Part shown: positions 1 to 64,000 of the stretch, one piece after another
Position numbering within the stretch: the stretch's first letter is position 1
Layout of the letters: each line of letters starts with the position of its first letter
NCBI GenBank assembly: GCA_037200525.1
Contig: JBBCGG010000001.1
Span: 2,150,501-2,214,500, forward strand
DNA from: Methylocella sp.
GTDB taxonomy: Bacteria > Pseudomonadota > Alphaproteobacteria > Rhizobiales > Beijerinckiaceae
Length of the DNA: 64,000 bases
Reading direction: 5' to 3'
Notes under the pieces: generated by a model
Seen by the model: the letters and a program-made list of their open reading frames with translations, nothing else
What the model was told of the DNA's origin: nothing
The model's database searches: none
Translations under genes and position numbers: made by a program

Positions 1-209
1 CCTAAAAATTCATCCCAAACACCTTGTCGGATGGGTTCTAAGTCGGGTTCGACCCGTGTTCCGAGCTTTAGCTGCCCTCTCGTTTTTGCGTACCGCGTCG
101 CTTTGACGATCGGATTCGCGGTGGAATTAAAGTGAGTCACCAAAAGGTCTCTCACTAGCTGTTCCAACATAGAAACCTTCATGGCGATCATCACATCGTG
201 CTCGACCAT
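1..209 (-). CDS. Hypothetical protein, N-terminal part, truncated by the window edge
   Basis: A frame without stops runs from an ATG at 209 off the left edge (69 codons seen, beginning MVEHDVMIAMKVSML). A GGAG lies 5 bases before this ATG; two further in-frame ATGs at 182 and 170 could also start it. The visible part has a helical N-terminus followed by a basic, polar stretch (residues such as KATRYAKTRG). I recognise no family. Codon third positions are less GC-rich than in neighbouring genes, so it may be recently acquired or not a gene. It lies downstream, on the same strand, of the candidate structured RNA at 471-606. Confidence 0.35.
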   Translation of the reverse strand, partial: MVEHDVMIAMKVSMLEQLVRDLLVTHFNSTANPIVKATRYAKTRGQLKLGTRVEPDLEPIRQGVWDEFL

Positions 210-470
210 AGCAACTCCATTTGTCCGACAACCGCTGCGCCAATCTTATCGCGCGCGGTGCCGGCGATGTGGGACGGGTCCGCATTTCGGACCGTGTGCG
301 GGTGCCCAAGCGCATCCAGCGCAGCCCTTTCAAGCCGTGTCAGGAAGAATTCGCCAATCATTGGCTGCGGCGTCTTCTTTTTTCCCGAAATGAAATCATG
401 CGGTAACACCCATGTTTAATATGCGCCGCTTGGCCAGGCGGGAGGGCGAAGAACTCCACTCCTCCGGTCT

Positions 471-498
471 GGTCAAAAATCGCAGGCTTTCGCCTGCG
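471..498 (-). terminator. Rho-independent terminator
   Basis: On the minus strand CGCAGGC-GAAA-GCCTGCG, a perfect 7-bp stem with a GAAA tetraloop, is followed by ATTTTTG. It would end the RNA candidate upstream of it. Confidence 0.6.
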
Positions 499-606
499 GG
501 GAGCCGGACCGTTTCGCCACCCCCTTGTCGTTGCATGAAACTCCCAAGGCCCAACGATCGTGATCCGGTAGTGAGAACTGCCCCCGCCGTGCCAAGCGAG
601 CGGGGG
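471..606 (-). ncRNA. Candidate structured small RNA or leader RNA
   Basis: Read on the minus strand, three stem-loops follow one another. The first is CCCCCGC/GCGGGGG (606-600 with 587-581). The second is a two-tier stem: CCGGATC (568-562) pairs with GGTCCGG (510-504) including one G-U, enclosing TCGTTG/CAACGA (557-552 with 533-528). The third is a terminator hairpin (498-481). An alternative pairing of GCGGGGG with the CTCCCCGC just before the terminator would compete with the first hairpin, as in an attenuator. No protein frame covers it. I could not match it to 6S, SRP, tmRNA or a riboswitch I know; structure is seen, function is unknown. Confidence 0.4.
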
Positions 607-647
607 TTCCCGTCTGTAAAAAACACTCACCAGCCAAGGAGATTTTC

Positions 648-1196
648 TTGATTCCCAATTCCGTCTGCAAGCATGCCGTTTTTATCGGGGCGGCAATAGT
701 CGGCTTGGTCGCTGCGGCGGCGCTCGCCGGAGCTTGCGTGCAAACTGCGTTTGCCGCGGCGAGCGACATCGATCGCGGTCGGTATCTCGTTTCCATCATG
801 GACTGCCAGACATGCCACACCGATGGAGCGTTCATTGGCAAACCAGACTTGCGGCATCCTTTGGCTGGTTCTTCGATTGGTCACCAGGTGGACGGACTTG
901 GCACATTCTGGCCGCCAAACCTCACGCCGGACGATAAAACTGGGCTTGGAACGTGGTCGATCAAGGACATTGCCAATGCGATCCAGAAAGGGCTCCGACC
1001 CGACGGGCGTGAACTTGCGCCCGCCATGCCTTGGCGCTCCTATTCCAACTTGACAGAGACAGACGCTGACGCGATCGCTGCGTATCTCAAGAGTCTGCCG
1101 CCCACCGCTTCGACGGTGCGCCAACCGGTCGCGCCGGACGCTCCCGTTACCACGGCGGTTGTGCGCGTGCAGCAGCCGCCAAGTGTCGTCCGATAG
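648..1196 (+). CDS. Periplasmic monohaem c-type cytochrome
   Basis: The 182-residue protein has a signal peptide (about residues 1-37, cut near AFA-AAS), one haem-binding CQTCH at 53-57, and a Met at 127 in the context LAPAMPW that suits the sixth iron ligand. The C-terminal LTETDADAIAAYLKSLPP is typical of the cytochrome domains that serve periplasmic alcohol and aldehyde dehydrogenases. It should carry electrons in the periplasm. The start is a TTG at 648: an AAGGAG sits 6 bases upstream and the signal peptide begins there. It stands alone; no dehydrogenase gene is adjacent, so its electron donor is unknown. Confidence 0.8.
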   Translation: MIPNSVCKHAVFIGAAIVGLVAAAALAGACVQTAFAAASDIDRGRYLVSIMDCQTCHTDGAFIGKPDLRHPLAGSSIGHQVDGLGTFWPPNLTPDDKTGLGTWSIKDIANAIQKGLRPDGRELAPAMPWRSYSNLTETDADAIAAYLKSLPPTASTVRQPVAPDAPVTTAVVRVQQPPSVVR

Positions 1197-1951
1197 CGTC
1201 TCGCCTTCCGCTCGCCAATCCAGAGCCGCCAAATTTCGGCGAAGGCGAAGAGCGGCCGCCTTCACGCCTGAAATCAGCGCGTAGCGATAGCGCTTTCCTG
1301 ACGCTCCTCGGAATGAAAAAGAGAGGATTGCGACCATAGGGGAGGCTAACAGAGGTGAGGGAGGCGCGCAAAATAACCCTTACAACTCAATGCGCCTCTT
1401 AGAACCAAGGTGAGGGCAATTTTTATTGTTTTTGTTGATGTTTTTGCCATTTATTATGCCCCTGCTCAGGGAGCCACTGTCCCACGCGGTGAGACGTTGG
1501 CGTTGATTTGGCTGCGATTTCACCGCCTTTTTTACGATTTGCGGTAATTCGAGATGCTCCGCTGCTCTCGGCTGGAGTAATGGATCAGCTTTCAGGTAGT
1601 TCAGCGCAACCGACTTTACCTTTCTCCGCAATCTGCGCCGTGCGTGGTATACTTCCGAACTGGCCGATGATCGTTCACGCCAAAGCACAGTGTTTTGTTC
1701 GGGGCGAAAATGCGCGGAAGTTTTCGAGGAAACTGGGGGCCATCCGGCCTATAGCTCGGGGTGCTAGCCTTTTCTCAAGCGCCACGTTGAAACACCCCCT
1801 TCGAGCGACATCGCATCAATCATCCTGCATCGCTAAGGACTCTTGCAGCGTTACCGCAAACCGCCGTATGCGGCTATCAGCGTGATGGACTTGCCTCGCC
1901 TTCTCTGGCCTATTGACGACCGCGCGCAAACGGGCGGGGAACGGACTTCCG
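1197..1951. other. Intergenic stretch, no gene seen
   Basis: Several short frames overlap here on both strands, but none has a ribosome site, a recognisable motif or consistent codon use. An A+T-rich patch at 1415-1455 is the only visible compositional feature and could hold a promoter. Confidence 0.4.
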
Positions 1952-3445
1952 ATGCACGGAAAAGTTGGCAAAGCGAAGCGGTCGAGAACGACCGTTATTG
2001 GCGGCGGAGTCAGCGGCAGCCTATTCGCGATCAAGCTTGCCGCCGCCGATCCCTCGGCCGAGGTGACCCTGATCGAGATGGAGGAGAGGGCCGGACCCGG
2101 GCTCGCCTATGGCGCATGCCAGCCGATCCACTTGCTGAACGCTCCAGCCAATCGGATGGAAGTAGGGCTGACGCCCAGCTTCTGCGACTGGCTCGAAACG
2201 CTCGATCCCCCGGACCTCGCGCCCGCCCTAGCGGAAGCCAATGGCGACATCGCCCAAGCCTTCCTGCCGCGCGCCCTATTTGGGACCTATCTCAAGCAGC
2301 GCCTCCAGGCCGCGACGGCGCAAAACGGCGGTCCGGGCGTACGGCGCGTCCGCGGCGAGGCGGTCCGCATCGTCGAAACACGAGGCGCAGAGGGCGAAGG
2401 GCCGCGGCGTTCGATCCTCCTTACCGACGGCAGGCGCATCGCCGCCGACCGCGTAATCCTGGCGACCGGAAACCTGTCGCCCAAGGCGCCGAGGTCGCGC
2501 GACGACTGGTTCTACGATACGCCGCTTTTCGTCGCCGATCTGTGGGCGCCAAAGGCGCTGGACGGCATCGCGACCGATGCATCTGTCCTGCTGATCGGAA
2601 CAGGGCTGACCATGGTCGATGCAGCGCTCAGCCTGAAGGCGCGCGGACATTCTGGGGCAATCCTAGCGCTGTCTCGCCGGGGGCGTCTGCCGCAGGCGCA
2701 CAGGGCGGGCGGTCAATGGGCGCCGTTTCTGGATGAGGCAGCGGCGGCGACGCCTATCTCGGTCCTGCGCGCCGCGCGGCGCGAGGCTCGGGCGGCGGAG
2801 GCGGCGGGCGTTCCGTGGCAGCGCGTTATGGATGCTGTGCGTCCCGCCGTGGCCCGGATTTGGTCCGCCTGGCCTCTGGAGCAGCGTTCGCGGTTCCTGC
2901 GCCATCTCCGCCCGCCTTGGGACGCTCATCGCCACCGGATGGCGCCCAGGATTGCGGCTTGCTTCGACGAAATGATCGCCTCTGGCCAGCTTACCGCCAT
3001 AGCCGGGCGGCTGAGCGGCTTTCACGATGCCGGCGAGCGCGCTTTCGTCTCCATCGCGCCGCGCGGCGGGGCCAAAAGCTTCCGGAGGGACTTCGTCCGG
3101 GTGATCAACTGCACCGGCCCGCGCAGCGATTTCGAAGATGTCGGCATCCCGCTCTACGTCGATCTGCGGGAGGGCGGACGCATCCAGCCCGATGCGCTCG
3201 GCCTCGGCATCGAGACTGACGATTGTGCGGTCGTCGATCGCAGCGGCCGCGCCTCAAACTGGCTCTATGCGCTTGGCCCACTGACGCGGTCGACATGGTG
3301 GGAGGTCACCGCCGTCCCCGAGATCGCTGCGCAAGTCACCCGCCTCGTCGACGAACTGACGCGGGCCGATCGCGGCGAGCGGGAGGAGGGATACCGCGCC
3401 GATGCTCTCGCCAACGAGTTCTTCGATCTGGGCGCCGGCATCTGA
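1952..3445 (+). CDS. FAD/NAD(P)-binding oxidoreductase of unknown substrate
   Basis: The protein opens with a Rossmann dinucleotide fold (TVIGGGVSGSLFAIKLA, with an acidic strand end LIEMEE) and then GLAYGACQPIHLLNAPANRM, the pattern of the large FAD-NAD(P)-binding family (PF13454) found next to diverse redox and siderophore-like genes. A second nucleotide-binding stretch (VLLIGTGLTMVDAALSL) follows near residue 215. Length, about 497 residues, fits the family. An ATG at 1952 with GGGGAA upstream is preferred; a TTG at 1913 would add 13 residues. No neighbour indicates its substrate. Family assignment is solid, function is open. Confidence 0.8.
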   Translation: MHGKVGKAKRSRTTVIGGGVSGSLFAIKLAAADPSAEVTLIEMEERAGPGLAYGACQPIHLLNAPANRMEVGLTPSFCDWLETLDPPDLAPALAEANGDIAQAFLPRALFGTYLKQRLQAATAQNGGPGVRRVRGEAVRIVETRGAEGEGPRRSILLTDGRRIAADRVILATGNLSPKAPRSRDDWFYDTPLFVADLWAPKALDGIATDASVLLIGTGLTMVDAALSLKARGHSGAILALSRRGRLPQAHRAGGQWAPFLDEAAAATPISVLRAARREARAAEAAGVPWQRVMDAVRPAVARIWSAWPLEQRSRFLRHLRPPWDAHRHRMAPRIAACFDEMIASGQLTAIAGRLSGFHDAGERAFVSIAPRGGAKSFRRDFVRVINCTGPRSDFEDVGIPLYVDLREGGRIQPDALGLGIETDDCAVVDRSGRASNWLYALGPLTRSTWWEVTAVPEIAAQVTRLVDELTRADRGEREEGYRADALANEFFDLGAGI

Positions 3446-3710
3446 CAGGCCCGAGCGGGTCGGCAGTCTGCCGTTCTTCGCACAACTGCTACAGCATCGT
3501 GAATCCTGAACAGATTTTCACATCCGACTAAGCCAAGCTCCTGCGCCTTTGCGTCGCTGAATATGCAAGGCGTGCGGTCCGTCGCAGCGAACTCGACCGC
3601 TTCGGCGACGGTTCCGAACCCGAGCTTGTCTTGGCGCTCGATCCCGATGAACCTGAAACCATCGGTCGGTCATTCGGCTCCGCTATCTTATGCAGCCTCA
3701 GCCGGGGTCT

Positions 3711-4797
3711 TTATGATGGTCCGATGGGTTGATCGCCCTGGCCTGGGCGCTGGGCCGCTGCCTTGGGGGCGGCTGGAACATAGGGGAAGACCTTCGACGG
3801 CGGCGGGGCCACCGACTCCTTGCCGATGCCGAGGCTGATGGGCGTGTTCGAGGCGATCGTGAACATCACGTCCGGCGCATTGTCCGTCAAGGAGCGGCCG
3901 TTCCACTCAGTAAAGCCGAACGCGGCCGGAGCGCCGATCGTATAGGGGAGCATGTTTGGGAAGAATCGATGCGCGACTTTCTCCGCATAGGCTCGCGGAT
4001 CCTGGGCGGTTCCATTGGCGCTGACGACGCCGGCGATCGCCCTGGCGACAAGGTCGCCGTATGTCGCGAAATCATCGGCCGGCCGCCCGGCGTTGAGGCG
4101 GTTGCCGAGATCTTCGTTGAACTGAGTGAACAGCGGGTGGATCATCGGCAGGCCGACGCGGTTGATCGAACGCCATCCCCCGGCGTCGGTGGCGAGCGTC
4201 GCGACAGCCCACACGCCGACGCGGCGGTTGGCGCCTGCGGTTGCGAGCAGTTCCTGGTCGGGCGCTTCCAGCACGATCGAGTATACGGTGTGGCCGGCGA
4301 ACAGGTTCTTCGCCTTCGCCGGGCTCCAGCCGGTCAAATCGACGACGGCCCCATCCTGGAACGCGTGGCCGACCGCATGCAGCACGTCGGGCTCGATCCA
4401 AAATGGATCGCCCGCTTTGCCGGCCCAGATGCGCAGACCGGATGCCGTAGTGATCGTCTCTCCGGTGGCGCCCTGCGCGATGACTGCGCCGGCCGCATGG
4501 GGGGTCGACAGCCTCGGCGCCTGCGATGCGACGCAGCACAAAGCGCTGCTTGCCGGCGGCGTCGCGTTCGTCGAAGGTGATGCGGTAGGTGAGGTCTTCG
4601 ACGGCGTCGCCGTCGAGATCCACCTTGAATTCGTACATGCCCTCCGGATGATAGCCAGGGGCCGGAATGTCGCCGGCGATCGAGTGACAGACGTTGATCA
4701 CAAACACGGTGCCCGTTTCGCCGCGGAAAACATAGAGATCCGTGATGTCGAGGCGGACGTCTTGCCGAGCTATCGGTGAGTCTAAGTGGTGGGACAT
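3711..4797 (-). pseudogene. DUF4331 protein gene broken by a one-base frameshift
   Basis: The frame from ATG 4797 (MSHHLDSPIARQDVRLDITDLY) matches the start of DUF4331 proteins, whose function is unknown. It continues to about 4505, after which the family sequence (PHAAGAVIAQGATGETITT and onward) runs in another frame to a stop at 3711. The switch falls in a run of six C on the minus strand (4504-4499); five would restore one 362-residue protein. Beyond the shift the sequence looks intact (NLFAGHTVYSIVLEAP, NMLPYTIGAPAAFGF), so either the mutation is recent or it is a homopolymer sequencing error. Confidence 0.8.
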
Positions 4798-5270
4798 GGC
4801 GCTCTCGCTTGGTTCGCTAAAGGCAAAAACTGGGAAGAGGGAGCTGAATTAACGGCGCGGCTACAGCTGCTGTCTGAGAAAGGCACAGCTTGCGTTTTGG
4901 CCATCCGCGATGGTCAAAGAGGCGCACTGAACAAGCCCTACAAACTACTGCGAGTGTGCCAGAATGGGCCTATGAGGGCAACAGAGGATCAATTTTCAAG
5001 GGGGCTGCGGACTTCGCAAAGGCTTTTGCACGGCCCTCAAAATTTCGCAATTGCGCGACCGATCCGCCTTATGGAATCAAAACGGTACGTGCTAAGTTTT
5101 CGTATGGCGTTCGGAATAAAGGACGGGCCTCGGCGGTCGATCGCCCAGCCAATCAAGCGCATGCGGCCTCTGCGCCGCTTTCGCGGTCCGTCAAACATCA
5201 CGTCGTCGAAGGGCCGGCGCAAACCGGCGCGGGCCGCGGCTTTCTCGCAGGCTCGAACGGAGAAATAGGC
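4798..5270. other. Intergenic stretch, no gene seen
   Basis: This region separates two divergent genes, the DUF4331 gene and the VOC gene, so it must hold both promoters. Open frames crossing it lack ribosome sites and family motifs. I see no clear dyad or consensus promoter. Confidence 0.4.
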
Positions 5271-6110
5271 ATGGTCAATTCTCACGGCCGTTTCGTCTGG
5301 TACGAGCTGATGACGACAGACATGGCGGCCGCCAAGACGTTCTACACGAGGGTCATGGGTTGGAGGGCGCAGGACGCGTCGATGCCCGGCGCCGCCTATG
5401 CCCTGTTCACGGCCGGTAAGGCTTCGGTAACTGGAGTTATGGACCTGCCGGAGGACGCGAAGAAAACGGGCGCGATGTCGCGTTGGCTTGGATATGTCGC
5501 AGTCGAGGACGTGGACGCAGCCGTCGACCGGATCAAGCAGCTTGGCGGAGCAGTGCGCGTCCCGCCAAGGGACGTCCCCAACATCAGCCGCTTTTCGGTC
5601 GTCGCTGATCCGCAGATGGCGGCGCTTGCATTGGTCAAGGGGCTGAAGCCTGGCGAGGCGCAGTCGGCCGAGCTGAACGCGCCGGGGCGCGTCGGCTGGC
5701 ATGAGTTGCTCGCCGCCAACTGGGAGCAGGCGTTCCCTTTCTACAGCGAACTGTTTGGCTGGCAAAAATCGGACTTCCACGCCGGCGAGATGGGCACCTA
5801 TCAGCAATTCTCCGCCGCAGGGGAGACAATCGGCGGCATGTTCACCAAGCCTCCGACATTGCCGTTTCCCTTCTGGCTGTACTATTTCAACGTCGCAGAC
5901 ATCGAGGCGGCGACGAAGCGCGTGGAGGCCGGCGGCGGCGAAATTCTCTATGGCCCGATTGAGGCGCCAGGCGGCGCTTGGATCGTCCATTGCATGGACC
6001 CTCAGGGCGCCGTATTCGGGCTGCTCGACAGACGTCGCCGCAAAGCTATCGGATATTTTATTTCGAGCGCATCGCGCGATCCCTCGGACGCGCGGGGCGG
6101 TAGAGAATAA
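5271..6110 (+). CDS. VOC-family (glyoxalase/dioxygenase fold) protein with two domains
   Basis: Two vicinal-oxygen-chelate modules lie in tandem: residues about 1-120 (GRFVWYELMTTDMAAAKTFY) and about 130-255 (GRVGWHELLAANWEQAFPFY, ending MDPQGAVFGLLD). This layout is common in small cytosolic proteins annotated as glyoxalase-like or antibiotic-resistance-like, usually of unknown substrate. An ATG at 5271 is chosen because a GGAGAAA lies 6-8 bases upstream and the first domain starts there, although the frame stays open for 380 bases further upstream. The last 25 residues are a basic extension outside the fold. It is convergent with the TOMM cluster; a role in self-protection is possible but unsupported. 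Confidence 0.8.
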   Translation: MVNSHGRFVWYELMTTDMAAAKTFYTRVMGWRAQDASMPGAAYALFTAGKASVTGVMDLPEDAKKTGAMSRWLGYVAVEDVDAAVDRIKQLGGAVRVPPRDVPNISRFSVVADPQMAALALVKGLKPGEAQSAELNAPGRVGWHELLAANWEQAFPFYSELFGWQKSDFHAGEMGTYQQFSAAGETIGGMFTKPPTLPFPFWLYYFNVADIEAATKRVEAGGGEILYGPIEAPGGAWIVHCMDPQGAVFGLLDRRRRKAIGYFISSASRDPSDARGGRE

Positions 6111-6167
6111 AACTCGAGAATCTAGACTGGCCGCTGCTGTCCCGCCGGGTTTGAGGCCGTCCCGATC

Positions 6168-7697
6168 CTAATCGGGAGCTACCAACTTCGCGCCGCGACC
6201 GAGCGCAAATTGACCGACCGGGCCCTCGACGTGGAATTCGATCCCGGTCATCTTCGCGAACAAGTCGATGTTCGTGATCCCGATCGCACATCCGCCGAGT
6301 CCCATATCGGTCGCCATCAGGTAGAGCGTTTGCGTCAATACGCCGACATCCTTTAGAATAAGTGAATATGCGATCGAACTGTACTTCCAGGAAATCCGGC
6401 CAAAGCGCGCAGCGATCGTGATCAAGATCTGCGGCGCAGCGGGCGCGCCCATGGCATATTGGGATCCCGCCAGCAGCGCTTCGAGCTCGCTCGCAGGAAC
6501 GCCGATCGGCGCCAACGCGTGAGCGCCGGCGTCATAGTGATAGAAGCCTCGCGCAAGTCCCTCGCATTTGTCGATCGCCAGATAGAGCTCGAGCTCGTAG
6601 GCGGCTCCCGCCGACGGATAAGGCCTCGCGGCGTGACCGCCGTCGTCTAGGTCGAGCTTGGCGTTCGATTTTGGTGCGGCGCGCGCGGCGCCGTGGAGAA
6701 ACTGCGAAAGCTCGGCGAGCGTGATCGGCCGCCGATCATCGAAACTGCGCGTCGAGTGACGCTCCTGTAGGAGCCTTGCTACCGGGGAGATCGTCTCGGG
6801 ATGCGCGGCCGCAAACTTGCGCAAATCGATCTTCTTTCCGGGCCAGCGAGGCCGCACCGCCGGCAGCGGGGAAATGAAGCCGGCGTGAGGATAAACTCCG
6901 CCCAACGGGTTGGCGTGCCGGCCCTCTGTACTGCGCGCGTGGAACAGAAGATCGTGAAAGTCCCAAAGAACGAGGTTGTGGTCGCCTTCGGCCGGTCGAA
7001 GTCCGCCGCCAGCAGCATCGACCTTGAAAACTATTTGGCAATCGAGGAGCAGGGCGAGAAGTTCGAGCCCTGGAAAACCGTCCTCCCGACGCAACTGTTT
7101 GATTTGCCGCGGGGCCGCGAGCATAGCCACAGCGGCGGCAATCTTCGGATTGCAGATTTTGAACAACGTGCCCGCGCGGGGCGACTCCAGGATCATCTCG
7201 TTGCCGCGCCGTCGCATGTAGGCGAACCGCGACAAGACCAGAGAATCCTCGTCGCTGAGCGGTGGCGTTCGCGGCCAATAATCGGGAATCTGCGGTTCGA
7301 TGATGGCCTCGTCGTCGCCAGTGCGCGAATTTCCGAGGCGGTACTCCAATAGGCCGCGTCCGGCCAAACGCCGGACCAATAGATCAATCTCTTTGTCGAT
7401 CTTCCGGCGGGACGCAAATGAGGCGAGCGGCAAACCCACGCGCAGCTTTTCCACGCGATCCGCGACGCCGGCGCTGAACCTTCCCAGACTGACCGAATAA
7501 TCGTCGAAATACGCGACGATTTCTCCATCCGCATGCGCTTCGAGCCTGACGCGACCACCAATCCGGGCGGAAATGGTTGCCTGCGCGGCCCTTCGCACTC
7601 TCTTTGATCCGGGAGCGCGCAAGCCAGGATGGCCCTCAGGTATGGGGGTGAATCGGATTGAGTTCGTTTTCCTTGAGCGGCTGGTCGCGCCATCCAA
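6168..7697 (-). CDS. SagB-type FMN dehydrogenase (azoline to azole) of the TOMM cluster
   Basis: This 509-residue protein is the dehydrogenase of a thiazole/oxazole-modified peptide pathway. The nitroreductase-like FMN domain fills the C-terminal half (RHSTRSFDDRRPITLAEL, YPSAGAAYELELYLAID, GVLTQTLYLMATDMGLGGCAIG). The N-terminal half contains a winged-helix-like region (RRKIDKEIDLLVRRLAGRGLLEY) as in longer SagB proteins. Known SagB enzymes oxidise the azolines made by the cyclodehydratase to aromatic azoles. Its start at 7697 lies inside the end of the YcaO gene (62-base overlap), so the two are translationally linked. It is the last gene of the minus-strand cluster and converges on the VOC gene. 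Confidence 0.87.
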   Translation of the reverse strand: MDGATSRSRKTNSIRFTPIPEGHPGLRAPGSKRVRRAAQATISARIGGRVRLEAHADGEIVAYFDDYSVSLGRFSAGVADRVEKLRVGLPLASFASRRKIDKEIDLLVRRLAGRGLLEYRLGNSRTGDDEAIIEPQIPDYWPRTPPLSDEDSLVLSRFAYMRRRGNEMILESPRAGTLFKICNPKIAAAVAMLAAPRQIKQLRREDGFPGLELLALLLDCQIVFKVDAAGGGLRPAEGDHNLVLWDFHDLLFHARSTEGRHANPLGGVYPHAGFISPLPAVRPRWPGKKIDLRKFAAAHPETISPVARLLQERHSTRSFDDRRPITLAELSQFLHGAARAAPKSNAKLDLDDGGHAARPYPSAGAAYELELYLAIDKCEGLARGFYHYDAGAHALAPIGVPASELEALLAGSQYAMGAPAAPQILITIAARFGRISWKYSSIAYSLILKDVGVLTQTLYLMATDMGLGGCAIGITNIDLFAKMTGIEFHVEGPVGQFALGRGAKLVAPD

Positions 7698-9897
7698 GTT
7701 TTACCGGAACGTCGTAAAGCCGGCCACGCGCGAAACGGCGATAGAAATGCCGCAATCCCGGAACGATCACTCTGACGACCGGCACCTCGATGTCGGGGCG
7801 CGTTTGATTGAGAACGAGGAAATCGAGGCCCGCTTGCTTGGCGAGGTCCACGCAGGCGGTCACCTGCTCGCTCGTGTGGAGATTGCCGAACTTCGAACTG
7901 AAGTCGGCTTGGACCAACGGATTCCCGCTCGGCGTCAAGAAGCGATGGTCCTCGAGGCGCAATGGATTGACGCCATCAAGGCTCGATTTCTCCCCGGTCC
8001 CGCCGCCCATCAGACCGAGCGACAGGAATTGATTTAGTTCTGTCAGCGCGCGCAACAAAGCGATTCGCGCATCAAAGTGCGCGCCGGACCCGAACTCAAT
8101 ATTTTCTCGCCCATCTTGCATCCAGTGCGTCACCGCGACAAAGGTCGGAATCCCAAGATCGCTAGTGACGTCGAGCACCCAAAGCCGGCGGCCAGTTTCG
8201 GCCAACTGCTTTCGCAGATCGCGGATATAGGAATCGTCGAACCGGCCGAGGTCTAATTCCGGCCGCTGCAATCGATTGTACCACCAGATCGCGTATGCAT
8301 CCCTTTCCACCAACTCGAGGAAGCCCTGGACGATTGCTTCCTCTAGCGTGTTGCCGGCCGCGCAACCGTTGGAATCCGCTGCAAAGGCGACAGGACCTCT
8401 GTAAAAAAAATACAACAGGCTGGTCGGAAGATATTTGAAGCGTTTGTCGCGCAGAGACCAAACCGGCGACCATTCCATCTCGGCCGATCGATCGAATAAC
8501 GCGGGGGTCGCTCCGAGATCGTCCGGGCCGAACGTCGGAGTGCGGCTCCGCCGCAGCTGCGCCTCGCTGAACAGCAGCACTTTGTTCGGAGAAATGACCT
8601 CATTTTTCGGGAAATCGGTAAACCGCCGCTTCGCTCTGATCTCGTCGCCCTGAAAAATCCCGGAATAGCGTTCGATCGCCTCCATGAGCGCGCTGGCTTC
8701 GCCTTGCTCGGCTGTGCTGCCTTTCCCGAAGCTGCCGCTGCTGAGCCCCACCCTGAGCTCATTGACCGTCTCGGGGCGCCCTGAAAAATTATGCGCGGCA
8801 TGGTAGTTGGTGTTCAAGGGCAGGTCGGCTTGGATCCGCTCGAGACGCGAGACGACGCCGGTGAGCGGACTTACATGCTTGCGGAAACGCGCAACCGTGG
8901 CCGACGGCGAAACGCTGCGGTATCCGCCGCTGGTCATGACCAGCTTGTCGGCGGCGACAAGCTCGATCGGCTCTGGCGCGCGGCGGGGATCACGCAGCTT
9001 CTTGCGGCCACAGCTCGGACATTGCGGGCGCGCCGCGACGTAATGCTTCACGATGGTCGAGCCGAGCAGGTCTAGGCTTACGATGTGATCGCTCAATTGC
9101 GTGCGAAAATCGCTGGCGATCGCTTTCGCAATCTCAACAGCCGCAAAATGGATGGCGCTCTGTCCGAACGTCTCCTTGGCCAGCGGCGAAACGGCGATGC
9201 AGCGGGCCTCTCTCCGGTCGAGAAGCGCCTTGATCTCCCGGTTCCTTTTCATCCGCTCGTCAAGACAGCTCCAGCAGGCGCCCTTGCCTGGTCTGAACAC
9301 CGGCCCCACCAACGGGAAAATGCCGGAGGGTTGGACGAGCAACCAGGGGGCGCCGTCCGCCAAATGGTGCTGGTTCAGTTCGGCCAATCGCGGGTCGAGA
9401 TAATCGTTCACCAAGGTGACCGTCAGATCGGCGGAGCGCTTGACGACGCGAACGCCAAGCTCGCTTAGGGCGGCGCCGAGTTCCGTCGCCCCCTGCACGT
9501 CGATTGATTGGATGCGCACACGACATTTCTGGAGATTTCTCTCCGCGATCTCCGGCGGCAGGCCAAGGCTCGCCCAATAAGCGGCCGCGGCGCCATTCGA
9601 AGAGCTCGACGCCGGGATGACATAACGCCGATCGAGCAACCGCGTTAAGGCTTCGCGAATTTGCTCCGACGGAAATTCATGCTCCAACTCGCGAACGAGC
9701 TCCTGAAAGCTCCTTCCACCCTTCGCTATCGCGGCGGCGAGCGCACAATAGAGTTCGCCGTGAAGCAAAAACTTCCGGTCCTCGGAATAGAGGCACACGA
9801 CATCAGGCGGCAGCACATAGACGGAGAAGTTCGGCGCGAACTGCGGAACGTCCTTGCTGTTTTGCTGGATAAAGTCGTTTCCCTGATAACCTGTCAT
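7636..9897 (-). CDS. TOMM cyclodehydratase: leader-binding ThiF-like domain fused to YcaO
   Basis: This 753-residue fusion should bind the precursor leader and cyclise core cysteines to thiazolines with ATP. Residues about 20-95 form a winged-helix leader-binding (RRE) module (VLPPDVVCLYSEDRKFLL to LLDRRYVI). A ThiF/E1-like region follows, with two Cys pairs that would hold zinc (CWSC 208-211, CPSC 293-296). The YcaO domain starts near 345; its ATP-site segments are KGSTAEQGEASALMEAIER and GNTLEEAIVQGFLELVERDA. The protein ends NPIHPHT, not the PxPxP usual in azoline-forming YcaO proteins. It starts four bases after a small reading frame and 260 bases after the precursor gene. Confidence 0.9.
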   Translation of the reverse strand: MTGYQGNDFIQQNSKDVPQFAPNFSVYVLPPDVVCLYSEDRKFLLHGELYCALAAAIAKGGRSFQELVRELEHEFPSEQIREALTRLLDRRYVIPASSSSNGAAAAYWASLGLPPEIAERNLQKCRVRIQSIDVQGATELGAALSELGVRVVKRSADLTVTLVNDYLDPRLAELNQHHLADGAPWLLVQPSGIFPLVGPVFRPGKGACWSCLDERMKRNREIKALLDRREARCIAVSPLAKETFGQSAIHFAAVEIAKAIASDFRTQLSDHIVSLDLLGSTIVKHYVAARPQCPSCGRKKLRDPRRAPEPIELVAADKLVMTSGGYRSVSPSATVARFRKHVSPLTGVVSRLERIQADLPLNTNYHAAHNFSGRPETVNELRVGLSSGSFGKGSTAEQGEASALMEAIERYSGIFQGDEIRAKRRFTDFPKNEVISPNKVLLFSEAQLRRSRTPTFGPDDLGATPALFDRSAEMEWSPVWSLRDKRFKYLPTSLLYFFYRGPVAFAADSNGCAAGNTLEEAIVQGFLELVERDAYAIWWYNRLQRPELDLGRFDDSYIRDLRKQLAETGRRLWVLDVTSDLGIPTFVAVTHWMQDGRENIEFGSGAHFDARIALLRALTELNQFLSLGLMGGGTGEKSSLDGVNPLRLEDHRFLTPSGNPLVQADFSSKFGNLHTSEQVTACVDLAKQAGLDFLVLNQTRPDIEVPVVRVIVPGLRHFYRRFARGRLYDVPVKLGWRDQPLKENELNPIHPHT

Positions 9898-9901
9898 GAG
9901 G

Positions 9902-10114
9902 TCAGTACGCGCACCTTCGCCACGGCTCCGGACGCCGGCCCCAGACGCATTCGCTGCTCGCCTGGGCTTCGCAATCCAACTCGCGCACTAGCATTTCTAA
10001 ATCTGGAGTCTCTCGATAAGGTTCGCCGCCCAATCGATCCGCGTGCATGCGCCTCAAGCGCGCACCGCCGGGGCGGCGCGAACAAGCCGTCGTCACCGAC
10101 TCGAGCGTGGTCAA
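9902..10114 (-). CDS. Possible small protein coupled to the YcaO gene
   Basis: A 70-residue frame (from a TTG at 10114; an ATG at 10048 would give 48 residues) fills the gap between the precursor and YcaO genes and stops 4 bases before the YcaO ATG, a spacing typical of translational coupling. Its third codon positions are more GC-rich than those of the competing frame 9894-10139, which instead overlaps the YcaO start as ATGA. It has four cysteines, a helical stretch (PDLEMLVRELDCEAQ) and a Trp/Arg-rich end. I know no homologue. It could be an accessory peptide, a second substrate, or simply a leader frame; there is no clear ribosome site. Confidence 0.35.
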   Translation of the reverse strand: MTTLESVTTACSRRPGGARLRRMHADRLGGEPYRETPDLEMLVRELDCEAQASSECVWGRRPEPWRRCAY

Positions 10115-10160
10115 ACTTGGCTCTCTCGACCTGCGTCAATGCAATCGGACGGCGCTCCAG

Positions 10161-10625
10161 TCAGCACACGAAGCACCCTCCCCAGGACAAGCAGCAGCCG
10201 CCGCCCCAGCCCCATCCGCCGCCACAGCCGCAACCGCCGCAGCCTCCAAAGCCACAGCCTCTGCCGCAACCCCTGCAGCCGCCATGCCCGCAGCCGCCGC
10301 AGCCTCTAAAGCCGCCGCCGCAGCCACGTCCGCCGCAGCCGCGTCCACCACAGCCGCCGCCGTGGCAACCGCAGCCGCCTCGAGCGAGTTGTATCCCTGA
10401 CTGCGCTCCGAGTTGTTCCTTGTCAAAGAGGTGGAACGTCGCGAGGCTGACGTCGGAAATCTCTTCCTCACCGAAATTGAGGACCTGAAACGGCGCCATA
10501 TTCACCTGCGGCATCTCGGCTGCCGACCCGCTGGCCGACGCCGCCAAAGACGCCCCCGCGATTCCGAGCACAGATGCAACCTTGCTTGGGCGCTTCAACT
10601 TTAAATTGCGTTTCGCTTGCGGCAT
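10161..10625 (-). CDS. Gly/Cys-repeat TOMM (thiazole peptide) precursor
   Basis: This 154-residue peptide has a leader of about 82 residues and a core of about 72 that is almost only Gly (39) and Cys (17) with a few Arg, His, Phe and Trp, arranged as GGCGGC and RGCGGC units and ending GGCFVC. That is the substrate composition expected for a cyclodehydratase making many thiazoles, like microcin B17 or the Gly/Cys-rich bacillus heterocycle peptides. The leader starts with a basic segment, a hydrophobic Ala/Gly/Ser run (SVLGIAGASLAAS) resembling a signal peptide, and an acidic helix (FGEEEISDVSLATFHLFDKE) that probably docks with the enzyme. A strong GAGGAGG lies 10 bases before the ATG. It heads the cluster. 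Confidence 0.85.
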   Translation of the reverse strand: MPQAKRNLKLKRPSKVASVLGIAGASLAASASGSAAEMPQVNMAPFQVLNFGEEEISDVSLATFHLFDKEQLGAQSGIQLARGGCGCHGGGCGGRGCGGRGCGGGFRGCGGCGHGGCRGCGRGCGFGGCGGCGCGGGWGWGGGCCLSWGGCFVC

Positions 10626-11238
10626 GGCAGAGTTCCTCCTCTCTGACTTACTTCAAACAATTGCCTGACGAATCCACGGCATCCATAGCACCCTTTCCAC
10701 GCGTGGAATAGAGTTGATGCGACCCATCGCGGTCCCAGACGGCGGCTCGATCAGCTTCATCGATGGCTCCGCGCCACTCGGATTTGCAACGCCGGAGGGG
10801 CCTTCGACGCATCTCTCCAAATACGCGATTTCGGCATCGCCCTGATCAATCTTTTGAGAAGTCCCGCGACAACCATCCAGGGTTGCGGCCGGGTCGGATT
10901 CATATCTGCGCTTCCGCCTTACGCTAAGGGCCGTTAACGACACGGTCTGGTCGAGGGCCGCAAGCCGCTGTCCGTCAGGATCGTCAACCGATTGATGAGA
11001 TGCGTTTGTCTAGAAGAGAGCGGGAACGCGGCGAAGCTATTTGAGACGCTCTCGATGGTAGCCAAGCAGCAATCAGTGCGCTGAGCTTTTTTGCTGAGCG
11101 GGTGCGAGCGCGCGCCAAGCTTAGTAGGTCGCGCCTTAAAAGCAAACGCGCAAGGGAACCTTTCAACTTCTCCGCTCTTAGCCCCGCCTGGTCGGGGAAA
11201 CTGCGCTCCCAGTCACGCTAAACGCCAAGGAGTTTCTT
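10626..11238. other. Divergent intergenic region between the TOMM cluster and the PA2169-family gene
   Basis: The region should contain the promoter of the minus-strand TOMM cluster and that of the plus-strand gene at 11239. A 96-codon frame (10943-10653, minus) crosses it without a convincing ribosome site or family match. The palindrome at 10696-10709 is its only clear motif. Confidence 0.4.
10696..10709. promoter_or_regulatory. 14-bp perfect palindrome upstream of the precursor gene
   Basis: TTCCACGCGTGGAA reads the same on both strands and lies about 70 bases before the precursor ATG, where an operator or activator site would be expected. No regulator gene is adjacent, so the binding protein is unknown. 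Confidence 0.3.
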
Positions 11239-11687
11239 ATGGACATCGACAAGGACGAGGTAATCTCGACGTTGAACGCTCTGCTTCAAACGACGAAAGA
11301 CGGTGAGGAGGGATTTCGCACCTGCGCGCAGAACGTCAGAAGCACGGCGCTTAAGGCCGTTTTTGAGACGGCGGCCACGAGATGCGACGAGGGGGCGGCG
11401 GAACTTAAGACAAAGATCCGCGGCCTGGGTGGGCAACCAACTGAAAGGGGGTCGACGTCAGCGTTGCTTCATCGCGGCTGGACAAATCTTAAAGCGTCCA
11501 TCGTAGGAATGGATGATCACGCTGTGCTCGTCGAATGCGAACGCGGCGAAGACGCCGCAAAAGGAGCTTACGAAGCGGCGCTCAAAAAAGATTGCCCCCC
11601 GATATAAGAACAATCGTCGAGCGCCAATTCAGAGGCGTAATGGAAAATCACGACCGGGTGCACAACCTTCGCAACGCAGCGGCGTGA
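11239..11687 (+). pseudogene. PA2169-family (DUF2383) four-helix protein gene, frameshifted near its end
   Basis: The first 119 codons match the PA2169/DUF2383 four-helix-bundle family (STLNALLQTTKDGEEGF, TKIRGLGGQPTERGS, AYEAALKKDCPP), small ferritin-like proteins of unknown role often tied to stress. The frame then stops at 11607. The missing family end ([29 protein letters not shown]) is present in another frame up to a TGA at 11685-11687. The break is a run of six C (11595-11600); seven would restore a protein of about 148 residues, the usual length. An AAGGAG lies shortly before the ATG. A homopolymer sequencing error is as likely as a real mutation. Confidence 0.8.
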
Positions 11688-11862
11688 CCGTAAGCGACAA
11701 TTGGCGACGACATATCGCAGAGCTATGAGCCCGGGTTGCATCCTTTCGGGGGAGGCATTGCGCTTGCTTGGGAATTACTCGATCCCTAATGTGGCGCGTA
11801 GTAGCCGTCCAACGTATGCCGCGTCGGGCGTAGCCTCTGCAATAACATTTCCTGGGACATTC

Positions 11863-13803
11863 ATGGCGCTGGTCAAAAGAGCCGTCCTCGATCGCAAAGG
11901 GATTGAGGCCAAGGCGGCGAAAGTCGAAACGCCATCGCCTGAGATGGGTGCGGAAAAGGCTACGGTCAGGGGTCGCACGCAGACTCGCGGCCGAGCCACA
12001 AAAAAAAGCGCCCTCGACCGCATCGGCATAGCGACGGAAGAATTAGGGAGCGGCGTCGCAGAGGCCGCAGCCGCCGCGGAGGAGCTTCGCCGGGCGCTGG
12101 AGCAGATTTCCACCGCCGCGGAAGAGGCTGCCGGCGCGTCCCAGGAATCTCTGGCGGCGATCACGGCGCTAAGCGGGGCGTTCGCCGAAGCGCGAAATCG
12201 CGCGACGGACGCGCGAGGCCGCACGGACGCCTTACGAGCCTTGCTCGCCGAGGCGGCGACGCATATCAAGACATCGGTTGCGGCGGTCGAGGCCAACGCC
12301 GCTCGCCAGATGGCCTCCATCGACTTGATCGTCGCCCTCGAACGGCACGCCGGGAATATCGGCGACATAACGCACGCGGTGGCGGAGCTTTCCGATCAGA
12401 CCAACCTATTAGCTCTGAACGCCGCCATTGAAGCGGCCCGGGCCGGCGACCACGGGCGAGGCTTCGCTGTCGTCGCGGACGAGGTGCGCACGCTTGCCGG
12501 GATGACGGAGAAGCGCTCTCGCGAGGTGCAGAACTTGGCGCGGAGCGTAGGCGACGAAGTCCGGTTACTGGCGGAACAGATTCGCGAGGCGGCGACCGTT
12601 GCTGCGAAGGAGGCTCAAACCGCGGGGCACATCTCCGCCGATCTTGACGACATTCGGCTTGGCATAACGACACTGGCGGAAGGCAGTCAGACTATTTTGA
12701 CTGCCTCTGTTCAGGTGGATGGGGCCGCCAAAGAAGCTCAGCTTGCCGCCGAAACTGTCGCCGGCGCCGCTGAACAGCAGGCCGCCGCCGCCGCTGAAGC
12801 GCAACGCGCCGTTCATCAGCAAAGCAGCGCGCTCGATCAGAGCCAGCGGACGGCGCAGTCGCTCGCAGCCTTGGTGGAGGGCTTGCGGTCAAGAGAGAAT
12901 GCCGGCCTCGCAGTCGAACAGGTAAGCGCCGCCGCCGAGGAGCTGTCAGCGACCTTGCAAGAATTGTCCGGCGCGGCGGGAGAGATTATGGCCGCAATCA
13001 ATCAGATCGGTCGAGGCGCCCAAAGCCAGGCGGCGGCGACCCAAGAAGCCAACGCGGCCATCAGCCAGATCGCCGCGGCGGCGGCCGCCGTCGGCGAGAG
13101 CGCAAGGCTCGCGGTAGGGCGCGCCGAGGCCGCAGGCTCCGGGTTCAAGGAGAACCATAAAGCAATTGACAGGCTGACCGCTGGGGTTGAGACCTCCCTG
13201 CGTGAAAACCGTCGTGTTTTCAGCCTCATTGGACCACTCGAAGACTCCGCCGGGCGCATCGAGAAGATCGTTGACGGCATAACTCTTGTCGCAGTGCAGA
13301 TTACTATGCTGGCCGTGACGGGCTCGGTCGAGGCGGCTCGAGCCGGCGATTTTGGCCGCGGGTTCGCGATCGTGTCTGGCGACATTCGGAGCTTGGCGCA
13401 GCAGTCGTCGGACAATGCTGATCGCGTGAAGGATCTGATCCGCGCCATAAGATCTCAGATCACGATCGCCCGTCGGGATCTGGAGCAGATCGTGACGGCC
13501 TTGGAAGGGGAGCTCGATAAAAATCGCCTGGTCAACGATCGGCTGGGCGTCATCGAATCCCATTTGGCGCTGGTGCGCGAGGCCAATCTCGAGATCTCAA
13601 AAGGAGCGGATGCAGCGTTGACATCGGTGCGAGAGGTGGTGGCCGGAACACAGCAGGTCGCAGCGGCAGCGGAAGAGACCAGCGGCGCTGCAACGCAGGC
13701 TGCGTCATCCGCCAAGCAACAGGCGCGCGGCGCCGAGAGCCTCGCGGCGGCCATCGAAGAGATCGCCTCGCTGGCCGAAGTGCTGCAAACGTCGGGCGCA
13801 TAG
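11863..13803 (+). CDS. Soluble methyl-accepting chemotaxis protein with two signalling modules
   Basis: The protein is a long coiled coil rich in Ala, Glu and Gln with no membrane segment or obvious sensory domain, so it should sit in the cytoplasm. It carries two chemoreceptor hairpin tips: a standard one near residues 175-215 ([35 protein letters not shown] is the family pattern; key residues E, R and the GRGFAVVA turn are present) and a degenerate second near 476-515 ([29 protein letters not shown]). Pairs of Glu/Gln/Ala-rich heptads around each tip are likely methylation helices for CheR and CheB. An ATG at 11863 is chosen; an upstream start at 11701 is possible. It heads the chemosensory operon. 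Confidence 0.85.
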
Positions 13804-13805
13804 CC

Positions 13806-15302
13806 ATGACCCAAGGGGCGCCCTCCGATGGCCTGCGCGTCCTCAACGTTCGGGTTGGGGCGACTCGCCTCGCCCTGCCGGCGAGCGATGTGGCTGAGAT
13901 ATTTAAAAATCCCCGCGTGACGCGCGTGCCCAATACGCCGCGCAGCGTCGTCGGCGTCGCCAATCTGCGGGGAGCCGTGGTGCCGGTGCTATCCCTGGCC
14001 CGACTGCTAGGCCAGGAAAGCCCGGCGACGGAAGGTCAAGGGACCGAAAGCCAGGCGACGATCTCGGCGTCGCGCGTTCTTCTTATCGGGGACGCAACGA
14101 TCGGTCTGATCGTCGACGAAGTGTCCTCGCTCTCGATGCGGACGAATGCCGCCGGCCATCCGTCGAGCGCTGCGCGTTTGTTTATCGACGACGATGGCGC
14201 GGTACGGATCGTTGATCTTGAAAGCCTGATCAAATCTCAATTCGGGGCGATCGCCCAACGCGTCGAGGCCAAAGCGGTTCAAGGCGCGGCGCGAGCGCCG
14301 GCGGCAACATCCTCCGACGAGGTCGCCATGCTTAGCTTCACTCTTGCCGATCAAGCCTATGCGCTTCGGCTCGATCATGTAAGCGAAGTGATGGCGGTCC
14401 CGCCCCATATAGCCTCCTTGCCTCACGCGGACGTCGCGAGCCTCGGGGTCATTGCCTCGCGCGATAGGCTTCTGCCGTTGGTCTCCCTGCGCGCCCTTCT
14501 CGGCTTTTCGGGCGACCCAGCCGATGCGCCGTCCAAACACGTCATCGTCGCCAAGATCGGCGACTCCCTGATCGGGCTTGTGGTCGACGCTCTGAGGGTC
14601 GTGTTGCGGGCTCCGAAGGCGTCCATCAGCCCGGTGCCGACTGTGTTGAACCGCGGAAACGGCGAAGCGCGGATCGAGTCCATCTATCGCCTTGGCAGTG
14701 GGCAGGGACTGGTCGCCATCCTCTCGCCCGACCGGCTGTTCGAGGATGAGGGCCTCGCGCAGATTCTAGCAGATGAATGTCAGAGAGGCTCCGACATGAA
14801 CGCCGAACGCCAGCATGCCGCAACGGAGCAGGTTATCGTCTTCCGGCTCGGCGAAGAGGAATATGGCCTGCCTATCGCCGCCGTGGACGAGATCGTCGCG
14901 CTGCCGGATGCCTTGACCCGGGTGCCGCGCGCGCCAGCCTTCATCGAGGGCGTGATGAACTTGCGTGGAAAGGTTGTTCCGATCATTGACCAGCGCAGGC
15001 GCTTTGCGGTCGGGGGCGACGACTTCGCCGGCCGCAAGCGCGTGATTGTCGCCACCATCGGAGATTTGCAGGCCGGATTCATCGTCGATAGCGTGTCAGA
15101 AGTGCTGAGCTTTGCGCCGGAACGGCTGCAGCCCACGCCCGATTTGCGCTCGGAAAGCAGTCGCATGTTCGATCGAATCGCCAATGTGGAAATCGACGGG
15201 CGGATGATCCTGCTCATTGATCCGCATGAATTGCTCGACCGGGCGGAGCGCGACCTGCTCGCCGCCGTGACCAAGCCTGACATGGGATTGCCCGCGTCGT
15301 GA
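13806..15302 (+). CDS. cheW: Chemotaxis coupling protein with three CheW domains
   Basis: Three CheW modules lie in one 498-residue chain: about 8-150 (RLALPASDVAEIFKNP, VVGVANLRGAVVPVLSL), about 170-310 (AYALRLDHVSEVMAVPP, RLLPLVSLRALLGF) and about 340-480 (EYGLPIAAVDEIVALPD, IEGVMNLRGKVVPIID). Ordinary CheW has one domain of about 150 residues that links receptors to CheA. A triple protein could bridge several receptor or kinase partners in a cytoplasmic array. It starts 2 bases after the receptor stop and overlaps cheB by 4 bases. The second module lacks the NLRG motif, so that unit may not bind in the usual way. Confidence 0.88.
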   Translation: MTQGAPSDGLRVLNVRVGATRLALPASDVAEIFKNPRVTRVPNTPRSVVGVANLRGAVVPVLSLARLLGQESPATEGQGTESQATISASRVLLIGDATIGLIVDEVSSLSMRTNAAGHPSSAARLFIDDDGAVRIVDLESLIKSQFGAIAQRVEAKAVQGAARAPAATSSDEVAMLSFTLADQAYALRLDHVSEVMAVPPHIASLPHADVASLGVIASRDRLLPLVSLRALLGFSGDPADAPSKHVIVAKIGDSLIGLVVDALRVVLRAPKASISPVPTVLNRGNGEARIESIYRLGSGQGLVAILSPDRLFEDEGLAQILADECQRGSDMNAERQHAATEQVIVFRLGEEEYGLPIAAVDEIVALPDALTRVPRAPAFIEGVMNLRGKVVPIIDQRRRFAVGGDDFAGRKRVIVATIGDLQAGFIVDSVSEVLSFAPERLQPTPDLRSESSRMFDRIANVEIDGRMILLIDPHELLDRAERDLLAAVTKPDMGLPAS

Positions 15303-16414
15303 TTAGGCTGCTGGTCGTCGATGATTCCGCCCTGATGCGCCGCTTGATGAGCGAGGTGTTTACCGAGGCAGGCGATTTCGAGATCGCGTTTGCGCGAGAC
15401 GGCCTCGACGCGCTCGCTCAGCTCGAGAGCTTTAAGCCGAATGTCATTACCCTCGATGTCCAGATGCCGAATATGGATGGTTTAACTTGCCTCGACCGCA
15501 TTATGTTGGAGCGGCCTTGCCCCGTGGTGATGATTTCTTCATTGACCCAGGCTGGCGTGGAGACGACGCTCAAAGCGCTAGCCATGGGCGCGGTGGATTT
15601 TATCGCCAAGCCGGACGGCGCGATCTCTCTGAAGATCGATGAGCTTGCGCCCATCTTGGTCGACAAGGTGCGACAGGCCGCGAAATCGCGGCCGCGAGCC
15701 GCCCACAGACTTGCCGAGCGCGTCCGACTGCGCAGCGGCGCGACCGCTACAGCGCGGCCGGCAACGCGTCGTATAGCGCCAAAAATTGCGGTCGAGCCGC
15801 TGCAAGGGACAGACAACGGCGAGGCCGTTGTGTTGATCGGAACGTCGACCGGCGGCCCCGCGGCGCTGGATGCGCTGCTCTCAAGTCTGCCGGCTGATTT
15901 CCCTTGGCCGTTGGTTGTCGCCCAACATATGCCGGCGACCTTCACCGACGCGCTGGCGCGTCGGCTCGACAGGCTGTGCGCCTTGGATGTCCTTGAAGTC
16001 CGGCGTCCGACGCCGCTGGTCCGCGGGCGCGTTTATATTGGTAAAGGCGACGCCGACGTGATTCTCGGCGCACGGCCTGAGGGCCTCGTTGTGTTGGCCG
16101 CGCCGTCCTCTGCCGAGTTTCGATGGCATCCCAGCGTGGAGCGTCTGGTCATGAGCGCTCTCGCGCATGTCCCAGCCGACCGCTTGATCGGCGTCATGAT
16201 GACTGGCATGGGCAACGACGGCGCCGCCGCCATGGCTCAAATTCGGCAGGGCGGGGGCCATACCATCGCTGAGGCGGAAGAATCGGCCGTGGTATGGGGG
16301 ATGCCCGGCGAATTGGTCAGGGCCGGCGGCGCCGAGTTTGTCGTCCGTCTCGACGAAATCGCCGATCGGTTATTGGACTTGGTTGCCGCCGCCGCGGAGG
16401 TTGACGAGACATGA
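15299..16414 (+). CDS. cheB: Chemotaxis response regulator protein-glutamate methylesterase CheB
   Basis: A receiver domain (residues 1-120, phosphoacceptor Asp53 in TLDVQMPNMDG, Lys in IAKPDG) is joined to a methylesterase domain (about 180-365) with the catalytic Ser in LIGTSTGGPAA, His in VVAQHMP and Asp in MTGMGNDGAAAM. When phosphorylated by CheA it removes methyl groups from, and deamidates, chemoreceptors. The GTG start overlaps the CheW stop (GTGA) and its stop overlaps the cheR ATG. The full length of 371 residues is normal. Confidence 0.95.
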   Translation: MIRLLVVDDSALMRRLMSEVFTEAGDFEIAFARDGLDALAQLESFKPNVITLDVQMPNMDGLTCLDRIMLERPCPVVMISSLTQAGVETTLKALAMGAVDFIAKPDGAISLKIDELAPILVDKVRQAAKSRPRAAHRLAERVRLRSGATATARPATRRIAPKIAVEPLQGTDNGEAVVLIGTSTGGPAALDALLSSLPADFPWPLVVAQHMPATFTDALARRLDRLCALDVLEVRRPTPLVRGRVYIGKGDADVILGARPEGLVVLAAPSSAEFRWHPSVERLVMSALAHVPADRLIGVMMTGMGNDGAAAMAQIRQGGGHTIAEAEESAVVWGMPGELVRAGGAEFVVRLDEIADRLLDLVAAAAEVDET

Positions 16415-17280
16415 CCCTCTCTCCGCTCGGCGTGGACGCCATCGGCGGCCTCTCCTTGAGCGCCACGGACCTCGAGCGGCTTTGCGACTTTCTGTATCGG
16501 CGGACGGGGATGCTCTTCGGTGAGAGCAAGCGGTACTACATTGCTCGCCGCTTGGCCGAACGAATGGTCGAAACCGCGACAGACACTTTCTCAGCTTATT
16601 TTGCGTATCTGAGAACCGACGCGCTTGAGGCCGAACGGCTGGTCAACAGTTTTACGGTCAACGAGACCTATTTCTATCGCGAGGACCACCAGCTGCGCTG
16701 TATGACCGCGTCGCTTCTCCCGGCGATCGTGGCGAAGCGAAATCCCGGCGACCGCGTTCGGATCTGGTCGGTTCCCTGCTCGACAGGAGAGGAGCCTTAT
16801 TCCATCGCCATTTGGTTGCTGGAGAACTGGGCGATGGTCGATGCTTACAATATCGAGATCGTGGGCTCGGATATCGACACGCGCGTCTTGGACGACGCCC
16901 GAAGGGGCGAGTATGGCGAGCGCGCCCTTTCGCGTTTGCCCGGCAAGATTATCGCCGATTATTTTGAACCTCTTCCGGATGGCAAACGACGGATCATTCA
17001 GGATCTGAAAGAATCGGTGGCGTTCAGGGCCGCCAACCTCGTTGATGCGGCCACAACAGCGCCGGAGGGGCTGTTCGACATTATCTTTTGCCGCAATGTC
17101 CTGATCTATTTCGATGAGGCCTCGAGAATTTTGGCGGCGCGCAATATCTACGCGAGCCTCAATCCGGGCGGTTTTGCGTGTCTTGGCCATAGCGAGTCGA
17201 TGACCCGCATCGTCGACAGCTTCGTCGTCCGCCGCTTCGACGACGCACTCGTCTATCAGCGCCCTGAAGAGACAGTCTGA
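16411..17280 (+). CDS. cheR: Chemotaxis protein methyltransferase CheR
   Basis: The 289-residue enzyme transfers methyl from S-adenosylmethionine to receptor glutamates. It has the N-terminal helical domain (SATDLERLCDFLYRRTGM) and the NETYFYR motif, the SAM-binding stretch WSVPCSTGEEPYSIA and the C-terminal FDIIFCRNVLIYFDE typical of CheR. It overlaps cheB and cheA by a few bases each, so it is co-translated with its antagonist and with the kinase. Nothing appears to be missing. Confidence 0.95.
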   Translation: MTLSPLGVDAIGGLSLSATDLERLCDFLYRRTGMLFGESKRYYIARRLAERMVETATDTFSAYFAYLRTDALEAERLVNSFTVNETYFYREDHQLRCMTASLLPAIVAKRNPGDRVRIWSVPCSTGEEPYSIAIWLLENWAMVDAYNIEIVGSDIDTRVLDDARRGEYGERALSRLPGKIIADYFEPLPDGKRRIIQDLKESVAFRAANLVDAATTAPEGLFDIIFCRNVLIYFDEASRILAARNIYASLNPGGFACLGHSESMTRIVDSFVVRRFDDALVYQRPEETV

Positions 17281-19238
17281 TGGACGACCTGCTCGAACAG
17301 TTTGTGATTGAAGGACGCGAATTGGTGCTGCGAGCGAGCGAGGATCTGCTGGCCCTTGAAGAACAGCCAGACGATCTCGCCGCGATTGATAGCGCGTTTA
17401 GAAGCGTCCACACCCTTAAGGGTTCAGTCGGTCTCTTCGACTTCGCGCCGTTTGCGGCCATGCTCCGCGCGGCCGAGGATCTGCTTGGCGCCGTGCGAGA
17501 CGGCGACTTGGCGCTTGATGAATCCGTTGTGGGATATTTGTTCGGCTGCATCAACCAGACGGAGCGCTGGCTCGACGCAATAGCCAGTACAGGCCGCCTT
17601 CCCGCGGACGCGGAGGATGAGGGAGGAACCCTGACGACTGCGCTAAGCGCCGCCCTGGCGCGGTCGGCGCCCGACGCTAGTCCGCGAGCAGATACTTCTC
17701 TATCCGCGAATGATGATTGGATTGACCGGCTCTTGGCCCGCTCGGCAACGTTGCCGGTCGGAGATGCGGGCGTATTGGTTGCGATCCACTATACCCCGGA
17801 TCCCGATTGCTTCTTCAGAGGCGATGATCCGGTTGCAATCGTCAAGAAAACTCCCGGCCTCGCCGGATTGCGCATTTCCTCGCGCGAGCCGTGGGAAAGC
17901 GGCCCCAATTACGATCCTTTCACCTGCAATCTTGTGATAGATGCGCTTTCGACGGCGCCCAAAACTGAGGTTGCGACGGCCTATCGTTTTGTGGCGGACC
18001 AGGTGCGGATCGTTGAGATATCCCGTCGCTCAGCCACATCCCAGCCTGCGGCGGCATTGGAATTCCCCGGCAGGACCCTTCGAATCGACCCCCTCCGAAT
18101 CGACGCCCTTGCCGACATTGTCGATGAACTGATCATCGCCAAGAATGGCTTGTCCCAACTGGCCGCGGAGGCGGAAAGCGGAGCTATGGGTCAGGCGTTG
18201 GCTCTCAGCATTCGCGATAGTCAAACTCGCATTGGTCGGTTATTGACCGGCCTGCACAATGCGGTGACGAATGTCCGGCTCGTTTCGCTCAACACGGTCC
18301 TGCGGAGGCTTCCGCGGATGGCTCGCGATATTGCGGGCAAACTCGGCAAGAATGTCGACTTTTTCCTCCAGTGCGACGATGTGGAAGCCGACAAGTCCAT
18401 CGCGGATGGCCTTTTCGAACCGCTGCTGCATATCGTACGAAACGCGATCGATCACGGAGTGGAGGCTCCCGCGCGGAGGGTCGAAGTTGGCAAGCCCGCT
18501 CGCGGAGCCGTTCGGCTCTCGGTTTGGCGTGCGGGCGACCAAATCATTATCGAGGTGATAGATGACGGGCAGGGCATCGATACCGCCCGCATCAGGGAAG
18601 TCGCACGAGAGCGGTCTATAATGCCCAAAGAGGCGATCGACGCTTTAAGCGATGAAGAGGCGATCGATTTTGTTTTCGCGCCCGGTTTCTCGACGGCCGC
18701 GGCGGTCTCAGACATTTCAGGCCGTGGCGTCGGAATGGACGCGGTGCGCGCGGCCGTCAATCGTCTGGGCGGGCGCGTTTCCGTTGACAGCGCGCCTGGG
18801 AAGGGCACGACGGTTCGATTAACTCTTCCGCTCGTCTTGGTGATGACGCAAGTCACGGTGGTCGCATCGGGGGGGCAACGATTCGGCGTTCCCATGGATG
18901 CGGTTGTCGAGATTGCCCGCGTGGCGAGCGACAGGATCGTCCCTATCCGCGAAGGACGCGCCTTTGTGCTGCGCGACCGGGTCGTTCCGCTATTCAATCT
19001 GGCGGATCTACTGGGGCAGGACGCCGCGCCGCGCGTTGGCGGCGATATTAAGGTTCTCATCGTGCGAACGGCCGATGACGTGGCGGGAGTGGCGGTCGAC
19101 CAGTTCGTGGATCGAATGGACATCCTTTTGCGCCCAATGAAGGGATTGCTGGCCGGCATGCGCGGCGTCGTCGGAACGACTTTGCTGGGAGAGGGTTCCG
19201 TGCTGATGGTTTTGGATTTGCCGGGGCTAATCGGATGA
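17280..19238 (+). CDS. cheA: Chemotaxis histidine kinase CheA
   Basis: The 652-residue kinase has an N-terminal Hpt domain with His44 in RSVHTLKGSVG, a linker region, a dimerisation segment near 270-330, an ATPase domain (N box HIVRNAIDHGVEAP, G boxes DDGQGID and GRGVGMDAV) and a C-terminal CheW-like regulatory domain (FGVPMDAVVEIARV, VVPLFNLADLLG). It phosphorylates CheB and the CheY-like protein encoded downstream. I see no separate P2 domain of the enteric type; the segment at about 150-260 is divergent. The start TGATG overlaps cheR and the end overlaps the STAS-like gene. Confidence 0.94.
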   Translation: MDDLLEQFVIEGRELVLRASEDLLALEEQPDDLAAIDSAFRSVHTLKGSVGLFDFAPFAAMLRAAEDLLGAVRDGDLALDESVVGYLFGCINQTERWLDAIASTGRLPADAEDEGGTLTTALSAALARSAPDASPRADTSLSANDDWIDRLLARSATLPVGDAGVLVAIHYTPDPDCFFRGDDPVAIVKKTPGLAGLRISSREPWESGPNYDPFTCNLVIDALSTAPKTEVATAYRFVADQVRIVEISRRSATSQPAAALEFPGRTLRIDPLRIDALADIVDELIIAKNGLSQLAAEAESGAMGQALALSIRDSQTRIGRLLTGLHNAVTNVRLVSLNTVLRRLPRMARDIAGKLGKNVDFFLQCDDVEADKSIADGLFEPLLHIVRNAIDHGVEAPARRVEVGKPARGAVRLSVWRAGDQIIIEVIDDGQGIDTARIREVARERSIMPKEAIDALSDEEAIDFVFAPGFSTAAAVSDISGRGVGMDAVRAAVNRLGGRVSVDSAPGKGTTVRLTLPLVLVMTQVTVVASGGQRFGVPMDAVVEIARVASDRIVPIREGRAFVLRDRVVPLFNLADLLGQDAAPRVGGDIKVLIVRTADDVAGVAVDQFVDRMDILLRPMKGLLAGMRGVVGTTLLGEGSVLMVLDLPGLIG

Positions 19239-19474
19239 GCCTGCAACTAGAGGGAGCGATCATTCATCTCATCGGCGAGTGCCGCGTCGAGGACGCTGAA
19301 GCCTTGCTCGCGCTGCTGAGGGCCGACGGCGCTCGAGCGCTGGATATGAAGGAATGCACTTGGCTTCATACTGCCGTGCTCCAGGTTGTGCTTGCATTCC
19401 GCCCTGCGATCGCCGCACCCTGTGAGGAGAGTTTCATGGCTAAATGGATTTTCCCGGCCTTTGCAGACTTATGA
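19235..19474 (+). CDS. Small STAS-like protein of the chemosensory operon
   Basis: This 79-residue protein has the short strand-helix pattern of STAS domains (LEGAIIHLIGECRVEDAEALLALLR, then LDMKECTWLHTAVLQVVLAFRP), like anti-sigma-factor antagonists but without the usual phosphorylatable Ser motif; the equivalent position is near LHTAVLQ. It overlaps the cheA stop as ATGA, so it is made with CheA and may modulate the array or an output partner. The STAS assignment rests on pattern only. Confidence 0.65.
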   Translation: MSLQLEGAIIHLIGECRVEDAEALLALLRADGARALDMKECTWLHTAVLQVVLAFRPAIAAPCEESFMAKWIFPAFADL

Positions 19475-19562
19475 TATAAGCCTTTTGCCCTGCGTCAGGA
19501 CGGCGTGGCTAAGACGCAATTAGCCGCTAACACATTGGCCCAGACATCGCTGGAGCGCGTTA

Positions 19563-19946
19563 ATGAAGACTACTATTCTGATCGTCGATGACAGCAAATT
19601 AGCGCGCATCGTCATCAACAAAACGATCACCGCTCTTCAACCCGAGTGGAAACGGATCGAGGCCGCCAATGCGGAGGACGCTCTGGTTTTATTGCAGAGC
19701 GAGACGGTTGATATAGCTATTCTGGACTACAACATGCCTGGGACGAATGGCTTGGCGCTGGCGGAAGACTTGCGGGCGCGTTTTCCGCAAATGCCCATTG
19801 CGGTCGCCACCGCCAATCTCCAAGAAGAGATTATCGCTCGTGCGCGCGCCGCGAACGCTGCATTCGTCCCCAAGCCCGTCACAGAGGACGGTTTGCGCGG
19901 CTTTATTTCCGGCGCCGCGCTGCAGCTGCGTGCGGCAACCGAATGA
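19563..19946 (+). CDS. CheY-like single-domain response regulator
   Basis: A free-standing receiver domain of 127 residues: acidic pair in LIVDDSK, phosphoacceptor Asp55 in LDYNMPGTNG, Thr/Ser switch position in VATANLQ, and Lys104 in FVPKPV. It should take phosphate from CheA. It lies between the STAS-like gene and cheC, overlaps cheC as ATGA, and is preceded by GGAG 9 bases before its ATG. No output domain is attached, so the target (motor, kinase or other) is not visible here. Confidence 0.9.
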   Translation: MKTTILIVDDSKLARIVINKTITALQPEWKRIEAANAEDALVLLQSETVDIAILDYNMPGTNGLALAEDLRARFPQMPIAVATANLQEEIIARARAANAAFVPKPVTEDGLRGFISGAALQLRAATE

Positions 19947-20596
19947 CCCTATCGCCGCAGTTGCTAGGGGAGCTGGAACGCGACGCGCTTACGGAACTCG
20001 TCAATATTGGCGTCAGCCGGGCGGCCTTGAGCCTGCGCAAGATGGTTGGCGATCAAGTCCTTCTTTCAGTGCCGTCTGTTGAAGTTGTCAATCGCCCGAC
20101 CGCATTGACCATGATCCGGGAACGTGAAAGCGACCAGCTTGTCGCAGTCCGTCAGGATTTCGGAGGGGCCTTTGCGGGACGCGCTTTGCTCATCTTTCCA
20201 GAAGCCAACAGCCTGGAGCTCGTTCGCGCCGTCGCGGGCGGCGAGCTTTCCCCAGCAGAGATTATCGAGATAGAAGACGAAGCTCTCGCGGAGACCGGGA
20301 ACATCGTCTTGAACGGGTGCTTGGCGACGATGGCCAACATGCTGCAGAAACCGGTTTCTATGTCGTTGCCCGAAGTGATCCGCGGCACCGTTCAAATCCT
20401 GTTCGAGCTATCCGAAGAAATCCCGCATGACGGCATTGTTCTCTTTCTCTACATTAATTTTTCGATTAGCGACCGCAACATCCGCGGCTATATCGCCATG
20501 CTCATGGATCTTCCGTCCCTTAGCGCACTCAAAGTACTGATTAACGACTTCATCGAACGCGTCGCCGGCCCCGAAGGGATCGGCTATGGCGATTGA
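19943..20596 (+). CDS. cheC: CheC-type chemotaxis phosphatase
   Basis: The 217-residue protein has the two CheC helices that remove phosphate from CheY: DALTELVNIGVSRAALSL near residue 14 and EDEALAETGNIVLNGCLATM near 112, each with the E-x2-N pattern. CheC proteins tune CheY-P lifetime and often work with CheD, which is absent from this window. It overlaps the response regulator upstream and the hybrid kinase downstream, which fits a role in resetting this pathway. Confidence 0.88.
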   Translation: MTLSPQLLGELERDALTELVNIGVSRAALSLRKMVGDQVLLSVPSVEVVNRPTALTMIRERESDQLVAVRQDFGGAFAGRALLIFPEANSLELVRAVAGGELSPAEIIEIEDEALAETGNIVLNGCLATMANMLQKPVSMSLPEVIRGTVQILFELSEEIPHDGIVLFLYINFSISDRNIRGYIAMLMDLPSLSALKVLINDFIERVAGPEGIGYGD

Positions 20597-23391
20597 ACCA
20601 ACCGGCGATCTCAAGCGTTAACTTGGTCATGATAAAGGGCGACACCATTTTAAATGCCTTGGGCGATGCCTTTTTGGCGTTGCCCAAGCAGCTTCGGAGT
20701 TTGGCTGGTCCGCTGTTGGACGCTCTTGCTATGTCGAACATCCCGCTGGCGGTCGCCGATGCTTGCAGCCGGGACTATCCTATCGTTTTCGTCAACGCGG
20801 CGTTCGCAGCGCTTACCGGTTACGATTCCGACGATGTCGCGGGGGGCGACCTCCGGCTCCTGGGAAACCTCGACGTCGGTCTCTCCAAGATTGCTGCAAT
20901 CAACAATGCGCTCGCCGCCGGGCAAACAGTGAACGCCGACTTGCAGTCCAGCCGGAAAAATGGCGACTTATTTTGGAATCGCCTCAGCATCGCGCCAATC
21001 CGGGATGAGGCTGGCGCGGCAAAGTTTTTACTCTCAACTCAAAGCGACGTCACAGCGGAATATAATCGGCGCGAAATCGAGGATAAGCTGGCTGATAGTC
21101 GGCGTGAATTGGCTGATATCGAAGCCAACGCGCGATTGAGCTGGACCGTCGCCGGCCTCGTCGGCGCCTGGGAATGGGATATAGCTTCGGGCCGGCTGTT
21201 TGCGGACGTGCGTTTTTCCAAGCTCTGCGGTCTTCCGCCAGCAGAAGCTGCCGCCGGCCTGCCAAGCAAGTCCTTCTTCGCCCATATCCATCCCGACGAC
21301 GTCCTGAGGACGCGCATCGCAGTGGCGGCGGCCTTGCAAGGCGCCGAGGTTTTCTCCCGCGACTATCGCATATTGGGGGCGGACGGATGTGTTCGATGGG
21401 TGTCGGCGCGGGGACGCTCCCACCTCGGAGCCGACGATCGGCCAGTCCGATTCACCGGCGTCGTGACGGACATCACCGACCAAAAGCGCATCGAGGAACA
21501 ATTACATCTCGCCCAGACGGCCGGCGGCGTCGGCACATTCCAATATGAGACCGGCTTTGGCACTGTGGATGTCTCTGAGCAGTTCTGCCGGTTGCTCGGG
21601 CTGCATCCATCAACAGTCCTGCCTGTCCGGACCATTAACTCCGTCGTTCATCGCGACGACCCCGCTATCATAGGCGGCGCGGAGGCGCTTTCGACAGACG
21701 GCCTATCCTATAGCGAGTTTCGCATCCGGCGCCCTGATAATGGCCAAGAGCGTTGGCTGGCGCTGCGTGGACAGCTTCATTGCGAAGCCGGAGGACGCCG
21801 ATTTATCGGCGCTATCTATGACGTTACAGACTCGAAGCTCGCGCAGGAGAAGCTTCGCGAGCTTAATCAGACCCTTGAAAGTCGAGTGCAGGAACGGACC
21901 CAGGAACGCGATCGGGTTTGGAACCTTTCGCGCGACCTCATCCACGTCTGCAGCGCGGACGGCGTCCAGCGAGCGGTTAATCCGGCCTGGACGGAGTTAC
22001 TGGGTTATGCGGCGGAAGAGCTTGTCGGTGCGCGGTTCGAACGATTCGTTCATCCCGACGACAGGGCTCATGCTAAGGCGATCTTCGATAGTTTAGCGGC
22101 AGGCGGCCGCGCAAAGCCGTTTGATCTGCGGCTGCTAGCCAAGGACGGCAGCGCGCGTTGGATCAATTGGACTATTACGGCGGACGACGATGCGTTCTAT
22201 TGCGTCGGTCGCGACATCACCGAGCGAAAGCAGCTTGAAGATGAACTGCGACAGAGCCAGAAAATGGAGGCTGTCGGCCAGCTCACCGGCGGCATAGCGC
22301 ATGATTTCAATAATCTGCTGACCGGCGTCATCGGCAGCATGGATATTATTCGGCGCCGCATCGCAGATGGACGCGTTCAGGACATTGGACGATTTGTCGA
22401 TGCAGCGACGACATCGGCCCAAAGCGCTGCGGCGCTTACTCATCGACTGCTGGCGTTCTCACGACGTCAGTCGCTCGACAATCAGCCCATCGACGTGAAT
22501 CAGTTGGTCGCATCGATGGAGGATTTGTTGCGACGTACTCTCGGTGAGCAGATCGTTCTCCAAGTCGAGCTCCGCGCTGGAATTCGTCCGGCCATGACCG
22601 ACGCCAATCAACTCGAAAGCGCGGTGCTGAACTTGGCGATCAACGCTCGCGACGCCATGCCTGAGGGCGGAGTGCTTACAATTGAGACCAAAGAGTTGAA
22701 GCTGGACCGCGCCTACGCCGAGAAGCACGACCATGTGCAACCTGGCGATTACGTTGCAATCAGCGTCCGCGACACCGGATCGGGAATGTCCGAGGATGTC
22801 GTAGCTAAGGCCTTCGATCCGTTCTTTACGACTAAACCCATCGGTCAGGGTACGGGGCTTGGCTTGTCGATGATCTACGGCTTCGCTCAACAGACTGGCG
22901 GTCATGTCACGATCTCAAGTAAGCTTGGCGAGGGCGCTGAGATCAAGCTCTATCTGCCGGTCTGTCACGGCGACGCGGTCCGCGCAGAGCCAGGCGCCAA
23001 CGAAGAAGGTCCTTCCGGCTCCGGCGAGCACGTCTTGGTGGTCGAGGACGACGCCTCGGTCAGATTGATTGTCCTCGACGTTCTGCATGAGCTTGGATAC
23101 GCGGCTCTTGAGGCTTCTAATGGCATCACCGCTCTTTCAATCATTCAATCTCCCGCGCCGATTGACCTTCTCATTACAGATGTCGGATTGCCCGGTCTGA
23201 ACGGACGTCAGCTTGCCGAGATTGCCAGACAGAGCCGCCCGAACCTTCCAATCCTGTTCATGACCGCCTACGCGGCGAACGCCGCTGTCCGGAATGACTT
23301 TCTGGGCAAACGCATGCACATGGTGACCAAACCCGTTTCGATGGACGTGCTGGCTCTGAAGATACGGGAAATTATCGAAGCCCGGGGCTAG
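20593..23391 (+). CDS. Hybrid sensor histidine kinase with four PAS-type domains and a receiver
   Basis: The 932-residue, apparently soluble kinase has a LOV-like PAS domain (about 45-160), PAS domains near 170-300, 305-420 and 430-550, a phosphoacceptor His near 570 ([13 protein letters not shown]), an ATPase domain ([29 protein letters not shown]) and a C-terminal receiver with Asp near 863 ([12 protein letters not shown]). The first PAS keeps the LOV frame ([30 protein letters not shown]) but reads GGDLRLLGN where photoactive LOV has GxNCRFLQ, so the flavin-binding Cys is missing. A TTG at 20593 overlaps cheC; an ATG at 20629 is an alternative start. Confidence 0.88.
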
Positions 23392-23670
23392 CCGCCTTCG
23401 AACTTTTGGAGCCAATTCTCGGACAGTTCCTCGGGCGCGAAATCGCGCCCGCTCCCGGCCTCTTCAGCGCCGCAAGCCATTCCTTCCCTCACGGATTCGC
23501 AGTTTGGACCGTAGATATCGGCGTTTGGGTCGTTTGGTCATAAACGCAAAGGGCAGGGGACCGACCGCCATCGCAAGGCAGAGTTACGTGAAGGCCGCCA
23601 GAAAGGTTCGCGTGCGCCTATCGTCCCTCTGTCTTCGGAAATATAAGCCGTAACCGAAATTTGAGTTGAT

Positions 23671-23690
23671 TTGGAAACGTTCGTTTCTTA
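23671..23690. promoter_or_regulatory. Operator-like dyad before the first TetR gene
   Basis: GGAAACGTTCGTTTCT contains the dyad GAAACG-TT-CGTTTC and lies 10-29 bases before the TetR ATG, over the expected promoter. A near copy occurs at 24338-24357 before the next gene, so the regulator probably controls both itself and its neighbour. Confidence 0.55.
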
Positions 23691-23699
23691 TAGAGAGCC

Positions 23700-24323
23700 A
23701 TGCCGCGCGACGCTTCATCATCCCGACTCCTCCCCCGCGGTCCCGGGCGTCCGCGCGAGTTCGACATAGACGAAACGCTCGATAGGGCTGCGCAGGTGTT
23801 CTGCGAGCGCGGCTATCACGCTACTTCAATCGGCGACCTGACGGAGGCCATGCAATTGGCCCAAGGCAGCGTCTACAAGGCGTTCAAGGACAAACGGGCC
23901 GTGTTCCTCGCGGCCTTCGACCGCAACAAAACCGTCCGGCGCGAGAAGCTTCAAAAAATTATCAATGCCGGCGAGACGGGGAGAGATCGAATCCGCGACG
24001 TTTTGATTTTCTACATGGAAGCCTCGCATGGAGCAGAAGGGCGACGGGGCTGTCTCCTGGTCGGCAGCGCGGTGGAGCTCGCGATCTTCGATGACGAGGT
24101 TGGGCAGCGCATCGCCGTCGCCCTGGATCAAAGCGAGGCGCTGTTGCGCGAATTAATCCGGCAAGGGCAGGCTGATGGCTCGATTGCTTCGCAAATCGAT
24201 AGTGCGGCCGCCGCCCGGCTGATGCTCTGCTTGCTGCAAGGGATGCGGGTGGTCGGCAAAACCGGGCGCAGACGCAAAGACATGGCGGCGGTGGTGGAAA
24301 TAGCGATGAAGACGCTTGTCTGA
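23700..24323 (+). CDS. TetR/AcrR-family transcriptional regulator
   Basis: The 207-residue protein has an N-terminal helix-turn-helix (TLDRAAQVFCERGYHATSI, LAQGSVYKAFKDKRAVF) and a C-terminal ligand domain (GCLLVGSAVELAIFD, VALDQSEALLRELIRQGQADGS is the family pattern). It resembles regulators that respond to small reactive or hydrophobic molecules. A dyad overlaps its promoter, and a matching site precedes the small membrane-protein gene downstream, suggesting self-repression and control of the following genes. The inducer is unknown. Confidence 0.9.
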   Translation: MPRDASSSRLLPRGPGRPREFDIDETLDRAAQVFCERGYHATSIGDLTEAMQLAQGSVYKAFKDKRAVFLAAFDRNKTVRREKLQKIINAGETGRDRIRDVLIFYMEASHGAEGRRGCLLVGSAVELAIFDDEVGQRIAVALDQSEALLRELIRQGQADGSIASQIDSAAAARLMLCLLQGMRVVGKTGRRRKDMAAVVEIAMKTLV

Positions 24324-24337
24324 TTTATTTGCCTATT

Positions 24338-24357
24338 TTGGAAATGATCGTTTTCTT
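24338..24357. promoter_or_regulatory. Second copy of the TetR operator-like site
   Basis: TTGGAAATGATCGTTTTCTT differs from the site at 23671 at only a few positions (shared TTGGAAAyGwTCGTTT) and lies just before the GTG at 24372. Repetition of the motif upstream of two adjacent genes is the main evidence for an operator. Confidence 0.5.
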
Positions 24358-24371
24358 TTTGGGAGAGATGC

Positions 24372-24581
24372 GTGACCGCCGTGGCCGCCGACAACGAGCC
24401 TGCCGAACGAACGGTTTTTCCTTGGACGACGCTTCTGTTCGCGTCGGCCTGCTTCTTCGCGGGCGCCGGGATCGGCTCGGTTCTGGGTGGTTGGACCTTT
24501 GCAAAGGGAGGATGGCCGCTCACCGCGTGGGTCGGCTTCGCCTTCTCATTTCTAGCGCTAGCGTACTTCGCGACGGAGTAG
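24372..24581 (+). CDS. Small membrane protein, possibly the end of a lost transporter
   Basis: The 69-residue product has two predicted membrane helices (WTTLLFASACFFAGAGIG and AWVGFAFSFLALAYF) joined by a Gly-rich turn (LGGWTFAKGGWP). The sequence resembles the last two helices of major-facilitator transporters, so the gene may be the stump of an efflux pump once controlled by the adjacent TetR; a genuine small membrane protein is also possible. GTG is the start, with GGGAGAG a few bases upstream. Confidence 0.55.
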   Translation: MTAVAADNEPAERTVFPWTTLLFASACFFAGAGIGSVLGGWTFAKGGWPLTAWVGFAFSFLALAYFATE

Positions 24582-24659
24582 TTCTCCCGCAAGAAGGCGA
24601 GCCCTCCTTGGCTCTAACCCACTCATTCAGCTGCCCATCCAGAGACTCTAGGAAACAAA

Positions 24660-25346
24660 ATGTCGAACCAGCCATATCCCTCGCATGCATTGATTGATGG
24701 GGTCGAAATCAGCGAGCTCGAGTTGCTGCGGTACGAAGTGAAACGCGCGCGGATTGCCGCTTTACTTCTCTACCAAAAGATGAGCGCACAGGGAGTCGCC
24801 AAGCTGTTGAAGAACGAGATATCGACCATGGAGCAGATCGAGCACAAGTGGTTCGAACAGTCGGCTGATGAATGGACGGGCTCGATCACGGAGATCCGCG
24901 TGAATGGCGGCGGCGCGGGCGGTTTTCTGAAGTGGTTCCAAGACCGCGTGGCCTCCAATGACGAGGCGATGATGTTCAATGCTCATCCCGAACATTACGC
25001 GGTGGTCAAAGCGCTCGATGATAGCGTATCGATATTGGAGACCATAGGCGGGTGGAAGCTCCCTGGTCTTATGTATGCGCGGTTCACCCAGGACGAGCGA
25101 GACGCCGTCGAAACGCCCGACCCCGCGCTGCCCGTTCGCCTGATCGGTTATCTTGTGTCCGAGGATGGCGAGGCGCGAGGACGAGTGCTGCACCAGTTCG
25201 GCGACACTTCCTATGGCTTCCGGGCGAGGCTTGGCATTTACTGGCCGGCGAAGGCCGATCCCGACATGATCAAGGGCCATCAGTGGCATTTGGCCTGCGA
25301 GTTTGTGAATTGGACGCGGATGTATATCGAATCGCTTTGCAAATAG
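24660..25346 (+). CDS. Conserved-looking hypothetical protein, soluble
   Basis: A 228-residue cytosolic protein without signal peptide, membrane helix or a motif I recognise. The first third is helical (ELELLRYEVKRARIAALLLYQ), followed by Gly-rich and Trp-containing segments (VNGGGAGGFLKWFQ, WKLPGLMYARFTQDE) and a C-terminal helix (WHLACEFVNWTRMYI). AGGAAA precedes the ATG by a few bases. Codon use matches its neighbours, so it is very likely expressed. It follows the TetR/small membrane gene pair and may share their control. Confidence 0.7.
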   Translation: MSNQPYPSHALIDGVEISELELLRYEVKRARIAALLLYQKMSAQGVAKLLKNEISTMEQIEHKWFEQSADEWTGSITEIRVNGGGAGGFLKWFQDRVASNDEAMMFNAHPEHYAVVKALDDSVSILETIGGWKLPGLMYARFTQDERDAVETPDPALPVRLIGYLVSEDGEARGRVLHQFGDTSYGFRARLGIYWPAKADPDMIKGHQWHLACEFVNWTRMYIESLCK

Positions 25347-25394
25347 GGCGCCGCGGCGGCGAGTGTGTTTGCGGCGACGAAACACGACGCCGGC

Positions 25395-25593
25395 TTACTC
25401 GAGGTGGGTTTTGAAGAAGGTCGCGATGTGGGCGATGGCGTCGAGCCCGTCGGGCGTAGGGCCTATTGTAGGCGCCACGCTGAGCGCCTTCGAGGACATA
25501 AAGGTGGGACTCCGCGCCGAGCTTCAGAAAGAAGCGTTCCATCGCCGTCGACCTTGGTAATTTCCGCGGAAAGCTCCTGTAAGCGGGGTAGAG
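25395..25593 (-). pseudogene. Remnant of the C-terminus of an alpha/beta hydrolase
   Basis: On the minus strand ERFFLKLGAESHLYVLEGA and then, in a second frame, PDGLDAIAHIATFFKTHLE followed by a stop, match the end of acetyl-esterase-type alpha/beta hydrolases. The expected catalytic His reads Arg (GAQRGAY), the segment before it is shortened, and the two halves are in different frames. The rest of the gene is missing; the SDR gene starts immediately beyond on the same strand. Confidence 0.6.
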
Positions 25594-25601
25594 CGAACCG
25601 C

Positions 25602-26525
25602 TCAGATGTTGATCTCGACGCCGGTCAGTTCCTCGGAAACCGTCCACAAGCGGCGACCAGCTTCCTGGTCCCTGGCGGCCGGCAAGACATAGGCGTCTTT
25701 CACCGTGCCCTTTAGCTCGTAGAAGCCGTCCGGCCCGTAGTAGCCGCCGCTGATCGCTTGCTCCGAAGTTGCCGCGAACAGGGTCGGCAGCGCGCCGTCG
25801 TGCGCCGAGTGGCTGAGTAGCGGCTTTAGAATGCGCTTGCTAATCCCAGCCAGGACTCCAGTTTCACCGGGACCGTTGGCGATCAATTCGGTTCGCGCAA
25901 ATCCAGGGTGCGCCGCATTAGCTCGAAGCTTCCAGTGCGCCTTCCGGGCTCGACGATCGAGTTCGAAGGCAAACATGAGCATGGCAATCTTCGATTGGGC
26001 GTAAGACGCCCAGGTTCGATAGCGCTTGGTCCACTGCAAGTCGTCGAAATGGATAGCGCCCTGGCGATGAGCGAGACTCGATACATTGACGATGACTGGC
26101 TTTGATGAGGCCCTGATCAGCGGCAGCAGCCGTCCAGTCAGAGCGAAATGGCCGAGATAGTTGGTCCCAAATTGCAGTTCGAAGCCATCCGCCGTCTCAC
26201 GACGCTTGGGCGGCGTCATGACTCCCGCGTTGTTGATCAGAAAGTCGAGGCGCTGGTGCTGTTGGCTGTAGGCGTCTGCGAAGGTCTTTATCGACGCCAG
26301 ATCCGCCAAGTCGACTTGGCCGAAGGCGATTGCCGCCTGCGGGACTGCCTTGGCGATGCGCGCGACCGACTCATCTCCTTTAGCCCTATTGCGCCCGGCC
26401 AGGACAACTGTGGCGCCGGCCTTGGCAAGGCTGAGAGCGGTTTCATAGCCAGGGCCGCCCGTGCCGGTGACAACGGCGAGTTTACCATCTTGGCGCGGCA
26501 TGTTCGCGTCCGTCCATTTATACAT
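25602..26525 (-). CDS. Short-chain dehydrogenase/reductase
   Basis: This 307-residue NAD(P)-dependent oxidoreductase has the Rossmann glycine motif in a variant form (TGTGGPGYE, usually TGxxxGIG), NNAG in FLINNAGVMTPP, the catalytic Ser in VNVSSLAHR and the YxxxK pair in YAQSK. C-terminal features (HPGFARTEL, YYGPDGFYELKG) place it with retinol-dehydrogenase-like, protochlorophyllide-reductase-type SDRs of unknown bacterial substrate. An operator-like inverted repeat lies 35-53 bases before its start and recurs upstream of the TetR gene at 26885-27601, which points to regulation by that protein. Confidence 0.85.
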   Translation of the reverse strand: MYKWTDANMPRQDGKLAVVTGTGGPGYETALSLAKAGATVVLAGRNRAKGDESVARIAKAVPQAAIAFGQVDLADLASIKTFADAYSQQHQRLDFLINNAGVMTPPKRRETADGFELQFGTNYLGHFALTGRLLPLIRASSKPVIVNVSSLAHRQGAIHFDDLQWTKRYRTWASYAQSKIAMLMFAFELDRRARKAHWKLRANAAHPGFARTELIANGPGETGVLAGISKRILKPLLSHSAHDGALPTLFAATSEQAISGGYYGPDGFYELKGTVKDAYVLPAARDQEAGRRLWTVSEELTGVEINI

Positions 26526-26559
26526 GAGGCATCCATCCGGGCTCTTAGAAATTCATTAG

Positions 26560-26578
26560 ATATGCAATTATAGCATAT
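26560..26578. promoter_or_regulatory. Operator-like inverted repeat before the SDR gene
   Basis: ATATGC-AATTATA-GCATAT is a perfect 6-bp inverted repeat 35 bases upstream of the SDR start. A close variant sits upstream of the divergent-function TetR gene (27680-27698). Confidence 0.55.
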
Positions 26579-26725
26579 TTGCAGTAACTGCAAGTTTTTT
26601 TGAGAGGCCGCCAAATTCGCAATTTCGCGCTTATGGCGCATTCAGACGGCGCGATGATTCGCGTCTGCGCGAGGCGGCCGATAGGCGCTGAGGAAAGACG
26701 ACAACGACGGCTGATGACTGGGCGT

Positions 26726-26839
26726 GACCTCGCCGATGATCACGACGGCTTCCTTATCGGCCGGTTAGACCGCTCGCTACAGACGGCGCGCGCGTTTCAA
26801 GACGGTCGTGACGAACTGCTGCGCGACATCGGTGACGCC
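26726..26839 (+). pseudogene. Possible remnant of a small HD-domain phosphohydrolase gene
   Basis: A short plus-strand stretch reads DHDGFLIGRLDRSLQTARA and DGRDELLRDIGD, resembling the middle of small HD-domain proteins whose usual form is HSLQTATRAxRDGRDE, then CALLHDIGD. The segment between DE and the D-I-G-D is deleted and the first His of the HD pair is lost. No start or continuation is visible, so it would be debris. Confidence 0.4.
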
Positions 26840-26884
26840 TCGTCTGCGACGATAGTAAATCCGATCAGGGCCGCGACCTGGCGT

Positions 26885-27601
26885 TCAAGCCGAATCTCGC
26901 GGCTTGGGCCGGGGCGCCGTTTTCTTCGCGCTAACGGGCGCGGCGTGTCTGTTCTTGGCGCGCGAGGTTTGTTTGGGGTTAGCGATAGATCGAGCGACCT
27001 GCCTCCGCAGGCGCGCAAAAGCGTCTTCGATATAGCGCCCAGGCTTCGTCTCACCGCCGCCTTCAAGCCATAGGGTTTGGGCGACTCGGAAGGCGCCCAG
27101 GGCGATCATCGCAATCAGGCGAGCGTCGAGTTCTGGCAGGTCAGGTTCGCGGGCGCGGAGCGCGTCGGCCAATCGGACTTCAAGCGCATTGGTCTTGAGT
27201 TGATCGCGCGCCCGGAGCGCCTGCGTCTCCTCGATCATGCGAGCGAGGCTCAGAGCCTCTTTGTGAGGCATGTCCTGGACGGGAGCATGAATCGCATTGG
27301 CTGCAACGGTGAACGCATCTTCCTCGATAGGCCGTGCGGCGATCATCTGCAACAGCCGGTCGCCCCCAGCATCCTGCCAGGCGAATACAAGCGCTTCCTT
27401 CGAGCCGAAGTAGTTGACGAGGGTGCGAGGCGCCACCTCCGCCGATTCGGCGATTTCCGCCAAGGTCACGCCGTCGAAGCCCCGCTCGCGAAAAAGGATC
27501 ATTGCGACATCGGTAATCCGCTGGCGGATCTTGATCGCCTTGCGCTCACGTAGCCCCATTGAGGGCGCTTCAGGCGATTTGGCGTCCTCGGTCGTTTCCA
27601 C
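26885..27601 (-). CDS. TetR-family transcriptional regulator
   Basis: The 238-residue protein has a typical N-terminal helix-turn-helix (IRQRITDVAMILFRERGFD, TLAEIAESAEVAPRTLVNYF) and a helical effector domain, then a Lys/Arg/Pro-rich tail of about 35 residues that could add DNA contacts. An inverted repeat upstream of its start matches one before the SDR gene on the same strand, consistent with self-regulation and SDR control. The ligand is unknown. Confidence 0.88.
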   Translation of the reverse strand: METTEDAKSPEAPSMGLRERKAIKIRQRITDVAMILFRERGFDGVTLAEIAESAEVAPRTLVNYFGSKEALVFAWQDAGGDRLLQMIAARPIEEDAFTVAANAIHAPVQDMPHKEALSLARMIEETQALRARDQLKTNALEVRLADALRAREPDLPELDARLIAMIALGAFRVAQTLWLEGGGETKPGRYIEDAFARLRRQVARSIANPKQTSRAKNRHAAPVSAKKTAPRPKPRDSA

Positions 27602-27679
27602 AGCGTCCCATTGTCCCTAGTCAGCCACCGGCCCGGCGCGCACCCAGCGCGAGAGCCCCATGCTGGCCGCAAATTGCAA

Positions 27680-27698
27680 ATATGCATTGCTAGCATAA
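27680..27698. promoter_or_regulatory. Operator-like inverted repeat before the second TetR gene
   Basis: ATATGCATTGCTAGCATAA shares the outer half-sites and centre-right TAGCATA with the repeat at 26560-26578. It lies about 80 bases upstream of the TetR start. Confidence 0.5.
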
Positions 27699-27765
27699 AG
27701 ATCCTGGATCGGTAAGCTCACAACGCGGCCTCAGTGGTGGGGCGATCGATCGGCAAGGCGCGAGC

Positions 27766-28065
27766 TCAGGGCTTAACGGTGGCTAGATCCTCGACATCCC
27801 AAGGGCGCTTCGCGCCCCAAATTGCGGCGAACCCTGGCTGCAGCAGCCGAACCGCTCCGCCTTCGCCCTTTAGCCAATTCTGATCTTCCGCATATTGAAT
27901 TGCAGCGCGGTACTCTGCCCCGCCCCATCCCTTGGTGAAAAGTCTGATGCTCACGTCGCTGGCCATTAAAGCCCGTCCTGGCGCGATGTTATGAAATCGG
28001 AACACCTCAAGCATCGACTTGGTGCATTCTCGCGGAGACGATTCATTAGTCACTGTATGCGTCAT
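27766..28065 (-). CDS. Hypothetical protein, possible winged-helix fold
   Basis: A 99-residue protein with no signal or membrane segment. The centre (SDVSIRLFTKGWGGAEYRAAIQYAEDQNWLKG is one helical unit followed by a turn and AVRLLQPGF) has the look of a small winged helix, where the last strand pair would be the wing. I do not recognise a family. It lies between the TetR gene and the trehalose operon on the same strand, and its codon use is typical of the host. Confidence 0.6.
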   Translation of the reverse strand: MTHTVTNESSPRECTKSMLEVFRFHNIAPGRALMASDVSIRLFTKGWGGAEYRAAIQYAEDQNWLKGEGGAVRLLQPGFAAIWGAKRPWDVEDLATVKP

Positions 28066-28146
28066 CGAATGGGATCCATGACTCCCTAACTTGAGACGTT
28101 TCGAAAAGTTGCCGAAAGGCCGCCAAAAGGACTGCGGCGGCGCTCA

Positions 28147-30882
28147 TCATGACTTTATAAGAACCGAGACGGGGAGCGTCGCGAAAATTTCCTCCAGCGG
28201 CAAAGCGGCGTCGCCGCCTTTGAACCTGCGTTTGGTAAAGACATCGGTCCAGCATCCCATTGGCAGGACCGCCCCGGCGTCACCCCAATTCGGGTCGGCC
28301 TCACGCAGGCCTGGATGACGGGCGACGAATACGGCGGCTGCAACGGGCTCGGCCTCGCGCATAAAACCAAGAACAAGATTGGATTTTTCGCCGCCGACCG
28401 CCAGTGGTTCATAGCTCCCATTTGCAAACAGGATTTCCTCACGTTTGCGAAGGTCAAGAAGCAGCGCCGTCACGGCCAGTTTAATGTGGCCGTCCTGCCA
28501 GCGGCTCCGCAGGTTGCGCATCGCGATGTTGGGATTTTCAACAATCATCGGAAGGACGGCGCTCAGAGCCTGCCGGCGCACGTCAAAGTCGATCGGACGA
28601 CGGTTGTCCGGATCAACAAGGCTAAGATCCCACAACTCGCAACCTTGGTAGATGTCCGGCATGCCAGGTGCAGTAAGTTTAAGCGTTACCTGCGCCAAAC
28701 TATTGTCGACGCCCAGCCGAGCCACATGCCGCGCGAAAGGCAGAAAGCTTGACAGAAATGCTGAACTATTAGCGTCGAGAGTGGCCATAGCGAGGGACTG
28801 CATCGCATTTTCGTAGTCGACATCAGGCGCCGACCAGGATGAATGAACCTTAGCCTCACGCATCGATTTCTGCAGCGCTCCCTTGACGCGAGCGGCATAG
28901 GCTTCGAGCCCAGATACGTCGAGCTTCTCTAGCAATTCAACCGGACACGACCCGACGAGAAGCTGGTAGAGCAGATATTCATCGTTGCGGTCTGGCGGCG
29001 CATCGTTTTCGATGTCGCCAAGGCGCGCCCGCAGCAGTCGGCTCCAGATCTGCACCTGCCGCGCCCATTCATCCGGCAAGTCAGACAGCGCTGCGAGCCG
29101 CGCCCGCACATCCTCGCCACGCTTGGTATCGTGCGTCGACGTCGCAAGCATGGCATGCGGCCAGTTCTTTGCGCGCTCCGCGTTGACTTTGTGGAATCCC
29201 GAGGCGGAAATCCCGAAGCGTTGTGGATCGCCCCCTACCTCGTTTAGCGCCACGAAGCGGTTATAACGATAGAAGGCAGTATCCTCGAGCCCCTTCGCCA
29301 TAACCGGCCCGCTGTATTGCTGCAGCTTCATCGAGAAACGAAGTATGCCGGCGTGGCTGAACCCGCTCTTTGGCTCCGCGGTAAGCTTGCCAGACAACGC
29401 CCCGCCGAGAAAATCAAACACGGTGGGGTCAATGGCCGAATCAATGCGGCGAGCCCGAGCTAACGCCCAATCCAGATAACGGCGATCGGCTTCGTCGCTG
29501 GCGGAATCAAACTCTATATAAGTGCGGTAGACAGGAAAGCAGGCGACGAGCTGCTTGATTGCCCGTTGCAGGATCTGCCGCGTGAAATCCGCGGTCATTG
29601 GGTTTTGACGAGCGACGCGAGCGGCGTCGCGACCGAGCGTGTGGAGTTCGCTCGCCATCTCGTTCTCCATGATTCGAATCTTCGATTCATAGACAATTTG
29701 AGAGAGCGATCTGTCTGATCCGATGAAATTGCGGTAGGTCTCAGTGAAGCTTTTTTCCGCGGCTGGGTTGACCAATACGCCCAGAACCAGATTGGCGAAG
29801 TCGTAGCCGGTAGTTCCTTCTATCTTCCAGTCTGGCCGCAACGCTTCATGCGAGGCGAGGATTTTTTCCACCACAAGATAAAATGGCCTCCTCACGGCCC
29901 CCCGCAAGCAATCGAGATAGGCCTTTGGATCCAGCAGTCCATCTATGTGGTCGATGCGAAGGCCGTCAAGAACGCCTTCCTCGATCATCGGCAGGATCAG
30001 CGCATGCGCGTGCCGGAACACAGCCGGTAATTCCATGCGCAGAGCTGCAAGGTCGTTGATATTGAAGAATCGGCGATAGTTGATGTCGTCACCGGCGACG
30101 CCAAAGTAGGCAATGCGCCAGAACTGTCGCTGAATAAGCGCATCCAGCGCTTTCCAGTCGCCATTGAGAAATGCAATTGATTGCTCGAGGGCGGACTTGG
30201 CCTCAGGCTGTTCGCGAATCAATGTCGCGAGTTTCGTCTTGAGCACGACCGCGCGCTCTTTGATTTCGGGACGCCAGTGCTTCAGGTCCGAAAACGTATC
30301 GCCGATGTAGTCGAGGTCGGAGTTCTCGTGGCCCAGCACCACGTGATAGTCCAGTGGGCAGATCGGCAGCTTGTGTGCGTCGTAGGCCCAAACGGCGAGA
30401 CCGCCTTCATCTGGGTCGAATTTTATCTTGAGCTTGCCGCTCTCGAGTTCGACGCCATATTGGTCGCCGAGGAACGGAACGAGCACCTTATTGTGCAGAT
30501 ATCTATTGTCAGGGTCCCAGTCGATGTCGAACCATCCGGCATGGTCTGCATCGGGCCCCCATTCCAGGACGTCCAGCCACAAAGGATTGTCGGCGCCGCC
30601 GACGCCCATGTGGTTCGGTACAAAGTCGAGAATCTGGCCGAGACCTGCCTCCGCAAAGGCCGCCGACATATTATGGAAATCCTGCGCGTCGCCGAGCTCT
30701 GGATTGAGCGAAAGATGATCGGTGATGTCGTAGCCGTGCGTGCTGCCAGGCCGCGCTTTGAGGTAGGGTGAGGCATAGACGTGGCTGACGCCAAGTTCAG
30801 CAAGATAAGGGGCGAGATGGGCGGCGTCCGCAAAGCGAAACCCCGCGTGAAATTGCAGACGGTATGTAGCGCGGGGCGTCAT
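28147..30882 (-). CDS. treY: Maltooligosyl trehalose synthase
   Basis: TreY rearranges the reducing end of a maltooligosaccharide to an alpha-1,1 link, the first step of trehalose release from glycogen. This 911-residue GH13 protein has the expected motifs (DFVPNHMGVGG, DGLRIDHIDGL, VEKILASHE, STHDTKRGEDVRARL). The ATG at 30882 is chosen because it overlaps the treZ stop as ATGA and fits the family start MTPRATYRLQF; an upstream start at 30915 would overlap treZ more. It is the last gene of the glgX-treZ-treY operon. Confidence 0.95.
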   Translation of the reverse strand: MTPRATYRLQFHAGFRFADAAHLAPYLAELGVSHVYASPYLKARPGSTHGYDITDHLSLNPELGDAQDFHNMSAAFAEAGLGQILDFVPNHMGVGGADNPLWLDVLEWGPDADHAGWFDIDWDPDNRYLHNKVLVPFLGDQYGVELESGKLKIKFDPDEGGLAVWAYDAHKLPICPLDYHVVLGHENSDLDYIGDTFSDLKHWRPEIKERAVVLKTKLATLIREQPEAKSALEQSIAFLNGDWKALDALIQRQFWRIAYFGVAGDDINYRRFFNINDLAALRMELPAVFRHAHALILPMIEEGVLDGLRIDHIDGLLDPKAYLDCLRGAVRRPFYLVVEKILASHEALRPDWKIEGTTGYDFANLVLGVLVNPAAEKSFTETYRNFIGSDRSLSQIVYESKIRIMENEMASELHTLGRDAARVARQNPMTADFTRQILQRAIKQLVACFPVYRTYIEFDSASDEADRRYLDWALARARRIDSAIDPTVFDFLGGALSGKLTAEPKSGFSHAGILRFSMKLQQYSGPVMAKGLEDTAFYRYNRFVALNEVGGDPQRFGISASGFHKVNAERAKNWPHAMLATSTHDTKRGEDVRARLAALSDLPDEWARQVQIWSRLLRARLGDIENDAPPDRNDEYLLYQLLVGSCPVELLEKLDVSGLEAYAARVKGALQKSMREAKVHSSWSAPDVDYENAMQSLAMATLDANSSAFLSSFLPFARHVARLGVDNSLAQVTLKLTAPGMPDIYQGCELWDLSLVDPDNRRPIDFDVRRQALSAVLPMIVENPNIAMRNLRSRWQDGHIKLAVTALLLDLRKREEILFANGSYEPLAVGGEKSNLVLGFMREAEPVAAAVFVARHPGLREADPNWGDAGAVLPMGCWTDVFTKRRFKGGDAALPLEEIFATLPVSVLIKS

Positions 30883-32663
30883 CGCGTCGTCTCCACGCAC
30901 CAGCGGACCGACCACGGCCCAAAAACGATTCCCGTATCGCCTTCAGACCATATGACGCGTCCCGCCGCCGCAGGAAATTCGATGTGCGCTTTGGATAGAT
31001 TAGCCGAAAGCGCCAGAACCTCGCCAAGACCGGCCGACCATCGAACGTCTACGGCGCCATCGCCATGGACGACGCTCTCGCCGCCACATTTGATCTGCTT
31101 TAGCAGCGGCGCGATCTCCCGGCGGCGGACCGAGATCAGGTCGCGGTATCGCGCAATGTGTGAGGCATCGACGAGATCCCAATCCAACTTAGCGGATCGG
31201 AACGTTGCTTCCGCCAACGGATCAGGAATGCGTTCGCGTTGCCTTGGATCGGCGAATTCCGGAAAGCGGGCGAACTCCTGGCGCCGCCCGTCGCGAATGG
31301 CGTCGGCGAGATCATTATCGAAATCGCAGAAGAATGGAAACGGCTGCCGCGCGCCCCACTCCTCGCCCATGAAGATCATCGGCGTCTGAGGAAGCAGCAG
31401 ATATATAGCCGAAAGGGCGCGCATGACATTGGCGGGCGCAATCATCCCGAGCCGCTCGCCAAAGGCCCGGTTGCCGATCTGATCATGATTTTGGATGAAG
31501 GCCACAAATGCGCCCGGAGGCAGGAAGGCGGAAGGTTCGCCGCGCGGCGAACCACGGTAGGACATCATCTCGCCTTGATACGCGAAACCTTCAGCGAGGG
31601 CCTTGGCGAGAAAATCAGTCCGGCCCTCGTAATCGGCATAATATCCAAAACACTCGCGCGTGGCTGTGGTGTGCAAGACATGATGGAGATCATCATTCCA
31701 TTGCGCAGTGTAAAGCGTCACCGCGCAACCTTCGCGCTTGAGACGACGAGCGTCATTATCTTCGTTTTCGAGCAGCAAATGAATCGGACGGCCGGCGAAG
31801 GCGCGTGCGCGCTCGGCGAGTTCATCGAGGAGATGTTTCTCGCTTTCGTCGACGATAGCGTGAACGGCATCGAGGCGTAGCCCGTCAAGATCGAACTCCT
31901 CGAGCCAATAGAGCGCATTGTTAATGACGAATTCCCGCACAGGCCTGCAGTCGTCATAATCATAGTTGATTGCCGCACCCCAAGGCGTGTGGTGAGTGTC
32001 CGTGAAGAAAGCCGGAGCGTATGCCGGGAGGTAATTGCCATCCGGCCCAAAGTGATTATAGACAACGTCGAGCAACACCGCGATGCTCCGAGCGTGGGCG
32101 GCTTCAACTAAAGCTTTGAGGTTCTCCGGACGGCCGTAAGAGGAATCCGGCGCGTATAGCAAAACGCCGTCATAGCCCCAATTACGCCGGCCTGGGAAAT
32201 CCGCAACGGGCATGATCTCGATTGCGGTGACGCCGAGAGCGACCAGGTGATCAAGCTTTTCGATCGCGGCGAGAAAAGTGCCGTCCTCCGTGAAAGCGCC
32301 GATGTGGAGCTCGTATAGAACAAGGTCCTCCCAGTTTCGGCCGCTCCAGTTCTCTGTCCACTCGTAGCCGCCGGGGTCTATGACTTCGCTGGGACCATGG
32401 ACATCGCGCGGCTGAAAACGCGAGGCGGGATCCGGCACCCGCCGGCCATCGGGCAAAACATATTGGTATAGCGTCCCGGGCCTTGCTTCGCCGGTCAGGA
32501 GTTCATACCAACCGCCTGGCAATTTCTTCATGGGCAGAAGCGCGCCGGCTTCATTGAGGAGGACGCATACGCTTTCGACGCCTGGAGCCCACAGGCGGAA
32601 GCGGACCACGCCGTTCCGCTCCAAATTTGCTCCGCCTTGCGCCCGGTGGACCCGCGTCGTCAC
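30879..32663 (-). CDS. treZ: Maltooligosyl trehalose trehalohydrolase
   Basis: TreZ cleaves trehalose from the maltooligosyl trehalose made by TreY. The protein has an N-terminal carbohydrate-binding domain (VRFRLWAPGVESVCVLL) and a GH13 barrel with DVVYNHFGPDGNYL, GLRLDAVHAI, LLENEDND and IQNHDQIGNRAFGERL. A GTG at 32663 overlapping the glgX stop (GTGA) is the likely start, giving 594 residues; a start at 32717 is less likely. It sits between glgX and treY with 4-base overlaps on both sides. Confidence 0.94.
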   Translation of the reverse strand: MTTRVHRAQGGANLERNGVVRFRLWAPGVESVCVLLNEAGALLPMKKLPGGWYELLTGEARPGTLYQYVLPDGRRVPDPASRFQPRDVHGPSEVIDPGGYEWTENWSGRNWEDLVLYELHIGAFTEDGTFLAAIEKLDHLVALGVTAIEIMPVADFPGRRNWGYDGVLLYAPDSSYGRPENLKALVEAAHARSIAVLLDVVYNHFGPDGNYLPAYAPAFFTDTHHTPWGAAINYDYDDCRPVREFVINNALYWLEEFDLDGLRLDAVHAIVDESEKHLLDELAERARAFAGRPIHLLLENEDNDARRLKREGCAVTLYTAQWNDDLHHVLHTTATRECFGYYADYEGRTDFLAKALAEGFAYQGEMMSYRGSPRGEPSAFLPPGAFVAFIQNHDQIGNRAFGERLGMIAPANVMRALSAIYLLLPQTPMIFMGEEWGARQPFPFFCDFDNDLADAIRDGRRQEFARFPEFADPRQRERIPDPLAEATFRSAKLDWDLVDASHIARYRDLISVRRREIAPLLKQIKCGGESVVHGDGAVDVRWSAGLGEVLALSANLSKAHIEFPAAAGRVIWSEGDTGIVFGPWSVRWCVETTR

Positions 32664-34819
32664 CCCCCGGTCGCCCTTGTTTCTTCGGGCACTAGCGCGA
32701 ATAGCAGGAAAGACCACGCCGCGATTGCATATTTATGTCCAAAGCTGAAGGTCTGGTTCTCCAGCTCTTCCATCTCCCCGGAGACATCGGTGTCGATCAT
32801 CAAGGTCCAGCGCTGGTCTGAACCGCCCTGGCTTGGAAGGATAAAGTCCGCGTTGTCATGCCAAGCGTTGAAGATCATCAAGATTGTCGCGTCCTCCCCG
32901 CGCTTGCGGATGCCGGTCGGTTGCGCGCGGCCATCGAGCATGAGGCCGAAGCAAGAGGCGCCGGATTCCCAGTCGCCGGCGCTCATCTCACCGCCTCCGG
33001 GGTTAACCCAGGTAAGTTCCTTTATATCGAGTTCCTCATTATACGCATCAGTCAGGAACCGACCACGACGCAAAATCGGAAAGCGGCGACGTAGGGCGGT
33101 TAATCTGCCAACGAAGCGGATCAGGGATCGCTCATTGTCCCCAAAGCTCCAATTCACCCACGAGATATCGTTGTCCTGGCAATAAGCATTATTATTGCCC
33201 TTCTGAGTGCGGCCGAATTCGTCCCCCGCCAGCAACATTGGCGAGCCTTGGCTCAGCAGCAACGTCGCCAGCATATTGCGACGCTGGCGGCCGCGAATGC
33301 AATTGATCTCGGCCTCGTCGCTCGGCCCCTCGACGCCACAATTATCCGAGCGATTGTCCGAGGAGCCGTCCTTGTTATCCTCGCCGCTAGCCTCATCGTG
33401 CTTGTCGTTGTAGGTAACGACGTCATTGAGCGTGAAGCCATCGTGGGCGGTGATAAAATTCACCGAAGCCCAAGGCTTGCGACCCTGATGATTGAACGTC
33501 GCCGGCGACGCCAGCAACCGAGGCGCGAGATCCGCGGCCTTGCTGGCGCCTCGCCAAAAATCGCGGACCGCGTCGCGAAACTTGTCATTCCATTCCGCCC
33601 ATCCTGGCGGAAACTCTCCGACTTGATAACCGCCGGGACCGCAATCCCACGGTTCAGCGACAAGCTTCACGGCGCCAAGCACCGGATCCTGGCTGCACGC
33701 TTTGAGAAAGCCTGATTGATTGTCGAAGCCGTTCGGTTCGCGGGCGAGAATGGTGCCGAGATCAAAGCGGAACCCATCGACATGCGTCTCATTTACCCAA
33801 TAACGCAGGCTGTCGGTGACCATCTGAATCACTCGCGCGTGGGAGAGATTGACGGTATTTCCGGTGCCCGCATCATTAATGTAGAAGCGCTTCTGATCAG
33901 GGAGCAATCGATAATAGGAGGCGTTGTCGATGCCTTTGAACGATAAGGTCGGTCCGCGCTCATTGCCCTCCGCTGTGTGATTGTAGACTACGTCAAGGAT
34001 GACTTCGAGATCGGCTTCGTGAAATCGCGCCACCATTTCCTTGAATTCGCGAAGGCAGTTTGCGCGATCTGACGCGTAACGAGGATCTGGCGCGAAGAAG
34101 CCGATCGTATTGTATCCCCAATAATTGGTGAGACCTTTTTCGAGAAGGTGACTATCGTTGATAAAGCTGTGAATCGGCAGCAGCTCAACCGAGGTCACGC
34201 CAATCGACTTGATGTGGGCCAAAACATCGGCGGAGCCGAGGCCTGCATAGGTGCCGCGCAGATGCTCATCGACGTTGGGATGCAGCTTTGTGTAGCCGCG
34301 CACGTGAGTTTCGTAAAATATGGTTCTATCCCAAGCGAGAGGCTTACGTTGGGGCTGGCCGCGCCAGTCAAAATTTGGATCAACGATGATGCACTTGGGT
34401 ACAAACGGCGCGCTGTCGCGCTCATCGAAGGATAGATCCTCGTCCGGGTGGCCGATCGAGTAGCCGAAGATCGCGGGGTCCCATTGGAGATCGCCCATGT
34501 GAGCGCGGGCGTATGGGTCAAGCAGCAGCTTCATTGGATTGAAGCGGTGCCCGGCATCCGGCTCGTAGGGGCCGTGAACGCGATAGCCGTAGACTTGGCC
34601 TGGCCCGATATCAGGCAACCAGCCATGAAAGATCTGGTCTGTATACTCTGGCAGCGTCACGCGCTCAAGTTCGGCGCCTCCCCCAGCATCAAATAGGCAA
34701 ACCTCAACCTTCAAAGCATTTGCCGAGAAAATCGCGAAGTTCACTCCCCGGCCGTCCCAACATGCGCCGAGCGGATAAGGCAAGCCTTCGCGGACGCGGC
34801 TCTTGATATCGTCCCCCAT
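32660..34819 (-). CDS. glgX: Glycogen debranching enzyme GlgX
   Basis: GlgX hydrolyses alpha-1,6 branches of phosphorylase-limited glycogen and supplies linear chains for TreY/TreZ. The 719-residue product shows the GH13 motifs ILDVVYNHTAEG, VDGFRFDLGTIL, VAEPWDCGPGGYQVG and ITAHDGFTLNDVVTY. The ATG at 34819 has a strong GGGGAGGAG 4-12 bases upstream and begins MGDDIKSRVREGLPYPLG, as in the family, so it is preferred over the open frame that extends to 34966. It leads the trehalose operon. Confidence 0.95.
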   Translation of the reverse strand: MGDDIKSRVREGLPYPLGACWDGRGVNFAIFSANALKVEVCLFDAGGGAELERVTLPEYTDQIFHGWLPDIGPGQVYGYRVHGPYEPDAGHRFNPMKLLLDPYARAHMGDLQWDPAIFGYSIGHPDEDLSFDERDSAPFVPKCIIVDPNFDWRGQPQRKPLAWDRTIFYETHVRGYTKLHPNVDEHLRGTYAGLGSADVLAHIKSIGVTSVELLPIHSFINDSHLLEKGLTNYWGYNTIGFFAPDPRYASDRANCLREFKEMVARFHEADLEVILDVVYNHTAEGNERGPTLSFKGIDNASYYRLLPDQKRFYINDAGTGNTVNLSHARVIQMVTDSLRYWVNETHVDGFRFDLGTILAREPNGFDNQSGFLKACSQDPVLGAVKLVAEPWDCGPGGYQVGEFPPGWAEWNDKFRDAVRDFWRGASKAADLAPRLLASPATFNHQGRKPWASVNFITAHDGFTLNDVVTYNDKHDEASGEDNKDGSSDNRSDNCGVEGPSDEAEINCIRGRQRRNMLATLLLSQGSPMLLAGDEFGRTQKGNNNAYCQDNDISWVNWSFGDNERSLIRFVGRLTALRRRFPILRRGRFLTDAYNEELDIKELTWVNPGGGEMSAGDWESGASCFGLMLDGRAQPTGIRKRGEDATILMIFNAWHDNADFILPSQGGSDQRWTLMIDTDVSGEMEELENQTFSFGHKYAIAAWSFLLFALVPEETRATGG

Positions 34820-34848
34820 CTGCTCCTCCCCAAGTGGTGAGCTTTCGT

Positions 34849-34874
34849 AACCCTGAACTCGGCCCGTAGGTTCC
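34849..34874 (-). promoter_or_regulatory. Possible EcfG (general stress) promoter of the trehalose operon
   Basis: On the minus strand GGAAC is followed after 17 bases by GGTT, one mismatch from the alphaproteobacterial EcfG consensus GGAAC-N16/17-CGTT, about 30 bases before the glgX ATG. Trehalose synthesis is a common stress-response output, which makes the match plausible. Confidence 0.35.
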
Positions 34875-35080
34875 CGACTTTCTCTGCCGCATATTCTCGA
34901 AGTTTTTCCCGCTCCGCGAGCTCTTCGTTGGACAGGCGCGCGTCGGTAAGTCCGGCTGCGGATCATCGGATTGAAAGGACCGGATTTGAGCGGCCTTTGA
35001 AACGCGCGGCCGGCTTGAACCTTTCACGCCCGGACCCGTTAGAGCGGGACTTAGCGAGGAAACGTCAAAAGGAGAACGCG

Positions 35081-35320
35081 ATGAGATTTGCCCTAGCTCT
35101 ATCCACGACGCTGCTGGCGATTGCGCCGGGCTTTGCGATTGCCCAAAACATGACGCCCGCAGACGAAGGCGCAGCGCCCGGCGTTGGCGTCGTTGCTCCC
35201 CAGGAACCTACTACCTCGGGAGAGCCGACCGACATGAAGGGGACGCAGTCAATGGCGCCGTCAAGCGGAAATGCCCCCTCTGGGGAGCCAGACTCGGGGA
35301 TGGGACGCGGCCAAAAGTGA
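35081..35320 (+). CDS. Small exported Pro/Gly/Ser-rich protein
   Basis: A 79-residue protein with a clear signal peptide (MRFALALSTTLLAIAPGFAIA, cut after AIA). The mature part is low-complexity and charged-poor, with repeats of Pro, Gly, Ser and Met (GEPTDMKGTQSMAPSSGN). It should be periplasmic; no domain is recognisable. AAAAGGAG lies 6 bases before the ATG and a strong terminator follows the gene. Confidence 0.75.
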   Translation: MRFALALSTTLLAIAPGFAIAQNMTPADEGAAPGVGVVAPQEPTTSGEPTDMKGTQSMAPSSGNAPSGEPDSGMGRGQK

Positions 35321-35340
35321 TGCTTCGACATACATAAAAG

Positions 35341-35365
35341 ATAGCCCCCCAAAGGGGCTATTTTT
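35341..35365 (+). terminator. Rho-independent terminator after the small exported protein
   Basis: ATAGCCCC-CCAAA-GGGGCTAT followed by TTTTTG. The stem is 8 bp and ends 20 bases after the stop codon region; it is one of the clearest terminators in the window. Confidence 0.85.
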
Positions 35366-35660
35366 GACCGACGGCATAATAATGTGGCGGACGACCCGTA
35401 ACTTACTCGCGGAGGCTTTATTGAGGCGTCGCGTCCGCGCGATCATCTGCCGCGTGGTGCCGGAGTTCGCACCTTCCTCGGTTCTCCCGACTCATGCGCG
35501 CGGAAAGCGCCACAAGCCGGGCAAAACAACCACACAATCAGCGGTTCTGCAGCGGCTACCTATTTAAACGTGATCGATTGAACCGAACTTCGATGCATTG
35601 GTTCACTGAGCAAGGGGTTAGGCCCCGAGAGCTTAACAATCTATCGAAAGGAAACGAACC

Positions 35661-36077
35661 ATGAGACGGATCATCCCGCTTTTGACGAGCGCCGTCGTTC
35701 TAGCGACTGCATATAACGCACCCGCCTTTTCGCAAGGCGCCCCGCAAACTGTGACCCTGATGAGGGTCGACCCGGCGTCGCTGGCGACCGGCTATCGAAC
35801 TTCCAAAGTCGTTGGCAGCAATGTTTACAACGAAGCGAATGAGAAGGTGGGAACGATCGACGATCTGATCGTTACCCCTAGCGAGAGAGTTCCTTTTGCG
35901 GTGCTATCGGTCGGCGGATTCCTCGGAATGGGATCGAAATATGTAGTTGTACCGTTCAGCTCATTGCGGGTGCAGGACAAGCAGATGATGCTCCCTGGCG
36001 CTACCAAAGACTCGCTCAAGAGCCTCCCGATTTCAAATATAACAGCTGAATCGAGCGGCCCGCGAGCCCGGCCCTAA
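35661..36077 (+). CDS. Exported PRC-barrel domain protein
   Basis: The 138-residue protein has a signal peptide (about 1-25, cut near AFS-QGA) and a PRC-barrel domain (KVVGSNVYNEANEKVGTIDDLIV, then LGMGSKYVVVPFSSLRV). PRC barrels are beta-rich adaptor domains; exported versions in Hyphomicrobiales are often linked to stress. AAAGGAAACG precedes the ATG. A hairpin overlapping the stop codon likely ends the transcript. Role unknown. Confidence 0.85.
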   Translation: MRRIIPLLTSAVVLATAYNAPAFSQGAPQTVTLMRVDPASLATGYRTSKVVGSNVYNEANEKVGTIDDLIVTPSERVPFAVLSVGGFLGMGSKYVVVPFSSLRVQDKQMMLPGATKDSLKSLPISNITAESSGPRARP

Positions 36078-36087
36078 CGCCGGGCTC
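36064..36087 (+). terminator. Probable terminator overlapping the PRC-barrel stop codon
   Basis: GAGCCCGGC-CCTAAC-GCCGGGCTC is a perfect 9-bp stem whose loop contains the TAA stop. The following CTTATTC is only weakly U-rich, so termination may be partial. Confidence 0.55.
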
Positions 36088-36201
36088 CTTATTCGTTGCT
36101 GGCGGCGATGATGGGACATTCATCGTGATGATCCAGCGATGACATTACGCGCCATCCGCAGGCGGTAGGCATCCTAACCTACGACATAAAGGACGGTTGT
36201 T

Positions 36202-36411
36202 ATGACCGAGACCGGGAAGACAGTTGAAGATCGCGTGCGAGAACGCGCTCATGCCTTGTGGGAAAAGCACGGCCGAGCGCATGGCCGCGCGGATGAGCAC
36301 TGGCGTCAAGCTCGATCGGAAGCGGAGGCTGAAGAGAGCGAGCCCGGCAATGACGATCTTGAATTTCTGGCCAGGAAAACGGCAAGGCCTGCTAGATCAT
36401 CGTCGCCCTAG
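36202..36411 (+). CDS. DUF2934 small protein
   Basis: The 69-residue product starts with the DUF2934 helix pair (VEDRVRERAHALWEKHGRAHG, ADEHWRQARSEAEAEE), a short acidic/basic motif common in Hyphomicrobiales stress loci; its function is unknown. AAGGA lies about 9-13 bases before the ATG. It lies among other small stress-type genes. Confidence 0.75.
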   Translation: MTETGKTVEDRVRERAHALWEKHGRAHGRADEHWRQARSEAEAEESEPGNDDLEFLARKTARPARSSSP

Positions 36412-37052
36412 CGTCGGACCAAATCTGGTCTTTCTTCAATCGCGATCCCAGAGCGCCCATCGTAGCCAGCCATTCGGCGCAAAACTGAAGGAATAGCGAA
36501 AAGAAGCGATACTCAAACCAAACCCGCGCGATGAAATGATTTCGCATGCGATTGTCCTTTTCACAGCGATACAATTCATGCGTCGTTAGACTGTTCCGTT
36601 TTGCGAGCTGCTGCTCACAGCGCGTTTTCGTGATCGACATGATGGAGACGTGATCGCGACGTTTTTTGACGCGGCTTGCGTCTAAAACGCGGTCGCCGCA
36701 ATGCCTGTCGCGTTCAGCTTGCATGCCTCGCGCTGCTAAGAGTTCCTTCGACACCCGCCGCGTGGACGCGTGAAACCGATAAAGCGAAGATAGCTCCCGG
36801 CATGCGGGCGCCAAGAGCTCGTCGCATCTTAGGATTGCGGCGTGAGGATCTTTTCCGCGTCCGGCCTAATTATTTTCTTCGATCATGAGGTTATCGCGCC
36901 AAAGCGGTATGGATGACCCTCTCCGGGGCCGCAAACGAGGGATGTCGCGGCGCTGAGGCGGTGTGCTTGTTTTCGTCGGAACTGCTTGAACGTTGGATCG
37001 TTAGCGGACCGCTGTTTCCGACGCTTCGCTGCGCCAAACAAGGACGCTTCTT
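36412..37052. other. Intergenic stretch with an EcfG promoter at its right end
   Basis: A long minus-strand frame (36814-36392) crosses the region but lacks a ribosome site and any family pattern, so I do not call it. The only supported element is the GGAAC-N16-CGTT promoter at 36978-37002. Confidence 0.45.
36978..37002 (+). promoter_or_regulatory. EcfG-type general stress promoter
   Basis: GGAAC (36978-36982) and CGTT (36999-37002) are separated by exactly 16 bases, a perfect match to the alphaproteobacterial EcfG consensus. The predicted transcript start near 37010 leaves a leader of about 40 bases before the DUF2231 ATG. Confidence 0.65.
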
Positions 37053-37502
37053 ATGGCTGATTTCAATCCCCCGTCGACGCTGAAGATCGGCGGAAATCCC
37101 ATCCATCCCATGCTCGCACCGTTTCCTATCGTTTGCTTTATGGGAGCCTTCGTCACTGACCTAATATATTGGCATACCGCTGCTGTAATGTGGGAGACGT
37201 TCTCTGTATGGCTATTGACTGCCGGTCTGATCATGGCCGGCTTTGCGGCGATCGCCGGCTTGATCGACTTCATAAGCAGCGAAAGAATACGCGCCTTGAA
37301 GCCGGCGTGGCCTCATCTGCTCGGCAACGCGCTTGCTCTGGTCCTTTCTTTGATCAACGTCTTCGTCCACAGCCGCGACGGTTACACCGCGGTTGTCCCG
37401 ACAGGCCTGATTCTTTCCGGTCTCGTTGTCGTCATCCTGCTTTTCAATGGTTGGACGGGCTGGTCCATGGTCTATCGCCACCGCGTCGGGGTGGCCAATT
37501 GA
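37053..37502 (+). CDS. DUF2231 inner-membrane protein
   Basis: The 149-residue protein has the DUF2231 start (GGNPIHPMLAPFPIVCFMGAF) with the conserved HPMLxxFPI motif and four predicted membrane helices. In the family it often accompanies cytochromes or sugar dehydrogenases; no biochemical role is known. Its stop overlaps the ATG of the dehydrogenase-like gene (TGATG), so the two are co-translated, and an EcfG-type promoter precedes it. Confidence 0.85.
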   Translation: MADFNPPSTLKIGGNPIHPMLAPFPIVCFMGAFVTDLIYWHTAAVMWETFSVWLLTAGLIMAGFAAIAGLIDFISSERIRALKPAWPHLLGNALALVLSLINVFVHSRDGYTAVVPTGLILSGLVVVILLFNGWTGWSMVYRHRVGVAN

Positions 37503-38845
37503 TGCGCGCTTTCCGATTTACGGATTCAACGATCCGCGTGGCTCATCTTGCCCTTCTTTGCGTCGCCATTTCTGGTTTGGCCCTCGCCGGCTGCGATGAC
37601 AAGGGCGGCGATCCGAAATCTCAGATCGGCGCCAATCCGCTGCTGCCCGATCCGCAGCAATATCTCCTGCCGCCGATGAACATCGCGAAGGTGGCGAGTT
37701 GGGGCAAGAATGAGACGCCAACGGTTGCGCAGAGCCTTCAGATCCGCGCCTTGGCGACTGGGCTTCAGCATCCTCGGTCGCTCTACGTCCTTCCAAACGG
37801 CGATGTATTGGTGGTTGAGAGCAGTGGCCCCAAAGCGCCAATCAACCGACCCAAGGACTTGATAATGGGGTGGGTGCAATCGTTCGCTGGGGCCGGCGCC
37901 AAGGGCGGCAACCGCATCACTTTGTTACGCGATGTGGGAGATGACGGCGTTGCAAAGACGCGGACCATCTTTCTGGACAATCTTAACTCGCCATTTGGCG
38001 TCGCCTTGGTTGGCGGCGACCTTTATGTCGCAAACACCGACGCCATCGTCCGCTATCCCTACACGGAGGGCGAAACCAGGATCACGGCCGCCGGAACCAA
38101 AGTTACCGATCTGCCCGGCGGCCCTATCGACCACCATTGGACCAAGAGCCTGCTGGCGAGCCTCGATGGGTCTAAACTCTATGTTGGGGTCGGCTCAAAC
38201 AGCAACATTGCCGAAAATGGCATGGAGGCCGAGGTCGAGCGCGCCGCCATTTGGGAGGTCGACCGCATGTCGGGCGCTCACCGCATCTTTGCCAGCGGGT
38301 TGCGCAATCCGACCGGTCTGCAATGGGAGCCGCAAACCGGCGCTCTCTGGGCGGTCGCGAATGAACGCGACGAGCTCGGGCCGGATCTGGTTCCAGATTA
38401 TTTAACCTCGGTGCGCGACGGCGGCTTTTACGGCTGGCCCTACAGCTATTACGGGCAACATTTGGACCCACGGGTCGAGCCGCAACGGCCTGATTTGGTC
38501 GCTAGCGCAATTGTTCCAGACTATGCGTTGAGCTCCCACGTCGCTCCACTGGGGATGGCTTTCTACACTGGCGCAAACCTTCCTCCGGCCTACCGCGGCG
38601 GCGTCTTCGTGGGCGAGCACGGGAGCTGGGATCGAAGTCCGCTCACCGGCTACAAAGTCGTGTTCGTGCCATTCAGCGGCGGCAAGCCAAGCGGACCGGC
38701 GGAAGACGTCGTCACAGGGTTCCTCAACGCGGAGAATCAAGCGCGCGGCCGGCCGGTGGGTTTGGCCGTGGACCGTAATGGCGGATTGCTTATCGCCGAC
38801 GACCTTGGGAACGCCGTGTGGCGAGTGACGGCGTCCGCGCAGTAA
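37502..38845 (+). CDS. Lipoprotein of the sorbosone/PQQ sugar dehydrogenase family
   Basis: The 447-residue product has a lipoprotein signal (LALAGC lipobox near residue 31) and a beta-propeller of the sorbosone/glucose dehydrogenase type: HPRSLYVLPNGDVLVVES, SPFGVALVGGDLYVAN, HHWTKSLLASLDGSKLYVGVG, GLRNPTGLQWEPQTGALW, FVGEHGSWDRSP, RPVGLAVDRNGGLLIADD. Such proteins oxidise sugars or aldehydes with PQQ on the periplasmic side; many are untested. The ATG at 37502, overlapping the DUF2231 stop, is chosen over a longer frame from 37169 because the lipoprotein signal begins there. Confidence 0.88.
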   Translation: MRAFRFTDSTIRVAHLALLCVAISGLALAGCDDKGGDPKSQIGANPLLPDPQQYLLPPMNIAKVASWGKNETPTVAQSLQIRALATGLQHPRSLYVLPNGDVLVVESSGPKAPINRPKDLIMGWVQSFAGAGAKGGNRITLLRDVGDDGVAKTRTIFLDNLNSPFGVALVGGDLYVANTDAIVRYPYTEGETRITAAGTKVTDLPGGPIDHHWTKSLLASLDGSKLYVGVGSNSNIAENGMEAEVERAAIWEVDRMSGAHRIFASGLRNPTGLQWEPQTGALWAVANERDELGPDLVPDYLTSVRDGGFYGWPYSYYGQHLDPRVEPQRPDLVASAIVPDYALSSHVAPLGMAFYTGANLPPAYRGGVFVGEHGSWDRSPLTGYKVVFVPFSGGKPSGPAEDVVTGFLNAENQARGRPVGLAVDRNGGLLIADDLGNAVWRVTASAQ

Positions 38846-39196
38846 AAGGCAGGCCTTTGTGTTAGACGACGCGCTTTCCGCATGGCTTTCATTGGCGCTC
38901 GGGGAGGAGAGATAGTCTTCGCGGATAGGAGACGAAGCGACAAAGACGCTTTCGATCGTCGGCGGCACGCTGCCAGCCTAGGCTCTACCCCGGCGGCAAC
39001 TGAAATAGGGGCAAACGGCGGAAGGCGCCAAAATGGCATAAGATGTTGATTTTTATTGGCGCAATGGCGGAGAGGGAGTCCGCCGAATTAGCGTTCAAGG
39101 CAGTTCAAGGTCGTGTACGTTGTCCTCTATGGATCAGCTAGTTACGAGATAATCTGTCTTCCTTCGTCCAGCTTAGTTTGCTACAATCGACTTTCG
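38846..39196. other. Spacer between chromosome genes and the integrated element
   Basis: No gene, hairpin or promoter stands out. The left repeat of the integrated element starts directly after it at 39197. Confidence 0.4.
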
Positions 39197-39220
39197 AGAT
39201 TGGGGCCAGAGTTGGGGCCG
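39197..39220 (+). repeat. Left direct repeat (attL candidate)
   Basis: The core ATTGGGGCCAGAGTTGGGG plus five flanking bases is repeated exactly at 53665-53688. It is built from two TTGGGGCC units and lies 10 bases before the integrase ATG. Confidence 0.75.
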
Positions 39221-39229
39221 GAGAAAACT

Positions 39230-40465
39230 ATGGCTAGGAAGTTACACAAGCTTACGGCGGCAACGGTTAAGGCGTTGAAGAGGCCCGGAAGGCACGGCGA
39301 TGGCGCGGGCTTGTATTTGCACATCGACGCCGGCGGCCGGCGCCGCTGGATCTTCCTCGCGATTCGCGGCAGCAAGCGGGGTGGAAAACGGCAGGAAATG
39401 CGGCGGGAAATGGGCCTTGGGGGCTACCCGGCCGTCACGCTCGCCGACGCGCGTGCCAAGGCCGACGAAGCGCGCAAGCTCGTCGCCGCGGGCGTCGATC
39501 CGATTGAAGCGCGGCGCGAGGCCGGAAAGCCTGAGGCCGGGAAGCCGACGTTCGGCGAGTACGCTGATAAATTCGTTGAAGCCAAGTCAGCTGAGTGGCG
39601 CAACGACAAGCATCGCGCTCAATGGAAAATGACGCTCGAAAAATATGCCGCACCCCTGCGCCCGCAGCCCGTTGGCGAAATAGACACGGCTGCGGTGCTG
39701 ACGGTCTTGCAGCCCATTTGGGGGAGCAGGCCGGAAACAGCGTCGCGATTGCGCGGCCGGATCGAATCTGTTCTCGATGCGGCAAAGGCGGAGGGTCATC
39801 GATCGGGAGAGAATCCCGCGCGCTGGAAAGGGCACCTCGACAAGCTCTTGGCGAAGCGTCAGCAGCTCACTCGCGGACATCACGCGGCCCTGCTGTACTC
39901 TGACGTACCGAAGTTCATTAGCGATCTCCGCGCGATGAACGCGATGGCTGCAAAGGCCCTCGAGTTCCTGATTCTGACCGCAGCGCGGTCGGGCGAAGTG
40001 CTCGGCGCTCGATGGGATGAAATAGACCTTGAGGCCAAAGTTTGGACGGTTCCGGCGACACGGATGAAAGCCGGGCGCGGACATCGCGTTCCGCTATCCG
40101 GCCGCGCGGTCGAGATCCTTGAAGAACTCGCCGACGGCAAAACAAGCGATTTCATCTTTCCCGGACAGCGAGCCGGGCGCCCGCTCTCCAACATGAGTAT
40201 GGAAATGGCTCTGCGTCGCATGAAAATGGACGCGACTACGCATGGCTTTCGAAGCAGCTTCCGGGATTGGGCGGGCGAAGAGACGCATTTTCCACGCGAG
40301 GTCGCCGAGGCAGCGTTGGCTCATGTCATCGGCGATAAGGCCGAGCAGGCCTATCGGCGCGGGGATGCTCTGGAAAAGCGCCGCGGGTTGATGGAGGCCT
40401 GGGCCATGTTTTGCGAGCCCAAGGCGGCTGCGAATGTGACGCCAATGGCGCGCGGTGCCGACTGA
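39230..40465 (+). CDS. int: Tyrosine recombinase (integrase)
   Basis: The 411-residue protein has the DUF4102 arm-binding N-terminus (KLTAATVKALKRPGRHGDGAGLYLHID), a core-binding domain, and a catalytic domain with Arg in TAARSGEVLGARWDE, His-x2-Arg in HGFRSSFRDWAGE, His in AALAHVIGD and Tyr in QAYRRGDALEKRR. It integrates and, with an excisionase, excises the element. The ATG at 39230 gives the normal family start MARKLHKLT; a frame extending to 39113 would include the repeat and is unlikely. Confidence 0.93.
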   Translation: MARKLHKLTAATVKALKRPGRHGDGAGLYLHIDAGGRRRWIFLAIRGSKRGGKRQEMRREMGLGGYPAVTLADARAKADEARKLVAAGVDPIEARREAGKPEAGKPTFGEYADKFVEAKSAEWRNDKHRAQWKMTLEKYAAPLRPQPVGEIDTAAVLTVLQPIWGSRPETASRLRGRIESVLDAAKAEGHRSGENPARWKGHLDKLLAKRQQLTRGHHAALLYSDVPKFISDLRAMNAMAAKALEFLILTAARSGEVLGARWDEIDLEAKVWTVPATRMKAGRGHRVPLSGRAVEILEELADGKTSDFIFPGQRAGRPLSNMSMEMALRRMKMDATTHGFRSSFRDWAGEETHFPREVAEAALAHVIGDKAEQAYRRGDALEKRRGLMEAWAMFCEPKAAANVTPMARGAD

Positions 40466-40557
40466 ATTCACGAACGCGCGGGGATAGGCTGGCCGGCCGA
40501 CAAGCGAGATAGTCCACTTGCTTCCCCGCGTTCCCAGGACACTCGCTAGGACACGCG

Positions 40558-41187
40558 ATGAACGACGATCCCGCCTCGGTTGGGGCCTCCGAAGAATGGG
40601 TTCCGCTTGATGAAGGCGTCCGTATGATCGCCCGCCTTTCGACCCGTGAAGTGCTACGTCGCCCCGGCGGCGTGCCGCCACAGGCGATGGTCGACCTTAT
40701 TGAGTCCTTGCGGCAAGGGCTCATCGCTAGCCGGGGCGAGCGACACGAAACCAGGGAGATGGAGATTATCTCGGCCCATGATTGGCAAGAATACGAATCT
40801 GACTGGTCCTCCGTCAGTCATCGCGACTTGCGTTATCGCGGTCGACGTCTACCCGTATTCGAATCCATCGAGGTCGACGCTATTGGCATAAGGCGCCTAT
40901 TCACGCCGGTGTCCGACAAAGCGCCCAAATCGAAAAATAAAGGTGGCAGGCCGCCCGCCGTCAATTGGGAGATGGTGAAGTCCGAAACTTTTCGATTGAT
41001 GGACGAGAACGGCGATTTCACTCCGGATGACAGGAAGTGGAACGCGCAGGCCCGGCTTGAACAAGATCTGGAAAGCTTTTGCGAAGAAAAGCTTGGCGTT
41101 GTTGTCGCGATGTCCGGCATTCAGCAGCGCATTCCGGCATGGCTCGATGAATGGCGCATAAAAAAACAGTCGTACCCAGAAACCTAG
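40558..41187 (+). CDS. Hypothetical protein of the integrated element
   Basis: A 209-residue soluble protein. The middle has a Lys-rich patch with GRPP (KSKNKGGRPPAVNWEMV), an AT-hook-like motif often seen before a helical C-terminal segment in integrative-element proteins of Hyphomicrobiales. The C-terminus (EEKLGVVVAMSGIQQRIPAWLDEW) is helical. It may bind DNA; no family is recognised. It lies between the integrase and the AlpA-like gene on the same strand. Confidence 0.65.
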   Translation: MNDDPASVGASEEWVPLDEGVRMIARLSTREVLRRPGGVPPQAMVDLIESLRQGLIASRGERHETREMEIISAHDWQEYESDWSSVSHRDLRYRGRRLPVFESIEVDAIGIRRLFTPVSDKAPKSKNKGGRPPAVNWEMVKSETFRLMDENGDFTPDDRKWNAQARLEQDLESFCEEKLGVVVAMSGIQQRIPAWLDEWRIKKQSYPET

Positions 41188-41230
41188 TTGTTGGGCGTTT
41201 CTGGGCGTTTCCGGGTGCGCCGGCGGTGTC

Positions 41231-41280
41231 TGAGGGCGAATCTCGTGGTCGTTCATAACCGACCACGAAAGATGCCCTCA
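41231..41280. promoter_or_regulatory. 50-bp nested dyad upstream of the AlpA-like gene
   Basis: TGAGGGC-n5-TCGTGGTCG-n8-CGACCACGA-n5-GCCCTCA is symmetric in both arms and both spacers. It ends one base before the ATG at 41282, so it can act as an operator or as a hairpin covering the start region of the mRNA. Confidence 0.65.
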
Positions 41281-41281
41281 A

Positions 41282-41530
41282 ATGCACCCCCAGACCACGA
41301 CAACCGACAGTTCGACGTCGGCCGCCGCGCAAGGCGATCGCGTCGCGAACATTCTGCCCCTCAGCCACGGCGGCGCTTACACCGTCTTTGATGCCGCCAA
41401 GCTCATCGGGGTCTCGCGATCCTCGATCTTTAATCTGATCGCCGCGAAGAAGCTACGGACACTGAGAATTGCGGGACGCCGGCTGATCCCGGCCGACGCA
41501 ATTCGCGCCCTAATTTCGGGAGGCGAATGA
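41282..41530 (+). CDS. AlpA/excisionase-type DNA-binding protein
   Basis: The 82-residue protein contains an excisionase-like helix-turn-helix (YTVFDAAKLIGVSRSSIFNLI, RTLRIAGRRLIPADAIRALI). Proteins of this type regulate integrase genes or assist excision. The large dyad directly upstream is a probable binding site for it or for another regulator. Its stop overlaps the next ATG as ATGA. Confidence 0.8.
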   Translation: MHPQTTTTDSSTSAAAQGDRVANILPLSHGGAYTVFDAAKLIGVSRSSIFNLIAAKKLRTLRIAGRRLIPADAIRALISGGE

Positions 41531-41865
41531 TGCGGCGCCCAAACGAAAACCCCGCCGTTAGCGAGACGGCGGGGCTCGGAAATGTTGCTCACGACCAAGC
41601 GATCAACACCCGAGATATAGCATCGCCGCAAGCCTCTTTCAACGGTCCCTCGAAGATCGACCTGGCGAAGTGCGACCTCCTTCGCGATTTCGTGGTCGAG
41701 TCGCTCTCGATTGCGGCGCACTACGCCGACACCGCGATGACCTTCGCCTCGATCGGCGACGACGCCCTCCTTGAGCAATCGATGCGCGGATATACGCAAT
41801 TCGCGCGAGCCGCGGCAAAGGCGGCGCGCGAGGTCGTTGATATCCGCAGAGGAGCTCGGCCATGA
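41527..41865 (+). CDS. Hypothetical protein of the integrated element
   Basis: A 112-residue protein with a disordered N-terminus and a helical second half (DLLRDFVVESLSIAAHYADTAM, YTQFARAAAKAAREVVDI). The first codons contain a strong GC hairpin that acts as a terminator on the other strand. It overlaps the AlpA-like gene upstream and the SSB-like gene downstream by 4 bases, so it is part of one operon. No family recognised. Confidence 0.6.
   Translation: MMRRPNENPAVSETAGLGNVAHDQAINTRDIASPQASFNGPSKIDLAKCDLLRDFVVESLSIAAHYADTAMTFASIGDDALLEQSMRGYTQFARAAAKAAREVVDIRRGARP
41541..41574 (-). terminator. Rho-independent terminator on the minus strand, inside a plus-strand gene
   Basis: On the minus strand CCCCGCCG-loop-CGGCGGGG is followed by TTTTCGTTT. 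It lies within the first 16 codons of the 41527 gene and would stop minus-strand transcription before the AlpA-like operon. Confidence 0.6.
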
Positions 41866-42296
41866 GCGCGCAAGCTATGATTCTCGGAGTCATATTCCGG
41901 GGGCCTGAGCGGAAAATCGGCAAGAGTGGCAAGCACTATGTGGATGCCACAGCGCGCGTTCGTGATGGCGCCGAGGGCACGCAATTCTGGCGCATTAGGT
42001 CTTTTAGCGAGAGCGCGTGCGCGGACCTGATGCGGCTCCGCGAGGGCGATTCGCTCAGCGCGCAGGGCAGTCTGCAGGTTGAGATTTATCAGAAAGCCGG
42101 CGAGCCGAAGCTTTCATATAGCATGGTAGCTGATGCCATCCTGCCCTTGCGGGCGCCACGCAAGGATCGCAAGCCGGTGGCCGATCGGAAGGGCCCGTCA
42201 CCCGCACAGACGGCGCAGCAAACTCTTGCGAAATCGCACCAGCGGCCGATCAGCGTCGCCGAATTCGATGACACCACTCCGCCTTGGGAAGCTTGA
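41862..42296 (+). CDS. Single-stranded DNA-binding (OB-fold) protein
   Basis: The 144-residue protein has an OB-fold-like start (MILGVIFRGPERKIGKSGKHYVD, TQFWRIRSFSESACADLM, EGDSLSAQGSLQVEIY) and an acidic, Pro-containing tail (FDDTTPPWEA) like the SSB C-terminal tip that recruits partner proteins. It probably serves the element's own replication with the DUF5906 protein downstream. It overlaps the preceding gene by 4 bases. Confidence 0.75.
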   Translation: MSAQAMILGVIFRGPERKIGKSGKHYVDATARVRDGAEGTQFWRIRSFSESACADLMRLREGDSLSAQGSLQVEIYQKAGEPKLSYSMVADAILPLRAPRKDRKPVADRKGPSPAQTAQQTLAKSHQRPISVAEFDDTTPPWEA

Positions 42297-42300
42297 TCCG

Positions 42301-42378
42301 ATGAACGAGCATCCGCGCCGGCCCGCGGCCATCCCCAACGATCCGCATCTGCATCGCATTTCGAAGAAGAACCCGTAA
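42301..42378 (+). CDS. Possible 25-residue micro-protein between ssb-like and primase genes
   Basis: An ATG 4 bases after the SSB-like stop opens a frame MNEHPRRPAAIPNDPHLHRI and five more residues, ending 2 bases before the primase ATG. The tight packing suggests translation, if only to couple the flanking genes. No homologue is known to me. Confidence 0.4.
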   Translation: MNEHPRRPAAIPNDPHLHRISKKNP

Positions 42379-42380
42379 TC

Positions 42381-43895
42381 ATGGACCGCCAAACGCCACC
42401 TGAACCGCCGCGCGACGAAAACTATGAGGCGAGCCTGGCCGCCCTGGATTCCGGATATGGTGATGGCGAGAGCGAGATCAGCAATGTCGTTTCGTTCGAA
42501 CCTGGGAAGCCAGCCGCGGCGAAAAAGAAGTCGAGACCCAAGCCTGTAGACGCGACGGATCAAGCGACACCCGATAGCGTCGTCATTGGCGGCGCGGAAA
42601 AGCGGATTACAACATTGGCGCAGCTCAACGAGCGCTACGCGTTGCTAGAAGCGCCGGGATCGGCCCCGGCCTATGTCGAGCGCAGTACGGGGCACCCGCT
42701 GCAAGACATCTGCCTTAAGCGCAAACTTGCTCCTGAGGTTGTCATCACGGGCAGGAAGGACAATCGCCCGTTTTATGCGTCTGCCTATAATTTTTGGACT
42801 GGCCATGCTCGTCGACATGTTTATAGGCGGATCGCTTTCACCAGCAAGGAAGTTCCCGGCGATACCCTGAACCTATGCAGGGGCCTTGGCGTCACACCGA
42901 AGGCTGGGCCGGTTGACCTTATTCTCACTCATATTCGGGAGGTCATTTGCGCTGGGGACGTCCGGGCTACCGACTATATGATCAAGCTTCTTGCATGGCA
43001 GATCCAAAACATCGGCCGGCCCTCAAAGATCATCGTTGCCCTAAAGACCAAAAAACAGCAGGCCGGCAAGGGTTTGTTGCTTGAGCAGATCATGCTGAGA
43101 ATTTATGGCCCGAGCGGCGTCATGCCGGCCACTGCTGACCAAGTTCTCGGCCGGTTTAATGATGCGCTGCGCGGCGCATCTTACATCTTCTTGGACGAGG
43201 TCCTCTTCGCCGGCGATCGCCGCGCGGCGGATCAAGTCAAAAAGCTCTCGACGGGCAGCGTCATCGGGATCGAGACTAAAGGTGTCCCCATCGTCCAATG
43301 CCCTATCGGCGTCAATTTCTGGCTGGCGAGCAACCATGACAATGCGGCCCATATCGAAGAGGGCGATGCCCGGCACTGGGTTTTGAACGTGAGCGAGCAT
43401 CGGATCGGCGACGCCGCATATTTTTCGAAACTGAGCCACCAGATCGAGAACGGCGGCCGAGAGGCGTTCGCTCATCATCTTCTGACACTCGACGTCGCCG
43501 GCTTCGTACCGTGGCGCGACATCGAGATCGACACCGCGGCGCGCAGCGACATGATCCGGGAAAGCATCAACCCGCATGATGCCCGCAAGTGGATTGAAGC
43601 TTGCTGCGCCGTAGAGCAGATCATTGGCACGAAAGATCTCTCAACGGGAAGCTGCACCCCCTGGGTCGACGGAGAGGCGTATAGCTTCGCCGAGCTGGCG
43701 GCCGCATATTCCGTGTGGGTCAAAGACCAGCGGTCAGCCCGCGGCGCCCAGCCTACGCCGCTGCATAGGCTCGGGGAAGTTCTGACCGCAGCCGGGTTCG
43801 GAACGAAAAAGACTAAAACCTGCAACTTGCGCGTTTTGCCCAAGACGGATGCCTGCATAGCGCTTCTATGGCGCCGTCCGAAGGATGGAAGCTGA
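42381..43895 (+). CDS. DUF5906-type primase-helicase (NrS-1/D5-like)
   Basis: The 504-residue protein carries the helicase C-terminal domain of NrS-1-type primase-polymerases: Walker A in QQAGKGLLLEQ near residue 225, Walker B in YIFLDEVLF near 267, and the sensor-like WLASNHDNAAHIEEGDARHW. Such proteins start replication of phages, satellites and integrative elements. An N-terminal primase active site is not obvious, so it may depend on another primase. Repeated GCTTCCA heptamers directly downstream could be its origin. Confidence 0.82.
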   Translation: MDRQTPPEPPRDENYEASLAALDSGYGDGESEISNVVSFEPGKPAAAKKKSRPKPVDATDQATPDSVVIGGAEKRITTLAQLNERYALLEAPGSAPAYVERSTGHPLQDICLKRKLAPEVVITGRKDNRPFYASAYNFWTGHARRHVYRRIAFTSKEVPGDTLNLCRGLGVTPKAGPVDLILTHIREVICAGDVRATDYMIKLLAWQIQNIGRPSKIIVALKTKKQQAGKGLLLEQIMLRIYGPSGVMPATADQVLGRFNDALRGASYIFLDEVLFAGDRRAADQVKKLSTGSVIGIETKGVPIVQCPIGVNFWLASNHDNAAHIEEGDARHWVLNVSEHRIGDAAYFSKLSHQIENGGREAFAHHLLTLDVAGFVPWRDIEIDTAARSDMIRESINPHDARKWIEACCAVEQIIGTKDLSTGSCTPWVDGEAYSFAELAAAYSVWVKDQRSARGAQPTPLHRLGEVLTAAGFGTKKTKTCNLRVLPKTDACIALLWRRPKDGS

Positions 43896-44151
43896 TTTTC
43901 TCCTTCCAGCCTCTCCCTCCATGCCTCCAGCATTGATTTTAAACGGTTTTCTCTTCGGGTGGAAGCATGGAGGCAAAAACAGACGAAACGCTACAAATAT
44001 TGCGCGCGGCGTTTTCAACGATCCGATTTGCAGCGATTTGCCGATTCTGCTTCCAGTGCTTCCACCCAAGCGATTTTCGCAGCGACATCAACGGCATAGC
44101 CAAAATATTCCTGCTTCCATCCTCCCTCCATTCTCCTTCCATCTGCTTCCA
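43886..44151. repeat. Iteron-like heptamer cluster, candidate replication origin
   Basis: GCTTCCA occurs four times on the plus strand (44049, 44058, 44113, 44145) and twice inverted as TGGAAGC (43886, 43960) within 266 bases, with further partial copies between them. The cluster sits at and behind the end of the primase-helicase gene, a usual place for the origin of phage satellites. Confidence 0.5.
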
Positions 44152-45053
44152 GGAATAAATAGAGAGATAAGGAGTGGTGAGCCTCAAACTTCGGCGTTTA
44201 GCGCAAAATCCGTGTCGAAATACTCGCCGCCCAAACCATTGAAAAACGCAGGAAAATCCACGCGCACACGCGCAACGGCCAAATTGCAGCCAAACACGAT
44301 AGGGCAAAATCCCAACCGACAAGCGGGATCGACGACCCAAGGCTCAAAGTTCGGGAGTAGTGCAAACCCGGAGAGTCTGATGCCTTGGGCGCACGCGGGA
44401 CAGCTCCCAGCATTTCAGCAGCGGCCGGATCGTAAGGGGCATTCGAGAAAGGCTATTGCAACGCTTGTGCTCATCTTGGATCAGCGGCACATCGCACGCC
44501 CAACCCTCGTTAGCGGATACCTATTCCGCCGCACTCTCCTCTAGGATCAAGCGGTTTGAGGCATCGGCCCCAATCTCTGGCCCCAATTGCTCAGCCGGTA
44601 GGATCTCCTCGCCGCGCGGATCTCCAGTCGTCGCCGGCGCGCGCATTTGGAAAGGGCTCCCCCGAGGTCGTGAATTTGGCGCGATCGCCTGATGAGGGGG
44701 GTACCCGGAAAAACCAAGTCTAGGCAGTAAGCTCCAGGCTCAGCCGCGCACCTTACGCCTCAAAATCACGACAACCCAAATTTTTTCCTATGCCCGGCGA
44801 ACATTTCGACAGACCGCAGGATGGCCTGGCGTCGAGCCTGCCCGGCAAGCCCAGGTCGTCCGAGACATCGCCGAGAACAAATCATCCGGTCTCGATGCCG
44901 AAGTGAAGCGCGACGCGGCGAATTGTTTGCAGTCGCCCAGACCGACAGGCAGGAGAAAGAAATACCACTAGCGGAACGGCCAAAATCGGTTAGCTTGGCA
45001 GTGTTGTAAAAGTGCCGGTATGCGTAAATAACACAAGCTTAAAGGGGACGCCG
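44152..45053. other. Stretch without a convincing gene, containing an inverted att-like copy
   Basis: Frames on both strands are short and lack ribosome sites. The region holds an inverted copy of the terminal repeat (44565-44588). It separates the replication module from the A+T-rich ParA gene and probably marks a recombination junction. Confidence 0.4.
44565..44588 (-). repeat. Inverted internal copy of the terminal repeat
   Basis: On the minus strand AATTGGGGCCAGAG, one extra A, then TTGGGGCCG: the same two TTGGGGCC units as the terminal repeats but in opposite orientation and with one inserted base. Confidence 0.6.
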
Positions 45054-46085
45054 ATGGCCGCAGTTATTTCCCTGTTCAATCACAAAGGTGGAGTGAGTAA
45101 AACTACCACAACTTTTAATCTCGGGTGGGCGCTGGCTGATCGCGGGAAAAGAGTATTGATAGTCGACGGTGATCCGCAATGTAATTTGACTGGAACCGTC
45201 TTAGGTTTCGACGGTGTAAATGACTTCAGTTCTTTTTACAAATCTCATCCAAACGGTAACATAAGCGACTGCCTAAATCCAATATTCAAGGCAACTGGAG
45301 CTCCGTTAGATCCAGCAGATATCACTGAGACAACAAATAAGAACCTGTTTCTGCTAGCCGGCAATATTGAGTTGGCTGAAAATGAGACGCAGATCGCTGT
45401 TGCTCTGTCGACAAGCGCGGCGATCCCGGCGCTGCAAAACATTCCAGGCGCTGTTGGTGCGCTGCTGAGAAAGACAGCAGATAAAAATAGGATAGATTTG
45501 ATAATCATTGACATGAGCCCGAGTGTCGGCGCTCTTAATCAATGCTTTCTAATGGGAAGTGACTATTTCATTGTTCCGATATCCCCTGATTATTATTGCA
45601 ATCAAGCGATTTCATCTTTATCTCGTGTATTGCCCCGTTGGAACGACGAGGTAAATAGGTTTAGGGATAAGTCATTATTGTATCCGTTTCCGAATCATCC
45701 ACCACAGTTTTGTGGAACAATTTCGCAAAGATATCGACCGCGTTCTGGCGCGCCGGCATTTTCATTTCAGCAGTGGATCGATGTTATTAAGCAAACCGTT
45801 CTCAAAGAGTTTGTGCCAGTGCTGGCCTCAAATAATATGGCAATATCTGAAAGCCAATTCAGAGCATCTTCTCCAGGAGACACGCCGTATAACCTCGCAA
45901 ATATCGCAGATTTCAATTCATTGATAGCTCAATCCCAGAAGCACAGTACACCAGTATTTGCGCTTTCAGATTCACAGATAGAGCAGGGAGGAATAATTCT
46001 CCAGACAATGAAGGCAAGCAGGGACGAGTTTGCAAAATCATTTGTCGCTCTCGCTAAGTGCGTGGAGTCTCTGACCGGGATTTAA
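45054..46085 (+). CDS. ParA-family ATPase, A+T-rich and without a partner gene
   Basis: The 343-residue protein has a deviant Walker A (HKGGVSKTTTTFNLGWALA) and ADP-sensing/Walker B segments (LIVDGDPQCNLTG, LIIIDMSPSVGALNQCFL) of ParA/MinD ATPases. No parB or centromere-like repeats are adjacent. Its codon use is visibly more A+T-rich than every neighbour, so it came from elsewhere. Long chains of this type occur in mobile and defence loci as well as in partition systems. The ATG at 45054 follows AAAGGGGA; a terminator follows the stop. Confidence 0.85.
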   Translation: MAAVISLFNHKGGVSKTTTTFNLGWALADRGKRVLIVDGDPQCNLTGTVLGFDGVNDFSSFYKSHPNGNISDCLNPIFKATGAPLDPADITETTNKNLFLLAGNIELAENETQIAVALSTSAAIPALQNIPGAVGALLRKTADKNRIDLIIIDMSPSVGALNQCFLMGSDYFIVPISPDYYCNQAISSLSRVLPRWNDEVNRFRDKSLLYPFPNHPPQFCGTISQRYRPRSGAPAFSFQQWIDVIKQTVLKEFVPVLASNNMAISESQFRASSPGDTPYNLANIADFNSLIAQSQKHSTPVFALSDSQIEQGGIILQTMKASRDEFAKSFVALAKCVESLTGI

Positions 46086-46133
46086 ATTCGCATCGGCGAT
46101 GCAATTCGAGACACACAGACTCGGCACCTGAGG

Positions 46134-46162
46134 ACCCGACGCTTGCCGCGCCGGGTTTTTTC
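46134..46162 (+). terminator. Rho-independent terminator after parA
   Basis: CCCGACGC-TTGCC-GCGCCGGG, one mismatch in an 8-bp stem, is followed by TTTTTTCG. It isolates parA from the next gene. Confidence 0.75.
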
Positions 46163-46275
46163 GTTTTGGAAGGCACAAAAACGCCTGGCATCCGATCTCA
46201 AAGCGGCTCCGCCTTTACTTCGCGGCTGAAATATGCTAGCGAAGGCTGGTCGCTACGTTATGAGGATCGAACACG

Positions 46276-46587
46276 ATGTCTCTTCCCCCCGGCCATATTC
46301 CGCCGCCCGGCTATAAAATCGTGTCCCCCGAACCGATTGCGGAGGTGGATGTTCTTGGTGCGCCGATCGTCAAGTATGATTTCGCGTTGCCGGCCGGCTG
46401 GGACGCTGCGAGCCCCGCTGACAAGCGCGCCTATCAGCTCAAGCAGCAAAAGCAGGCGATGCAATCGCGCGAGCGGGCGGCCGACGCTGCGTTTATTCCG
46501 CCGGCGGGTTGGGACAAGGCGAGCCCTGAAGCGCGGCTGACCTATCGTCGCCAGTGGGATCGCGACCAGGCGGCGCAGAAGCGCTAA
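46276..46587 (+). CDS. Hypothetical phage-type protein
   Basis: A 103-residue protein with a Pro-rich start (PPGHIPPPGYKIVSPEP) and two repeats of the form PAGWDxASPxxRxxY (residues about 40-55 and 75-90), which suggests an internal duplication. No known domain. GAGGA lies 9 bases before the ATG. It leads a three-gene plus-strand run. Confidence 0.6.
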   Translation: MSLPPGHIPPPGYKIVSPEPIAEVDVLGAPIVKYDFALPAGWDAASPADKRAYQLKQQKQAMQSRERAADAAFIPPAGWDKASPEARLTYRRQWDRDQAAQKR

Positions 46588-46862
46588 TGCCCCGACGCAT
46601 CGTCTCACGGCAGCAGAAAGAAGCCTGGCTCGATCGGGGGACGCCGTACCGCTATTTCGATGAGGTGGAGACGTGCATTGTCCCCACGCCGATGGGCGGC
46701 GAAATGCTGGCGCCGGCTGGTGAAGTGACGCCGGCCGTCACGATCAAATGGCCGGTCTTAGACACGGATTGTAGCTTCAAGGGCCCAAGCCTTGGCCATG
46801 GGGAAAGTCGGCCCGCCTATCGTTCGCGGACTCTTCCTGTGGGCCGCCGGCGTGACGCATAA
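46587..46862 (+). CDS. Hypothetical protein of the element
   Basis: A 91-residue protein whose ATG overlaps the preceding stop (TAATG). It is basic at the ends, with a central beta-rich stretch (VETCIVPTPMGGEMLAPAG). No domain is recognised; the tight coupling to the previous gene is the main support. Confidence 0.5.
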   Translation: MPRRIVSRQQKEAWLDRGTPYRYFDEVETCIVPTPMGGEMLAPAGEVTPAVTIKWPVLDTDCSFKGPSLGHGESRPAYRSRTLPVGRRRDA

Positions 46863-46873
46863 GGAATGGATCG

Positions 46874-47305
46874 ATGGCATCCGACGAAAAGGTCAAAGCA
46901 TATTACCGAGATCCGGCCGCAGGAACGAGCGAGCTGGTCCACATGGACCCGTTTGATTACCGCGACGCGAAAAAGAAATGGCCGGATCAGTGGTCGCTCG
47001 ATCCGTTTGTGGGCCTAAAGCAAATCACAGCGCATCGGCATTTTGGAGAGGTTTATGGCTACGCTGAGCAGGCCGAACCTGGCGGCGCATACATTCTCAA
47101 GCATGCAGACGGTCGTGCCCAGCAAATCGATCCTCGAACAGGCGCGGCTGTTGGCCCGAAAGTGGCAGCGCCGATCCCGCCGATTGCCGCGGAGGCGCCG
47201 CGAAGAGATTCGGAAGGAGTGCGTCCGGGAAAGGCCACGGGCGCAAGGCCTTCGATATCGAATTGGGACACGTTCATTGGGCCCGAGGACGGCTTCGCGA
47301 ACTAA
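46874..47305 (+). CDS. Hypothetical phage-type protein
   Basis: A 143-residue soluble protein: an N-terminal part with charged helices (HMDPFDYRDAKKKWPDQWSL), a beta-rich middle (YGYAEQAEPGGAYILKHADG) and a Pro/Ala-rich tail. No recognised family. It begins 11 bases after the previous gene and ends convergent with minus-strand genes. Confidence 0.6.
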   Translation: MASDEKVKAYYRDPAAGTSELVHMDPFDYRDAKKKWPDQWSLDPFVGLKQITAHRHFGEVYGYAEQAEPGGAYILKHADGRAQQIDPRTGAAVGPKVAAPIPPIAAEAPRRDSEGVRPGKATGARPSISNWDTFIGPEDGFAN

Positions 47306-47327
47306 TTCAGAAGCCGCCCTTGGCTAT

Positions 47328-47486
47328 TCACTTCTTGCCAACTGGCTTGTGGCAAGCCGGCGCACATGGCGCAGGGCGATTATTCGCGGTCGTCATGATC
47401 TGCTTGACAGCCTCGGTATTGGCGGTTGTGAGGGCAGTTTTCAGCGCAGGTGTTAGAGCCGGCGTGGGTGCCTGGTACTTGGTCAT
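47328..47486 (-). CDS. Small 52-residue protein
   Basis: An ATG at 47486 with AGGAG 8 bases upstream opens MTKYQAPTPALTPALKTAL and continues to a stop at 47328, ending CAPACHKPVGKK. The N-terminal half is an Ala/Thr-rich helix; two or three cysteines lie near the end. The clear ribosome site supports translation; no family is known to me. Confidence 0.5.
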   Translation of the reverse strand: MTKYQAPTPALTPALKTALTTANTEAVKQIMTTANNRPAPCAPACHKPVGKK

Positions 47487-47525
47487 TTGAAGCTCCTAGG
47501 GGTGTAGGGTGATCTGATCGCGGTT

Positions 47526-47732
47526 CTATTTCTTAGTCGTGTAACAGTTCGGGGCGCCACCAAACATTCGCCGCGAACGCTCGGCTTGATCTGTCAGGGG
47601 GTGGTCGATATGAGGCCAAATGTTTGCTTCCAACTGCGCCAGGTGTTCCTCCTGCTCGAGACGATAGCGCACTTCGTCGGAGGCGATTGTTTCGTGTTTC
47701 GACGTAACTGAATTGGGTTTCATGGTCATCAT
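47526..47732 (-). CDS. Small hypothetical protein
   Basis: A 68-residue charged protein (VRYRLEQEEHLAQLEANIWP is a likely helix). AAAGGAAAAA lies just before the first ATG; a second ATG 9 bases further on could also serve. It shares the minus-strand run with the larger element genes to its right. Confidence 0.55.
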   Translation of the reverse strand: MMTMKPNSVTSKHETIASDEVRYRLEQEEHLAQLEANIWPHIDHPLTDQAERSRRMFGGAPNCYTTKK

Positions 47733-47793
47733 TTTTTCCTTTGGTTGCGATTGCTAATGCGGCAAACTTTGTCGGAACGGATGGCCCCGCAAA

Positions 47794-48384
47794 CTAACTG
47801 ACGCGAGAGTCCACCGTCGACACGGCGATCGTGGCCCGCTTGGCTTTCTCCGCCGCATTCCGCCGGGCTAATCTGCGGCGATACATATCGAAGGATTCGC
47901 GCTCTCGCGATCCCATTCGCATGCGGCGCGCTTCGATATCATCGGCCAGCTTCTTTGCCCTTGCTTCAGCCCATGCTTCAGCCCTTGCAGCGGCGGCCGC
48001 TGCCCTCTTTTCTTTCTTCGCGTCCTCCTTTGCTTTTCGCTCCTCGGGAGTCATTTGCAGGGCGTCCCAAACCTTGCGGCGGCGGGCGATATCGGAGGGC
48101 GCGGTGTAGGCGATGACTCGCTGCGTTGCGGGATATGGCAGGCATTTCACGACCTGAAATTTTAGGCCAAGCGCCGGTAGCAGTGAATCGAGAGAAAGAG
48201 GCCCCAAACCTTTCATACCGGCCTCGATCTTTGCCAAATAGCCCTGCTGCAAACCTGCGATTTCCTCGATTTCCAAGCTGACCAAGCCGAGCTCTTTGCG
48301 ACGATCTCTAATCGCGCAAACGATGCCCCTGTACGAATCGACAATATCCGCTCCATCGTCCACATCTGGCGTGAGATCGTTCAT
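47794..48384 (-). CDS. XRE-type DNA-binding protein with a charged coiled-coil tail
   Basis: The 196-residue protein has an N-terminal helix-turn-helix of the Cro/C1 type (IRDRRKELGLVSLEIEEIAGLQQGYLAKIE is the two-helix region; Gln-Gln-Gly-Tyr is the recognition turn) and a long Lys/Glu/Ala-rich coiled coil in the second half (KAKEDAKKEKRAAAAAARAE). It overlaps the stop of the upstream gene by 4 bases. It is probably a regulator of the element or a structural DNA-binding protein. Confidence 0.7.
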   Translation of the reverse strand: MNDLTPDVDDGADIVDSYRGIVCAIRDRRKELGLVSLEIEEIAGLQQGYLAKIEAGMKGLGPLSLDSLLPALGLKFQVVKCLPYPATQRVIAYTAPSDIARRRKVWDALQMTPEERKAKEDAKKEKRAAAAAARAEAWAEARAKKLADDIEARRMRMGSRERESFDMYRRRLARRNAAEKAKRATIAVSTVDSRVS

Positions 48385-48770
48385 TGATCGGGTCTCCTTG
48401 TCCTGATCACAAATCCGGGCGTAATCGGTTTTGGGCGTGGGGCGACTCCGTCCAAAGAGAGGGGAAGGATATCATCGAAGGTCGGCCGCGGGCGGTTGCG
48501 CTGCCAATCTTCGATGGCGTTGTTGAATGCAACGATGAATGCCGGGCTCTTTTTCAGGGCTCGAGCGGCGTGGCGCGTATATCCGACAAAGCGCGCGGCG
48601 TCATAGATGGTGTAGGGCGTCCCGCTTGGATCAGACGGCGATCCATTGATCATCAGGTCGATCATCCGCAGCATTCGGCGATTGATCTTGATGTGATCGT
48701 CGGCGACCATCTTCCGAATCTCGGCTTCGCGATCCGGCAATTTCCAGTAATCGGTCAGGTTGTCGCTCAT
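48381..48770 (-). CDS. Hypothetical phage-type protein, possible small terminase-like HTH
   Basis: The 129-residue product contains a helix-turn-helix-like middle (TIYDAARFVGYTRHAARALKKSPAFIVAF), resembling the DNA-recognition part of small terminase or phage regulator proteins, and a basic C-terminal tail. The ATG at 48770 is preferred over a longer start at 48848, because that would overlap the transglycosylase gene. It is the second gene after the transglycosylase. Confidence 0.55.
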   Translation of the reverse strand: MSDNLTDYWKLPDREAEIRKMVADDHIKINRRMLRMIDLMINGSPSDPSGTPYTIYDAARFVGYTRHAARALKKSPAFIVAFNNAIEDWQRNRPRPTFDDILPLSLDGVAPRPKPITPGFVIRTRRPDQ

Positions 48771-48774
48771 GGCG

Positions 48775-51700
48775 TTAAAGTGATCCTGTTCCGGCCGGAA
48801 TTGAATTAATGAAGCTGTTCTGTTGGCGCATCGCCGTGAAATCGGCATTTGCCTTCGCCTGCGCCCTCGCGGGATCGGCGACCCATCGATATGCGTTGCC
48901 GCTCGGCGCAGTCAGCACGCTCCTGCGGGCATCATTGCCCTGCACGACAACGCGATAGGACGGCGGTTTGCCAGAGCCCATTTCCGCCTGCGTCTGCTGA
49001 TCCGGAACAAGAGCATAAGGGGCGCGCTGCAATTGCAACTGCGTTTCGCGCTCTTGTGTGCTCTGGACGATCATTTGATGCACGTCATCAGCGAGTTGGC
49101 TCTTGATCCAAGACTTGTCGCCATTTATTTCCGGAAGCGCTGGGCTGCGCTCGGGCGGATAGGCCATGACCCTGCCGCCGTTGGCGTCTGACATTCCCCA
49201 TTTCAGGCCGACGCGCTCCATGGCATATCTGTCCGCGGCGCCGGCGTCCGACGTTTTCGCGAACTGGTCGCGATAGGCCTTAGTATAATCATCAAGCAAT
49301 GAGCCTATGATGTAACCTGGGGCTTCCCCTTCAGGCGTGTAATCTGAGCCGAAGGGGTTCCAGCGCTGCCAGAACGACGCGAATTTGTTGACGATATCCC
49401 GGCCAGTGACGTTTTTTAGGCTTTCGTCGGCCTGATCACGCAAGGCTTCCTTGGCCTTGATCGTGCCTGGGTCATTCGCCGTCATCGCGTCTTTGGCGAT
49501 CTTGTCTGGCGGGTCGAAGCTGATTTTATCCTGCCATGCGCGCAAGTCGCTCAGAGCTTCTTTGCCGAACGTTCCGTCGAACGTCATCGGGTTTTGCCGC
49601 TGCACCTGGTCCATGAACGAATAGGCGCTCGACATTTTCACCGGATCGCCGGACTTTGCCATGCCGAGAATGCCGTTCTTAACCTCTGGCGTGTTGAGCG
49701 TTGCCTGCATCTGATCAGGTGGGAGCTGGCCCACGCTTCGAAGGAACGCAGCGGAAGCCTGAGGTGGACCCATGGCGAGGCCGGTTTTCACAGCGTCCGT
49801 CTCATTCGGGAAGACGGCCGATAGCGACGCGCCGGGCTGGCGCGCGGCAATCGCCGAGACGACTTGCGACCGTGCGGCGATACCCGAAGCGATCGAATCG
49901 GGCTGGCTGAAATCAAGCGGCGCTGGCGCCTGCGGAACCCAATGCTTCGCCGCCGCTGTCCCGCCGGGATCATTCTTCAGCGCGGTTTGGCCCTGGGTGA
50001 AGAATTCCTGCGCGTGCTGTGCGACGAGGCCCTGATAGATTGAGCCGCCCTGTGCCTGCGCCTTGGCCTGATCCATGAAAGGTTGACCGCCGCCGCCCAT
50101 CGCCGCGTCCGCGACGCTCTGACCTTGAACGGTCGACATTATATTCTGGCGCTGATCGGCGAACTTGGCGTTGCCTTCAGTAAGCTGGGCATAGTTGGCG
50201 ATGACCGTCGGCGAGGGGACGATTCCATTTTGAAGCGAGCGCTCGATCGACGCGCCAAGCGTGGTCGCCATGGTTTCCTGATTGCCTTGATCACGGGCGA
50301 TCTTCTGAACCCAGGTCGATAGCAAGAACGGGTTGGCGTCCATTTGCTGCTTGGTAAAGGGAACGCCGTTGACACTCGCCTGCGCGCCGCCGCTAAGCCT
50401 CCCGGTCACATCGGCGACGTATGAGGAAGTGGTTTTGCCGTTGCCGTCCACCGCGTCGCGGATATATGGCGTCGGGCTTCCCGCCGGCGCGACATTCCCC
50501 GGTCCGGAGAAATACGCCACGGCCACGCGCGCTGGATCGCCATTATAGCGAGTGTAATAGTCCTTCAAAATCCGTCGATTAACTGCAAGATTGTCAGCCG
50601 GATTGTTGATATTTTCGCCAGGGTTCGAATATTGAGCGAAAGTCGCCGGCGTGATCTGGCCGGGGCCTTTGGCGCCATCGACGCTAGTTCCGACACTGGG
50701 ATTGCTGCCGGACTCCTGCTTGATGATGGCGCCCTGCACCTGATCCAGTGACACGCCCGCGCCGACACCCTGAGCTGCTGAGGCCTGCCCCGGCGATAGG
50801 GTATTCGTCACAGCATGGAAGCCGTAGACCTGATGCAGAGATTGGATTTGCGCGGCTGTCGTCGTGTCGCCAAGATCCCTCGACTTCTTTATCGCTGCCT
50901 CATAGACGTCATCGGGGATCTTTGCGCCTGACTTTGCTGCCTTGTCCAGTGCATCCAAATTCTGCTTGTTCGCAGCAACCTCAGTCGCATTCTGGCCTTG
51001 TAAATATTGGATGCGCGCTTCGCCTTGGGCGATCAGCTGCGTCCGCTGGGCATCGGTTGCGCCGGGCAGTTTATCTATCGAATCATGCAGATCCTTTTGC
51101 GCGCCGAGGACACCGTCTGACGAAAAGGCCGCATCCATATGGCCGACGATCGCCTCGCCGGTCAGCTGCAAATTCGAGGTCGACCGCATATTGTCGACGA
51201 CCGCTTTGGGCATGTTGAAGAGCGGATTTGCCTGGAGCGAGTCATAATAGGAATTGAGCTGTGCGGCCTTCTGCACAAATTCCGGGGTACCTGTCCCGCC
51301 CTGGCGTGCGAGCTGGCCTAGTTCATTCTGTGACGCCTCGATCTGTGCCTGGATGCTCGACTTAGCGTCTGCGACATCTGAGCTCGCCTTAGCATTGACC
51401 AGGCCGTCATAGTGCTGCGTCGCCATCTGCTCGGCGTTCGCAACGAGGGTATTGGCGATCTGATCGTCGCCATATTGAGCGCGCAGATGATCGATATATC
51501 CATTCGCTGCGGTCTTGAAGGCAACCGGATCGCCAGCGTGCTGGACCCGCAGATCGTTCATATCTTGGGTGGTCCGATTCTGCCCGTTTGCAATCGCGCC
51601 GGCGATGACCACGTGCTCATATTCGTCGCCGGCACGGCCGAGGATAAAGCTTGTTTCCGGCGTCTGGATTTGGATCTGTCCGTTCGCGTCGCGGCTGACT

Positions 51701-51897
51701 GACCTGGCGGCCTTCGCTACAGCTTGCTCGCCGGCCTGCTGGGCCAAGGGAATGGCGACATCTTCCAGTCCTTGCCCGAGCTGTTCAGCGCCCTGCGCAA
51801 CGAAGTCAGCCGAGCGCGCCACATCGCCGCCGGACACGCGCGAGGTCGGATCTTCTGCAGTGATCATGCCTTGCTGGGGAATATTTACGAGAGCCAT
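48775..51897 (-). CDS. Phage-type virion protein with lytic transglycosylase domain
   Basis: The 1040-residue protein has a soluble-lytic-transglycosylase domain in its middle (IIKQESGSNPSVG with the catalytic Glu near residue 393, KGPGQITPATFAQY, RVAVAYFSGPGNV) within long helical, Gln/Ala-rich flanks. The size and plan match internal virion or tail-tip proteins of tailed phages that cut peptidoglycan during DNA entry. It is by far the largest gene of the element and the only clear virion protein, which suggests a lost or borrowed morphogenesis module. Confidence 0.75.
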   Translation of the reverse strand: MALVNIPQQGMITAEDPTSRVSGGDVARSADFVAQGAEQLGQGLEDVAIPLAQQAGEQAVAKAARSVSRDANGQIQIQTPETSFILGRAGDEYEHVVIAGAIANGQNRTTQDMNDLRVQHAGDPVAFKTAANGYIDHLRAQYGDDQIANTLVANAEQMATQHYDGLVNAKASSDVADAKSSIQAQIEASQNELGQLARQGGTGTPEFVQKAAQLNSYYDSLQANPLFNMPKAVVDNMRSTSNLQLTGEAIVGHMDAAFSSDGVLGAQKDLHDSIDKLPGATDAQRTQLIAQGEARIQYLQGQNATEVAANKQNLDALDKAAKSGAKIPDDVYEAAIKKSRDLGDTTTAAQIQSLHQVYGFHAVTNTLSPGQASAAQGVGAGVSLDQVQGAIIKQESGSNPSVGTSVDGAKGPGQITPATFAQYSNPGENINNPADNLAVNRRILKDYYTRYNGDPARVAVAYFSGPGNVAPAGSPTPYIRDAVDGNGKTTSSYVADVTGRLSGGAQASVNGVPFTKQQMDANPFLLSTWVQKIARDQGNQETMATTLGASIERSLQNGIVPSPTVIANYAQLTEGNAKFADQRQNIMSTVQGQSVADAAMGGGGQPFMDQAKAQAQGGSIYQGLVAQHAQEFFTQGQTALKNDPGGTAAAKHWVPQAPAPLDFSQPDSIASGIAARSQVVSAIAARQPGASLSAVFPNETDAVKTGLAMGPPQASAAFLRSVGQLPPDQMQATLNTPEVKNGILGMAKSGDPVKMSSAYSFMDQVQRQNPMTFDGTFGKEALSDLRAWQDKISFDPPDKIAKDAMTANDPGTIKAKEALRDQADESLKNVTGRDIVNKFASFWQRWNPFGSDYTPEGEAPGYIIGSLLDDYTKAYRDQFAKTSDAGAADRYAMERVGLKWGMSDANGGRVMAYPPERSPALPEINGDKSWIKSQLADDVHQMIVQSTQERETQLQLQRAPYALVPDQQTQAEMGSGKPPSYRVVVQGNDARRSVLTAPSGNAYRWVADPARAQAKANADFTAMRQQNSFINSIPAGTGSL

Positions 51898-51918
51898 TGG
51901 GCTTTTGCTCCGGTCGCT

Positions 51919-52353
51919 TCATGAGTCGTTCGAACGTAAACTCATGCTCGGCCGGGCAGCCGACGCCCTCAACGCACCGGGTGCGTAGCGCCGCTTTAAC
52001 GGGTCACGAACTCGGCTGACGCCATCGACCTGGGTAAGAGCCGCGTTCTTTTCGACCGCCGGCTCGGGCTCCGTGTTATCGTCGGCCTGTTCCGACTCCG
52101 CCGCTTCATCAGAGGCCTTCGCGCTCTTTGGCAAACACACTCCCGGTCGTCCGCCGTTGGTGAACTCAACGCCAGCCGCCTCAAGAGCAGACATGAGCTT
52201 ATGCAGCGTCTCTGGATCGCCGCCCGACTTCTCGGTCTCGAAATTTGTGATCGTATTTCGGTGAACACCAGACCGATCCGAAAGCTCGCGAACGCTCCAG
52301 TTCAATAATCCTCGCGCCGCTCGCATCTGTGCGCTTGTCACATGCTTAATCAT
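51919..52353 (-). CDS. XRE-family transcriptional regulator
   Basis: The 144-residue protein has an N-terminal Cro/C1-like helix-turn-helix (MRAARGLLNWSVRELSDRSGVHRNTITNFE) and an acidic, disordered tail. Its start codon overlaps a long dyad (52353-52399) in the divergent promoter region before the gene at 52423, so it probably represses both itself and that gene. Confidence 0.8.
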   Translation of the reverse strand: MIKHVTSAQMRAARGLLNWSVRELSDRSGVHRNTITNFETEKSGGDPETLHKLMSALEAAGVEFTNGGRPGVCLPKSAKASDEAAESEQADDNTEPEPAVEKNAALTQVDGVSRVRDPLKRRYAPGALRASAARPSMSLRSNDS

Positions 52354-52399
52354 ATGCTAATTCCACAGTGTGCAAATTACACAGTAGGCGATTAGCATA
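52353..52399. promoter_or_regulatory. Dyad in the divergent promoter of the XRE regulator
   Basis: TATGCTAAT and ATTAGCATA form perfect 9-bp arms 29 bases apart, enclosing a GTGTG...CACA element. The left arm overlaps the regulator start codon. Confidence 0.5.
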
Positions 52400-52422
52400 C
52401 ATCCCTTACAGGAGCAACCACA

Positions 52423-52878
52423 ATGCCGAACTGTACAGTTCCGGCGGCCGATGCCGCTTGGACAAAAATTAACGATGTGACCGCCAATTTAAACGGCGTG
52501 AGAGATCTGATCGCGGCGGCAATGATCGTCTGCGACAACAGCAGCAGCCGTGAAGGCGATTATGCCTATTCCGTTCTCTCGGCCGCTTCCAATCAGATAG
52601 CCACCGCAGTCGCAGAACTCGGCAAGCTCCTCAAGGCAGTTCCGGAGGCCGCGGCCGTGGCCACGAGGACGGCCGAGGAACAAGCCGACGCTCTGAATAC
52701 CCAAGACACCTTGAGCGAAGCGGCAACTCTGGTCGAAGGGGTTTGGATGGCAGCCACCGCGCTGCAGAGAGACCAGGCGAATACCATTCAAACAATTGCC
52801 GCCGCCGCCAAGGCGAAGATCATCGAGGCGGCCTCGGATCTCGCGAAATTCAATCCGGCCCGAGGGAGGGCAGCATGA
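52423..52878 (+). CDS. Hypothetical helical protein of the element
   Basis: A 151-residue Ala-rich, all-helical protein (AASNQIATAVAELGKLLKAVP, EAATLVEGVWMAATALQ). No signal or membrane segment. It may form a coiled coil. A GGAG (gene start ATG at 52423) lies about 10 bases upstream. It is divergent from the XRE gene and overlaps the following gene. Confidence 0.65.
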   Translation: MPNCTVPAADAAWTKINDVTANLNGVRDLIAAAMIVCDNSSSREGDYAYSVLSAASNQIATAVAELGKLLKAVPEAAAVATRTAEEQADALNTQDTLSEAATLVEGVWMAATALQRDQANTIQTIAAAAKAKIIEAASDLAKFNPARGRAA

Positions 52879-53195
52879 ACGCGCGCAACCTCTCACTTTT
52901 GCAGACCGCAAATCTCATAGTCCGGGCCCGGTACCACACCCTCGTTCTCAGGGCTTCCTGCGTGCTCCGCGCTGGTATGATCTCGCCCCACAACCTGACC
53001 TTGCGCCAGATCATCGGAATCCGGTTTGGGTGGTGGTATATCGGCCAGATTAAACGAATGTTGGGCGAGGCTGACCGGCGGCCATCCGAGCAGCTAGCTC
53101 TGGCGAGTTTGCCCGCGCGCATGGTTCGGCGGCGTCTCATCGCGCTTCATATGCGGTTACTCAACTTTGCGATGAAGCAGATGGACGTGACGTGA
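52875..53195 (+). CDS. Hypothetical basic protein of the element
   Basis: A 106-residue Arg/Leu-rich protein (NARNLSLLQTANLIVRARYH, ARMVRRRLIALHMRLLNFAM) that overlaps the previous gene by 4 bases (ATGA), which is the main support for the start. It may bind nucleic acid through its basic helices. No domain recognised. Confidence 0.55.
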   Translation: MNARNLSLLQTANLIVRARYHTLVLRASCVLRAGMISPHNLTLRQIIGIRFGWWYIGQIKRMLGEADRRPSEQLALASLPARMVRRRLIALHMRLLNFAMKQMDVT

Positions 53196-53211
53196 TCACC
53201 GCCTGATTGGG

Positions 53212-53517
53212 TCACTCAGGCAGCTTTCTCGGCCTGCCCGGCTTCCTGCGGACGTTCAATAGATAGTCCCTTTCTGGCCCGTCTAGCATCGGCCTGGGAC
53301 CGTCGAGGTTCCAGTGCTTATCGAAGAACTTCTTGACAGCATATTTGTATCTTCTGCCGACAACGAAATCCATTTTCGGCATGCCCTTGCGCTCGTAGTA
53401 GAGCGAGAATTGCTTCCAATCCTTCGCATATTTCCGGCCTAGGATCGCGATTGCGAGGTCCTCCTCGGTCGGAAAGAGCGGCAGCGACTCGAATGGAATG
53501 TATTTCGGTTCGGTCAT
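53212..53517 (-). CDS. Hypothetical protein at the right end of the element
   Basis: The conserved-looking part begins at ATG 53517 (MTEPKYIPFESLPLFPTEED) and contains a charged helix-turn region (LAIAILGRKYAKDWKQFSLYY, FVVGRRYKYAVKKFFDKHW) and a basic tail; it resembles small DNA-binding proteins found next to integration sites. The frame extends to 53631 without a ribosome site. It lies 150 bases from the right repeat. Confidence 0.55.
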   Translation of the reverse strand: MTEPKYIPFESLPLFPTEEDLAIAILGRKYAKDWKQFSLYYERKGMPKMDFVVGRRYKYAVKKFFDKHWNLDGPRPMLDGPERDYLLNVRRKPGRPRKLPE

Positions 53518-53664
53518 ATTTGCCCAATCCCAGTTCGCTCGCGGAAGGCCCGCAAGCCCATCACCAGGGCGGCAAATTATCATCGAAGTCGGCCGGCCGG
53601 TACACGGCTTTGCTCGCGCCGCCGTCTTCAACCGTCCATGGTTGACCGTGGCGAGCTAGATTTA

Positions 53665-53688
53665 AGATTGGGGCCAGAGTTGGGGCCG
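53665..53688 (+). repeat. Right direct repeat (attR candidate)
   Basis: An exact copy of the 24 bases at 39197-39220, in the same orientation. It lies 55 bases beyond the 3' end of tRNA-Ser, outside the tRNA gene. Confidence 0.75.
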
Positions 53689-53742
53689 ACCGGTCACTAC
53701 GACCAGAATCAGCTTATAAAACAGCTACTTACGCTGTATAAC

Positions 53743-53836
53743 TGGCGGAGACGGAGGGATTCGAACCCTCGATAGGGCTTTACAACCCTATAACGGTTTA
53801 GCAAACCGCCGCCTTCAGCCTCTCGGCCACGTCTCC
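53743..53836 (-). tRNA. tRNA-Ser (anticodon GCU)
   Basis: The cloverleaf reads from GGAGACG at 53836, with a long class-II variable arm typical of serine tRNA, anticodon GCT at 53802-53800 in the loop TTTGCTAAA, T-loop GGTTCGAATCC, acceptor CGTCTCC and an encoded CCA at 53745-53743. It reads AGC/AGU serine codons. The integrated element ends just beyond its 3' end. Confidence 0.97.
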
Positions 53837-54142
53837 GTGCATGCGGAACGGCGCATTGGCTGCGATCCCTCCCGGATGATCTTGGACATATGCCCGAGCC
53901 CCGGCGCGAAGGCAAGACCCCTGGGCGAAGGGAATTTTAGAGCCGCTGAAGCTTAAGTCGCCACAAAGTCATATCCGGCAACGGAAGGTTGAAATGCGAA
54001 CTAAAACTGTTCTCCTGGGGCGAATCCTAGGGCGTCCAGTTTTGAGCATGAGGGGACCGACCCCGGCGATAGCCGGGATCGGGGCTCCCACATCGTCGCT
54101 GTTTGCCGGCGCGCGGATCTAACGCGGACGTCCACTCTCTCT
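53837..54142. other. Intergenic stretch, no gene seen
   Basis: No open frame with a ribosome site. The CCCGGC-TATC-GCCGGG hairpin near 54072-54087 lacks a U tract and cannot be called a terminator for rplI with confidence. Confidence 0.4.
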
Positions 54143-54715
54143 CTAGCGGTCGCCGAGGCTGCCGCCCGAATCCGCCAGCGCCGCTCCGACTTCAAGGCCG
54201 AGATCATCCATTGTGGTTTCTTCGACCACATTTATTTCCTCGCCTGCCGCCTGCCGTTCGGCCTCGGCCGCCGAACGGGCGACGTTGACGGTGATGTTCG
54301 CGGTGATTTCCGGATGGAGATGCACGGGAACCGCATGCAGCCCAATCGACTTGATCGGCGTCGTCAGAACGACCTGATTGCGAGTGGCGCTGAACCCGCC
54401 TGCGGTGATCGCTTCGGCGATGTCGCGCGGCGAGACGGAACCATAGAGGTGACCCGTTTCACCGGCTTGGCGAATGACGACGAAGCTCTGCCCATTGAGC
54501 TTTTCCGCGACTGCGGCGGCTTCATTCTTCGATTCTAGATTGCGCGTCTCGAGTTGGGCGCGCTGACCTTCAAATCGAGCCTTGTTCGCTTCGGTCGCGC
54601 GCAGGGCCTTGCCGCCGGCCAAAAGAAAATTGCGGGCGTAACCATCCTTGACGCGGACCGTTTCGCCCATCTGGCCAAGTTTGGCGACGCGTTCGAGCAA
54701 AATCACTTCCATCAT
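54143..54715 (-). CDS. rplI: 50S ribosomal protein L9
   Basis: The N-terminal domain ([38 protein letters not shown]) and the connecting helix and C-terminal domain are typical. L9 binds 23S rRNA near the L1 stalk and guards frame maintenance. At 190 residues it is of usual alphaproteobacterial length, with an acidic C-terminal extension. It ends the minus-strand rpsF-rpsR-DUF2232-rplI run. Confidence 0.95.
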
Positions 54716-54733
54716 ATTATCCTTTGAGTCGTT

Positions 54734-55795
54734 TCAGGGTTTGGGAGAAATCTTGTTCTGCCTGCGGTTGCGCAGAGAGAACGCGGAGTCGAGGAGGCCG
54801 AGCACGGCCACAGGAACGAGCGGCCAAGGCATCAGCAAGGCGAGGGAGACGTAGACGAGAGTGAGCAGCAGAGTCCGGAACCTCAGGCCGCGCGACAGAT
54901 CATGGATTACGGCAAGGCCCTGCAGGGCAAAGCCCATGCCGAGCGCCGCCGCGACGATGGCGCTAATGAGGGCGGCGACGCCTCCGATGAAAGACGCCCC
55001 TGCGGCCGCCGCGACGAAAACCAAGGCGTAGGTTCGCGGCAACCCTAATTCATGGGGAATATCCGGCCACGGACGCGGCAACCGCCCCGATACTTCCGCC
55101 ACGCGCCCGGCGAGCCACAGGTTGAGCGTCAGCATCAGCAAGGTCGAGGCGGCGACAGCCGGCGGCGTCGCCAGCACGATAAGCTGCGCGATGCTATGCG
55201 CATCAATCCCGCGTGGAAGGGCGAGATCGCCGATCAGGCCCTCGAGCGCCGGCGCAACGGCGCCTTCCGCCAGATCGAGCGACGCCGCAAACCCGCCATG
55301 ACGAAAGGAGACATAGAGCGTGCCGGCGACTGCAACCGTCGCCGATATGGCGACGCCATAGGTCAGCAGCCGTTCAAGCGGGCAATAATCGCGGGCGAAA
55401 GATCGTCCCGCCCCGACGGTGATGCTCCAGGACGAACTTCCTTTTGGCCGGCTCAATGCGGCGAGAAAGCTCAGCCATAAGGCCGGCAGCCCGAGACTGA
55501 GGACGAAGGTCAGGCCAGCTAGCGCCGCAGCGTCGAGGATGGCGCCGCGCCCCTCGTGGGGCTGCTGAATGATCGCAATCCCGAACACTGTGAGGGCGGC
55601 GACGGCGGTTGCAATTACGCCCGGGATGCGGCCGAACCCGAGCACGGCGATCATGATGGGCAGAGGTGAAAGATAGGCCAAAGCAATGGCGACGACGGTC
55701 ACCTGATTGACGAGGCTGAACAATATGGCCGAGGCGATTCCCGCTCCAACGGCGGCGGCGATGGAAGTGCCGAGAGTGGGGAATGGGTTTTTCAT
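54734..55795 (-). CDS. DUF2232 integral membrane protein
   Basis: The protein of about 353 residues has eight or more predicted membrane helices and the conserved position between rpsR and rplI seen in many alphaproteobacteria. Its function is unknown; possible links to cell-surface or transport processes are inference only. The ATG at 55795 (MKNPFPTLGTSIAAAVG) follows a purine-rich stretch; a longer frame from 55846 lacks support. Confidence 0.85.
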   Translation of the reverse strand: MKNPFPTLGTSIAAAVGAGIASAILFSLVNQVTVVAIALAYLSPLPIMIAVLGFGRIPGVIATAVAALTVFGIAIIQQPHEGRGAILDAAALAGLTFVLSLGLPALWLSFLAALSRPKGSSSWSITVGAGRSFARDYCPLERLLTYGVAISATVAVAGTLYVSFRHGGFAASLDLAEGAVAPALEGLIGDLALPRGIDAHSIAQLIVLATPPAVAASTLLMLTLNLWLAGRVAEVSGRLPRPWPDIPHELGLPRTYALVFVAAAAGASFIGGVAALISAIVAAALGMGFALQGLAVIHDLSRGLRFRTLLLTLVYVSLALLMPWPLVPVAVLGLLDSAFSLRNRRQNKISPKP

Positions 55796-56034
55796 TATGC
55801 CCTGCTGTCCCGCTGAAAGGCGGTTAGAGGCGGGTCGGAAACACATGCCTCCGCCCGTCCCAACAATACTTAAAACGACCGCAAGGCCGCCTCTTTAAAG
55901 TATGACCGCTTCGATTTGAAGCAATCGTACTCTCTTTCTTGACGTTAACGTCCGCAACTTTTTGGGATCATGCTCTGATCCCGTGCGGATTGGACGCTTC
56001 GACAGCTGGCTAGGCGCTGGCGATCGCCAAGCCC

Positions 56035-56277
56035 TTAGCGGATCACGTAAGGCAAAAGACCAAGGAAGCGGGCGCGTTTGATCGCTTTTGCGAGTTCGCG
56101 CTGCTTTTTGGCGGAAACGGCGGTGATGCGCGAGGGCACGATCTTGCCGCGCTCGGAAATGTAACGCGACAGAATGCGGGTGTCCTTATAGTCGATCTTC
56201 GGCGCATTCGGACCAGAAAAGGGGCAGGTCTTGCGACGACGGAAGAACGGACGGCGGGGCGCTGCTGCGGTGGTCAT
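56035..56277 (-). CDS. rpsR: 30S ribosomal protein S18
   Basis: An 80-residue basic protein with the canonical [40 protein letters not shown] and [15 protein letters not shown] segments. S18 pairs with S6 on 16S rRNA. Its ATG overlaps the rpsF stop by one base (TGATG). Confidence 0.97.
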
Positions 56278-56744
56278 CAGAAATTGCCCTCATCGCTAGC
56301 GCCAATATCATCGCGAGAACGTCTTGGAGCCCTGTCGGGCCGGTCGCCTCTATCGGGGCGCGGGCCGCGGTTGCGATCGCCTCTATCGCCGCGGTCGGGA
56401 CGGTCGCCGCGATCATCGTCGTCGCGTTTGCGCATCATCGCCGACTGGCCCTGTTCGAGCGCTTCGACGCGGATGGTCATGAAACGGATGATGTCTTCGT
56501 TGATGCTGCTCTGCCGCTCCATCTCGTCGACGGCGGCCGCCGGCGCATCAATATTCAGCAGCGAAAAATGAGCTTTGCGATTCTTTTTGATGCGGTAAGC
56601 GAGCGATTTGACGCCCCAATACTCGATCTTCTCGATCTTGCCGCCAAGAGATTCGATAATCGATTTGAATTGCTCGGTCAGCGCTTCCACCTGCTGGGCG
56701 GAAATATCCTGACGAGCAAGGTAAATATGCTCATAGAGAGCCAT
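56277..56744 (-). CDS. rpsF: 30S ribosomal protein S6
   Basis: The first about 100 residues are S6 ([59 protein letters not shown]). The C-terminal 50 residues are an unusually long tail of Arg/Gly/Asp repeats ([20 protein letters not shown]). Such tails occur in some alphaproteobacteria and may contact rRNA. It is the first gene of the operon. Confidence 0.96.
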
Positions 56745-57014
56745 TGGCTTGCCTTTCCTTGCATGGTCGCGAAGCTTCGGCGCAGAGCCCTTCGAGCCTG
56801 GGAAAGGCTCGACAAGACAAACGAAGGCGGAGACACTGGAAAGCGGATCATTAAAGATCCTGCCCGCAAAGCGAGCTTTCCGATCAGCCCCCGGCCGCAG
56901 CCGCGAAGCGCGCTTTATAGCGTTATTTCGCTGACAAGCAAGGCATGTTCGCCAGATTTCGACGCGGCGGCGCTTACGGCCTCGGGAAAGTTGCGCGCCA
57001 AATGTCGCTTTGGC

Positions 57015-57431
57015 TCAAACGCAGGGACCCCATTCGCCGCTGGCCCTGATCCGCCAAGCCTTCAAACCAGCCTTTGCGACAACGATTCGGCCGCTTTTCG
57101 CCATAACCACCAGATGCTGGAAAATGAGAGGCGTGCGCCAGGCCATGGGTTTGGCGGGGTCGCAGACGGCGCGATATTCATCGGAATCAGGATCTTCCAT
57201 CAAGATCACGCCGACGCGGTCCGGCCGCAGCTGCGGACTGAGGCCGCGATCGCCTTTCCAAAGGCATTCGTAATCGCGGCAGACGTCCGGTCGCGTCTCA
57301 TAGATTCCGCACCCGCCGGTCTTTTGGCAATGTTCGCACCAGAGGCCGGCCGGCTTCTCAAATTCAGTGATCTCAAGCACCTTGCAACAGAAGCTGCACT
57401 CGCCGCAGGCCTTGCCCGGAATGTCCAGCAT
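57015..57431 (-). CDS. YkgJ-family cysteine-cluster protein
   Basis: A 138-residue protein with the Cys-rich N-terminus CGECSFCCKVL and further Cys in LWCEHCQ, GGCGIYETRPDVCRDYEC. The eight-Cys pattern of this family is thought to bind zinc or an iron-sulfur centre; function is unknown. The ATG at 57431 follows GAGGCGAGA and starts MLDIPGKACGEC; a longer TTG start at 57452 is less likely. Confidence 0.85.
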   Translation of the reverse strand: MLDIPGKACGECSFCCKVLEITEFEKPAGLWCEHCQKTGGCGIYETRPDVCRDYECLWKGDRGLSPQLRPDRVGVILMEDPDSDEYRAVCDPAKPMAWRTPLIFQHLVVMAKSGRIVVAKAGLKAWRIRASGEWGPCV

Positions 57432-57637
57432 TGATTCTCGCCTCGCGACCAATCGCCGATTCGCAATATGCGAATCTTGACCGCGCCGCGCCTCGACGCA
57501 AGAAAAATCCAGATATGGCCGCCGATCGAGGATGGTTCAGCGCGCCAAGGAAATTGCGCCCGCGGCTTGACAGGCGTTTGCGGCAATGCGAGTTCGCAGA
57601 TCTTCAAATCTAAAAGTCCATTAACGTAGGATCGAGT

Positions 57638-58594
57638 TTGACGTCGAAGGCATTCATTTTTCCTGGGCAGGGATCGCAGGCCGTCGGCATGGCGAAGGCC
57701 ATGGCGGATGAGTTCCCGCAGGCGCGCGCAGTTCTCGCCGAAGTTGACGATGCGCTCGGACAGAATTTGTCCCTGCTGATGTTTGAAGGTCCGCAGGCCG
57801 AGCTCACTTTGACCGCCAATGCGCAGCCCGCCTTGATGGCCGCGAGTTTGGCTGCGATCCGCGTGCTCGAGGCCGAGGCCGGTCTTGATCTGTCCCGCGA
57901 CGCCGGCTTTGTCGCAGGTCATTCGGTCGGGGAATATTCGGCGCTGGCCGCGGCGGGCTCCTTGAGCATTGCTGAAACAGCGAAGTTGCTGCGCGTGCGC
58001 GGGACGGTCATGCAGGACGCAGCTCCGGTTGGAGCGGGAGCGATGGCCGCGCTGCTCGGGGTTGATTTAGAGACCGCCGTCGCAATCGCCAAACAAGCGA
58101 TGGATGAAGCAAGCGAAGGCGAGGTCTGCGAGGTCGCGAACGACAATGGCGGCGGCCAAGTCGTCATCTCTGGATCTTGCGCGGCGGTCCATCGCGCCAT
58201 CGAAATCGCCAAGGGGAAAGGCGCGCGGCGCTCGATTCTTCTGCCGGTGTCGGCGCCGTTTCATTGCAGCTTGATGCGGCCTGCCGCCGAGGCCATGGCC
58301 TCGGCCCTCGCCACCGTCAAGATCAAGGCGCCCCGCGTTCCGCTTGTCGCCAATGTGCTCGCTGCGCCGGTGACGGACCCCGAAGACATCCGCCGGCTGC
58401 TCGTCGAGCAGGTTATGGGCGCGGTGCGATGGCGTGAAAGTCTGATTTTCATGACGAGCCGGGGAATTTCCCTCTTCGTCGAATGCGGCGCAGGAAAAGT
58501 CTTGTCTGGCCTCGTCAAGCGGATCTGCGAAACCGCGAGCGGACTGTCAGTTGGCGCGCCCTCCGATATCGCTCTTTATAAGGCGCAGGCATGA
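57638..58594 (+). CDS. fabD: Malonyl-CoA:ACP transacylase
   Basis: FabD loads malonyl groups from CoA onto acyl carrier protein for fatty-acid synthesis. Ser96 in GHSVGEYSAL is the nucleophile and His209 in SAPFHCSLM its partner; GQGSQ is at the N-terminus. Length (318) is normal. The start is a TTG at 57638, with AGGA about 7 bases upstream and no ATG suitably placed. fabG, acpP and fabF follow on the same strand. Confidence 0.95.
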   Translation: MTSKAFIFPGQGSQAVGMAKAMADEFPQARAVLAEVDDALGQNLSLLMFEGPQAELTLTANAQPALMAASLAAIRVLEAEAGLDLSRDAGFVAGHSVGEYSALAAAGSLSIAETAKLLRVRGTVMQDAAPVGAGAMAALLGVDLETAVAIAKQAMDEASEGEVCEVANDNGGGQVVISGSCAAVHRAIEIAKGKGARRSILLPVSAPFHCSLMRPAAEAMASALATVKIKAPRVPLVANVLAAPVTDPEDIRRLLVEQVMGAVRWRESLIFMTSRGISLFVECGAGKVLSGLVKRICETASGLSVGAPSDIALYKAQA

Positions 58595-58621
58595 GGCGCC
58601 GCGCGTCCGGAGTTTGTTTTC

Positions 58622-59359
58622 ATGTTTGATCTTTCCGGTAAGACCGCCCTCGTTACGGGCGCGAGCGGCGGCCTTGGTCAGGCGATTGCGCGCGCCTTAC
58701 ATGCGCAGGGCGCGACCGTGGCCCTGTCCGGCACTCGCAGCGATGCGCTGGCTGCGCTCGCGGCTGAGCTCGCGACCAATGTTCATGTGCTTACCTGCGA
58801 TCTTGCCGACAAGGCGTCGGTCGAGGCGCTCGTACCCTCGGCCGAGGCCGCGATGGGCGGGCTCGACATTCTCGTTAGCAATGCCGGCGTCACCAAAGAC
58901 AATTTGTTCATGCGCATGAAAGACGAGGAATGGGATCATGTCCTCGCCGTCAACCTGACCGCAACCTTTCGTCTCGCTCGCGCCTGCCTCAAAGGCATGA
59001 TGCGCAAGCGCCACGGGCGCATTATCGGAATAAGCTCCGTCGTCGGCGTGACGGGCAATCCGGGGCAGGGCAATTACGCGGCGTCCAAGGCGGGAATGAT
59101 CGGAATGTTCAAAAGCCTTGCGGCGGAGGTTGCGAGCCGAAATGTCACAGTCAATTGCATCGCTCCAGGCTTCATCGAAAGCCCGATGACTGCGGTTTTG
59201 AATGCGAAACAGCGAGAAGGCATTCTCGGGATGGTTCCGATGGGCCGGCTTGGAACCGGCGCGGAAATTGCCGCGGCGGTGGTCTATCTGGCCAGCGCGG
59301 AGGCTTCCTACGTGACTGGCCAAACCTTGCATGTAAATGGAGGAATGGCAATGATTTGA
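58622..59359 (+). CDS. fabG: 3-oxoacyl-ACP reductase
   Basis: An NADPH-dependent SDR of 245 residues: TGASGGLGQAIA at 12-22, NAGVTKDN, Ser138/139 in GISSVVG, Tyr152 and Lys156 in NYAASKAG, and the C-terminal YVTGQTLHVNGGMAM. It reduces beta-ketoacyl-ACP in the elongation cycle. It follows fabD by 27 bases. Confidence 0.95.
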   Translation: MFDLSGKTALVTGASGGLGQAIARALHAQGATVALSGTRSDALAALAAELATNVHVLTCDLADKASVEALVPSAEAAMGGLDILVSNAGVTKDNLFMRMKDEEWDHVLAVNLTATFRLARACLKGMMRKRHGRIIGISSVVGVTGNPGQGNYAASKAGMIGMFKSLAAEVASRNVTVNCIAPGFIESPMTAVLNAKQREGILGMVPMGRLGTGAEIAAAVVYLASAEASYVTGQTLHVNGGMAMI

Positions 59360-59621
59360 GGGGATTAGGGCGCAGCTCCGGCGCAGTGCGCAGGCTCTCG
59401 CCAATATGATTGAAGTATGTTACCAAACCAGCGTTGAGCAGTCAGGGAAGCGATCTTTGTGGGGATTTTAAGGGCAGGTTTCTGGACTTTGACCCCCGTC
59501 GCGCGCATACGAACTCTATAATTGGATATCAGAGTCGCATGCATCGCGTGATAGGCGCCTAATGCCGCGCATCGATGTCGGCCTATGTCGGCAAATTAGT
59601 GAGGACGAGGAATAAACGACC

Positions 59622-59861
59622 ATGAGCGATGTCGCCGAGCGGGTAAAAAAGATTGTAATTGAGCATTTGGGCGTAGATGCTGACAAAGTCGTCGACAATG
59701 CCAATTTCATTGAGGATCTCGGTGCGGATTCTCTTGACACTGTCGAACTTGTGATGGCTTTCGAAGAAGAGTTCAGCGTCGAAATTCCCGACGATGCGGC
59801 GGAAACCATCGTCACCGTCGGCGATGCCGTCAATTTTCTCGAGAAGGCGACTGCTGCTTGA
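59622..59861 (+). CDS. acpP: Acyl carrier protein
   Basis: A 79-residue acidic protein with the phosphopantetheine site Ser37 in [13 protein letters not shown]. It carries growing acyl chains between the fab enzymes. GAGGACGAGG precedes the ATG. A TATAAT at 59517-59522 in the 262-base gap after fabG suggests its own promoter, though no well-spaced -35 box is evident. Confidence 0.97.
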
Positions 59862-59980
59862 TTTTTCAAGCGCAGCCGAGCGAGCGAGAAGATTTTTTAC
59901 AAAGATAATGTTGCGATGAGCGCCAATGTGGCCGGCGGAACAGGACGGGCGCAGGATGACGGTATTGGCCGGGGCCGAAC

Positions 59981-61243
59981 ATGCGTAGGGTAGTTGTTAC
60001 CGGTCTTGGCATGGTGTCGCCGCTGGCTTGCGGCGTCGAACTCACGTGGACCCGTTTGCTTGCGGGTTACAGCGGTGCTCGACTCATTGAGGGATTCGAT
60101 ACGTCGGATCTCGCCTGCAAAATCGCGATGCCGGTTCCGCGGGGCGATGGCGCCGACGGGACCTTTTCCCCCGATCAATGGATGGAGCCGAAAGAACAGC
60201 GTAAGGTTGACGATTTCATTCTTTACGCTGTCGCGGCGGCGACCCAGGCGCTGTCTGACGCGAATTGGAAGCCCACCACCTACGAAGACCAAATCAGAAG
60301 CGGCGTTCTTATCGGCTCCGGCATCGGCGGTCTTGGCGGCATCGCCGAGACCGCCATCACTTTGCACGAGAAAGGGCCGCGCCGGGTCTCGCCCTTCTTC
60401 ATTCCCGGCCGTCTCATCAATCTTGCTGGCGGCTACGTCTCGATTCAGCATGGTCTTCGCGGCCCGAACCATGCCGTCGTCACGGCTTGCTCGACGGGGG
60501 CTCACGCCATCGGCGACGCCGCGCGCCTGATTGCGCTCGAGGATGCCGACGTCATGGTCGCCGGGGGAGCTGAATCGCCGATCAACCGCATTGGAATCGC
60601 CGGTTTCGCGGCGTGTCGCGCCTTATCGACGAATTTCAATGATCGCCCGAAGCAAGCGTCGCGGCCCTATGATAGGGATCGCGATGGATTCGTTGTTGGA
60701 GAGGGCGCTGGCTGCGTCGTTCTCGAAGCTTATGAGCACGCCAAGGCGAGAGGCGCCCGGATTTATGCCGAGGTGGTTGGTTATGGCATGTCGGGCGACG
60801 CGTATCACATCACGGCGCCGCAACCCAGCGGCGACGGCGCTTTCCGGGCGATGGGGAGCGCTATAAAGCGGGCCGGAATCTCGCCGGGCGACATCGATTA
60901 TATCAACGCGCACGGGACGTCGACTCCGCTCGGCGACGAGATTGAATTGCTAGCGGTGCAGAGAATGGTTGGCGAAGGAGTGAATTCGCTGTCGCTATCC
61001 TCGACAAAATCGGCGATAGGGCACCTTCTTGGCGCGGCCGGAGCAGTTGAGGCGATCTTTTCGATCTTGGCGCTTCGCGATCAAATCGTTCCGCCGACGC
61101 TGAATCTCGACAATGTCTCCTTGGACACCAGGATTGATCTTGTTCCGCACAAAGCTCGTGAGCGGAATGTCGAATTTGTTCTTTCCAATTCCTTCGGTTT
61201 TGGTGGAACTAACGCATGTTTGATCTTCAAACATGTCGAATGA
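59981..61243 (+). CDS. fabF: 3-oxoacyl-ACP synthase II
   Basis: The condensing enzyme of 420 residues has the catalytic triad Cys170 (VTACSTGAHAIG), His311 (INAHGTSTPLGD) and His348 (KSAIGHLLGA). It elongates acyl-ACP with malonyl-ACP. It follows acpP by about 120 bases. Confidence 0.95.
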   Translation: MRRVVVTGLGMVSPLACGVELTWTRLLAGYSGARLIEGFDTSDLACKIAMPVPRGDGADGTFSPDQWMEPKEQRKVDDFILYAVAAATQALSDANWKPTTYEDQIRSGVLIGSGIGGLGGIAETAITLHEKGPRRVSPFFIPGRLINLAGGYVSIQHGLRGPNHAVVTACSTGAHAIGDAARLIALEDADVMVAGGAESPINRIGIAGFAACRALSTNFNDRPKQASRPYDRDRDGFVVGEGAGCVVLEAYEHAKARGARIYAEVVGYGMSGDAYHITAPQPSGDGAFRAMGSAIKRAGISPGDIDYINAHGTSTPLGDEIELLAVQRMVGEGVNSLSLSSTKSAIGHLLGAAGAVEAIFSILALRDQIVPPTLNLDNVSLDTRIDLVPHKARERNVEFVLSNSFGFGGTNACLIFKHVE

Positions 61244-61412
61244 ACGGCTGGGCGCGCAAGAGAGTCTGTGTTCCCCCTTGCGCGAACCCGAATTCGCCAC
61301 ATTTTTCTAGTCCGATGACGCCGTGATCCGAGAGGCAATCCAGATTGCGGTTCGTCGAATCGACCATTGATGAATTGATGGCGATTTGGAGCCGAATGGA
61401 TGGGTTGAGTTG

Positions 61413-63218
61413 ATGGCCGGCATGCCTCCAAAGGACAAAGAAGACGGCGCGGCGGATAGATCCGATGCTCGCCCCGGCGGTCGGTTTGCCGGCTATAGGG
61501 GCCCGCTGCAAAGTCCGAATGAAGCGTTGCAGCCTGAGGCCGCTCCTCCGCCTCCGCCCGCGCCCCCCAGCCGGCGCCGGCCAGTGGTTTCTGCGGTCAG
61601 CGGATTTCTGTCCTTTCTTTTGATCGCTGCGGTCGCGTCGATGTGTGCGCTCATTTGGAGCGAGCAACGCATGCGCGAGCCGGGGCCGCTCGCGGCCGAC
61701 AAGGTGCTCTATATCGTTCCGGGCACCGAGGTTCCGGAAATCATCGGCGAACTCGATCGCGAGGGGATTATCGATAGCCCGTTCGCGCTCAACGTGGCGC
61801 TCTTGCTCGAAGGCAACCGCTCGAAAGTGAAGGCGGGCGAGTATCTTTTCAAGCAGAACGCCAGTTTGCGCGAGGTGATGGATACGCTCGTCAGCGGCAA
61901 GCAGATTCTGCATGCGGTCACAATCCCGGAGGGATTGACCAGCGAGCAGATTGTCGAGCGGCTCCAAGAAAACGACGTTTTGCTTGGCGATATCAAAGAC
62001 GCGCCTAAGGAAGGCAGCCTATTGCCAGAGACCTATAAAGTCTTTCGCGGGGCGTCGCGGGCTGATCTCATCAAGAAGATGCAGGACGATCAAAAGAAAG
62101 CCGTCGATCAGATCTGGTCGCACCGCAACAGCGACCTGCCTCTGCATTCGCCCTATGAACTCGTGACATTGGCTTCAATCGTCGAGAAGGAAACCGGGAA
62201 GGCGGACGAACGGCCGCACGTCGCCAGCGTGTTTATGAACCGCCTTGCGAAACGGATGCGGCTGCAGTCTGACCCGACGATCGTCTATGGTTTGGTGGGT
62301 GGCAAAGGCACGCTCGGGCGAGGCATCACCCGAGTCGAACTTGAGAAGTCAACGCCTTATAATACTTACACAATCGATGGTTTGCCGCCGGGTCCAATCG
62401 CCAATCCCGGCCGAGCGGCGCTCGAAGCGGTGGCTAATCCATCGCGTACGCAGGATCTCTACTTCGTCGCCGATGGAACGGGAGGTCACGTCTTCGCGGA
62501 GACGCTCGACCAGCACGCGCGCAATGTGCAGCGTTGGCGTCAGATTGAAAAAGACGCCAAGGATAAACCGGCGGCTTCCGACGTCGATAAGGCGCCTCAG
62601 ATTGCGCCGGTTGGCCCCGGCCGCCCGGATCAGAGGGGGGAAATCACAACGCCTGGCTCGATCTACGGCGCCTTGCCGTCCTCGCTTGAAGCGCCGGGAG
62701 CCGGTTCGGGCGTTCGCCCGCTCAATGACGGCTCGGCGGCGCCTTTGTTGATGGCCTCGAGCCCGCTTGGGGCGCCTGATATCCGCAACGCCCGCGCCGA
62801 CAAACTTCCCGCGCCAGCCCGTGCTTTCAGCATGGGGCCAGGTCTTGAGGAACTCGGCATTACCGTGCGCGGCGCGCCCGCCGTGGTCTCGCTCGATGGC
62901 CCGGAAAATCCATCCGATATGGCCGACGCGCCAGACGAGCCGATGAATTCTCCCGTAGCCGCTAATCCGCGCGCCGACCAGAAGGCGCACGTTGCGCGCT
63001 TAGGTCTTGCGTCTGGAGGCGACGCCCCGCAGTCGGACTCGCTCGACCGCCTGCCGGTCGCGGCTGCGCCGGACCCGCCGCCGCCCGTCGCCGCAACGCC
63101 GAATGGTCCGGTGAGTCATGCGCGCATCATCGACGTATCGGAGGGGACCCCGCTCGATCCCCTCCTCGATAAGACCTATGATTTGAATTACGCCAAAAAC
63201 GTCCCGTCGATGAAATAG
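61413..63218 (+). CDS. mltG: Endolytic transglycosylase MltG
   Basis: MltG cleaves nascent glycan strands and sets their length. The protein has a Pro-rich cytoplasmic start, one membrane helix (VSAVSGFLSFLLIAAVASMC), a YceG/LysM-like and catalytic domain with Glu near residue 258 (TLASIVEKETGKADERPHVASVF, RLQSDPTIVYGL), and a long, low-complexity C-terminal extension of about 230 residues rich in Pro, Ala and Asp that is common in alphaproteobacteria. The ATG at 61413 (MAGMPPKDKE) is preferred to one at 61386. It lies behind fabF. Confidence 0.93.
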   Translation: MAGMPPKDKEDGAADRSDARPGGRFAGYRGPLQSPNEALQPEAAPPPPPAPPSRRRPVVSAVSGFLSFLLIAAVASMCALIWSEQRMREPGPLAADKVLYIVPGTEVPEIIGELDREGIIDSPFALNVALLLEGNRSKVKAGEYLFKQNASLREVMDTLVSGKQILHAVTIPEGLTSEQIVERLQENDVLLGDIKDAPKEGSLLPETYKVFRGASRADLIKKMQDDQKKAVDQIWSHRNSDLPLHSPYELVTLASIVEKETGKADERPHVASVFMNRLAKRMRLQSDPTIVYGLVGGKGTLGRGITRVELEKSTPYNTYTIDGLPPGPIANPGRAALEAVANPSRTQDLYFVADGTGGHVFAETLDQHARNVQRWRQIEKDAKDKPAASDVDKAPQIAPVGPGRPDQRGEITTPGSIYGALPSSLEAPGAGSGVRPLNDGSAAPLLMASSPLGAPDIRNARADKLPAPARAFSMGPGLEELGITVRGAPAVVSLDGPENPSDMADAPDEPMNSPVAANPRADQKAHVARLGLASGGDAPQSDSLDRLPVAAAPDPPPPVAATPNGPVSHARIIDVSEGTPLDPLLDKTYDLNYAKNVPSMK

Positions 63219-63284
63219 CGCGTTTGGCTTTAGCGTGGCGGGGTTTGCGCCGCGATGCGGAACGGAGATTAGGCGCGCGCCGCC

Positions 63285-64000
<716 letters not shown>

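Follow-up and report, generated by a model that had tools for sequence, protein, structure and literature searches.

Within the window, the 64,000-nucleotide stretch of Methylocella sp. DNA that was analysed, a TOMM-type gene cluster occupies positions 6168 to 10625. The first-pass annotation had placed a compact cluster at these coordinates on a single strand, and both the coordinates and the minus-strand layout are exact by the open reading frame list and the sequence. The precursor gene (10161..10625, minus strand) is an open reading frame of 154 amino acids with no match among the Pfam and NCBIfam models, and its leader family recurs in 103 relatives. An AGGAGG ribosome-binding sequence, read directly from the DNA, lies nine bases 5' of its ATG (10635..10640, minus). 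By composition criteria, residues 1 to about 36 (10518..10625, minus) are predicted to be signal-peptide-like, running from basic through hydrophobic to small residues. Alignments and pattern counts define a conserved leader box, EEEISDVSLATFHLFDKE, at residues 53–70 (10416..10469, minus). The core, residues 83–154 (10164..10379, minus), holds 39 Gly and 17 Cys in 72 residues, as had been reported, and ends in the motif CCLSWGGCFVC (10164..10196, minus), which follows the family pattern CCxSWGxCxxC.

Two enzyme genes follow on the same strand. The first (7636..9897, minus) encodes a leader-binding/YcaO fusion cyclodehydratase of 753 amino acids, and the second (6168..7697, minus) encodes a SagB-type FMN dehydrogenase with a ThcOx domain (TIGR03605, PF22767, PF00881). 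Counted from a TTG codon inside the fusion gene, the SagB-type protein has 509 amino acids, and the overlap leaves the real start of its gene in doubt. A plus-strand gene (5271..6110) converges on it and encodes a two-domain VOC-fold protein of 279 amino acids, matching PF00903 in two stretches. The earlier account of the cluster was correct for its three genes, and left out the VOC gene, which lies outside the coordinates it gave, the signal-like N-terminus of the precursor, and the one to seven precursors that go with one enzyme set in each genome. A scan of positions 5900–11300 revealed no promoter-like site 5' of the precursor and one weak terminator-like site, fewer than in shuffled sequences. 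The GC content of the module is close to that of the surrounding DNA.

Other features of the window were also recorded. On the minus strand at 3711–4797, a DUF4331 gene is spread over two overlapping frames (3711–4541 and 4072–4797) that match different parts of PF14224, and is probably frameshifted. Three adjacent minus-strand genes of the alpha-amylase family lie at 28147–34966, two with a CBM_48 match, of which one is below the Pfam cut-off. The region from about 39113 to 51897 carries genes for a phage-type integrase (39113–40465), a DUF5906 protein (42381–43895), a ParA-like ATPase (45012–46085) and an SLT-domain protein (48775–51897), which suggests an integrated element.

The identities that had been proposed for the two enzymes were confirmed by NCBIfam scores above the curated cut-offs. 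The fusion protein consists of a winged helix (PF21084), a leader-binding domain (TIGR03882, 149.8 bits against a cut-off of 36.9) and a YcaO domain (PF02624; TIGR03604, 237.6 bits against 219.25), and the SagB-type protein scored 174.1 bits with TIGR03605 (cut-off 78.4). Against 30 relatives the fusion shows 61–81% identity, and the family's C-termini mostly read NPIHPHT or TPFLPHT. Its nearest solved structures, over the whole length, are the heterocyclases LynD (E 7e-193 with the family profile) and TruD. The broad TOMM/linear azol(in)e class is marked by a YcaO protein with a leader-binding domain, in many members by a SagB-type FMN-dependent azoline dehydrogenase, by a leader followed by a core rich in Cys, Ser or Thr, and by azole or azoline rings in the product; the enzymes and the precursor type are found here, and the rings are predicted.

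Of the precursors in the fetched relatives' loci, 88 were extracted and 86 are complete. The window's leader is 32–63% identical to those of the fetched relatives; the open reading frame is therefore coding, and an artefact of GC-rich DNA is ruled out by this conservation together with the co-occurrence with the enzymes described below. The leader box is present in a loose form in all 86 complete precursors and in a tight form, EE[IML]x[DG][VI][ST]LATF, in 80 of them, and is likely to be the binding site of the fusion protein. The motif CCxSWGxCxxC forms the exact C-terminal end of 64/86 precursors, and of 76/86 when close variants are counted. Among the other ten, five have different tails (L015, L083, L084, L086 and L093), the C-terminus is different again in L033 and in the second copy of L034, L014 terminates early, and the pattern missed tail variants in L054 and L073. 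Four of these precursors (L083, L084, L086 and L093) retain the same leader box and have, in place of the Gly/Cys core, a short patch of Cys and a tail rich in Pro and Lys; they may represent either another type of product or decayed cores.

The composition of the cores points to cysteine as the residue to be modified. Of the 1175 Cys in the 76 tailed precursors, 835 are preceded by Gly; Ser (2.1%) and Thr (0.07%) are both rare in the core, and the commonest Cys spacing is three (585 spacings, 53%). The window's core is less regular, with five as its most frequent Cys spacing, and contains one Ser and no Thr. On an assumed background of 0.8% Cys, the binomial probability of at least 17 Cys in 72 residues is 2e-20. 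Judged from these sequences and from the enzymes encoded beside them, azole rings very probably form at the core cysteines, and the window's product would carry at most 17 thiazoles.

The first-pass annotation considered the precursor unlike known ones. This holds for the window's precursor, which matches no model, TIGR03601 (heterocycloanthracin, HCA) included, so that membership in the HCA family was rejected. It does not hold for the whole family, since 3 of 13 family precursors, the window's not among them, match TIGR03601 (best E 5.4e-7, an E-value to which no cut-off was applied). A genome scan with TIGR03601 gave no match above the cut-off in five genomes, and matches below it were also found in 10 of 14 control genomes. 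The HCA systems of Bacillus resemble the module in their Gly-Cys repeat core, in a fused cyclodehydratase with a SagB-type B protein and in precursors that are often distal, according to the part of PMC4603692 consulted. The same part of that paper places an F protein in all HCA clusters, whereas no F-type gene is among the genes common to the module loci, a comparison limited to shared neighbours. Also, the signal-like N-terminus, the tail motif and the VOC protein are not mentioned for HCA in those sections, and the module's leader and CCxSWGxCxxC tail do not match TIGR03601. Anabaenasin precursors are likewise rich in Gly and Cys, and mobilisin clusters contain B, C and D proteins alone (PMC4603692, in part). 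However, the anabaenasin cyclodehydratases are discrete rather than fused, and the hosts named for the two groups are cyanobacterial or actinobacterial, which sets them apart from the module by description (same source, sections consulted).

Likeness of the precursor to cyanobactins had also been denied, and this is borne out. The fusion enzyme, unlike the precursor, is cyanobactin-like over its whole length, with LynD and TruD as its best solved relatives; the ThcOx domain of the dehydrogenase is a further likeness. The module differs from cyanobactins, as these are generally known, in the leader and core of its precursor, and no PatA/PatG-type protease is among the neighbours shared by its loci. 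With the enzyme scores, the lack of a model for the window's precursor and the literature search reported below, the description of a TOMM-type cluster whose Gly/Cys precursor stands outside the named families was upheld.

The module is a large family of the Hyphomicrobiales. In a collection with a single genome for each species, its leader has 103 matches, and the loci of the best 80 of these relatives were fetched. Sixty-three of these best 80 are titled Bradyrhizobium and the remainder are Methylocapsa and MAGs, the non-Bradyrhizobium MAGs belonging mostly to Xanthobacteraceae, Hyphomicrobiales and Beijerinckiaceae. The leader also occurs in a Methylovirgula, on a Bradyrhizobium plasmid and on one contig of a viral collection. 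On the viral contig (L015), the leader-bearing precursor at 3634–4350 follows directly on a phage large-terminase gene, itself in two frames, and precedes a gene of sugar-transporter type. Across 297 genomes of the order, the leader is present in five (the window's genome counted) and the fusion in six, one of them only distantly related. In the window's genus, which closeness to Methylocapsa acidiphila suggests to be Methylocapsa, the same 4 of 15 genomes carry fusion, VOC and precursor, and in two others there is a VOC relative whose identity does not exceed 53%. Among 117 Bradyrhizobium genomes, 51 have VOC (E up to 1e-40), 51 the leader and 53 the fusion. Two of the fusion matches are distant, at 35% identity; without them, all three are present in the same 51 of 117.

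Each of these 51 Bradyrhizobium genomes has one close fusion gene, and together they have 86 precursor places, with one to seven precursors per genome and two to seven in 16 of the 51. Unlinked precursors are absent from the 66 genomes that lack a close fusion. The locus set comprised 51 fetched enzyme loci and the window (52 in all), and 34 precursor loci that contain no enzymes. The precursor lies upstream of the fusion gene in all 51 fetched enzyme loci, partly by construction, since the loci were fetched by their precursors. It is likely, although deduced from co-occurrence, that one enzyme set modifies precursors encoded elsewhere in the genome. That the Gly/Cys protein is instead an unmodified metallothionein-like or structural protein, with the enzymes adjacent by chance, might be argued from the many precursors that lie far from any enzyme and from the fact that the predicted modification rests on sequence. 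This is highly improbable, given that the precursors, unlinked copies too, are confined to the genomes with a close fusion and that the gene order just described recurs, in part by construction.

A shared-neighbour analysis showed four genes alone to be common to the loci. A fifth conserved gene was sought in the same analysis and rejected, as any other shared gene occurs in at most 18 of 86 loci, and no transporter or protease family is among the genes in common.

The signal-like N-terminus is a feature of the family. Crude criteria of hydropathy, charge, a small-residue site and an uncharged hydrophobic stretch were passed by 80 of 86 precursors, 20 of 355 background open reading frames and none of the 143 enzyme and VOC reading frames of the module; the 86 results are not independent of one another, since the precursors are homologous. 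The 86 precursors contain no lipobox and, by the pattern searched, no Tat-like RR motif. The sequences lean towards Sec-type export of the precursor. Sec signal peptides are rare in bacterial RiPPs, and their use in the natural host has been demonstrated for bufferins alone, according to the sections consulted of a 2025 paper (PMC12452194). Bufferins and other RiPPs made by MNIO enzymes share with the module Cys-rich precursors with N-terminal Sec signal peptides (same paper, in part), and differ by description in relying on an MNIO and a partner protein rather than on a YcaO fusion and SagB. The peptide could accordingly be compared with the copper-chelating bufferins, which also combine many Cys with such an N-terminus (PMC12452194, in part), and be a periplasmic Cys/azole peptide that handles copper or other metals, buffering rather than killing; a multicopper oxidase gene does adjoin the Methylovirgula module. 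That gene is found at one locus only, no metal gene family occurs among the shared neighbours, and the enzymes are of YcaO and SagB types, not MNIO, all of which make a metal-handling role quite unlikely.

The VOC gene is the fourth member of the module. Of the 52 enzyme loci, 50 contain it alongside the enzymes: 49 of the 51 fetched, by tblastn, and the window. Mechanical calling of open reading frames gave it in 43 enzyme loci and one other, and the tblastn count was preferred. The two exceptions are L014 and L039, the latter a 4.7-kb contig. L014, in a genome of the same family (G238), has fusion and SagB-type genes with no VOC gene beside them and a precursor that does not carry the tail motif. 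In the 49 fetched loci, the VOC gene is upstream and divergent in 36 and downstream in 13, at a distance of about 5 kb in L018. Among the 34 enzyme-less precursor loci it is present in L057 and L062, in both of which the contig ends no more than about 400 bases beyond the precursor; L063 gives a weak match of 29%. In the genome with seven precursors (G348), a second VOC gene adjoins a second precursor. A tree of 49 module VOC proteins (L057 and L062 included) and 26 unlinked ones, the best matches from the order-wide survey, separates the two as groups with support of 100/99. One contig in the set (L054) belongs to a MAG labelled Opitutaceae; its VOC protein groups inside the Bradyrhizobium ones, and the label is probably a binning error.

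The linkage, the two layouts, the co-occurrence and the clade together rule out the VOC gene as a random neighbour, with linkage and co-occurrence not independent of each other because the genes are adjacent. In the order, 60 of 297 genomes contain VOC relatives (E up to 1e-40) and six contain the fusion, so the fold also has a different and older use. Among solved structures, the module's VOC protein is most like Rv0577 (3oxh), to which the family profile gives E 8e-48. The positions that we take to be the metal-binding His of the VOC pattern correspond to 10 and 143 here and are both Trp, and the presumed Glu positions are mostly Ala or Gly. The same Trp residues are found in all 26 unlinked relatives, for which reason they were dropped as evidence of azole stacking; other conserved residues are likewise common to both groups, and only three positions separate the module group from the unlinked one. 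The residues favour binding over metal catalysis, in a manner not specific to the module. By analogy with bleomycin-binding VOC proteins, in which a VOC fold that has no metal site binds an azole ligand, the module protein is tentatively proposed to bind the azole peptide.

Azole RiPPs are typically antibacterial, and the cluster could encode an ordinary TOMM bacteriocin with cyclised Cys that leaves by an unlinked transporter, its hydrophobic N-terminus being a mere feature of the leader and the VOC gene a co-travelling one for small-molecule detoxification. The wide occurrence of VOC relatives in genomes that do not carry the module agrees with this, as does the report that HCA precursors are often far from their enzymes (PMC4603692, in part). 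Such a bacteriocin is nevertheless unlikely, in view of the signal-like N-termini of 80 of 86 precursors, the loci without a common exporter family, and a VOC gene that goes with the module in 50 of 52 loci, co-occurs with it in an identical set of 51 among 117 genomes and, in its linked copies, forms a single clade.

The reading preferred here, thiazole formation followed by export through the precursor's own signal, is given a joint probability of roughly 0.55. The fusion protein would bind the leader box, EEExxDVSLATF, and cyclise many core cysteines, mostly those preceded by Gly, to thiazolines, which the SagB/ThcOx-type enzyme would oxidize to thiazoles. The modified peptide would then exit by a Sec-type route, using its signal-peptide-like N-terminus, and the leader would be removed by signal peptidase and an unlinked protease; such a route and protease would account for loci that have no exporter or protease family in common. 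The same enzyme set would also serve precursors encoded elsewhere in the genome. As the module's own partner, the VOC protein may bind the azole peptide in the cytosol, the role favoured here, and so serve self-protection or act as a chaperone.

No description of the module family was found in the open-access literature searched, supplements not covered. The main text of PMC4603692, as far as consulted, does not contain the strings rhizob- or methylo-, and its supplementary tables may list such clusters unnamed. The YcaO-TfuA clusters of a paper that mentions Bradyrhizobium were considered and set aside, as they are TfuA-linked thioamide clusters with CCRG-2-like precursors, different from the module (PMC8120280, in part). 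Clusters of the LAP type in methanotrophs are merely counted in the portion of PMC11964084 consulted.

The module represents a real and conserved TOMM subfamily that is unusual in three respects: its precursors are signal-like, they are dispersed, and a VOC partner is dedicated to it. With 51 of 117 sampled Bradyrhizobium genomes carrying it, the module is common in this major genus of soils and root nodules. The fuller proposal, a new TOMM subfamily in which precursors leave by their own signal, one enzyme set serves dispersed and diversifying precursors, and a VOC protein binds poly-thiazoles as immunity factor or chaperone, is rather doubtful as a whole. If right, it would add signal-peptide export to the YcaO/SagB RiPPs, give a single enzyme pair a naturally occurring library of Gly/Cys cores, and make a plain claim about VOC function, open to test with just two purified components. 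The VOC protein would then be a bleomycin-resistance-like solution reused for a ribosomal peptide.
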